This document shows positions 1 to 30,230 of a DNA stretch of 30,230 bases, in pieces. The stretch covers positions 1 through 30,230 of the IMG/VR virus record IMGVR_UViG_3300050138_000096; one strand, 5' to 3'. The translations under genes and the position numbers were made by a program. This stretch comes from a virus. Numbering within the stretch: the stretch's first letter is position 1; each line of letters opens with the position of its first letter. The notes under the pieces were generated by a model. It did no database searches, had not been told where the DNA came from, and saw only the letters and a program-made list of their open reading frames with translations.

Positions 1-1
1 C

Positions 2-181
2 TGCGCGAAAGTCGCGGACGATGTTGCATCCGATGCCAACGAGAATGCGGTTTACGCTCAAGGAACAGAGGCGTGGACTGTCGGAGCGGCGGACGACTTG
101 TTCAGGGACGCGGCCACGGCAACCAAGATCGCCACTCGCATCCGCGCCCGCGCAGCCCTAGCCACAAACCGAGGTACTTAA
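2..181 (+). CDS. Partial hypothetical protein, 3' end only
   Basis: The frame is open from the left window edge to a TAA at 179-181 and gives about 59 residues rich in Ala, Asp and Arg (ending TNRGT). The next gene starts one base after the stop, the tight packing seen throughout this block. I recognise no domain. The alanine/aspartate-rich helical composition resembles short accessory phage proteins. The 5' end and start codon lie outside the window, so length and function cannot be judged. Confidence 0.45.
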   Translation, partial: CAKVADDVASDANENAVYAQGTEAWTVGAADDLFRDAATATKIATRIRARAALATNRGT

Positions 182-182
182 A

Positions 183-401
183 ATGAGCGATCTCCGCACG
201 GAATTGGAATACGCCATAAATCGGTGCAGCGCTGAGAATGGCTGCAACACGCCGGACTTTATCCTCGCCTCTTATCTCGTCGGATGTTTAGTGAGTTTCG
301 ATGACGCCGTGAACCGTCGCGAGAAATGGTTCGGTCGTGAACCTGATCTAATTGCTCACACCGGTGCCATGGTTTCTCCGGTGGGAGAGACGAAGCCATG
401 A
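183..401 (+). CDS. Small phage hypothetical protein (72 aa)
   Basis: The 72-residue protein begins MSDLRTELEYAINRCSAENG and contains NTPDFILASYLVGCL followed by a basic/aromatic segment (RREKWFGRE). This pattern recalls a small protein widespread in phages of Gram-negative bacteria whose function is unknown. A GAGGT ribosome-binding site lies seven bases before the ATG, supporting the start. The stop overlaps the next start as ATGA at 398-401, so the two are translationally coupled. No catalytic motif or membrane segment is visible. It is probably an accessory gene of the early or non-structural region. Confidence 0.7.
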   Translation: MSDLRTELEYAINRCSAENGCNTPDFILASYLVGCLVSFDDAVNRREKWFGREPDLIAHTGAMVSPVGETKP

Positions 402-496
402 TCGCTCTCTGGGTATTCCTAGGCATCGTCGTGGGGCTGCTGATTTCCGTCGGCTGGGTCGTGTGGCTCTTTCGGAATTGGCGGATACCCAAATGA
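398..496 (+). CDS. Tiny single-pass membrane protein (32 aa)
   Basis: A 32-residue frame linked by ATGA overlaps to both neighbours (398-401 upstream, 493-496 downstream). Residues 2-25 are almost entirely hydrophobic (LWVFLGIVVGLLISVGWVVW), forming one transmembrane helix, followed by a short basic tail (FRNWRIPK). A GGGAG ribosome-binding site sits about ten bases before the ATG. The precise double overlap and strong hydrophobic helix argue for a real gene despite its size. The role is unknown; small single-pass proteins in phages can affect the host membrane or superinfection, but nothing here shows that. Confidence 0.6.
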   Translation: MIALWVFLGIVVGLLISVGWVVWLFRNWRIPK

Positions 497-1017
497 CCTA
501 CCCCTCTCCCTCCGCGATGCTGGCGATGGCCGAGCGGCTGCGAGCGATGGCGCTGACCTTCACCGATTGGAGCTACGAGGCGGTCCAGTTGCGCGAAGCC
601 GCCGCCATGCTTCGCAGCGCCTCCCAACCCGCTCCGCTCTCCGTCCCGGCCGATCTGTGGCGGACGATGGACAGCGCGCTGAAGGATGGGACGCCAGTAA
701 TAATTGCGCAGCCTGTTATCGACTCACGCCAGTGGATTATTTGTGAAGCCCACTACATCAAAGGACGCCGAAAGGATGACCGCTGGTTTGGAACAGGCGA
801 TTATGGAGACGACGACTTTTCTCAGCCCTACAAGCCTACGCACTGGCAACCGCTTCCAGCCGCTCCCGACATTCGGAGCGAGGGCAGCCCGTATTACAGC
901 GACTCCGAGAAGGTATCGATCAGGCAAGGGCTACGTGACGGTCAGAAAAAGGTAGCGGAGGCCGCCAATCGGAGAGAGGGCAGGGACGCGCCGGGAACGA
1001 AGGAGGAGGAAGCATGA
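493..1017 (+). CDS. Hypothetical phage protein with DUF551-like segment (174 aa)
   Basis: The start is the ATG at 493, overlapping the previous stop (ATGA); the frame is open further upstream but that part would lie inside two other genes. An N-terminal helical part carries MAERLRAMA and LREAAAMLRS. The middle has GTPVIIAQPV and ends THWQPLPAAP, which resembles the short DUF551 family of phage proteins that ends in a THW-x-PLP motif. The last residues (GRDAPGTKEEEA) are encoded by a 44-bp repeat that also forms the end of the 1226-2143 gene, so this C-terminus has spread by recombination. The function of the family is not known to me. Confidence 0.65.
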   Translation: MTYPSPSAMLAMAERLRAMALTFTDWSYEAVQLREAAAMLRSASQPAPLSVPADLWRTMDSALKDGTPVIIAQPVIDSRQWIICEAHYIKGRRKDDRWFGTGDYGDDDFSQPYKPTHWQPLPAAPDIRSEGSPYYSDSEKVSIRQGLRDGQKKVAEAANRREGRDAPGTKEEEA

Positions 1018-1019
1018 GC
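976..1019 (+). repeat. 44-bp direct repeat with strong ribosome-binding site, copy 1
   Basis: Exact 44-base match to 2102-2145. It contains the end of one gene, the purine-rich Shine-Dalgarno stretch at 1001-1010 (AGGAGGAGGA), and the start ATGAGC of the next. Each copy therefore is a complete stop/RBS/start junction. Related but shorter matches (the bases for AAPDI-SEG) occur near 858-886 and 2077-2107. Confidence 0.9.
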
Positions 1020-1229
1020 AAGAAACTAACCGTAATCCAACAGGTCGCGCGGCTTTCTGCGCAGGCCGGGCTAATCAAAGCGCGGCTTGGTAAAGAGCGC
1101 GACAAGCTTCGCGAAGTTATCTCCGATCTCGAAGCTATCGAGCAGAACGCCGACGATGCAATCGACGGAGTTGCGTCTGCAATTAGATCGCTGAGTGACA
1201 GCGCCGATGACCTGAGTCAGTACCTATGA
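1014..1229 (+). CDS. Small coiled-coil hypothetical protein (71 aa)
   Basis: A 71-residue protein starting at an ATG that overlaps the upstream TGA (ATGA) and is preceded by the strong AGGAGGAGGA site of the 44-bp repeat. It is almost entirely helical and charged (IKARLGKERDKLREVISDLE, then IEQNADDAIDGVASAI), suggesting a coiled coil that forms dimers or binds a partner. No known family is recognised. Its stop overlaps the next start (ATGA at 1226-1229). Because the preceding repeat is copied at 2102-2145, this gene and the next lie on a segment that could be exchanged or lost as a unit. Confidence 0.6.
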   Translation: MSKKLTVIQQVARLSAQAGLIKARLGKERDKLREVISDLEAIEQNADDAIDGVASAIRSLSDSADDLSQYL

Positions 1230-2143
1230 CCGATCTCCCCGAACCCACCTCACCGACCGTCCCGCAGGGGGCGGAGATCGACGCGCTGATCGAGCAGCTA
1301 CGAGTGCGCAGAGCGGCCTCCAAAAACTGGAGCGGCTCCGCGATTGACACACCTGATGAGGCGTTATGGCACCATGCCGCCGACGCCCTCGCCCGCCTCC
1401 GTCCAGCCGAGCCGATTTCCAATGAGGGTCCGCCTACGGGAAGCCATGCTGCCGCGACTATAGCGGCCGAAACTGGCGCAGAGGGGCTTATGGACCCTTC
1501 CTCTGCGTCCAAGCCCATGACCATGCAGGGAGCGGAGATCGACGCGCTGATCGAGCAATGTCGCGGCATGACGATGTACGGCGACGTGTTGGAACCAGAG
1601 GCTCAACTTTGGGATAAGGTCGCCGACATGCTCGCCCGCCTCCGTCCAGCCGAGCCACTCAGGTGGGCTCCGTCGTGGACCGGACGCGCGAACGTCAATC
1701 TAAATGGCGATGCTTTTGTACACATCTGGCCGGACAACGAATGGGTCATCATTCATTCACGTTCAGGCGGCGTCGAGACGACACTCAGCCTGACAAAGTC
1801 CCAGGCGTTCGATGTGGCCATCGGGCTCACGCCGGAATTATGGGCGCGCTTCGAACGCGCACGCACGGCAGAGAACGCGCTCTATGCTCTGAGCCATCCT
1901 AGTGCCGATCCGGCGACGTTGCGCAAAATAGCCGACGAGATCGACTGCGGATTTGATTGTGAACTGCGCCAATCCAGTGGGCCATGTCGGAAGGCCGAGA
2001 AAGATGGCATGTGCGGGTTCGAGAACGCGACCGATCTTCGCGACTTCGCGGATGCTCTAGAGCGCCGCGCCATGATCACAGCCGCTCCCGACATTTGGAG
2101 CGAGGGCAGGGACGCGCCGGGAACGAAGGAGGAGGAAGCATGA
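1226..2143 (+). CDS. Hypothetical protein with internal duplication (305 aa)
   Basis: A 305-residue protein of unknown function. A unit beginning QGAEIDALIEQ and ending ARLRPAEP occurs twice, at about residues 14-63 and 101-144; the DNA of the unit ends is nearly identical (1271-1296 with 1532-1557; 1388-1413 with 1631-1656). The middle (about 146-215) has a beta-rich sequence with VHIWPDNEWVIIHSRSGG. The last third has Cys-containing CGFDCELRQ and CRKAEKDGMCGFENATDLRD segments. The C-terminal APDIWSEGRDAPGTKEEEA matches the tail of the 493-1017 protein. The start overlaps the previous stop by ATGA. A mosaic, recombination-built protein is the simplest reading. Confidence 0.6.
   Translation: MTDLPEPTSPTVPQGAEIDALIEQLRVRRAASKNWSGSAIDTPDEALWHHAADALARLRPAEPISNEGPPTGSHAAATIAAETGAEGLMDPSSASKPMTMQGAEIDALIEQCRGMTMYGDVLEPEAQLWDKVADMLARLRPAEPLRWAPSWTGRANVNLNGDAFVHIWPDNEWVIIHSRSGGVETTLSLTKSQAFDVAIGLTPELWARFERARTAENALYALSHPSADPATLRKIADEIDCGFDCELRQSSGPCRKAEKDGMCGFENATDLRDFADALERRAMITAAPDIWSEGRDAPGTKEEEA
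1271..1656 (+). repeat. Internal tandem duplication inside the 305-aa gene
   Basis: Two imperfect copies of a roughly 130-150-base unit. The left ends match over 26 bases (1271-1296 and 1532-1557) and the right ends over 26 bases (1388-1413 and 1631-1656). The middles have diverged, and the spacing differs by 18 bases between the two match pairs, so small insertions or deletions accompanied the divergence. A separate linker of about 37 codons lies between the copies. Confidence 0.8.
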
Positions 2144-2145
2144 GC
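2102..2145 (+). repeat. 44-bp direct repeat with strong ribosome-binding site, copy 2
   Basis: Exact copy of 976-1019, offset 1126 bases. It again ends one gene, carries the AGGAGGAGGA ribosome-binding site and starts the next gene with ATGAGC. Homologous recombination between the copies would remove the genes at 1014-1229 and 1226-2143 and leave a functional junction. Confidence 0.9.
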
Positions 2146-2796
2146 CCATACGATCCAAGACCGATCAGTGAAGGCGGCAACTGCGGAATTGATGAGGTGT
2201 TTACGCGCGCCGCCCCGAAGGGGAAATGGCGTGTGATCGGCGTTGACACATTCGACGGTGGAGATTGGTTGCAGGGCGACTTCGACACGAAAGACGCTGC
2301 CCTAAAGTGTGCGCAAGATCGCGGTGGCGAGATGACCAAGATGCACGTCTATGACGATGAAGGTCGCCGTCTCGCCATAGTCCGTCTTGACCTTATCGCG
2401 GGCGGCATCCCACGACATGCAGCCTGGAGCTGGCGTATCGGCATAGGCGGCGAACGTCAGCAGGATCGCAGCAACAGTGCCGAACACCGTCAGGAGCGCG
2501 GCGCGGATGGTGTTGGTCATTGGGAGCAGCCCTTTCGTGATGGAACCAAATCGCCCGGTCGTTCGTTGTCTCTGCGCGTGAATTCTTCATACCCAAAAGG
2601 AGAATTGAAATGGCAAAGTATCAAAGCAAAAATGTCACAGTCCTTCGCGATGCCAAGCAGGGTGACGCCGGTTTTGTCGCTGGCTCGGACCAGATTCTCA
2701 TCAAGCTCGAAGATGGTAGTCAGAAGGTTGTCAGCCGCAGAGATGTGGTGGAGTCCTGATCTCAACGAACGCAAGATCATCCGCATACCGCCGTAA
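2140..2796 (+). CDS. Phage hypothetical protein; 3' part probably not genuine
   Basis: The ATG overlaps the previous stop (ATGA) and follows the repeat-borne strong ribosome-binding site. The first 75-80 residues (SPYDPRPISEGGNCGIDEVF, GKWRVIGVDTFDG, GEMTKMHVYDDEGRRLA) look like a compact conserved phage protein that normally ends soon after the last motif. Here the frame runs on to 2796, through DNA antisense to the 2302-2520 gene and out of frame with the 2610-2759 gene, with low-complexity Arg/Ser-rich sequence. I think the native stop was lost when the region rearranged. The first 80 residues are well supported, the remainder poorly. Function unknown. Confidence 0.5.
   Translation: MSPYDPRPISEGGNCGIDEVFTRAAPKGKWRVIGVDTFDGGDWLQGDFDTKDAALKCAQDRGGEMTKMHVYDDEGRRLAIVRLDLIAGGIPRHAAWSWRIGIGGERQQDRSNSAEHRQERGADGVGHWEQPFRDGTKSPGRSLSLRVNSSYPKGELKWQSIKAKMSQSFAMPSRVTPVLSLARTRFSSSSKMVVRRLSAAEMWWSPDLNERKIIRIPP
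2302..2520 (-). CDS. Small secreted protein, possibly 3'-truncated (72 aa)
   Basis: On the minus strand, an ATG at 2520 is preceded by AAAGGG about ten bases upstream. The protein has a clear signal peptide: short basic start (MTNTIR), hydrophobic core (AALLTVFGTVAAILLTFAAY) and an AYA-DT cleavage site near residue 27. A short exported domain with one Cys follows (GCMSWDAARDKVKTDYGE). From about residue 52 the coding DNA lies opposite the conserved part of the 2140 gene, so the original C-terminus was probably lost in a rearrangement that joined two convergent genes near 2370-2385. Function unknown; a periplasmic protein is inferred. Confidence 0.45.
   Translation of the reverse strand: MTNTIRAALLTVFGTVAAILLTFAAYADTPAPGCMSWDAARDKVKTDYGETATFIVIDVHLGHLATAILRTL
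2610..2759 (+). CDS. Small beta-rich hypothetical protein (49 aa)
   Basis: A 49-residue frame with a textbook AAAGGAG ribosome-binding site about six bases before its ATG. The protein (MAKYQSKNVTVLRDAKQGDA, then GFVAGSDQILIKLEDGSQKV, ending RRDVVES) looks like a small folded beta-barrel of the KOW/SH3 style, with hydrophobic residues alternating. It lies in a different frame from the long read-through frame of the 2140 gene, and its sequence is much more protein-like than that frame. A terminator hairpin follows 50 bases downstream, consistent with this being the last gene of the leftward + strand block. No function is recognised. Confidence 0.65.
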   Translation: MAKYQSKNVTVLRDAKQGDAGFVAGSDQILIKLEDGSQKVVSRRDVVES

Positions 2797-2809
2797 GGCG
2801 TTGAAATAG

Positions 2810-2842
2810 CCCCGCTTAGGCACCATGCCGAGCGGGGTTTTT
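2810..2842 (+). terminator. Rho-independent terminator
   Basis: The stem CCCCGCT (2810-2816) pairs with AGCGGGG (2831-2837). An inner stem GGCA/TGCC (2819-2822 with 2826-2829) stacks on it, and a run of five T follows at 2838-2842. It ends the + strand block after 2759 and sits exactly between convergent transcription units; for - strand transcripts the hairpin is followed by a poorer T run. Confidence 0.85.
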
Positions 2843-2844
2843 CT

Positions 2845-3051
2845 TTATTTACTGTCCGAGAAACGGTGTTTTAACGCACAGACACAGCACTCGTGCGCGT
2901 GTCTAATAATCTCTCGCAATTCCCAAACATCTTGGAGCAACTTATGTCTTTCCGTGTCATCGGAGACCCCCGCCAGAGCACCAGCTTGTCGAGCGTTTCG
3001 ATGGGTGGGTGGGGCCGGTGGGTCTGCGAGGTTCGGCGCGATACTGGCCAT
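2845..3051 (-). CDS. Small hypothetical protein with paired cysteines (68 aa)
   Basis: The ATG at 3051 lies just after the stop of the upstream minus-strand gene and is preceded by a perfect AGGAGG (3061-3066) at nine bases spacing. That ribosome-binding site is the main reason to accept the gene. The protein has a Pro/Ala-rich start (NLADPPAPPTHRNARQAG) and a helical C-terminal half (LLQDVWELREIIRHAHECCV) with three Cys. It is the last gene of the minus-strand lysis block and runs up to the terminator. No family is recognised. Confidence 0.55.
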   Translation of the reverse strand: MASIAPNLADPPAPPTHRNARQAGALAGVSDDTERHKLLQDVWELREIIRHAHECCVCALKHRFSDSK

Positions 3052-3053
3052 GT

Positions 3054-3407
3054 TCAGGAACCTCCTGTGTCGTTGCTGCGGTCACGCGCAACCATGTTCT
3101 GAGCCAGTCGATCAAGGCGCGCGACAAGCGTCTCCATGCGGGAATAGAGCCGGTCGAACGAGGTTATCAGGCGATCCTCGGTTTCCTTGAGCACTATAGT
3201 GGAAACGTGGTTATGCGAAACATAGACCTTGAAGGCATTGAGGTCTTTCTCTATGGCGTGCCGCGCTTCTTGCTCTAGAGATACCATAGCCTGCCTTGCC
3301 ATTTGTTCGGCCACAAATTTAGCTTCGATCCGCCACCATAGAGCGAACAAGCCGGCGACAACTGCCAGCGCCAGCCCAATGGTTACTCCGCTGTTGTCGC
3401 CTATCAT
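3054..3407 (-). CDS. Membrane-anchored coiled-coil protein in lysis block (117 aa)
   Basis: The N-terminus has a single transmembrane helix at about residues 8-25 (VTIGLALAVVAGLFALWW), followed by a long charged helical region (RIEAKFVAEQMARQ, ETEDRLITSFDRLYSRMETL) predicted to form a coiled coil. This topology, a short N-terminal anchor and an extended helix, resembles i-spanin (Rz-like) subunits or other envelope-spanning helpers of phage lysis, and it sits in the lysis block. There is no sequence signature that proves a spanin. A GGAAT site lies upstream of the ATG. It is followed closely by the 68-aa gene. Confidence 0.6.
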   Translation of the reverse strand: MIGDNSGVTIGLALAVVAGLFALWWRIEAKFVAEQMARQAMVSLEQEARHAIEKDLNAFKVYVSHNHVSTIVLKETEDRLITSFDRLYSRMETLVARLDRLAQNMVARDRSNDTGGS

Positions 3408-3463
3408 GTGCCATCATTCCTATCCATGCGTGAACGAGTGGGCGGCATTGGCGCCGCTTATCG

Positions 3464-3652
3464 TCACCCTATCCCGTTAGCCAGTAGCGGCCAGAGGAAG
3501 CGGATGAGCGTCACCAGAAGTATGCCGCCGATGATGTACCAGGCTATTGTGATAAATACGGGCGGGATTGGAATTCCGCTCCATCGCACCAGAGCGATGA
3601 CGCAAGCCACAAATACGACGAGAACGACGATGAGGACAAGAATGTGTTCCAT
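3464..3652 (-). CDS. Two-helix small membrane protein (62 aa)
   Basis: The 62-residue protein consists almost wholly of two hydrophobic helices, about residues 3-23 (ILVLIVVLVVFVACVIALV) and 31-55 (VFITIAWYIIGGILLVTLI), separated by a short Pro-containing turn (RWSGIPIPP). An AAAGGA ribosome-binding site lies about ten bases before the ATG. The size and double-helix hairpin fit a class II holin-like protein or antiholin, but the 4001-4306 product is the better holin candidate. Its place in the lysis block supports a membrane function during lysis; this is inference. Confidence 0.6.
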   Translation of the reverse strand: MEHILVLIVVLVVFVACVIALVRWSGIPIPPVFITIAWYIIGGILLVTLIRFLWPLLANGIG

Positions 3653-3665
3653 TGGTTAAGTTCCT

Positions 3666-3746
3666 TTAGCTGCGCCAGTCCAGCCACAGAGCGACCGGAC
3701 ATCCGACAACGAATACGAACTCGATGATGACGAAGGCCGCGATCAA
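3666..3746 (-). CDS. Possible 26-aa membrane peptide (TTG start)
   Basis: A TTG codon overlaps the stop of the upstream gene (TTGA at 3743-3746) and opens a 26-residue frame ending in TAA. The peptide is one hydrophobic helix (IAAFVIIEFVFVVGCPVALW) with the tail LDWRS. The ribosome-binding site is weak (AAGAAG), so translational coupling would be needed. The exact stop-start overlap and the membrane-helix composition are the only support. It may be a real micro-protein like the one at 398-496, or chance. Confidence 0.35.
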   Translation of the reverse strand: MIAAFVIIEFVFVVGCPVALWLDWRS

Positions 3747-3997
3747 CGATGGCGCTTCTTAGAGAATGGCGCCATTGGGATCGGCGGCTTTGGCGTCTGG
3801 GGCGGCGGTGGAGCTGGCGGGTTTGCCTCTCTGTTCACGCGTAACACTTCGCTGACCAGATCAGCGATGAAGTGGTCCGTGGCCGCCTGATCGCGGAACC
3901 AACGCTCACTCATCGACTCTCGGTGAGATTCGTACCAAGCGCGCACCAGTGTGGCAATCTCAGTAGCGCGGATAGTCGGATTGATGGAGAACTGCAT
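3743..3997 (-). CDS. Hypothetical protein with Pro-rich tail (84 aa)
   Basis: An 84-residue protein with a helical first 55 residues (RATEIATLVRAWYESHRESM, then WFRDQAATDHFIADLVSEVL) and a proline-rich C-terminal tail (ANPPAPPPPQTPKPPIP) ending in basic KKRHR. No family is recognised. AAAGGAT lies about ten bases before the ATG, and the upstream holin-like gene stops a few bases away. The tail composition suggests an extended, possibly partner-binding segment. It belongs to the minus-strand lysis block by position. Confidence 0.6.
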   Translation of the reverse strand: MQFSINPTIRATEIATLVRAWYESHRESMSERWFRDQAATDHFIADLVSEVLRVNREANPPAPPPPQTPKPPIPMAPFSKKRHR

Positions 3998-4000
3998 GGT

Positions 4001-4306
4001 TTATGATCCTTTCGCCGCATCGGCGGGTGCCGGCGGATTCTTAGGGTAAACAATTGCGTCGGTCGCCGGAATACCCACGCTCATTTGCGCACCGACTGAA
4101 ATCGGCACGATGTTCGCCGCCTTGGTGACGGTGCTGGCGTTGGTCTTATCCATGATCGCCCAGATAGCGAGGCCAAGCGGCACGACAAGCGCCGCAAAGT
4201 TGGTTGCATCGTTAGTGCTGATCCATCCCTTGCCCACGGCAAAGGTAAATACGGCGATGAGCAGAGAGCGGATGGCGCTGAGTATCTGATCCTGGTTGGG
4301 TGTCAT
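4001..4306 (-). CDS. Putative phage holin (101 aa)
   Basis: Holins form pores or lesions in the inner membrane that time lysis and release endolysin. This protein has an N-terminal amphipathic part (PNQDQILSAIRSLLIAVFTF), a helix-break AVGKGWIS, and a second hydrophobic helix (FAALVVPLGLAIWAIMDK, about residues 37-54), then a polar Ala/Pro-rich tail. The arrangement resembles the Pam3-gp28 type of putative holins. It is ATGA-coupled to the upstream lipoprotein gene (4303-4306) and lies downstream of the endolysin. The assignment rests on topology, motif style and place; a paralogous small membrane protein is encoded nearby. Confidence 0.65.
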   Translation of the reverse strand: MTPNQDQILSAIRSLLIAVFTFAVGKGWISTNDATNFAALVVPLGLAIWAIMDKTNASTVTKAANIVPISVGAQMSVGIPATDAIVYPKNPPAPADAAKGS

Positions 4307-4608
4307 TTTACGAAGTGCCCCTCGACGATCACGCCATCAACGATCGGCGCGGCCGTGGCGCGGAGCCGAGATGCCGCCTTCGGCACAACGGCAGCGCAGA
4401 TTGCCGTGGCCATCTCGGCAGCGGTAGCGAGCGCCGGGTTGCCCTTGGCTACAATGGCGATGATGGTCGCTGCGGTCGGCACGAATGCGCAGGCCGCTTG
4501 GGCAATGGCCTGGACTTGGGCGACTACCGAATTAGTGCCGGTGGTCTGGCATCCAGAGAGGGCGAGAGCCGCCACCAACGGAGCGGCGAAGATCAGATTG
4601 CGGTTCAT
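4303..4608 (-). CDS. Small alanine-rich lipoprotein (101 aa)
   Basis: The start chosen is the ATG at 4608, preceded by AGGAA at about eight bases; an upstream in-frame ATG at 4665 would add a non-signal extension and lie inside the previous gene. From this start the protein has a typical lipoprotein signal: MNRN, a hydrophobic core and the lipobox LSGC with Cys at residue 20. The mature part is Ala-rich and helical (VQAIAQAACAFVPTAATIIA). It sits between the papain-like gene and the holin-like gene. It may be an o-spanin-like outer-membrane lipoprotein, but it is not proline-rich as those often are; the role is inferred only from position. Confidence 0.65.
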   Translation of the reverse strand: MNRNLIFAAPLVAALALSGCQTTGTNSVVAQVQAIAQAACAFVPTAATIIAIVAKGNPALATAAEMATAICAAVVPKAASRLRATAAPIVDGVIVEGHFVK

Positions 4609-4618
4609 GGTTGGGTTC

Positions 4619-5587
4619 CTATGCTGCCGGAGGATTGTCGCGGACGGAGTTGGCGGCATCGACAACCGCCTCGACCCCTGCAGCGATGGCTCCGCCCGGA
4701 ATCAGGTGCTGTTCCCAGCCGGGAACCTTGTTCTTAATCATAGCGGCCATGGCTTCGTTACCGGCGGCGATCTGAGCCGCGAGGGTCTTGGCGTCTACGG
4801 GAATTACGGGCATGTTAAAGTTTCCTTTTGCTGAGTTGATTGCATTGAGATCAATCTGAAGCTGGACCGCGTCGAAGCCGTTCGGCGCGACCCCGGCCTT
4901 GAGGAACTCCTGGCTAAAGTACGCTAGGGACTCGTCATTGTTGGCGAGAAAAAAGTCCATTGAGACCCGTTGTACTCTACCCCACGTCACGACGAAGAGG
5001 TATCCGTCGCGGAAGTCGGTGAGCGCGACGTAATGGCCTCCGGCAGTAGCTGGATCAAGCGGCCCGTCCCACGGCTCACCTCGATCAAATTGATCAACCT
5101 GAGCCCGACTGACCTGGAGCCCGAGACCAACAGCACCAAAGAGCCACGTTGCTAGTTTGTGCTGGGCGAAATTGCCGCGCTCTACTGAGACATACCCGGT
5201 GATCGGGTGCCGCTTGCCGCTTGCGTCAATCATCCCGGTCTTGCGGCGATACGAAGCTGCGACCTGCATATCGGCGCCCTGATCCGTGGATGGATCGGTC
5301 GGGTCATATCCGGTGATGGCGCTGTAGTCAGCGATGGCGGTGCCGTCAGTGAACGATGCCGCCGATCCGCCGGATGCAGTCCAAAGCATGGTTTCATGCT
5401 CGGCCCCTGCGATCACGCAGTCTCCGATGGAATCGTTGGAAAGCATCCCGCAGTCTGTCGGCAGCAATGAACTGTAGCCGAAAGCCGCCGGGGGCTCTGG
5501 CAATGCCACGGCATACTTGGCGAACTTGAGCTTGGGCTGGGCCTCCGGCCGGGCCGGCTTTTTGCCGAAGCAGAGTGTTGTGATCAT
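4619..5587 (-). CDS. Papain-fold-like phage protein (322 aa)
   Basis: The start chosen is the ATG at 5587, which overlaps the upstream stop (ATGA at 5584-5587) and has GGAG ten bases ahead. The arrangement matches the order of a C1-type cysteine-peptidase fold: a Cys in SIGDCVIAGAEHE (Cys57), a His in AGGHYVALTDF (His185) and a TWG (201-203) where papains have NSWG. The classical Asn is not evident, so peptidase activity is uncertain. The C-terminal third is Ala-rich and probably separate (IPGGAIAAGVEAVVDAAN). Position among lysis genes suggests a role at the cell envelope or an injected or late enzyme. The family is common in phages but not, to my knowledge, characterised. Confidence 0.6.
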   Translation of the reverse strand: MITTLCFGKKPARPEAQPKLKFAKYAVALPEPPAAFGYSSLLPTDCGMLSNDSIGDCVIAGAEHETMLWTASGGSAASFTDGTAIADYSAITGYDPTDPSTDQGADMQVAASYRRKTGMIDASGKRHPITGYVSVERGNFAQHKLATWLFGAVGLGLQVSRAQVDQFDRGEPWDGPLDPATAGGHYVALTDFRDGYLFVVTWGRVQRVSMDFFLANNDESLAYFSQEFLKAGVAPNGFDAVQLQIDLNAINSAKGNFNMPVIPVDAKTLAAQIAAGNEAMAAMIKNKVPGWEQHLIPGGAIAAGVEAVVDAANSVRDNPPAA

Positions 5588-5778
5588 GGACCTTCGTCTC
5601 CGAGTGGCCAAAAAATGGGCTCGCGGACACTCATAATCAGGTAGCTTGGTACTGGCTTGAGTTCACCGCACAGCACCGCGAGAATATCCTCAACAGTCCG
5701 TGGAACGGATCGTTCTGTCGGCAACGAGGCGAGTTTGTGGACGATCGCCTTCGGCAAATGCAGAACGACCTTGGTCAT
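5584..5778 (-). CDS. Small hypothetical protein (64 aa)
   Basis: The ATG at 5778 overlaps the endolysin stop (ATGA), and the stop overlaps the papain-like gene's start, so the gene is coupled on both sides. An open extension to 6033 in this frame is antiparallel in character to the endolysin code and was rejected. The protein has a beta-strand/helix start (MTKVVLHLPKAIVHKLAS) reminiscent of ribbon-helix-helix proteins, then VEDILAVLCGEL and a tail. There is too little to call it a regulator. It lies between endolysin and papain-like protein, so a lysis or accessory role is possible. Confidence 0.55.
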   Translation of the reverse strand: MTKVVLHLPKAIVHKLASLPTERSVPRTVEDILAVLCGELKPVPSYLIMSVREPIFWPLGDEGP

Positions 5779-6455
5779 GTAACTACCGCTTGATCTAGCG
5801 CGGCCTTTGTCGCCGGGCCGGCGATGCCATCTACGGCAAGGGGTTGGTTGGCGGTCTGGAATGCCTTCACAGCCGCCGCAGTCTCCGGGCCATCGATACC
5901 GTCGATGGCGCCGGTGTAAAGGCCCATGGCAGCGAGTTTGGTCTGCACATCGCTGAGCGTCATCTGGCCGGCAGAAGCGACCACAGAGGGCGCCACAGTT
6001 GGCGTCGGTACAGCTTTCCCAGTCGCCAGCCACGAATTGTAGGCAATTTGGGCCATTTGATCCCGCGTCTGCATACGCAGCACACCGGCGCGCTCATAGA
6101 ACTGCTCAAAGGCTGCGGTCTTGGCAATGAGGCCAGAGGCAGATGCAACGGCTGTTACCGTCGATGCGTATGGCCCACGAAGTTCCCCCAGCAGCATCTG
6201 GTAGTTGCCTTCGTCGCTGTTCGGATCAAGCCCATGTGCGGTGCAGAAGGCGAAGAACTGTGTGCGGCGTGGGCCAGTCCATTGCGCCCAACCAAACCCC
6301 CCATTGGGAGGGGTCTGGCCACCTTCCTGCACGGCGGCTAGTCCGCTTTCAGCGCCAAGATTACCAAGGCAGGCGGAGGCATCCATCGCCCCCCATTTGG
6401 GAATGTCTGTGACCAGACGGTTTATGATGACAGGAGCTTTGCTTGTGAATGTCAT
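5775..6455 (-). CDS. Endolysin: phage-tail-lysozyme domain plus peptidoglycan-binding domain
   Basis: This enzyme should cut the glycan strands of peptidoglycan at lysis. The N-terminal domain (about residues 5-140) shows the hallmark of the lysozyme-like Phage_lysozyme2 family: CLGNLGAESGL with the likely catalytic Glu36, and GFGWAQWTGPRR (53-64). After a Pro/Thr/Ala linker (about 148-162), the C-terminal residues 168-223 form a PG_binding_1 repeat (VQTKLAAMGLYTG, then DGIDGPETAAAVKAFQ, then VDGIAGPATKAAL). There is no signal peptide, so export relies on the holin encoded downstream. Both ends overlap neighbours by ATGA. Length and architecture are typical of alphaproteobacterial phage endolysins. 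Confidence 0.88.
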   Translation of the reverse strand: MTFTSKAPVIINRLVTDIPKWGAMDASACLGNLGAESGLAAVQEGGQTPPNGGFGWAQWTGPRRTQFFAFCTAHGLDPNSDEGNYQMLLGELRGPYASTVTAVASASGLIAKTAAFEQFYERAGVLRMQTRDQMAQIAYNSWLATGKAVPTPTVAPSVVASAGQMTLSDVQTKLAAMGLYTGAIDGIDGPETAAAVKAFQTANQPLAVDGIAGPATKAALDQAVVT

Positions 6456-6826
6456 TTCATCACCTCAACTTGAACCGGCGCAGTACCACTGACTCCGAGC
6501 GCATGCGCCGCCGCGACGGTCAGATCGACTATTCTCCCGCGAGCGTATGGCCCACGATCAAGAACTTGGGCAACGATGCTGCGCCCGTTGACCTTGTTCG
6601 TCACGCGGACCCGCGTGCCACATGGCAACGTCCGGTGTGCGATCCAATACGAGAGCTTCCGCAGAATCGGCCCGCAGGCCGTCTTGTGACCGAAGAAGCC
6701 GGGGCCATAAAACGAGGCAAGACCACGCTCTGCAGCCTCTACCGGCATGGCGATGACAACGGTGCATAAGAATGCAATGCCAATAACACACTTGCTAACG
6801 GTTCTCTGTTGCGTTATCGCTATCAT
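6452..6826 (-). CDS. RlpA-like double-psi beta-barrel protein (124 aa)
   Basis: RlpA proteins are septal lytic transglycosylases that act on peptide-free glycan strands. A signal peptide (about residues 12-31, ending VEA) precedes a double-psi beta-barrel with GLASFYGPGFFGHKTACG, HRTLPCGTRVRVTN, and VLDRGPYARGRIVDLT (Asp of DRGP matches the usual catalytic Asp). There is no SPOR domain and no lipobox Cys, so it is a minimal secreted form. An AGGAT site lies about seven bases before the ATG. It is the first gene of the lysis block and ATGA-coupled to the endolysin, so it probably helps open the wall. The start is four bases from the divergent 6830 gene. Confidence 0.82.
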   Translation of the reverse strand: MIAITQQRTVSKCVIGIAFLCTVVIAMPVEAAERGLASFYGPGFFGHKTACGPILRKLSYWIAHRTLPCGTRVRVTNKVNGRSIVAQVLDRGPYARGRIVDLTVAAAHALGVSGTAPVQVEVMK

Positions 6827-6829
6827 TCG

Positions 6830-7045
6830 ATGATCCTGCCTAGAGAAATCCTTAGAGAGAGCGAAGCCTTGCGGCTTCTCAGGCTACGCTGCCGACAAGC
6901 TGGCGGTATCAACGCTTTTGCCAGATTACACGGCTTGTCTCAAGCATACGTTAGTTTGGCCGTTTCCGCCAACCGCACGATTGGTCCAAAGATTCTCAAG
7001 GCAATCGGCCTGAAACGCATCATCTCCTACATGGCTATGAAATGA
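6830..7045 (+). CDS. Small HTH transcriptional regulator, Cro-like (71 aa)
   Basis: The product has a helix-turn-helix core (GGINAFARLHGLSQAYVSLA, then VSANRTIGPKILKAIGLKR), the pattern of small phage Cro/CI-type DNA-binding proteins whose last helix ends in ILxAxGL. The ATG at 6830 lies four bases from the divergent RlpA-like start; a TTG at 6809 is an alternative. I see no good ribosome-binding site for either. It overlaps the glycosyltransferase by ATGA (7042-7045), so it heads the + strand sugar genes and may regulate them and the divergent lysis block. That target is inference; the DNA-binding fold is fairly clear. Confidence 0.7.
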   Translation: MILPREILRESEALRLLRLRCRQAGGINAFARLHGLSQAYVSLAVSANRTIGPKILKAIGLKRIISYMAMK

Positions 7046-7887
7046 CGATATCGGTCTGCATCGCCAGTCGCGGGCGGCCTTTGCTTCTACAGCAAACCGT
7101 ACGCACCCTATGCGCCAACATGACATTGTCGGATACACTCATCTCCATCGCGCTCGATCAAGAAGATAAGGATATGGAGGCGGTCTGGACGCCCGCCTTT
7201 ATGGCTCCTTGGAACGATCGGCTTCTCGCTAGCGTCGAGCCGCGCGAGGATTCCCTTGGTGCGAAATACAATCGCGCACAGACATATTCCCCTGCCGACC
7301 TCTACGTCTTATGGGCCGACGATATGATCATGCCCGACAGGGGGTGGGATGCTAAATTGGCAGAGGCTGCTGCGCGCCTCACCGATCAATGTGGCATCGT
7401 TCTGTTCGGACAGATACCAGGTGTCCTACAGCCCGGTTTGGCGATGACTCAGAAATTCATCGACGCGCAGGGATTCTTTTGTCCTCCGTATTTTCCGGCA
7501 TGGTTCCATGAAACTTGGGCTCTCGAAATTGCAGACGGAGCTGGATGCCATGTCAAAGCTGACGTAGCCGTTGAACTGCTTCAGGAAACGATCGGCAAGT
7601 CGCGCGGCATCCGCGATGTCGAATTTTGGGCGACGCTTTTTGATGCTATGCGTTCGAAGCGGAGAGAGATCATCTTAAAATTGATTGAAAATCGACTGGA
7701 TAAACTGTGGCGGTTCTCAAAGTTGACCGAATGGGACGCAAAGTGGAGCAACAGCAATTCGGTGTTACGCGACCCGAACCGCGCTAAGCAGATTGAACAA
7801 TTCTACAGCTTCGATGCCCCCGATGATCTGCGTTATCAACGCCTCCGCACGGCAGGAGAAGAACTACTGTGTCAATTCACGAGATAA
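7042..7887 (+). CDS. GT-A-type glycosyltransferase-like protein (281 aa)
   Basis: The N-terminus [20 protein letters not shown] is the typical first strand/helix of family-2-like GT-A glycosyltransferases, and the metal/nucleotide-sugar motif appears as [11 protein letters not shown] (ADD at 92-94, a DxD variant). These enzymes move a sugar from a nucleotide donor to an acceptor in the cytoplasm. There is no transmembrane segment. The C-terminal part (about 210-280) is helical and basic and unlike common domains. The ATG overlaps the regulator stop (ATGA). It is the only glycosyltransferase in the cassette, so it is the best candidate to use the sugar made by the neighbouring genes; donor and acceptor are unknown. 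Confidence 0.75.
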
Positions 7888-8531
7888 TGGCTCCCGTTTT
7901 TCGGCATTCAAAATGGGAAAACCTATCCGGTAGCCGGTTTGGTAAATGGACGGCTATCCTTTGCCCGCCGATGCCTGGTAAGCCTACGTTCTGGATTTGT
8001 CGATGCGAATGCGGAACATCACGTTTCGTGCGCGGCTCTCATTTGAGAGATGGCGTCACTAAATCGTGCGGATGCGTACCGCGTAATCGTACTCACGGCA
8101 TGAGTTCTACGACTATCTATAACCTATGGTGCAGCATGAAAAGCCGCTGCAAACCAGCCCACTTTGAGCGCCAGCACTATTTTGATCGCGGCATTCGCGT
8201 CTGTGATCGGTGGCTAACGTTCGAGAATTTTCTTGCTGACATGGGATCTCGGCCATCGCTGAAACATTCAATTGACCGCATCGACAACGACGGGAATTAT
8301 GAGCCGGGCAATTGCCGCTGGGCCACGCCGCGTGAACAGGCATTTAATCGGCGCAACACACTCAAGTGGAATCTGACCATCAACGGTGAATCAGTGCCTC
8401 TCAGCATTGTTGCTGAACGCTATGGGATTTCCCGAGGAACTTTGCGGTTCCGGATCACAAAGAAATGGCCGCTGGAACAAATCCTCATGAAGCGCCCGCG
8501 CGGATGGGCAAAGAAACAGAGGGAGCACTGA
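7869..8531 (+). CDS. Zinc-ribbon HNH-type homing-endonuclease-like protein (220 aa)
   Basis: The GTG at 7869 has GGAG ten bases ahead; ATG 7887 (TAATG with the upstream stop) is an alternative. Residues 41-70 form a zinc ribbon (CRCECG, then SCGC). Residues 133-162 carry [20 protein letters not shown] followed by [10 protein letters not shown], a signature of phage HNH-type endonucleases, and residues 176-195 resemble a DNA-binding HTH ([14 protein letters not shown]). The gene sits between glycosyltransferase and methyltransferase, overlapping the next start by TGATG. It has no evident metabolic role and is probably a selfish homing gene that entered the junction. Confidence 0.75.
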
Positions 8532-9217
8532 TGGACGCCCGCGAGAAATGGCGCGGGGTCCGGGCGACGGATACACCCGTATCGCTTCGATTCAGCCCCA
8601 ATCTTGTCGATCGATTCCTTGGCGATCCCAAGCGCCTGAGTTTCCTTTTCGGACGCTATGCCTTCGCGGCTAAAATGCTGGCCGATTGCGAAACCATACT
8701 CGATGTCGGCTGCGGAGCTGGCGAGGGCACGCTGACGTTCCTGCAGGACACGCGCGCTCACGATATCCTCGGCCTCGATTTCGACGAAACACTTATCAGA
8801 TATGCCAGCGAAGATTTAACCGCTGCGGTACTTCATGCGCGGTGGCAGGATGCTGAACGCATTGAATTCAAGCACGCTGACTTTCTGGAATACTCCGCAC
8901 GTGGCTTTGGCGGCATCTCTTGCATGGACGTTATCGAGCATATCGATCCGGCGCGCTCTAACAACTTTATCGGCCGCCTATCCGAGTCAGTGACCAGCCA
9001 CGGAATAGTCGTTGTTGGCACGCCGAATGGTCATGCCGCCCATCTCGGTTCAGAACATTCGAAATTGGGCCACATCAACAATTTCACGCCGCAACGCCTT
9101 CGTGACGATCTGCGAAAGTATTTCAGTGCCGTGTTCATGTTCGGCATGAACGACGCTACGTTGAACGTCGGCCACGATCACCTTTGGCACTATGTCATCG
9201 GAATCGGCGTCAAGTGA
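8531..9217 (+). CDS. Class I SAM-dependent methyltransferase (228 aa)
   Basis: Motif I for S-adenosylmethionine binding is clear at about residues 57-66 (LDVGCGAGEG), followed by an acidic strand end (LGLDFDETLIRYA) and a later CMDVIEHIDP and VVGTPNG, as in class I methyltransferases acting on small molecules, sugars or quinones. The start is the ATG at 8531, overlapping the HNH stop (TGATG); an earlier ATG at 8465 would run inside that gene. The stop overlaps the E1 alpha start (GTGA). In this context O- or N-methylation of a sugar or glycan end is likely, but the substrate is not visible from sequence. Confidence 0.82.
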   Translation: MDAREKWRGVRATDTPVSLRFSPNLVDRFLGDPKRLSFLFGRYAFAAKMLADCETILDVGCGAGEGTLTFLQDTRAHDILGLDFDETLIRYASEDLTAAVLHARWQDAERIEFKHADFLEYSARGFGGISCMDVIEHIDPARSNNFIGRLSESVTSHGIVVVGTPNGHAAHLGSEHSKLGHINNFTPQRLRDDLRKYFSAVFMFGMNDATLNVGHDHLWHYVIGIGVK

Positions 9218-10167
9218 CACCGCTCGAACTGCATCGCGAACTTCTGCGCCTTCGTCGCAGCGAAGAATTGCTGGCTTCCCTGTATCGCCAGCAGGAAATG
9301 CGCACCCCTACCCATTTTGGCATCGGGGAGGAGGCCATCTCAGTCGGTGTCTGTGCAGCTCTCAATCTGCCGCATGACGCAGTGTTCACGCACCACAGAT
9401 CGCATCTCGCCTACCTGGCTTGTGGCGGGTCGTTCGAAGCCCTCTGCGCCGAACTCTACGGACGCGAGACTGGCTGCTCACGCGGACGCGGCGGCTCAGT
9501 CCATCTCACATCGCGCGAACATGGCTTCATCGCATCCAGCGCAATTCTCGGGGAAATGATTGCAGTCGCCACCGGAGCCGCATGGGCGTTCAAAATGAAC
9601 CACGAAGACCGCGTTGCGGTGTGCTTCTTTGGCGAGGGAGCTGCCGACGAAGGTATCCTATACGAATCTATGAACTTCGCGTCACTGAACAAACTGCCGG
9701 TCCTGTTTGTCTGTGCCAATAATAAATACGCCACCGAGAGCCCGCTTAGTGCCCGCATGGCAGCCGATGCTGACCTTATTGATCGCGCCGAGACGTTTGG
9801 TATCGACGCATTCGAGGTTAATGGCAACGATGTTGGCGAAGTGTACGAAACTACGCAGCGGGCATTACAACACGTCCGCGAGGGACAGCCATGTTTTCTA
9901 GAATGCGCCACATATCGCTGGCTGGAACACGTCGGCCCCAACTACGATTTTGAGATGAATCGCACCTACCGATCACGCGATGAACTCGAAGAATGGCAAG
10001 CGCTGCGTGATCCTATTGTTCTCAGCGCGGAAAACCTGACAGTCTCAGAATTCGATTCACTTGATGTGATGGATGCCGAAATCCAAGCCGAACTGAAGGC
10101 CGCTGCTGATCGTGCCTATGCGGCTCCAAAGCCGGATCGGTCAACCATGTTTGTGAATGTGTGGTGA
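9214..10167 (+). CDS. Thiamine-pyrophosphate enzyme, E1 alpha subunit type (317 aa)
   Basis: The protein belongs with alpha subunits of pyruvate/acetoin-type E1 dehydrogenases. It has THHRSHLAYLACGG (60-72), GCSRGRGGSVHL (87-98) and the TPP/Mg motif GEGAADEG (140-147) with NN at 169-170. The start is a GTG whose bases overlap the methyltransferase stop (GTGA); an ATG 30 bases earlier lies inside that gene. With the beta subunit downstream it should form an alpha2beta2 enzyme that decarboxylates a 2-oxoacid or ketose and transfers the carbon unit. No E2 or E3 gene is present, so a transketolase- or acyloin-synthase-like reaction on a sugar is plausible but unproven. Confidence 0.85.
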   Translation: MTPLELHRELLRLRRSEELLASLYRQQEMRTPTHFGIGEEAISVGVCAALNLPHDAVFTHHRSHLAYLACGGSFEALCAELYGRETGCSRGRGGSVHLTSREHGFIASSAILGEMIAVATGAAWAFKMNHEDRVAVCFFGEGAADEGILYESMNFASLNKLPVLFVCANNKYATESPLSARMAADADLIDRAETFGIDAFEVNGNDVGEVYETTQRALQHVREGQPCFLECATYRWLEHVGPNYDFEMNRTYRSRDELEEWQALRDPIVLSAENLTVSEFDSLDVMDAEIQAELKAAADRAYAAPKPDRSTMFVNVW

Positions 10168-10460
10168 GCGCCATGAATCCCAAGAAACCTATGCCTGATC
10201 CCGTCCTTCAAGTGATCGTTGTTGACAGAGACGCGAAGGGAACGACCAAGGCAGCCATAATGCATAACCGATTGGCTGCCAGTTACGCGGGAGCCCTTGC
10301 TGCCGATCTCATAAAAGTGACCGCTGCAATGGATTCAGCCTTCGAAAGAGAGCCGGCCGCTATCGTTGACAGAGCCATCGCCATAGCCACCATCGCCACA
10401 AATAGAATGTGGGAATCTGGTCTGCTTATCGAAATTCCTGACTACAACGAACTCGTATGA
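10164..10460 (+). CDS. Small unknown protein between E1 alpha and beta (98 aa)
   Basis: The GTG at 10164 overlaps the E1 alpha stop (GTGA); the ATG at 10173 is an alternative start. The product has a basic start (KKPMPDP), a short beta-like stretch (VLQVIVVDRDAKG) and a long helical part (HNRLAASYAGALAADLIKV, then AAIVDRAIAIATIATNRMWE) ending in IEIPDYNELV. I recognise no family. It overlaps the E1 beta start by ATGA, so it is tightly coupled between the two subunits. It could be an accessory subunit or assembly factor for the TPP enzyme, or an unrelated phage gene that entered the operon. Confidence 0.6.
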   Translation: MSAMNPKKPMPDPVLQVIVVDRDAKGTTKAAIMHNRLAASYAGALAADLIKVTAAMDSAFEREPAAIVDRAIAIATIATNRMWESGLLIEIPDYNELV

Positions 10461-11488
10461 GAACCCTCAAATATCGAGAGGCCATATCCGAGGGCCTTGT
10501 CCAGGCGATGGAACAGGACCCGTCGATTTTCGTCACCGGCATTTCGGTTAACTATTCATCGCACGTATTTGGCACCACCAAGGAAGTCTCCGAACGTTTC
10601 CCGGATCGCGTCATCACCACGCCCGCGATGGAAAACGCCCTGACCGGCATTTGCATCGGCGCCGCCGCCATGGGCAAGCGTCCTGTCATCGTGCATGACC
10701 GTGCTGATTTTTCTTTCCTCGCGATGGACAATCTTATCAATCTCGCCGCCAAGTGGAAGTATATGTACGGCGGTAATGCCGGCTCGGTTCCGATTGTCAC
10801 CCGCATGATTATAGGTCGAGGATGGGGACAGGGTGCCACGCACTCGCAGGCGATTCATTCTCTGTTTGGACATTTTCCTGGATTGGCAGTAGCCATGCCA
10901 GCGACACCCTACGCCGCCAAGGGCGTCACAATGGCTGCTCTTGCAGCTGACCATCCAACGGTCATTTTGGAGCATCGCTCCCTATTCGAGATTGAGGGGC
11001 AAGTACCCGAAGAACCGATGACTGAATTTGTCCCGCGTCGTCTTCTTTGGCTTGGCCGAGACCTTACCATCGTCGCGACATCTCACATGGTCATTGAAGC
11101 TCTTGCCGCCCAACGCGCTCTCTCCGAGATGAACGTCTCCGTGGAAATCATCAATCCAGTGTGGATCAGGCCGCTTGATGGAGACGCCATACTGGAATCC
11201 GTTCGTAAGACCGGCCGACTGCTCGTCGCCGATGTTTCGCATGAACTCTGCGGCTTTGCCTCTGAGGTATCCGCTCTCGTGGCTGAGAAGGCTTTCTCAT
11301 CCCTCAAAGGGCCGATCCGCCGGCTTACCCTTCCCGACTGCCCTGCGCCGGTAGCCCAGAGCCTTGAGGAGGCGTTTTATCCCAAGGCTTCAACGATTGT
11401 TGGCTTGGTCCTGGAAATGCTTGGCCGAGATGTTCCTGAAGGTCTGGCAACAATTGATCGCGTCGATTCGTTCAAGGGTCCGTATTGA
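10457..11488 (+). CDS. Thiamine-pyrophosphate enzyme, E1 beta subunit type (343 aa)
   Basis: The fold is that of E1 beta subunits and the second half of transketolases. It begins TLKYREAISEGLVQAMEQDP, has TPAMENALTGICIGAA (55-70) with the conserved cofactor-proton-relay Glu59, and RGWGQGATHSQAIHSLF (121-137) including the conserved HSQ. The C-terminal half (RRLLWLGRDLTIVATSHMV, then INPVWIRPLDGDAI) is the transketolase C-terminal domain. The start overlaps the small gene by ATGA. The last 112 bases lie opposite the 3' end of the convergent kinase gene, and the C-terminal 20 residues (after LEMLGR) look like an extension beyond the usual end. Confidence 0.85.
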   Translation: MRTLKYREAISEGLVQAMEQDPSIFVTGISVNYSSHVFGTTKEVSERFPDRVITTPAMENALTGICIGAAAMGKRPVIVHDRADFSFLAMDNLINLAAKWKYMYGGNAGSVPIVTRMIIGRGWGQGATHSQAIHSLFGHFPGLAVAMPATPYAAKGVTMAALAADHPTVILEHRSLFEIEGQVPEEPMTEFVPRRLLWLGRDLTIVATSHMVIEALAAQRALSEMNVSVEIINPVWIRPLDGDAILESVRKTGRLLVADVSHELCGFASEVSALVAEKAFSSLKGPIRRLTLPDCPAPVAQSLEEAFYPKASTIVGLVLEMLGRDVPEGLATIDRVDSFKGPY

Positions 11489-13002
11489 GCATCGCGCTCG
11501 ATCTCGCCAAGCCGGGCCAGAACATCCTCCGTTGATACCGGGATATTGCCATTCCGCTCGCATTCGATAGCTGCTGCGATTGAGCCAAGAATGGATGCAA
11601 TCAAGTCTGAGCCCGTCGCCTTACGGGCCAGCGAAGCATAGGCCAGAAGCGCGTCCCCGGCCCCTACGGCGTCCACAAGTCGGTTGACGAAGCTCGGGAC
11701 CACGTAGAGGTAATGCCCCTCTCCTACGGGCGCGCATTGCGTCAAGACGCCCCTGTCGCCCATCTTGAGGATCAGGGTCTTGCAGCGCGCTTCCTCGTAA
11801 AGACGCGAGGCCAGCGGACGAATGACTGAATCCTGATCTCCCAAGGCAAACCGAGCTTCCCGTTCGTTCGGAGTAATCAGGTCGAAGTCCTTGAAGTCGA
11901 GGATATTGCCCCAACGGGAGGCAACTTGACTGTCCGCCACGCGGAAGGCGTCTTTCGGAATGGCCCGAATCAGACGCGGAATGGTGTCCCGGTTGAAAAT
12001 TCCGTGCCGGAAGTCGCTGAACAGGACGATGTCAGCCGGGATCGCAACTACATTGCCAGCCAGCCGATTAAGCGCCCTGTCAGAGATGGATCGATTGTCC
12101 ACCGTATCGACCTTAAGCAGGCGATAGCCTGACGCCACGAAAACATTTTTGTTGGTCGTCGGCCGGCTAGAATCGGTTTCGTGATGTAGGTATATTCCCG
12201 CCGCCTGCATATCCTGGATTACCAATCGGGCGTTCGGATCATCTCCAAGAATCGTGGAGAAGGATACGTCTCCCCCCGCCGCCTTCATGTGTTTGGCGAC
12301 AATGGCCGCCCCTCCCACAAAATCCTTGCGGCTTTGGATTTGAACGCTGAGTGTCGGCGTCTTTCCTAGCCCTCCGGTAGGAGTGGTTTCAGTGATCGTG
12401 TCAAGAATAGTGTCACCGACGACATGAACCCGAAGACCACGCATGGCAGCCAGCGCTTCGCGCAGATCGTCAAACGTCGTGCCGTGGGCTTCCATCGTGG
12501 TCGCGAGGGTTTCCACCGCTATGTTTGGCGGTGAAGCATTAATGAGCGCAGACGACGAATACACCACGTCTCCGGGCGTAAATAGCATCTCGCCGCCGTA
12601 GCTTTCCACCACGCTGCGCTCGGCATCAGTAGTTGGATGGCCACTGGCGTACTCGAACCCCTTGGCGAAATAATCCGGCTGGATCAGACCAAGATTCCTG
12701 AGCGCTGTCGGTTCATCGTCAATGATGACGTAATCGACAAACTCGTAAGCCGCCAGATTGATCGCCCGTAATTGTTCGGTAACATACGGACGGAAATTGG
12801 CTTTGACCACATGCCGGTCTGCCGTGATCGATGCCACCAATACGTCGGAGTGTTCCTTGGCAAACATCAAATGTCGCAGATGACCCGGATGCACAATGTC
12901 GAATGTTCCGTGGCACATGCATACCGTTTTGGAACGCGGACGTGACCCGAGAATGGCGATCAGTTCGGCGGCGGTCTTGATCTTATGCCGGTAGTTGTTC
13001 AT
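11377..13002 (-). CDS. Sugar nucleotidyltransferase/PfkB-kinase fusion, HldE-like with reversed domain order (541 aa)
   Basis: This should phosphorylate a sugar phosphate and transfer a nucleotide to it, as in heptose activation. Residues 1-150 form a cytidylyltransferase-like domain with CHGTFDIVHPGHLRHL (30-45, HxGH) and RPYVTEQLRA. Residues about 190-500 form a ribokinase/PfkB kinase starting RVHVVGDTILD and carrying the GAGD signature (447-450). In E. coli HldE the kinase comes first, so the order is reversed. Residues about 505-541 are encoded opposite E1 beta and look like an added tail. The start overlaps the dehydrogenase-like gene by ATGA. The nucleotide (ADP, CDP or other) cannot be read from sequence. 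Confidence 0.85.
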   Translation of the reverse strand: MNNYRHKIKTAAELIAILGSRPRSKTVCMCHGTFDIVHPGHLRHLMFAKEHSDVLVASITADRHVVKANFRPYVTEQLRAINLAAYEFVDYVIIDDEPTALRNLGLIQPDYFAKGFEYASGHPTTDAERSVVESYGGEMLFTPGDVVYSSSALINASPPNIAVETLATTMEAHGTTFDDLREALAAMRGLRVHVVGDTILDTITETTPTGGLGKTPTLSVQIQSRKDFVGGAAIVAKHMKAAGGDVSFSTILGDDPNARLVIQDMQAAGIYLHHETDSSRPTTNKNVFVASGYRLLKVDTVDNRSISDRALNRLAGNVVAIPADIVLFSDFRHGIFNRDTIPRLIRAIPKDAFRVADSQVASRWGNILDFKDFDLITPNEREARFALGDQDSVIRPLASRLYEEARCKTLILKMGDRGVLTQCAPVGEGHYLYVVPSFVNRLVDAVGAGDALLAYASLARKATGSDLIASILGSIAAAIECERNGNIPVSTEDVLARLGEIERDAQYGPLNESTRSIVARPSGTSRPSISRTKPTIVEALG

Positions 13003-13661
13003 TGCAGCGTAGCCTTGAGGCGGTTTACCGTATCCACGTCACGCGGCAGATGGCCGCCGATCACGCCGGGACGAATGTAGGCATGCTCGCCGATGCGCTT
13101 GTCATAGCGGAGGCTCGGCACGATCTCATCCCAGTCCGCACCGATCTGACTGGCGATGAATGCCAGTTGATTGGAAGCCGTAATATGCGCCGCCAACAGG
13201 TAGTTGACTGCCAGTTTGGACAGTTCTGCGCTCTCGAAACTCATGCGGTGAACCGGCACTTCATAAGCGGCCAGATATGCCGCGTAGGCTTCGGGTAGCG
13301 GCTCACTAACATCTCCACTTCCAACTACTATGCAATCCGGAGCATACGCCATGTCGGCTTCGTGCCCACGGATCAAGGTATGTGGCTGGTAGTAAACTTC
13401 CGGCCGACGATGCGCCCACGGTCTTGTCCAGCCCGGCGGGACTTGGCTGGTGACGATGATCGGCACATCGGCAGGCACGTTGTCCACGGCCCATTGCATC
13501 ACGTCGCGGACGCCTTCCATACTGCGATGGTCGTCAACTTCCTTGGCGACAAACACCAGATCGGAGAGATATGGCACATCGGCCAGTACAAAGCCACGTC
13601 GTTCGGCCGCGCTCCCCAGCACCTGTGCAAGCGGCCCGTCACCGAGGAAACAGACGTTCAT
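12999..13661 (-). CDS. Short UDP-sugar-dehydrogenase-like protein lacking the active-site Cys (220 aa)
   Basis: UDP-glucose-type dehydrogenases oxidise a sugar C6 to an acid using NAD and a Cys in GGSCFPKD. Here the N-terminal Rossmann part is shortened but keeps MNVCFLGDGPLAQ and TSQVPPGWTR, and the central helix keeps ESAELSKLAVNYLLAA with Lys149 and Asn153. At the expected Cys site the sequence is GGHLPRDVD (202-210) with no Cys, and the protein ends there, without the usual C-terminal nucleotide-sugar-binding domain (families are typically about 430 aa). It may act on a sugar phosphate or do a two-electron oxidation only. ATGA overlaps both neighbours. Confidence 0.75.
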   Translation of the reverse strand: MNVCFLGDGPLAQVLGSAAERRGFVLADVPYLSDLVFVAKEVDDHRSMEGVRDVMQWAVDNVPADVPIIVTSQVPPGWTRPWAHRRPEVYYQPHTLIRGHEADMAYAPDCIVVGSGDVSEPLPEAYAAYLAAYEVPVHRMSFESAELSKLAVNYLLAAHITASNQLAFIASQIGADWDEIVPSLRYDKRIGEHAYIRPGVIGGHLPRDVDTVNRLKATLQ

Positions 13662-14734
13662 CGCGCCGACACCATGCGGAGCATATCGATCTCGCTCATA
13701 ATGCCAGCCGTCGCATCGAACTTGCTCGGCGGAGCATCCTTGTAAAGCGCGTCCCAGACCTTGTGCATGCGCTTCACGTTATAGTATCGGTCGTCAGTGA
13801 GGCTGTTCGGAAGACCACCAACATCGAACACGTCGCAGATATCGTTGATGGCGTCTTCGATAGTGAACTGCGGCACGAAGCCCAGAACCCGCTTCGCCTT
13901 CTCAACGTTGACCTGATAGGAACGCTGATCATTCATCGGCTGAACGGCAATAGAGATAGGCCGGTGGTAACGGTCCTCTACGACGCCCTTCACAATTTCA
14001 GCAATGTGCATGATAGACAGATTGCGCATGCCGATGTTGAACGCTTGTCCGGCCACGGCTTCCTTCGGCGCGTCCATCACGACCTGGTAGGCGCGCACCA
14101 TGTCTTTGATGTGCAAGTTAGGCCGCATCTGTGCGCCGCCGAAGACAGTGATGACGCCCTTGTTGACGGCAAGGTTGGTCAGGATATTCACGGACAGGTC
14201 CAGTCGCATGCGCCGACTGTAACCACAGACAGTCGAAGGACGAATAATGACGGTGGTGAAGTCGTCAGATTGATGCTTGAGCAACAGCGGCTCGCACATG
14301 CCCTTGTAGCGATTGTAGAGCGTGATCGGAACGAACGGATGATCCTCTCTGACATCGGGCGAGTCGGAAATTCCATACACCGATGATGTCGAACAGTAGA
14401 TAAACCGCTTCACGCCGGCAGCTTTAGCGGCGACAACCAGAGGCTCGAAGCACTCATAGTTAATCGTCCTGCTCAAGCCTTCATCAAGCTCGAAACTCGG
14501 ATCGTTTGAAATGCAGGCAAGATGGAGGACGATGTCGCAGCCTTTCACCGCCTCAGCGAACCGGGCAGTGTCACGAACATCCGCCTTGACCGGGGAAAAC
14601 CCTTGCGGCTTGCCGATATAATCGCCGAACCATTGAAGGTCATAGCCGACGACTTCATGTCCTTGATCAAGCAGCGACAGTACCAACATTGTCCCAACGT
14701 AACCGTGGCTGCCCGTGATGCAAATTTTAGCCAA
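13658..14734 (-). CDS. NAD-dependent epimerase/dehydratase, extended SDR (358 aa)
   Basis: An extended SDR that should bind NAD(P) and epimerise, reduce or dehydrate a nucleotide-sugar. It shows the GSHGYVG dinucleotide motif (8-14), IYCSTSSVYG, and the catalytic YNRYK (Tyr140, Lys144). SNDPSFELDEG and RPSTVCGYSRRMR are typical of the epimerases found in heptose and O-antigen clusters. The start is a TTG at 14734 with GGAGG eight bases ahead (14743-14747); with it the protein begins exactly at the Rossmann strand (MAKICITG). An ATG at 14791 would add a tail inside the transaldolase gene. HldD-type activity is possible but not shown. Confidence 0.85.
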   Translation of the reverse strand: MAKICITGSHGYVGTMLVLSLLDQGHEVVGYDLQWFGDYIGKPQGFSPVKADVRDTARFAEAVKGCDIVLHLACISNDPSFELDEGLSRTINYECFEPLVVAAKAAGVKRFIYCSTSSVYGISDSPDVREDHPFVPITLYNRYKGMCEPLLLKHQSDDFTTVIIRPSTVCGYSRRMRLDLSVNILTNLAVNKGVITVFGGAQMRPNLHIKDMVRAYQVVMDAPKEAVAGQAFNIGMRNLSIMHIAEIVKGVVEDRYHRPISIAVQPMNDQRSYQVNVEKAKRVLGFVPQFTIEDAINDICDVFDVGGLPNSLTDDRYYNVKRMHKVWDALYKDAPPSKFDATAGIMSEIDMLRMVSAR

Positions 14735-15986
14735 ATCCGCCGCCTCCAAAACTTGCCGGATGGGCAATCGCATATCCGGCCTTCTGTGCATCTCGAAAAA
14801 ACATCAAAACGGTGTCAAGAGAAAATTCCTCCAGCGACTTGCCGAGCAGCGACAGTTTATCCAACAAATCCGGCGGCAATGTTATGATGTCGCACTGCGA
14901 GGCGTTAGCTTCGATAACGTTCCATACTTCTCTGGCGCTTGCCCAAATGATCTTTTGGGGGCACTGATTGCGAACGTTGCATATGAGAGCAACCGGATTA
15001 ACGCCGGTGTCGGCAATGCGTCCCGCAAATATCGATAGATAACCGTCGGCGCCATTCATAGCAGCCGACGCTTGCAGAACCTGCTCCTCAGTAAACAGAG
15101 CCGTGACGTTGACGCGTATTCCATCCATCGACAATGCCGAGATCACAGGTCCGGTGAACACGCCTTGGGTGTTTGTCACCGGAATTTTGATATCGACGTT
15201 GGGATTAATCGCCGCGAGTATGTGAGCTTGTCGCTTCATGCCATCAAAGTCGTCTGCGAACACTTCGAGAGAAATTCGGTTTGGCGCTGCAATGTCTGAA
15301 GCCGCTTTCGCATGGGCCATGTAGTCCGTCACACCCGCCTTGCGAAGGATGGTCGGGTTTGTCGTCCATCCAGAGACAAGCGTTTTGTATTTCTCCATCG
15401 AAGCAAGATTGCCACAGTCCCCGAAGATCGCAACCTTGAGAGGCTTGTTTGGCTTCTGTGATCCGCGCAACCTGATGGCGTAAACAATCTTCCGTTTGGT
15501 CGGCTCGGACAGCTTGTTGCCGAGGGCAAACTTGTTGCCCGTCATTTTAACGGAAAGCAATCGCTTGTGCTCTTCAGAATGATGAAAGCCGCGCCTCCGT
15601 TGAGAGACGCTCATTTTCTTGCGCGCTTCAATCGATTGCGTTTTTCCGCGCCGTCCGTTCCCGATCTTCACTTTGGTTGCGTCAGAGTGCTTGTAACCAA
15701 ACGATCCTTTCGCAGTCGGAAAGATGTTGAAATAGGGCGTTAACGCGTCGAGATATTCCTGCTCAACAGAGAGCCGACTTTCCGCAGTACACTCTACGAT
15801 GATCTCAAACACAAGATCGTCAATCCCGTACTTGTCACAGTGCCGTTGCAGTTTGCCAGACCCGTGTGACCCACGACGCAAGGCCCGTTTGTGTTCGCTC
15901 CAACGCGTATGTATGTGGATAGAGCTACCAACATACACGCGGTCTGGCTTAGACCGAGACAGAATTTTGTAGACACCGCAGATCAT
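14727..15986 (-). CDS. GIY-YIG homing-endonuclease domain fused to a transaldolase (419 aa)
   Basis: Residues 3-90 are a GIY-YIG nuclease (CGVYKI, then RVYVGSS, Arg in HTRWSEHK, Glu in VEQEYLD, Asn in PYFNIFP). Residues about 95-170 are NUMOD3-like DNA-binding repeats (GYKHSDATKVKIGNGRRGK, then GFHHSEEHKRLLSVKMTG). From residue 184 the sequence changes to a transaldolase: KVAIFGDCGNLAS, GWTTNPTILRKAG, DIKIPVTNTQG with the Schiff-base Lys267, and SIFAGRIADTG. No stop or convincing internal start separates them. The start overlaps the HAD stop (ATGA). Transaldolases move a three-carbon dihydroxyacetone unit between sugar phosphates, fitting sedoheptulose supply. The nuclease probably entered at the gene's first codon. 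Confidence 0.88.
   Translation of the reverse strand: MICGVYKILSRSKPDRVYVGSSIHIHTRWSEHKRALRRGSHGSGKLQRHCDKYGIDDLVFEIIVECTAESRLSVEQEYLDALTPYFNIFPTAKGSFGYKHSDATKVKIGNGRRGKTQSIEARKKMSVSQRRRGFHHSEEHKRLLSVKMTGNKFALGNKLSEPTKRKIVYAIRLRGSQKPNKPLKVAIFGDCGNLASMEKYKTLVSGWTTNPTILRKAGVTDYMAHAKAASDIAAPNRISLEVFADDFDGMKRQAHILAAINPNVDIKIPVTNTQGVFTGPVISALSMDGIRVNVTALFTEEQVLQASAAMNGADGYLSIFAGRIADTGVNPVALICNVRNQCPQKIIWASAREVWNVIEANASQCDIITLPPDLLDKLSLLGKSLEEFSLDTVLMFFRDAQKAGYAIAHPASFGGGGFG
14743..14747 (-). promoter_or_regulatory. Ribosome-binding site GGAGG deciding a TTG start
   Basis: GGAGG on the minus strand, eight bases before the TTG at 14734. It lies within the last codons of the transaldolase fusion gene (in its Gly-rich end). 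Its position supports the TTG over the upstream ATG at 14791 for the epimerase. Confidence 0.75.
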
Positions 15987-16465
15987 GCGCTCTCCAGAAT
16001 AATGGTTGCTGCGGTATCCAGATCGGCAGCCCGGTGCATGGGCTTGACCGGGAGCGGTTCACCGTAGGCAGTCCCGATCAGAATGGTTACGCATCCAGCA
16101 GCGTGACCGGCGCTGATGTCCCGCCAGCGATCGCCAACCATGAAGCTGCGCGGCAGATCGATGTCATAATGCTTGGCCGCCGACAGGATCATTCCCGGCT
16201 TGGGTTTCCGGCATTTGCATTCGTCTGCATCCACATGGGGACACATTTGGATGCTCTCAAGAGGCAGAACACGTTGAAGCGATGCATTCACACGGTCCAC
16301 AATTTCACGCTTGATCTTGCCCGTGGCTATGTCCGGCTGGTTGGTCACAACGATCAGCGCAAACGATTCCTTGAGACGGTCCAATGCTGCCTTGGCACCG
16401 GGAAAGACCGATCCGGAATGATCGAGCAATACGCCATCCCGGTCCAAAAAAACGGCGCGTCTCAT
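15983..16465 (-). CDS. GmhB-like HAD phosphatase (160 aa)
   Basis: GmhB removes the C7 phosphate of heptose 1,7-bisphosphate between the kinase and nucleotidyltransferase steps. The protein has the HAD motifs FLDRDGVLLD (Asp8 nucleophile, Asp10), VVTNQPDIATG, RKPKPGM and VGDRWRDI, plus the GmhB-type zinc-binding loop CPHVDADECKCRKP. The ATG at 16465 overlaps the isomerase stop (ATGA); an ATG at 16483 would add six residues inside that gene. The size is close to the 190-residue GmhB but slightly shorter. Preference for the alpha or beta anomer cannot be told from sequence. Confidence 0.86.
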   Translation of the reverse strand: MRRAVFLDRDGVLLDHSGSVFPGAKAALDRLKESFALIVVTNQPDIATGKIKREIVDRVNASLQRVLPLESIQMCPHVDADECKCRKPKPGMILSAAKHYDIDLPRSFMVGDRWRDISAGHAAGCVTILIGTAYGEPLPVKPMHRAADLDTAATIILESA

Positions 16466-17070
16466 GCGGAGATTGATTCCCACTTGGCTTTCTGCATCGC
16501 CAGAACCGGATGGCTACACAGTGCGTGCCAAACCACCGCCTGAAAGGCTTCGGCCAGCGGCGTGACTAAGGCTTCGTTCACGGTTGGAATGCGCACGAAA
16601 CAATCCGCCCGCTGCTTCGTGTAGCCGCCGTCTCGGCCGACGATCCCTAGCACGATTGTTCCAATTGTTTTGGCATAGTCGATGGCGCGGATCAGATTGA
16701 CGCTGACGTTCTTCTCCGCGTTGCCTCCCCCGACCGACAGGATCAGCAGAGCATCACTGACGGACAGACGTGAAATCCTGAGCCAGCCAGAAAACACTGT
16801 CTCCCACCCATCATCGTTAGTGCGCGCTGTCAGTTCCGACACGTTATCAGTCGGCGCGTAGGTTTCGATCCCGCAAAGTTTGCGGAAATCGTTGACCGCA
16901 TGTGATGCGTTAGCGGCAGAGCCACCCACGCCCAGAATAAACAGCCTGCCTCCGCGCTCCCTTACCTCCGCCAACCGTTCTGCCATGCGCTCGATGGATG
17001 TCGCATCCACCAGCCTCGCAGTCGCAAGCACCAGGTTGAGAAAATCATGTGAATAGTTCTGTGCAGGCAT
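16462..17070 (-). CDS. GmhA-like SIS-domain phosphoheptose isomerase (202 aa)
   Basis: GmhA converts sedoheptulose 7-phosphate to heptose 7-phosphate. The SIS-domain protein has LFILGVGGSAANASH (compare GNGGSAADAQH of GmhA), LTARTNDDGWETVFSGWL (compare the LTA-x-x-ND-x-G motif) and SVGGGNAEKNVS, with an EAFQAVVWHALCSHP end, so a zinc-type isomerase is likely. The size matches GmhA. The start is ATG 17070 (TGATG with the upstream stop); a TTG at 17073 is possible. The stop overlaps GmhB by ATGA, giving the isomerase-phosphatase order usual for heptose synthesis. Confidence 0.85.
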   Translation of the reverse strand: MPAQNYSHDFLNLVLATARLVDATSIERMAERLAEVRERGGRLFILGVGGSAANASHAVNDFRKLCGIETYAPTDNVSELTARTNDDGWETVFSGWLRISRLSVSDALLILSVGGGNAEKNVSVNLIRAIDYAKTIGTIVLGIVGRDGGYTKQRADCFVRIPTVNEALVTPLAEAFQAVVWHALCSHPVLAMQKAKWESISA

Positions 17071-17306
17071 CAAGTCTTCTGCTTCCTCAGCATTTCGATC
17101 TTGTGCATGAGCGCATCGCCATTCATTGGCGCACCATATCGCCCGATGCCGAAATATTCTTCCTTGGATAGAATGACGGCGGTGGACTTACGGCGACCGC
17201 TCGGAAGCGTCCATTGTGCCACGATGCGGATTTCATCCGGCCATGTGCGACTGGGATCAGACACGATGGCGCGAGACAAATCGCTTACAGGCATTTCTAC
17301 GGCCAT
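17070..17306 (-). CDS. Small unknown protein in the sugar operon (78 aa)
   Basis: A 78-residue protein between the SDR and the isomerase, with start ATG 17306 (TGATG; GGGAG five bases ahead) or GTG 17309. It contains TWPDEIRIVAQWTLPSGRRK followed by STAVILSKEEYFGIGRYG, suggesting a small beta-sheet domain, then a basic helix (ALMHKIEMLRKQKT). I recognise no family. Tight coupling on both sides (TGA/ATG overlaps) means it is expressed with the sugar enzymes. A binding or accessory role in the pathway is one option; a passenger phage gene is another. Confidence 0.6.
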   Translation of the reverse strand: MAVEMPVSDLSRAIVSDPSRTWPDEIRIVAQWTLPSGRRKSTAVILSKEEYFGIGRYGAPMNGDALMHKIEMLRKQKT

Positions 17307-18016
17307 CACATCTCCCTGTCGATCCGGCGCAGCGTGTACAAATCAGATGCCATGATACGCTTCTTCTCGTCATCGTCAAAAGGCCAGGGATCGAACCTCG
17401 CCGATAGCGTTCTTCCGGTAAGGCCATCCGTCTGCGCCAGCCACAGACAAAGGGATGCGGCTCGGTCTATCGCATCGTCGTCTGGCTTCTCTACGTCCTC
17501 TCCTGATTCTATGATCTGATCCAGCATATCAGTCTTGAGCGGACCAGGTAGCACCGCATTGACCTCAATACCGAAGTCTTTCACCTCTTCCGCGACCGTC
17601 TCCGTAAACCGCACCAGAGCCGCCTTGGAAGCTGCGTAGGCGCTTCGTCTCGGGAGTGGCCCTGTCGCTCCACCGCCTGCGATGTTGATGATCTTTCCAC
17701 CGCGCCTCATGTGAGACAGGAAGGCGTGCGTTAACTGCACTGATCCGAACAAATTGATCATCAGAGTGCGATGCCATTCGACAAGACTGCTGTCAGCAAA
17801 ATTGCCGACCGGCCCCAGAATGGCGGCGTTATTGATGAGAATATCGGGGACGCCGAAGTGATCGAGAAAATAGCGCGAAAAACCTGCGATGGATTCCACA
17901 TCGGACAAGTCGAGTTGACTGCGATCAAAAAACGGAACTGAAAATCCTCTCGTCCTGAACGCTTTAGCGAGATAGCGACCGAACCCGCGTGTTTGTCCGG
18001 TGATAACAGCGATCAT
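17306..18016 (-). CDS. Short-chain dehydrogenase/reductase (236 aa)
   Basis: A classical SDR with the cofactor motif TGQTRGFG (6-13), INNAA (61-65) and the catalytic YAASK (Tyr127, Lys131), ending VLPGPLKTDM. The position of the usual active-site Ser, before the Tyr, reads INIAGGGATG: Ala/Gly with no Ser where related proteins usually have NLSGGGA. Its activity may therefore be altered. The ATG at 18016 overlaps the tail-fibre stop (ATGA at 18013-18016); a GTG at 18025 is an alternative. It is the first sugar-cassette gene after the fibre and probably oxidises or reduces an intermediate of the pathway. Confidence 0.82.
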   Translation of the reverse strand: MIAVITGQTRGFGRYLAKAFRTRGFSVPFFDRSQLDLSDVESIAGFSRYFLDHFGVPDILINNAAILGPVGNFADSSLVEWHRTLMINLFGSVQLTHAFLSHMRRGGKIINIAGGGATGPLPRRSAYAASKAALVRFTETVAEEVKDFGIEVNAVLPGPLKTDMLDQIIESGEDVEKPDDDAIDRAASLCLWLAQTDGLTGRTLSARFDPWPFDDDEKKRIMASDLYTLRRIDREM

Positions 18017-19503
18017 CCTCGCCACATACCAGTCATCTGCATGTTAGTGTTTGTACCGCTCCATGTACCGCCGAAGTTTGCGCCTTGTTCCAAGCACGTA
18101 AAGACATTGACCCCCAATGAAGGCGCAGCCTCATAAGCCGCACTATTTGTACTTATCGCATCCCGGACGCCAGTCACGCCGCTGTATGTGTTCGTTGAGT
18201 TGTAACCGATACCGGAGATCGCGATACCATTGGTGCTGACCTTCTGATCGAAACGAGTGCTGCACCATTCTTCTGCCAATCCGCTAAATGAGGTAAATGA
18301 ATTGGCGGAATTGTTGTTAGATGCGCGGATAGCATTGACATGGTAGGTCCACGATACAGTCGGATCGCCAGCCTTCAAACATATCGACTCGCGATTGTAG
18401 GCGTTCCAGACCCCCCATTTGCGAGACTGTCCGTAGGTGACGTGGCACGTCACCTGCCCAGACGAGGAATCGATGAATGCCGAACCTAGATAGGTTCCGC
18501 GATTGGCCGCCACTGTGTACGTAGTGGCACCATTGTTCACGGTCTGCTGAACGGCGTTGACGAGAATGCCGTTGATGCGGGCTAGCTGCGGACTACCCCC
18601 GCCCGTCCCTCTCGCGCCCGAACCTGCCGCTGGCGTTGCCCACGCTGGACTGAAGGCGATACGCGGCGTTGCCACGTCCAGAAACCCGATCACATCGTAG
18701 ATGCCATTGGAAGCCTGCGCTGACCCGCTGAGCGCCAAGGAAAGCTGCCCCCCGGTGATTGTCACCGGGGAAAACGATATTCCATTGTAGATGAACATCA
18801 GGTTTCCGCGGAAAGCAGTGTAATAGATCGTTGTCGCCCCGATGGAATCCGTCGTCAGAACCGGGTTAGTCGCATCGGCACTCGCCGTCAAATAGCCCTG
18901 CGAGGCAAACGAGAACGGCAGATTGGCGGACCAGACCGCCGAAGCGGCCGTGCCGGAGGTCGTCGCCAGATACGCGATATTGGTCGTGCGGTCGATTATT
19001 TGCGATGCGCGCGTGCTTGCAGAGCCGGCTGTGCCTGCCACATTGCCGTTCGGATTTCCGTTATAGGTTTGGATGCTGTTCTGCGCATCGTCGGCGTACC
19101 ATACGTTGGTGCCATCGCTGTAAACAAGGGAGCGAACATTCTGTGGAACTGCAACGCCAAGCGAACCCGTAACGATTGTTTTAACCGTTACCCCGAAAGC
19201 GCCAGTGCTTTCGTTGTCAACGACGAAAAATCCACCAACAGCCTGCGTCGTCGAGTTAGGATTGAGTGGCAGCGTGACATTGATAGCGCCGGTCAATATT
19301 CCGGTCAGATTAAAGGCGAGGCTTTGAATCTGTGTCGTAGTCAGGTTAACGTCGCTAGACGAAACTGGAACCGACACAGTGTTGCCCAGTGACCCGTCAA
19401 CGATGCCGATCATCGCGGCGTTAAGAACTGCGCCCCATGTACCAGAGGCGGTCCCCGTCGCCATCTGGATTAGGGATTTGTTGTTGGTGACTGGGTCTGA
19501 CAT
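18013..19503 (-). CDS. Phage tail fibre / receptor-binding-type protein (496 aa)
   Basis: The N-terminal 110 residues (IQMATGTASGTWGAVLN, then FNLTGILTGAINVTLPLNP, then FFVVDNESTGAFGVTVKT) match the attachment region of many podophage fibres. The rest is Ser/Thr/Asn/Gly-rich beta structure (SNGIYDVIGFLDVATPRIAF, then AANRGTYLGSAFIDSSSGQV), as in fibre shafts. The last 100 residues are probably the receptor-binding tip. A GAAGG site lies about eight bases before the ATG. The stop overlaps the SDR start, so the fibre and the sugar genes are in one operon. Receptor type is unknown. Confidence 0.8.
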   Translation of the reverse strand: MSDPVTNNKSLIQMATGTASGTWGAVLNAAMIGIVDGSLGNTVSVPVSSSDVNLTTTQIQSLAFNLTGILTGAINVTLPLNPNSTTQAVGGFFVVDNESTGAFGVTVKTIVTGSLGVAVPQNVRSLVYSDGTNVWYADDAQNSIQTYNGNPNGNVAGTAGSASTRASQIIDRTTNIAYLATTSGTAASAVWSANLPFSFASQGYLTASADATNPVLTTDSIGATTIYYTAFRGNLMFIYNGISFSPVTITGGQLSLALSGSAQASNGIYDVIGFLDVATPRIAFSPAWATPAAGSGARGTGGGSPQLARINGILVNAVQQTVNNGATTYTVAANRGTYLGSAFIDSSSGQVTCHVTYGQSRKWGVWNAYNRESICLKAGDPTVSWTYHVNAIRASNNNSANSFTSFSGLAEEWCSTRFDQKVSTNGIAISGIGYNSTNTYSGVTGVRDAISTNSAAYEAAPSLGVNVFTCLEQGANFGGTWSGTNTNMQMTGMWRG

Positions 19504-19522
19504 TTAGAGTACCTTCGCATTC

Positions 19523-19693
19523 ATGACTAAATTGCATCACGAAACATTGTTGCACCGGATTGTCTATCTAGTCTTGACGATCCTGTTCATGCTTCCGATC
19601 GTATTTTTTATTGTACTGCCATTGCATCATTGGATTGAGGTGCAAATGCACGACCTGCTTGACCAGCAGACAATTCCGTCAGGAAGTTCCTGA
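19523..19693 (+). CDS. Possible small membrane protein, opposite-strand (56 aa)
   Basis: On the + strand an ATG at 19523 opens a 56-residue frame with a strong transmembrane helix (IVYLVLTILFMLPIVFFIVL, about residues 13-32) and a polar tail. The first half lies in the only 104-base non-coding gap of this region; the second half is opposite the C-terminal codons of the 19608-21962 gene. There is no clear ribosome-binding site and every neighbour is on the other strand. It could be a genuine micro-protein or a chance frame. On the minus strand the same gap holds the fibre's ribosome-binding site. Confidence 0.25.
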   Translation: MTKLHHETLLHRIVYLVLTILFMLPIVFFIVLPLHHWIEVQMHDLLDQQTIPSGSS

Positions 19694-21962
19694 TTTGAGC
19701 ATTGCGGACTTGTTTGTTAGCCTGTCGGGTTTCGATTTTCTTGATTGTTCCTAGAATGCCGCGAACCGTAGCCGGATCAGCAGTCATCAACATCCGAGAA
19801 ATATGGTCGGTGACTGGCGGCGTCAAACCTCCCAACCGATGGATGCCTCTTTGTAGCGCACCAAGACCAGCCGCAACGGGACCCCACATAACTGCCTGAT
19901 GTCCGATTTGAGCCACTTCGCCCAACTGATTTGCGTCATGCATATCGGCAAGCTGGGATGCTGTGGTTGAGTTGCCACGCACCGCATTGATCGCATTGCG
20001 TTTGCGCGCTTCGTTGAAGATTTTCTTCCGGAAATTCGCGAAGTCATCTTGCGACTTGAAGAATGGCCTAATCCGCGCAACCTGTTCGCGGGTCGAAAAG
20101 AACTTCAACAATGCATTGTTGGTCATTCCGGATTTATCAATCTTATCGCGGATTGCATCGGCAAGACCGAATCTGGCTATTTCCTTCTGGCCATCGGTCA
20201 GGACACGATCACGACCATATGCTGTCGGCGCTCCCATTCTCTGAGCGTTAACCCGACTGTCGGTGTTGAGTGCATTACGTCCGAATTCTAACGCCTCATC
20301 AGCTTGAATATTGTCAAGAGCAATTGAACGGGCTTTGGCATAAGCTGGATTGTTCTTATCCATAAACTTCAGCAAATCCTGATGCACGGAGCCGATAGCC
20401 ATACTTTTTGGAGTAGCCATTGGCTTACCAAAAGGCGAACCGTCTGCCGGCGCCTTGGCCTCTTCAGCCATGCCCTTCAAAACACGCTGGACTTCATCAA
20501 GCGCGCGGGTATCTGGCACACGGCGCTTGTCGAGAATATTCCCTTGATCGTCCACCGATGCAAACCACTGCGCCCATGGCTCGCGCCGATTGGCAGAATT
20601 CTGTTTGGCGGCAGCAAGAGCCCCTTTGCCGGCAGGCGTCTGCAACAGATTCTCCAGATCAAAAGTGTATGGCATTGGCGTTGCGTTTGCCTTGGCATAA
20701 AAGGGAGCTGCAGCGTTAGATCGCGCATCCATAACGGTCGCTTTAGCAGCCTGATACGCTCCTTCCGGAGCTTGGAATGCATCGCCCACCATGCGGTTCA
20801 AGCGATCCCCCTGTGCCATCGCTGAAAGATTGATCTTGGTTGCGATACGATCCCCTCCCGCACCAGGTACATTAGCCACCGTGCGAGCAAGTTTCTGAAC
20901 ATCTCGTCCACCGACATCGGCCAGCGACATTGTTTGGCCTACGTCACCAGCATTCGCGATGCGATTAGCAGCTTGGTCAACACCGCCGCGCGGCGCAAGT
21001 CGGTCAGCGAGTTTCTGAGCCGCAAAACCTGCGGGATTGGTTCTTGCCACAATAAAATCGGCTATCGGCTTGCCTACGAACCGCGCCGCCGCACCGGCCA
21101 TAGGAAGGGCCGCTCCGATTGTGGCACCGCTGGTCGCTCCGGCAGCAGCACCCGCGAGCCGATTGGTCACGCCATCATCGGCCTCACCAGCCCCGTACGT
21201 CGCTCCGTAGCCAGCCCCGGCCAGTGCTCCTCGACCGATCTTCGCAGCTAGTCCAGCGCCCTTTGCAGCCACGCCCAAAGGCAACATTGCCGACGGCAAT
21301 GATCCTGCGATTTCTCCAGCAGTTGAGAGCCATGGATGCCGCGTCTGATAGTTAGCGAGGTCTGACCTGATCTGATCCTTCTCGCCTTCATATCCTTGTC
21401 CGAAGGATTGACCCTTTAGGGCATTTTGTACGCCGCCAATAAGTCCGCCGATTTCATCGGAGAAGCCCAGCGTTAGTCCTTGCATCATTGGATCAGCGAT
21501 AGACCCTCGTGGGTTACGGTTAGCGGCGGCTACATTCAACGCGCCAGAAAGATCAGGTGAACCAGCCGGCGAAGGCGAAAATGCTGCAGTGAACTGCTGC
21601 GCTCGCGGAATCGATGGCTGTTGTCTCGCCTGATAAGCCGCCTTCAATTCGTCATCCGACATTGCCGAAACTAGCTTAGGCGCAGCTACGGATGGGCCAC
21701 TCGCTGGGGCCGACTGGGCATTCGCCGTTCCAATCGAAGGATGCACGACAGGCACTGGCGCGTTAGGCTGGGGCGGAGGAATCGGCTCGCCTGCATATCT
21801 ATTTACCGTAACCTCAAGAGGGCCTCCAGGAACGGAGTGCGCCTGCGCCAGTGATGAGTCAGATGATGGTGCCGAAGGTGCGGGCGATGCGGCAGGCGCA
21901 GTGGTGCGCTGTGCGTAAAGCGCCTTCAGATCATCATCGGACAAGGCGCCAACATCGCTCAC
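19608..21962 (-). CDS. DNA-ejection/internal-virion-type protein (784 aa)
   Basis: A large protein with a low-complexity Ala/Pro/Ser-rich N-terminus that carries a repeated motif, ALSDDDLKALYAQR (residues 6-19) and AMSDDELKAAYQAR (100-113), typical of phage internal proteins. Residues about 150-235 contain MMQGLTLGFSDEIGG and HPWLSTAGEIAGSLPSAML, then a Gly/Ala-rich segment (GAGYGATYGAGEADDG, then LAGAAAGATSGATIGAALPM) that could enter membranes. The rest is helical with basic stretches. Such proteins leave the virion with the DNA. The stop is close to the fibre gene and the start overlaps the 948-aa gene (ATGA). Sequence alone does not prove ejection. Confidence 0.65.
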   Translation of the reverse strand: MSDVGALSDDDLKALYAQRTTAPAASPAPSAPSSDSSLAQAHSVPGGPLEVTVNRYAGEPIPPPQPNAPVPVVHPSIGTANAQSAPASGPSVAAPKLVSAMSDDELKAAYQARQQPSIPRAQQFTAAFSPSPAGSPDLSGALNVAAANRNPRGSIADPMMQGLTLGFSDEIGGLIGGVQNALKGQSFGQGYEGEKDQIRSDLANYQTRHPWLSTAGEIAGSLPSAMLPLGVAAKGAGLAAKIGRGALAGAGYGATYGAGEADDGVTNRLAGAAAGATSGATIGAALPMAGAAARFVGKPIADFIVARTNPAGFAAQKLADRLAPRGGVDQAANRIANAGDVGQTMSLADVGGRDVQKLARTVANVPGAGGDRIATKINLSAMAQGDRLNRMVGDAFQAPEGAYQAAKATVMDARSNAAAPFYAKANATPMPYTFDLENLLQTPAGKGALAAAKQNSANRREPWAQWFASVDDQGNILDKRRVPDTRALDEVQRVLKGMAEEAKAPADGSPFGKPMATPKSMAIGSVHQDLLKFMDKNNPAYAKARSIALDNIQADEALEFGRNALNTDSRVNAQRMGAPTAYGRDRVLTDGQKEIARFGLADAIRDKIDKSGMTNNALLKFFSTREQVARIRPFFKSQDDFANFRKKIFNEARKRNAINAVRGNSTTASQLADMHDANQLGEVAQIGHQAVMWGPVAAGLGALQRGIHRLGGLTPPVTDHISRMLMTADPATVRGILGTIKKIETRQANKQVRNAQIRNFLTELSAGQAGRAFAPQSNDAMAVQ

Positions 21963-24805
21963 TGTAGCAGTCCCCTACGGCGCATTTCTGCTTCGACTGG
22001 ATCGACAGAAGAGGCAGCCGTCGTGCCGGTTCCTCCATTCGGCGTGGCCGCAGAGGTCGTTTCTGGGGCGGAGGTATCGAGATCGGACGGATCAATCCCG
22101 TACTTCTGTAGAACCTGCCGTGAATGAGGAGTCAAAAACCTAAAATCAGCCGGCTTGCCCATTGCAGATTCGTATTGCGTCTTGATCGTATTAAGACGCG
22201 ACGCGAGAAGATTTCCGACCAACATCTTTCCAGCCGCCTGTATCTGAGCAGGCGACGAATTGACGCTCAAATTGCTGCGCCAATCGTTGATGGACTGCAC
22301 ATCGGAGGCGCCTGTTCCCTTGAACACCTTGGCGGCCTCTGATGCAACGGCGTCGGCAGACGTGTTGAACGCCGTGATGCTCGGATCACCCGTCTGCTGC
22401 TTGACCGCATTGCGCACCGTATTGATGGCAGGAAAGTTGCCATTCCCCAATCCCTGTGCAGATTGTTCCATCGCATCAATATGCTGGATAACAAGATTGG
22501 CTGAGTTGACAGCCTTCGAGTAGTCGCCTGATGTGATAGATTTCATCATTGCTTGGCGTACCGGGTACTGCGCCATGCTGAAGGTCGGATCATATTGCGA
22601 TACCAACTCCATGAATTGCTGGCGATTGTTACCGCGCATAGATGTAACTTTGGCTGGGTCAGCCCGGTAATCACCGACTGACTTCACAAGCGCAGCAGTG
22701 CCAGTTGGTAGAGCCGCAAGAAACTGCTGCTGGGCTCCCGGATCAGGACGGCCTTGTTGGTCGATGGGCACCGTCGGCAGGTTGCTTGCTGCCGATCCCC
22801 CATTGGGCAGCGCAGACTTGGCCGCCGCATAGTCGGCATCGCTCACCAAACCCCTAGCGTGATCCTGTGCCAGTTTTCCTTGCGGGCTTTCTGGAGCATT
22901 TGCCAGCCGAGCCGCAGTGGCCGATTCAGCCGCCGCTCTGTCTTGTTCATTTTTGGCCATCCGATCAAGTGTTCCAGCCGAGATATCAGCACGTCGAGAA
23001 GCAGTATCAGCGTTCCGATCCGCAATATCAGCACGCTGCTGACGATAGGCATTCTGGCTGACCGCAATAGCAATCTGCCGGTCGTAGTTTCTCTGCTGCT
23101 GGAGATAATTCATCGCCTCCAGACCGCCTTGTCCAATGGCTGTACCGAGGAACGGGGACTGCGAGGCCATCATGCCAAGGCCAGCGGCCATGAGCGGCAT
23201 GGCGAATGCCTTGCGCCCTTGCTTCTGTTGACCGATGCCGGCCATCAGTCCATTCAGAGAATTCGGGTCTGCGCCAGCCATCGAAGGATCGTTAGTCGGT
23301 CCACCCATTGGTGGAGCATTAACCCCGCCGGCTGCGGGAGCGGATTGAGGCTGTGGTGTCGGCGCTTGAGGCTGAGGCGGAGGCGCGGGCGCTTGTGGGC
23401 GTCCCAATTGCATCGGCGCCCCAGATGCCCCGGCAGGCGTAGCCCCAAGCCCGGCAGGAGCACCCGTAGATGGCGTGATGGCCTTGGCTATAGGAGCGTA
23501 GTAAGCCGCTGCCAATGCCTGAGCAGGCGTCAGGGTGGCATCGTTCTGGAAACTGTCCTGAAAGTTCGGCGTCACCATGCCGCCATCGTCGTATCCGCGC
23601 GGGACGTAAATGCCCTGTGGGTCGGGCATCACCGCACCGCCAGATGAACTCAAACCCGTAACCCCGCCAAGTCCACCTTTCATGGTCTTGGCAATATCGA
23701 TAGCCGACGACACCATGCGATGCACGTCTGATTGAGGCTGGATAGGGCCACCATCTGCCCTGTGGACAGCGCCGCCCTTTCGATACAGTTGACCCATCCC
23801 CAATCCCATGCCGCCGGTCAGATCGGGAGACTTAGACAATAATTTACTCAAGCCCGCCCCAAAATCACCAAAACCCTGATTGAGAGTTGATGCCCCTTGA
23901 TTTCCTTGGTTCTGATTCTGCGACGGGAGCGCCATTGGCTGTGCCGTTGCAATCGGTGAATACATCGGCAGCGTCATCTCCAGACCGCCGAGTTCACCGC
24001 CTGGTCCTCCGCCGGCTGCATACCCAGGAATGCGCCCACCGCGTTCGAGGCCCATGAAGCCTCCCGCCAGAGCCAGACCTCCGCCGAGTATCTGCGACCC
24101 GATGTTGGGGCCGGGCGTTGTTTGGGTTTGTGTCTGCCCCTGAAGCGGTCCAATGCCGCCCTCAAGCGATGCCAGCCAGCTTGCCTGCTGATATGGCTGC
24201 TGGAGCTGCGCCGCTGCCTGCTGCTGCTGTACGGTGCCAGCACCAAGCTGTGCAGTCGCCCCCTGTAGCGCCTGCGTCTGAAGACCGCCTTCGGCCCCCG
24301 CCGCAGCGGCAGACGCGGCACGGTCCTGCTGTGCAGCCCCTAGCGCCTGTTGGTAGTTGCCTGCATTCAGACCGGCAAGAGTTTGATTGTTGGCTAGACC
24401 TTGCTGGCGTGCAAGTTCACCCTGCGCAACACCGACGCGATTGCCGCCCAGAGCACCTTGCGCGATAGCATTGCCGGTAACCTGCTGCTGCTGCTCCGCG
24501 TTTGTCTCATTGATGTTCCCCATCGTGGCGTTGACAACGCTCTGCTGAAAGGGATTCGAATAATTGGCAATCTGACCGCCAGTAATCGGTGACGCACCCT
24601 GCTGCACATAGTTCTGTGCCTGCGGCAGAAACTGTGATGGAATTTGATTGAACGATCCAATTGCCTGATTTTGCGTGCTGTTGAGTGGCGCAACGGTCTG
24701 TCCGTTTGACACGCCAGAGGCGCGCTGCAACAGCGATTGATACTGTGCCAATACATCGGCAGGCGGCTTAGTAGTGGTAGTCGCAGTGTTTACTTTATTT
24801 CCCAT
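21959..24805 (-). CDS. Large low-complexity virion protein, ejection-type (948 aa)
   Basis: The start chosen is the ATG at 24805 (GGAG seven bases ahead), not the ATG at 24835 that would overlap the HNH gene. The first 200 residues are Gln/Ala-rich and helical (TNAEQQQQVTGNAIAQGALG). Next come Gly-rich segments with GGRIPGYAAGGGP and YRKGGAVHRADGGPI, then a Pro/Gln-rich linker (about 480-530) and a long helical C-terminal part (DRNADTASRRADIS, AVNSANLVIQHIDAMEQSAQ). This style is usual for podophage internal virion proteins that enter the cell with the DNA. It is ATGA-coupled to the 784-aa gene downstream. No catalytic domain is visible. Confidence 0.62.
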   Translation of the reverse strand: MGNKVNTATTTTKPPADVLAQYQSLLQRASGVSNGQTVAPLNSTQNQAIGSFNQIPSQFLPQAQNYVQQGASPITGGQIANYSNPFQQSVVNATMGNINETNAEQQQQVTGNAIAQGALGGNRVGVAQGELARQQGLANNQTLAGLNAGNYQQALGAAQQDRAASAAAAGAEGGLQTQALQGATAQLGAGTVQQQQAAAQLQQPYQQASWLASLEGGIGPLQGQTQTQTTPGPNIGSQILGGGLALAGGFMGLERGGRIPGYAAGGGPGGELGGLEMTLPMYSPIATAQPMALPSQNQNQGNQGASTLNQGFGDFGAGLSKLLSKSPDLTGGMGLGMGQLYRKGGAVHRADGGPIQPQSDVHRMVSSAIDIAKTMKGGLGGVTGLSSSGGAVMPDPQGIYVPRGYDDGGMVTPNFQDSFQNDATLTPAQALAAAYYAPIAKAITPSTGAPAGLGATPAGASGAPMQLGRPQAPAPPPQPQAPTPQPQSAPAAGGVNAPPMGGPTNDPSMAGADPNSLNGLMAGIGQQKQGRKAFAMPLMAAGLGMMASQSPFLGTAIGQGGLEAMNYLQQQRNYDRQIAIAVSQNAYRQQRADIADRNADTASRRADISAGTLDRMAKNEQDRAAAESATAARLANAPESPQGKLAQDHARGLVSDADYAAAKSALPNGGSAASNLPTVPIDQQGRPDPGAQQQFLAALPTGTAALVKSVGDYRADPAKVTSMRGNNRQQFMELVSQYDPTFSMAQYPVRQAMMKSITSGDYSKAVNSANLVIQHIDAMEQSAQGLGNGNFPAINTVRNAVKQQTGDPSITAFNTSADAVASEAAKVFKGTGASDVQSINDWRSNLSVNSSPAQIQAAGKMLVGNLLASRLNTIKTQYESAMGKPADFRFLTPHSRQVLQKYGIDPSDLDTSAPETTSAATPNGGTGTTAASSVDPVEAEMRRRGLLQ

Positions 24806-24809
24806 CGCC

Positions 24810-25304
24810 CTACTCCGCCCTAGCAAACGGACCAAAATGCCGGACTGCTTCGGCCATATATGCAGTATGCGCTTCTTGGGCAGTTGTGAATGAACCTATA
24901 TATTTTGTTTTGCTATTGCCGCCCGCGGTGATTTGGGCACGATATTTACCGCGATAATCCAGGTACACCCCTTTAAGACCAGTCTTATTGTTCTTATTGA
25001 TTTTTCTATTCCCTAGATTTTGCGATCTGGTCGCCTCACGAAGGTTGTCAATGCGATTGTCCTTGGTATTCCCGTTGATGTGATCTATGTCGGCGACAGG
25101 CCACTGACCATAAACATAGAACCACGCAAGGCGGTGCGAAAGTATGCGATACCCGCCGACTCTAACATCCGTGTAGCGTCCAGTAGTGCGTCCAGCGATT
25201 TTTCCGCTAGGTCTATAGAACAATCCGGCATCCGCATCGTAACGCAGAAGCTTTCTCAGCAGCACAACAGATAGATGAGAAAAAATATCAATTGGTTTTG
25301 GCAT
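24810..25304 (-). CDS. HNH endonuclease with AP2 domain (164 aa)
   Basis: Residues about 46-100 form the HNH_3-type nuclease (LSHRLAWFYVYGQWP, then DIDHINGNTKDNRIDNLREA), with the His of DH and the Asn ladder that bind metal and DNA. Residues about 108-157 form an AP2-type DNA-binding domain (TGLKGVYLDYRGKYRAQI, then YIGSFTTAQEAHTAYMAEAV). This pairing is characteristic of phage-borne homing endonucleases. The ATG at 25304 overlaps the end of the GNAT gene by 17 bases, with AAGG about nine bases ahead, and the stop sits four bases before the next start. It is probably a selfish gene lodged between structural genes. Confidence 0.88.
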   Translation of the reverse strand: MPKPIDIFSHLSVVLLRKLLRYDADAGLFYRPSGKIAGRTTGRYTDVRVGGYRILSHRLAWFYVYGQWPVADIDHINGNTKDNRIDNLREATRSQNLGNRKINKNNKTGLKGVYLDYRGKYRAQITAGGNSKTKYIGSFTTAQEAHTAYMAEAVRHFGPFARAE

Positions 25305-25797
25305 CTACCTGTGCCTTGTCGGAACCATTCCACTTCGTGTTGTACACGAAAAAACAACCATTGGGCTTAGATAATTGCCTCTGATACAAGCGGATTTTCT
25401 CTTCCGTTCGCGTGTTGGAAATGATGCCAATGACGAGAGGGAGATGCAGTTCGTCCGAACAATCCTTGGCAAACTGGATCAGTCGTTTGGCATTGTTCGA
25501 CTTGCGATACTCAGGACGGCAGTAGGAAAACAGTTCGTCGAGATGCCATTCGTCGGAATGCCATATTTGCGAGATGAGCATGTATATCATCGCCTCGATC
25601 TTGCCGGGATTTCCGATCACTCCAAGCACGCCGCCCAGCCCGTCGAATGCCATGCGCAAGACCCGCCGAACGCGGTCCTCGCTCATTGGAAACAGACCGT
25701 TCTCTTCGTGCAGCATTCGGCACATCACCATCAGTTCCTCCTCATCGGTGGAAACCGCGGTGCGTACCGAACGAACGGGCATCTTTGTTTCCGTCAT
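25288..25797 (-). CDS. GNAT-like acetyltransferase-fold phage protein (169 aa)
   Basis: The start chosen is the ATG at 25797, just after the stop of the 162-aa gene, instead of an upstream ATG that would overlap it by 70 bases. The order of strands and helices (VRSVRTAVSTDEEELMVMCR, then GVLGVIGNPGKIEAMIYML, then WHLDELFSYCRPEYRKSNNA, with LVIGIISNTRTEEKIRLYQR) matches the acetyl-CoA-binding N-acetyltransferase fold seen in many phage structural operons. The usual pyrophosphate-binding loop is only partly preserved (YRKSNNAKRL). Substrate and role are unknown; it may modify a host or virion protein. The HNH gene overlaps its end. Confidence 0.65.
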   Translation of the reverse strand: MTETKMPVRSVRTAVSTDEEELMVMCRMLHEENGLFPMSEDRVRRVLRMAFDGLGGVLGVIGNPGKIEAMIYMLISQIWHSDEWHLDELFSYCRPEYRKSNNAKRLIQFAKDCSDELHLPLVIGIISNTRTEEKIRLYQRQLSKPNGCFFVYNTKWNGSDKAQVDAKTN

Positions 25798-25802
25798 GGT
25801 CT

Positions 25803-26291
25803 TTAATTCCGAGCCGGGCCGGGAAGTTTCTTGAGCGTGTTCACGGTTTTCTTGCGCTGGTTGACAACCCACTTGTCGAGAATTTTGTGTCCGTGGTTCA
25901 ACTCGCCAAACTTTCTCCGGATGGCTCCCGGACTGATGACGTGCTCGCCGCCCGCCGCCATGATCGGCACGCTACCGCCGTCCGCGCGCTCCTCAGGAAA
26001 CATCCGCGACAGAATCACATGGCCGCTTGAGGTGTTGCCTTGTCCCAAACCTGACACCACGTCGGCCGGAATGACATACGCCCCCGCCGGCACATCCAAC
26101 GGCAGATGATCAGTGCGACCCGCTACCACGCTCTGGATCGGGCCAACATGAACTGCTCCACCATCGGCGCGGTTCTTGCGCTTGACGCTGTAGGCGATAG
26201 CCAAACTCTGATCTCGCGGTTTTCCCGCAGCTAGTTCCGCCTTTAGGTTGGAAACGAAGGCTGGCTTGCTGCTGGATTTGGTGAGCGGCAT
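25803..26291 (-). CDS. Conserved phage structural-region protein (162 aa)
   Basis: The protein starts MPLTKSSSKPAFVSNLKAEL and continues GKPRDQSLAIAYSVKRKNR, a short basic helix common to a small phage family found between tail-hub and internal-protein genes. The second part repeats a design with Gly and Pro: GRTDHLPLDVPAGAYVIPAD, then GGSVPIMAAGGEHVISPGAI, followed by KILDKWVVNQRKKTVNTLKK. The family is widespread in podophages of alphaproteobacteria; its function is not known to me. AGGAT lies before the ATG. A head-associated or scaffolding role is only a guess. Confidence 0.65.
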   Translation of the reverse strand: MPLTKSSSKPAFVSNLKAELAAGKPRDQSLAIAYSVKRKNRADGGAVHVGPIQSVVAGRTDHLPLDVPAGAYVIPADVVSGLGQGNTSSGHVILSRMFPEERADGGSVPIMAAGGEHVISPGAIRRKFGELNHGHKILDKWVVNQRKKTVNTLKKLPGPARN

Positions 26292-26300
26292 GGAGTGATC

Positions 26301-26552
26301 CTAGAACGTCGTCGTGAGGGTTCCGCGCCCCCACTGATTGGAACTGAGGCAAATGTAAAAAAACGAGGTTGTAGTCGCGCTGCCACTGTAGGCCACCTGT
26401 CCAGCCACTCCGGATGCTGTGGAATTTGCCGGAGCCGTTACCCAGTTGGGAAACCGTGTATTGATCGTGTTGTTCAGAGCGTTGATCGCAACGACCACAT
26501 TCTGTGCAATCGTCACCATTTGCGTATTATTGGCAGCCTGTGTGTCAGCCAT
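26301..26552 (-). CDS. Small virion-region protein (83 aa)
   Basis: An 83-residue Thr/Ala/Asn-rich protein. The N-terminal half is helical (AANNTQMVTIAQNVVVAINA), resembling a trimerising or attachment helix. The second half (VAYSGSATTTSFFYICLSSN, then QWGRGTLTTTF) is beta-rich, as in short fibre-tip or head-fibre domains. It starts directly after the gp10-like gene stop (TAGATG). Probably a minor structural protein, such as a head or tail fibre; the assignment rests on composition and position. Confidence 0.55.
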   Translation of the reverse strand: MADTQAANNTQMVTIAQNVVVAINALNNTINTRFPNWVTAPANSTASGVAGQVAYSGSATTTSFFYICLSSNQWGRGTLTTTF

Positions 26553-28619
26553 CTATCGTCTTCCGTCCGGAGCAAATCGGTAGCGTGCGCGACCTATGCG
26601 CCAGAATGAATCTGCATCCTGACTTTCAATCTGGATCGCCATTTGCCTGCCTCTCACGCGCGTGGCGATTTGATTGATCGCATTGCTCACGGTGTAGGGG
26701 CCATAGGTTGTCACCGGACCGTTCGGATACTCAACGCTATACAGCGTGATGAGTGGAGATGCGGTTTTGGCGCCGGCATAAGTTCCATAAATAAAGTCTG
26801 GAATGAATTGATCGACGAACGCAAAAATCTCGCCCTCGCCGATTACCCAGTAGCCACTTCTCAGCAGTGGATTAAGCGCTACGCCATCGCCATTGTAACC
26901 TTGTTCATGTTGAAAGATCAGCCCTGTCGGATCGCCACCCAGTGGGGACCCCAATACCGACTGGTCGATCCATGCCGATCTTCCGGTAGGGAGTTGCCCA
27001 TAATCCCATTCACCCTCGACCAGATTATATTTGACGTACGAGTCGTTCTCTCCGCTCGGGCTGGAATGCGACGGATAGTGCCACCAGATTTCGTTAAATG
27101 CGCTATTGGCTCCAGCCCTGATGTGAGACGCAAATGTCATGTTCAAATTTTGAAATATTATGTCCCACACCTTGCACGGCAACGGACTTGGGCCGCCTCC
27201 AGCGGGCATCGAGAAAAACTGGTTCTGCGACATCCAGAACACCGTTCCCTCGGCAAGCACGGCGGCATGAGAACCGATCAAGTCGCATCCCGACATGATT
27301 TCCGAAAAACCAAATACGAGAGGTAAGTTGACATATTGCATCGACCAGATGGCAAGATCAGTCCAGATCAGGTTCTGGGTAGGTGCCTGTAGGCCGCCGA
27401 TAATTTTCGAGCCACGCGGGATCGTGTAAGCGCCGGCAAACGTGGTGGATGTCGGCTGAAAGTTTGTGTAGTCACCAGCATCGGACCATGCCACATCGAG
27501 AGGTGCTGGAGCGCCGGTAAAGGACGCCCCGAGTGCCACCAGAATCTGCTGTGGCATCGCGACGAAAATACTAACATTGGATATCGGCGCACCTTGGACG
27601 AGGCTTGCGGTCTGAAATCCGCTTTCTGGTCCCCACTGATAAATGCCGCCTCCCTGCGGACATGCCAGCAGAATTTCTCCCCAGTTACCTATTGACCAAT
27701 CGGTTGCCATAATCGGCGTTCCCAGGCCAGTCGGCTGCGCCACGCCAGTCCCATAACCACCACTGCCATAGGTTCCAGTGCCGTAGCCTGCCGAAGTAGA
27801 TTGCGGCCCTATGGTGATATAATACTCGAATAAAACGTGGCCGTTGTTTTCAGCAACCGTTGCAGCTGACGTTGCCTGCGCATTGACGATGATACCAAAT
27901 GTCGCCGTCGTACTCGACTGCACCAAGTACGAACCACTAACTGTCACGCCGCCAACCGCTGTCGGCACGGCCGCATAAAAACTTGAGCCGACCGTATAGT
28001 CGTGACTCGGCAATGTCACCGTCACCTGCGCATGGCCTGTCGTCGTCGTATAGGTAGGCAATACTCCGCCGTGAGCCACCGTAGTAGCTGCGGCCGTTGC
28101 CGAAAGAATTGTATAGCTGTCAGACGTTATGATTGACTGGATCGGGTAGCCGCCCGAAAGCACCACGCCACCGACCGATACCGGCGTCTCAATGAACACA
28201 AAATTATTCGTGGTCGGATTGGCAATGTTAGTATCAATGATCGTTATCGTTGCTGGCGAGGCTGTCTGAGTAGAAAAATCCGGCAACGTATTAGTTGTCG
28301 TCTGCTGCGGAGTGATGACGGTATTAACGCCTTGAGTAATGATACTGAGCGAGGCCGTTGCTCCCACGGCCAGCCTCTGATTGCCGTTCAAGTCCTGCCA
28401 CGGATGCAACTCGCGCGGCACTGAGCCGATCGAAAATGGATAAAATCTTTCCCACCCGCCAATCTTCTCGGCCATGCCGAATTTCCAGCGGATCATATTG
28501 CCAGAATTGATGCCGATCTGATTTGTGTACCCCTGAGTGTTTATGCCGAGAGCCGATCCTGCTGTTGGCGTAGCTTCGACATTGAACCCCGGAGTAAGGC
28601 TTACAGACCCAAATGGCAT
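26553..28619 (-). CDS. Tail-hub/DNA-stabilisation-like protein, P22 gp10 style (688 aa)
   Basis: The beta-rich protein starts SVSLTPGFNVEATPTAG and NMIRWKFGMAEKIGGWERFY, then has a Thr-rich insertion (about 110-270). A later set of blades follows (TQNLIWTDLAIWSMQYVNLP, GSHAAVLAEGTVFWMSQNQF, SYVKYNLVEGEWDYGQLPTG, then FWRIGRARYRFAPDGRR). The order resembles P22 gp10, the tail hub that closes the portal after packaging. It follows the adaptor-like gene, as gp10 follows gp4. Compared with P22 gp10 (about 470 aa) it is longer owing to the Ig-like Thr-rich insert. Function is inferred from fold style and synteny. Confidence 0.65.
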   Translation of the reverse strand: MPFGSVSLTPGFNVEATPTAGSALGINTQGYTNQIGINSGNMIRWKFGMAEKIGGWERFYPFSIGSVPRELHPWQDLNGNQRLAVGATASLSIITQGVNTVITPQQTTTNTLPDFSTQTASPATITIIDTNIANPTTNNFVFIETPVSVGGVVLSGGYPIQSIITSDSYTILSATAAATTVAHGGVLPTYTTTTGHAQVTVTLPSHDYTVGSSFYAAVPTAVGGVTVSGSYLVQSSTTATFGIIVNAQATSAATVAENNGHVLFEYYITIGPQSTSAGYGTGTYGSGGYGTGVAQPTGLGTPIMATDWSIGNWGEILLACPQGGGIYQWGPESGFQTASLVQGAPISNVSIFVAMPQQILVALGASFTGAPAPLDVAWSDAGDYTNFQPTSTTFAGAYTIPRGSKIIGGLQAPTQNLIWTDLAIWSMQYVNLPLVFGFSEIMSGCDLIGSHAAVLAEGTVFWMSQNQFFSMPAGGGPSPLPCKVWDIIFQNLNMTFASHIRAGANSAFNEIWWHYPSHSSPSGENDSYVKYNLVEGEWDYGQLPTGRSAWIDQSVLGSPLGGDPTGLIFQHEQGYNGDGVALNPLLRSGYWVIGEGEIFAFVDQFIPDFIYGTYAGAKTASPLITLYSVEYPNGPVTTYGPYTVSNAINQIATRVRGRQMAIQIESQDADSFWRIGRARYRFAPDGRR

Positions 28620-28623
28620 CGGA

Positions 28624-29337
28624 TCAGTTCCTTGGCGGCTGCGCTTGAGCGCTTTGGGTAAGCGATGACCATGCGGAACCTTGGAACCTCTTTCTAAATT
28701 CCTCCGTATCTGCCGAGGCTTTCAACAGATCGTACTGCTGTTGCCAACTCGCGGCCATTTTAGGGTCATCCGCCTGCGCACCGAAATTCCGCATATATCC
28801 ACTGAAGTAGACCATCGATGCAGCGAGAAACAAATCGGGCAAATTAGCCGACAGGAACGTGATCGGATTGCTCTGCGACAACGGCAGTGGCCTCTGCGTG
28901 CCTATCACTTCCATCGTGTAGGCTTGATCAGGCCACGGTCCAACGACAATGGCCGTCTGAGTTATCATGGCAAATCCGGTAGGCAGCCCACTGACATTGG
29001 CGCTTGGCCATACCAAATCGAGATAGTCTCGCGCCTGTGGCATCAGCGGGTTGCGCGTACCATTGTCCGGCGACGATCCAGCCGGCGTGATGACGTTGAT
29101 CCCGTTGATGACAACAAACACCCCTTGTGCTGTCGGCAGTACAAAGTTTCGATTATTCTGGGCTAGAGACTGCGATGCATCGCGGACCACCGTCGAAAGC
29201 AGGTTGAGTTCGCGATAGATGCGCTGTTCCGAATAATCAATGCAATCGGGCAGGATGTTCTGGAAATCGGCATTGCTGGCCGGAATGACCGTCAGCGTTG
29301 AAAGTGCCGTAATGTACGTGGAGTAGGTGAGACTCAT
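28624..29337 (-). CDS. Head-to-tail adaptor-like protein (237 aa)
   Basis: The start is the ATG at 29337, which overlaps the upstream stop (TAATG); an ATG at 29361 would add residues inside that gene. The sequence LTYSTYITALSTLTVIPASN, CIDYSEQRIYRELNLLSTVV and VVGPWPDQAYTMEVIGTQRP is typical of the adaptor family frequent in rhizobial prophages, which plays the gp4-like role of bridging portal and tail. The protein ends in a helical region (WQQQYDLLKASADTEEFRKR). Size and order, just before the gp10-like gene, agree. I see no enzymatic motif. Confidence 0.72.
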   Translation of the reverse strand: MSLTYSTYITALSTLTVIPASNADFQNILPDCIDYSEQRIYRELNLLSTVVRDASQSLAQNNRNFVLPTAQGVFVVINGINVITPAGSSPDNGTRNPLMPQARDYLDLVWPSANVSGLPTGFAMITQTAIVVGPWPDQAYTMEVIGTQRPLPLSQSNPITFLSANLPDLFLAASMVYFSGYMRNFGAQADDPKMAASWQQQYDLLKASADTEEFRKRFQGSAWSSLTQSAQAQPPRN

Positions 29338-30230
29338 TATGAGTACCCGTAGAGCGCCCAAGTACCGGATGCGATATTTCCGGAACTGAATAGAATGCGG
29401 ATGGCGTCAGTATCCTGTGCCGCCCGGCGAATACCGCCACCATAAATGCGATAAATGAGCGGTGTGGCGTCAGAAGATATGAAAGTCATGTCGTATTGGA
29501 CTATAGGCCACGCCGCCGTATTGGTTTGACCAAGAATCTCAATGGAACAATTCACGCCCGAAGCAGTCCCATTTCCGATGGCTGATGTTAGCAGAGCTAT
29601 CTGAGCGGCAGAGGTGCTGACGGCATCGCCCAATGGCAGGCCCCCGGTAGTGACTAATCCGCTCGCGTAAGAATAATTCCCGGCACCCGCATCATAACTC
29701 GATCCACCATTGGTAGAAACACGCAAGTATAATCCGGCGTTATTCGTCACTGGCAGGAAGTTAATCAGCTTCAAGACCAGACCGCGGTAGGCCGTGTAGC
29801 TCGTCAGAACGATATCTAGCGTAGCGGTTGACACGCTTCCGCTGGTGAGAAGGACTAATCCAGATGCGCCTGCTGCCGCCTGAAACGTGGGTGAAGAACC
29901 AGTGCCGTTTGAGGTCAGCACATAGCCCGATGTGACATTGGCCACGGCTGATATGGCCGCTGTGGCGTTGCCAAGCAGAATCGCATTTGCCGTCAGGGTC
30001 GAGGTTCCCACTCCACCATTCGACACTGCAAGACTCCCGGTTACTCCCGATGTCAGGCTGAGCGTTCCGGTCCATGCCGCCGTCGAAGACAGATTGAGTT
30101 GTCCGAACCCAAGAACCGTGCCGCTGGGATCAACGCGCAAAACCTGATTGGCCGCACCAGAGACAGCCGCAGCATTTGTCGTCGCCGAACTGGCGTTGGC
30201 GACTACTGACAGCGCCCCAACCGTCTGGAA
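29337..30230 (-). CDS. Fibre-like virion protein, 5' end outside window
   Basis: The frame is open from the right edge (encoded FQTVGALSVVANASS) to a TAA at 29337, about 297 residues. It shows repeats typical of fibre shafts (LSLTSGVTGSLAVSNGGVGT, then LTANAILLGNATAAISAVAN, then SGYVLTSNGTGSSPTFQA), followed by a beta-sandwich C-terminal domain (GLVLKLINFLPVTNNAGLYL, then YDMTFISSDATPLIYRIYGG). The shaft-plus-tip plan is common to head or tail fibres. It is TAATG-coupled to the adaptor. The start lies beyond the window. Confidence 0.65.
   Translation of the reverse strand, partial: FQTVGALSVVANASSATTNAAAVSGAANQVLRVDPSGTVLGFGQLNLSSTAAWTGTLSLTSGVTGSLAVSNGGVGTSTLTANAILLGNATAAISAVANVTSGYVLTSNGTGSSPTFQAAAGASGLVLLTSGSVSTATLDIVLTSYTAYRGLVLKLINFLPVTNNAGLYLRVSTNGGSSYDAGAGNYSYASGLVTTGGLPLGDAVSTSAAQIALLTSAIGNGTASGVNCSIEILGQTNTAAWPIVQYDMTFISSDATPLIYRIYGGGIRRAAQDTDAIRILFSSGNIASGTWALYGYS

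Follow-up and report, generated by a model that had tools for sequence, protein, structure and literature searches.

A duplicated gene-boundary sequence with a built-in stop, ribosome-binding-like site and start in the accessory operon of a soil phage

Introduction

An old question about phage mosaics is whether they arise through homologous recombination at short boundary sequences or through random joining followed by selection. In lambdoid phages, short conserved sequences at gene boundaries have been put forward as recombination sites (Susskind and Botstein 1978; Clark et al. 2001, on HK620; both as cited in a passage of PMC3029335). The same passage describes, for the adjacent genes 67 and 68 of cluster I mycobacteriophage Island3, a common 60-bp 3' end that encodes 18 C-terminal residues, and reports a single recombinant copy in the sister phage Brujita (PMC3029335). 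Cluster K mycobacteriophages carry start-associated sequences (SAS), which place a ribosome-binding-like site just 5' of the starts of different genes; a passage in PMC3203893 gives them as a 13-bp sequence, GGGATAGGAGCCC, present in 11-19 copies and mostly following gaps of over 50 bp. In T4-type phages, short intergenic elements called PeSL cassettes have been proposed to drive gene shuffling (a passage in PMC4503421), and Ea22 proteins with unrelated C-terminal parts have been described as ending in a common +GE tripeptide of unknown significance (a passage in PMC7093339).

Here we analyze the window, a 30,230-nucleotide stretch of viral DNA (IMG/VR record IMGVR_UViG_3300050138_000096), and describe a concrete, testable junction for this question. 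The finding is a modest one: a duplicated boundary sequence in which a stop, a ribosome-binding-like site and a start are built into a protein tail, with one gene replacement observed beside it. We propose that the repeat is probably gene-boundary homology in a tailed-phage mosaic accessory operon, used by general homologous recombination. It most likely belongs to a known kind of sequence and is not a dedicated device.

Results and discussion

A 67-nt junction unit embedded in coding sequence

The accessory operon around the repeat includes the following frames.

398-496, plus strand: 32-residue membrane-like peptide
493-1017, plus strand: gene A, DUF551 protein, 174 residues (PF04448 at 26.8 bits, cut-off 22)
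1014-1229, plus strand: gene B, 71 residues, no confident family
1226-2143, plus strand: gene C, 305 residues, no family match
2140-2796, plus strand: gene D, open frame

ATGA overlaps couple five consecutive gene pairs here (starts at 398, 493, 1014, 1226 and 2140, including the pairs 183-401/398-496 and 398-496/493-1017), and stop/start coupling is thus not peculiar to the repeat. What is peculiar to the repeat is a common sequence together with a strong ribosome-binding-like site: among the six starts compared, the AAGGAGGAGG site stands only at those of genes B and D, and at both it is supplied by the repeat.

The initial annotation had described identical 44-base copies that each end one gene and start the next, and both statements hold. 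The two copies have no differing letter, a scan at up to three mismatches finds them and nothing else in the window, and none of 100 shuffles contains a match. Each copy holds three elements: the stop of A or C, the ribosome-binding-like site, and the start of the next gene, which overlaps the stop as ATGA (at 1014 for B and at 2140 for D). The length of 44 bp is right for exact identity, but self-comparison of the window reveals the 44-mer as a portion of a longer, 67-nt unit, the copy of which in gene A is split by an insert.

976-1019, plus strand: 44-mer, copy 1
2102-2145, plus strand: 44-mer, copy 2
2079-2145, plus strand: intact 67-nt junction unit, with the end of gene C (tail AAPDIWSEGRDAPGTKEEEA and stop), the ribosome-binding-like site and the start of gene D
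857-887, plus strand: left part of the unit in gene A, 31 nt
888-983, plus strand: in-frame insert in gene A's copy of the unit, 96 nt
984-1019, plus strand: right part of the unit in gene A, 36 nt, with the tail end, the ribosome-binding-like site, the stop of A and the start of B

The copies of the unit inside the window differ at 1 of 67 letters. The unit encodes the C-terminal tail AAPDI.SEGRDAPGTKEEEA up to the stop, its tail codons contain the ribosome-binding-like site, and its ATGA is both stop and next start. A shared tail, GRDAPGTKEEEA, had been annotated earlier; it is indeed common to proteins A and C, but the common tail is longer and reads AAPDI[RW]SEG...RDAPGTKEEEA. The insert in gene A has the 8-nt sequence GAGGGCAG at either edge (880-887 and 976-983), and its end (962-983) is a diverged copy (86%) of 866-887, within the unit's left part.

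No promoter-like or terminator-like consensus site was found within the 67 nt, sigma-70 being the sole promoter consensus tried, and counts of such sites in 1-3000 are no higher than in shuffles; one terminator-like match lies within gene A's insert (967-953, minus strand). The RNA fold of the three junctions is no better than that of shuffles. PeSL cassettes are reportedly promoter early stem-loops, in work attributed to Arbiol (2010) and Comeau (2014). We rejected the unit as a PeSL cassette, as it has no promoter-like site by the sigma-70 consensus and no notable fold.

Gene C contains an internally duplicated module (1264-1413 and 1525-1656), the edges of which are 92-97% identical in DNA (33 and 36 nt) and the middle of which is not.

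1264-1296, plus strand: repeat D4, copy 1, left edge of the gene C module
1525-1557, plus strand: repeat D4, copy 2; the public contig PLZC01000364.1 ends exactly at 1525

Beyond the second junction, the frame of gene D continues into the antisense of a signal-peptide-like gene. D is for this reason probably truncated: the start would be genuine, but only a shortened gene would follow before the frame enters antisense sequence. The antisense portion (2302-2796) runs through the convergent signal-peptide-like gene (2302-2520, minus strand). Both frames look cut short near 2360, perhaps at an illegitimate joint.

A relative in which the unit precedes a different gene

The exact 44-mer has no match in viral_contigs, a collection that may omit near-identical records; proteins A and C have no relatives there or among GenBank phages, and DNA 1-4200 has no match in GenBank phages. 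A search with alignment A1 returned one relative, hereafter L003 (IMGVR_UViG_3300050138_000268, 10,283 bp, IMG/VR), together with two weak matches, and L003 is the one relative found to carry the unit. A search with P0007 (688 residues, structural) returned 13 loci, and the 13 records concerned have no match to window positions 1-2400 at E 0.01; no copy of the unit was found at E 1 in the fetched stretches of these loci, L028 and L029. A search of 297 genomes from the phylum of G002 gave two matches, G002 itself, which carries the same phage, and one 24-base match, which we set aside as a chance ribosome-binding-site match, the surroundings sharing nothing more.

The L003 unit differs from the gene C copy at 3 of 67 positions and from the gene A copy at 2 of 67. 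It is split by an in-frame insert of its own, 60 nt long, which lies at another place than that of gene A and has GGGAACG at both edges. The genes before the unit are A and C in the window and A' in L003, and three different genes follow it: B after copy 1, D after copy 2, and E in L003 (best PHROG match phrog_419, function unknown). The initial annotation would have been undercut by a 44-mer peculiar to this sequence with constant flanking genes in relatives; the first part agrees with the search of viral_contigs, but the genes after the unit vary. Gene order is A, junction, B, C in the window and A-type, junction, E, C-type in L003. B (216 bp) and E (264 bp) are unrelated, yet both lie between the junction and homologous C and C'. 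Since the same junction and a homologous C start enclose either B or E, one gene was replaced between them. In DNA, A and A' are alike at the N-terminus (85% over 48 nt), in a linker of 24 nt and in the tail, and differ in the remainder. Elsewhere in the operon, the L003 homologue of the 32-residue peptide lies at another place, downstream of the gene C homologue; this homologue of C matches both edges of the duplicated module, once each.

These observations allow the swap proposed in the initial annotation to be upheld in part: a gene was replaced beside the junction, whereas the removal of intervening genes was not seen. The deletion form is absent from the matches obtained, but the collections may omit near-identical records, and such a variant of this phage could have escaped notice. 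We infer that recombination within the unit produced the swaps.

The arrangement could instead reflect a simple duplication of a gene end, in which the tail was copied once onto another gene by unequal crossing-over or template switching and had no continuing role in exchange. The presence of just two window copies with a single difference in 67 letters would fit such an event, as would the further local duplications in gene C. In L003, however, the unit stands before a different gene and carries its own in-frame insert, and more than one event therefore involved the unit; we consider a single duplication rather unlikely.

An assembly artefact, in which strain sequences were fused at the common 44-mer, is highly improbable. 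The window is a metagenome-type virus record, and a separate contig, PLZC01000364.1 (Acidobacteriaceae bacterium isolate palsa_352, a MAG), stops at a repeat edge and leaves copy 1 uncovered, as fusion might predict. The same contig is nonetheless 100% identical to window positions 1525-26528, confirming copy 2, and L003 repeats the order of A-type gene, junction, one gene and C-type gene. The end of the contig at the repeat edge in gene C could mark an assembly branch or population variation. The contig is binned in an Acidobacteriaceae MAG, and the phage-host link is for this reason doubtful.

A third explanation invokes selection on translation or on the tail itself: the unit would be a strong translation-coupling signal, or would encode a functional C-terminal peptide, with recombination uninvolved. 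Such selection would account for the perfect AAGGAGG site at the ATGA overlap, and purine-rich end codons also occur in 6 of the 9 ead/ea22 genes examined below. It is difficult to reconcile with three other features: the remaining ATGA junctions of the operon have no AAGGAGG site, identity between the window copies reaches 47 nt upstream of AAGGAGG, synonymous positions included, and the tail is interrupted by inserts at different points in A and A'. Selection of this kind is thus an improbable explanation. The tail is probably disposable, with no essential protein role.

Identity islands at gene ends and within genes

Comparison of the window with L003 yields 14 exact runs of at least 20 nt. 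Six of these (24-30 nt) are islands with unalignable, about random flanks on both sides, a flank being called unalignable when an ungapped comparison over 29 nt gave less than 50% identity. The six fall within 630-2145 and correspond to four places in L003. Seven runs in backbone genes (3121-3541 and 6755-6927) have flanks that are 55-100% identical, and the remaining run, 128-166, has a homologous flank on one side. The two islands that reach a gene boundary both belong to the unit's right part; another is its left part, and the other three are intragenic linkers in A and C, two of which are listed here.

630-653, plus strand: identity island of 24 nt, linker inside gene A, common with L003
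1387-1414, plus strand: identity island of 28 nt, linker LARLRPAEP; the L003 place also matches 1631-1656

Lying at a gene end and in intragenic linkers, and having unalignable flanks, the islands have the appearance of joints for exchange within a mosaic operon. Gene ends are not demonstrably favoured between the window and L003, since only 2 of 6 islands, both of them the unit, lie at boundaries (placement null mean 0.75, P about 0.16). For this reason "modular gene-exchange device", the term of the initial annotation, is too strong. The three intragenic linkers also speak against it. A PHROGs scan of 30 window ORFs, out of 139 mechanical ORFs, revealed no recombinase; for 183-401 and 6452-6826 the scan used Pfam alone.

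Fourfold sites differ between the window and L003 at 67 of 168 positions in the backbone and at 0 of 33 in the shared segments, the 55 codons of which contain five changed residues and one silent third-position change. We abandoned this comparison as independent evidence of recent exchange after an ascertainment control, in which the best backbone windows of similar or greater length had as few as 4 nucleotide differences in 63 codons. As the best backbone windows are also nearly identical, the low divergence of the segments stems partly from how they were picked. The real signal in these alignments is the abrupt edges of the identical segments.

Comparison with known boundary sequences

Like the lambdoid boundary sequences proposed to serve homologous module exchange (passage in PMC3029335), the unit is a short identical junction sequence amid otherwise unrelated neighbours: it is near-identical at a gene junction across genomes, its flanks are unrelated, and different genes stand before and after it. 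It differs from them in belonging to another phage group, in being unrelated in sequence, in lying within coding sequence and in being duplicated in one genome, and it is a putative exchange site. For Island3 and Brujita the single-copy form is known, whereas in our case we see only duplicated copies, along with a replaced gene in a distant relative. The unit resembles SAS in position, but is 67 nt long, present in two copies, coding and overlapping, as opposed to 13 bp and many copies; the SAS sequence is absent from the window at up to two mismatches and from the unit at up to three.

An independent parallel comes from the ead/ea22 region of enterobacterial phages. We examined lambda and eight further phages (HK620, P22, HK022, ES18, APC_JM3.2, D6, epsilon15 and D2), these eight being 8 of the 40 rows listed from 156 records. 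KGE is the ending of six of the nine ead/ea22 genes (in lambda, HK620, HK022, JM3.2, P22 and epsilon15), with AAAGGAGAGTGA or AAGGGGGARTGA as their last codons. The ead/ea22 genes of ES18, D6 and D2 end otherwise, although KGE closes the next gene in ES18 and a later gene in D6. The next ATG lies at -4 to +1 nt in five of the six KGE-ending genes (for HK022 the ATG was read from sequence and is unannotated; for P22 the annotation of eaI marks its start as not confirmed). Lambda is the exception, with 191 nt to the next annotated gene. At this junction HK620 has 27 nt in common with HK022 and 28 nt with JM3.2, with unalignable flanks. Of 12 islands among the eight phages, 10 lie at gene boundaries, against a null mean of 1.3 and a count attained in 0 of 5000 placements, though these ten derive from three boundary sequences and hence are not independent. 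P22 has an exact 26-nt repeat that flanks eaF and overlaps its start and end, which is the window's arrangement in a textbook phage; in the stretches fetched, epsilon15 and ES18 have one copy each, at the start of ead.

As in the window, the ea22/ead/eaA genes (lambda, P22, HK620, HK022, ES18 and epsilon15) have swappable C-terminal domains, including DUF551; the codons of their shared tails (AGIRIKGE and variants) embed a purine-rich site, as in the unit; and different genes follow one identical junction, as in the window and L003. No sequence likeness to the unit was seen, and the family link is DUF551 in gene A only. Well-known enterobacterial phages show the same pattern.

A model for exchange at the unit

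Under our preferred reading, gene-boundary homology used by general homologous recombination, the 67-nt sequence encodes, for the upstream gene, a C-terminal tail that is probably disposable and the codons of which may double as a Shine-Dalgarno site for the next gene, with ATGA serving as stop and start. If this putative ribosome-binding site works, an upstream gene ending in the unit would give any downstream gene a working start. General homologous recombination, phage- or host-encoded, could act between copies in one genome or in co-infecting phages; as any partner would receive a working start, recombination between copies would yield viable swaps, and the copies would persist.

We tentatively extend this idea, as a speculation that we hold to be doubtful, to the tails of swappable accessory genes across unrelated phages (AAPDI.SEG-RDAPGTKEEEA here, AGI-KGE in Ea22). 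These may be portable coding adaptors and not protein motifs, providing the next gene's ribosome-binding site along with homology for exchange, kept since swaps stay viable, and growing by in-frame insertion at short repeats. The junction may also offer a simple explanation of the puzzling C-terminal tails that some proteins have in common, the +GE ending in Ea22 among them.

Other features of the window and of L003

A sugar cluster at 11377-17073 (minus strand) encodes a cytidylyltransferase with a PfkB kinase (HldE-like), a UDP-glucose dehydrogenase-like protein, an NAD epimerase, a transaldolase, a HAD hydrolase and a SIS-domain protein, and may resemble the ADP-heptose pathway. The domain order of its HldE-like protein is presumably the reverse of that in E. 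coli HldE. In one 419-residue frame (14727-15986, minus strand), residues 3-167 form a GIY-YIG/NUMOD3 homing-endonuclease-like part and residues 187-384 a transaldolase part. The frame at 9184-10167 (plus strand) matches dehydrogenase E1 component, PF00676, and that at 10457-11488 (plus strand) matches the later part of phrog_34187, a PHROG also matched by 9184-10167; because both fall on one PHROG, these neighbours could represent phage-borne alpha and beta subunits of E1. A structural protein at 26553-28619 (minus strand) is similar to "phage stabilization protein" records, with MW202675 as best GenBank match (41.9% identity over 95%).

In L003, the homologue of the signal-peptide-like gene lies at 9342-9773 (plus strand). 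A 54-nt direct repeat (89%) at 10217-10164 and 3196-3143 encodes MRERVV[DE]VLRP and some upstream residues, and the frame at 5228-5818 (minus strand) contains, at 5762-5573, short GGCTACGGC/GGCGACGGC-type repeats that encode Gly-Tyr-Gly/Gly-Asp-Gly.
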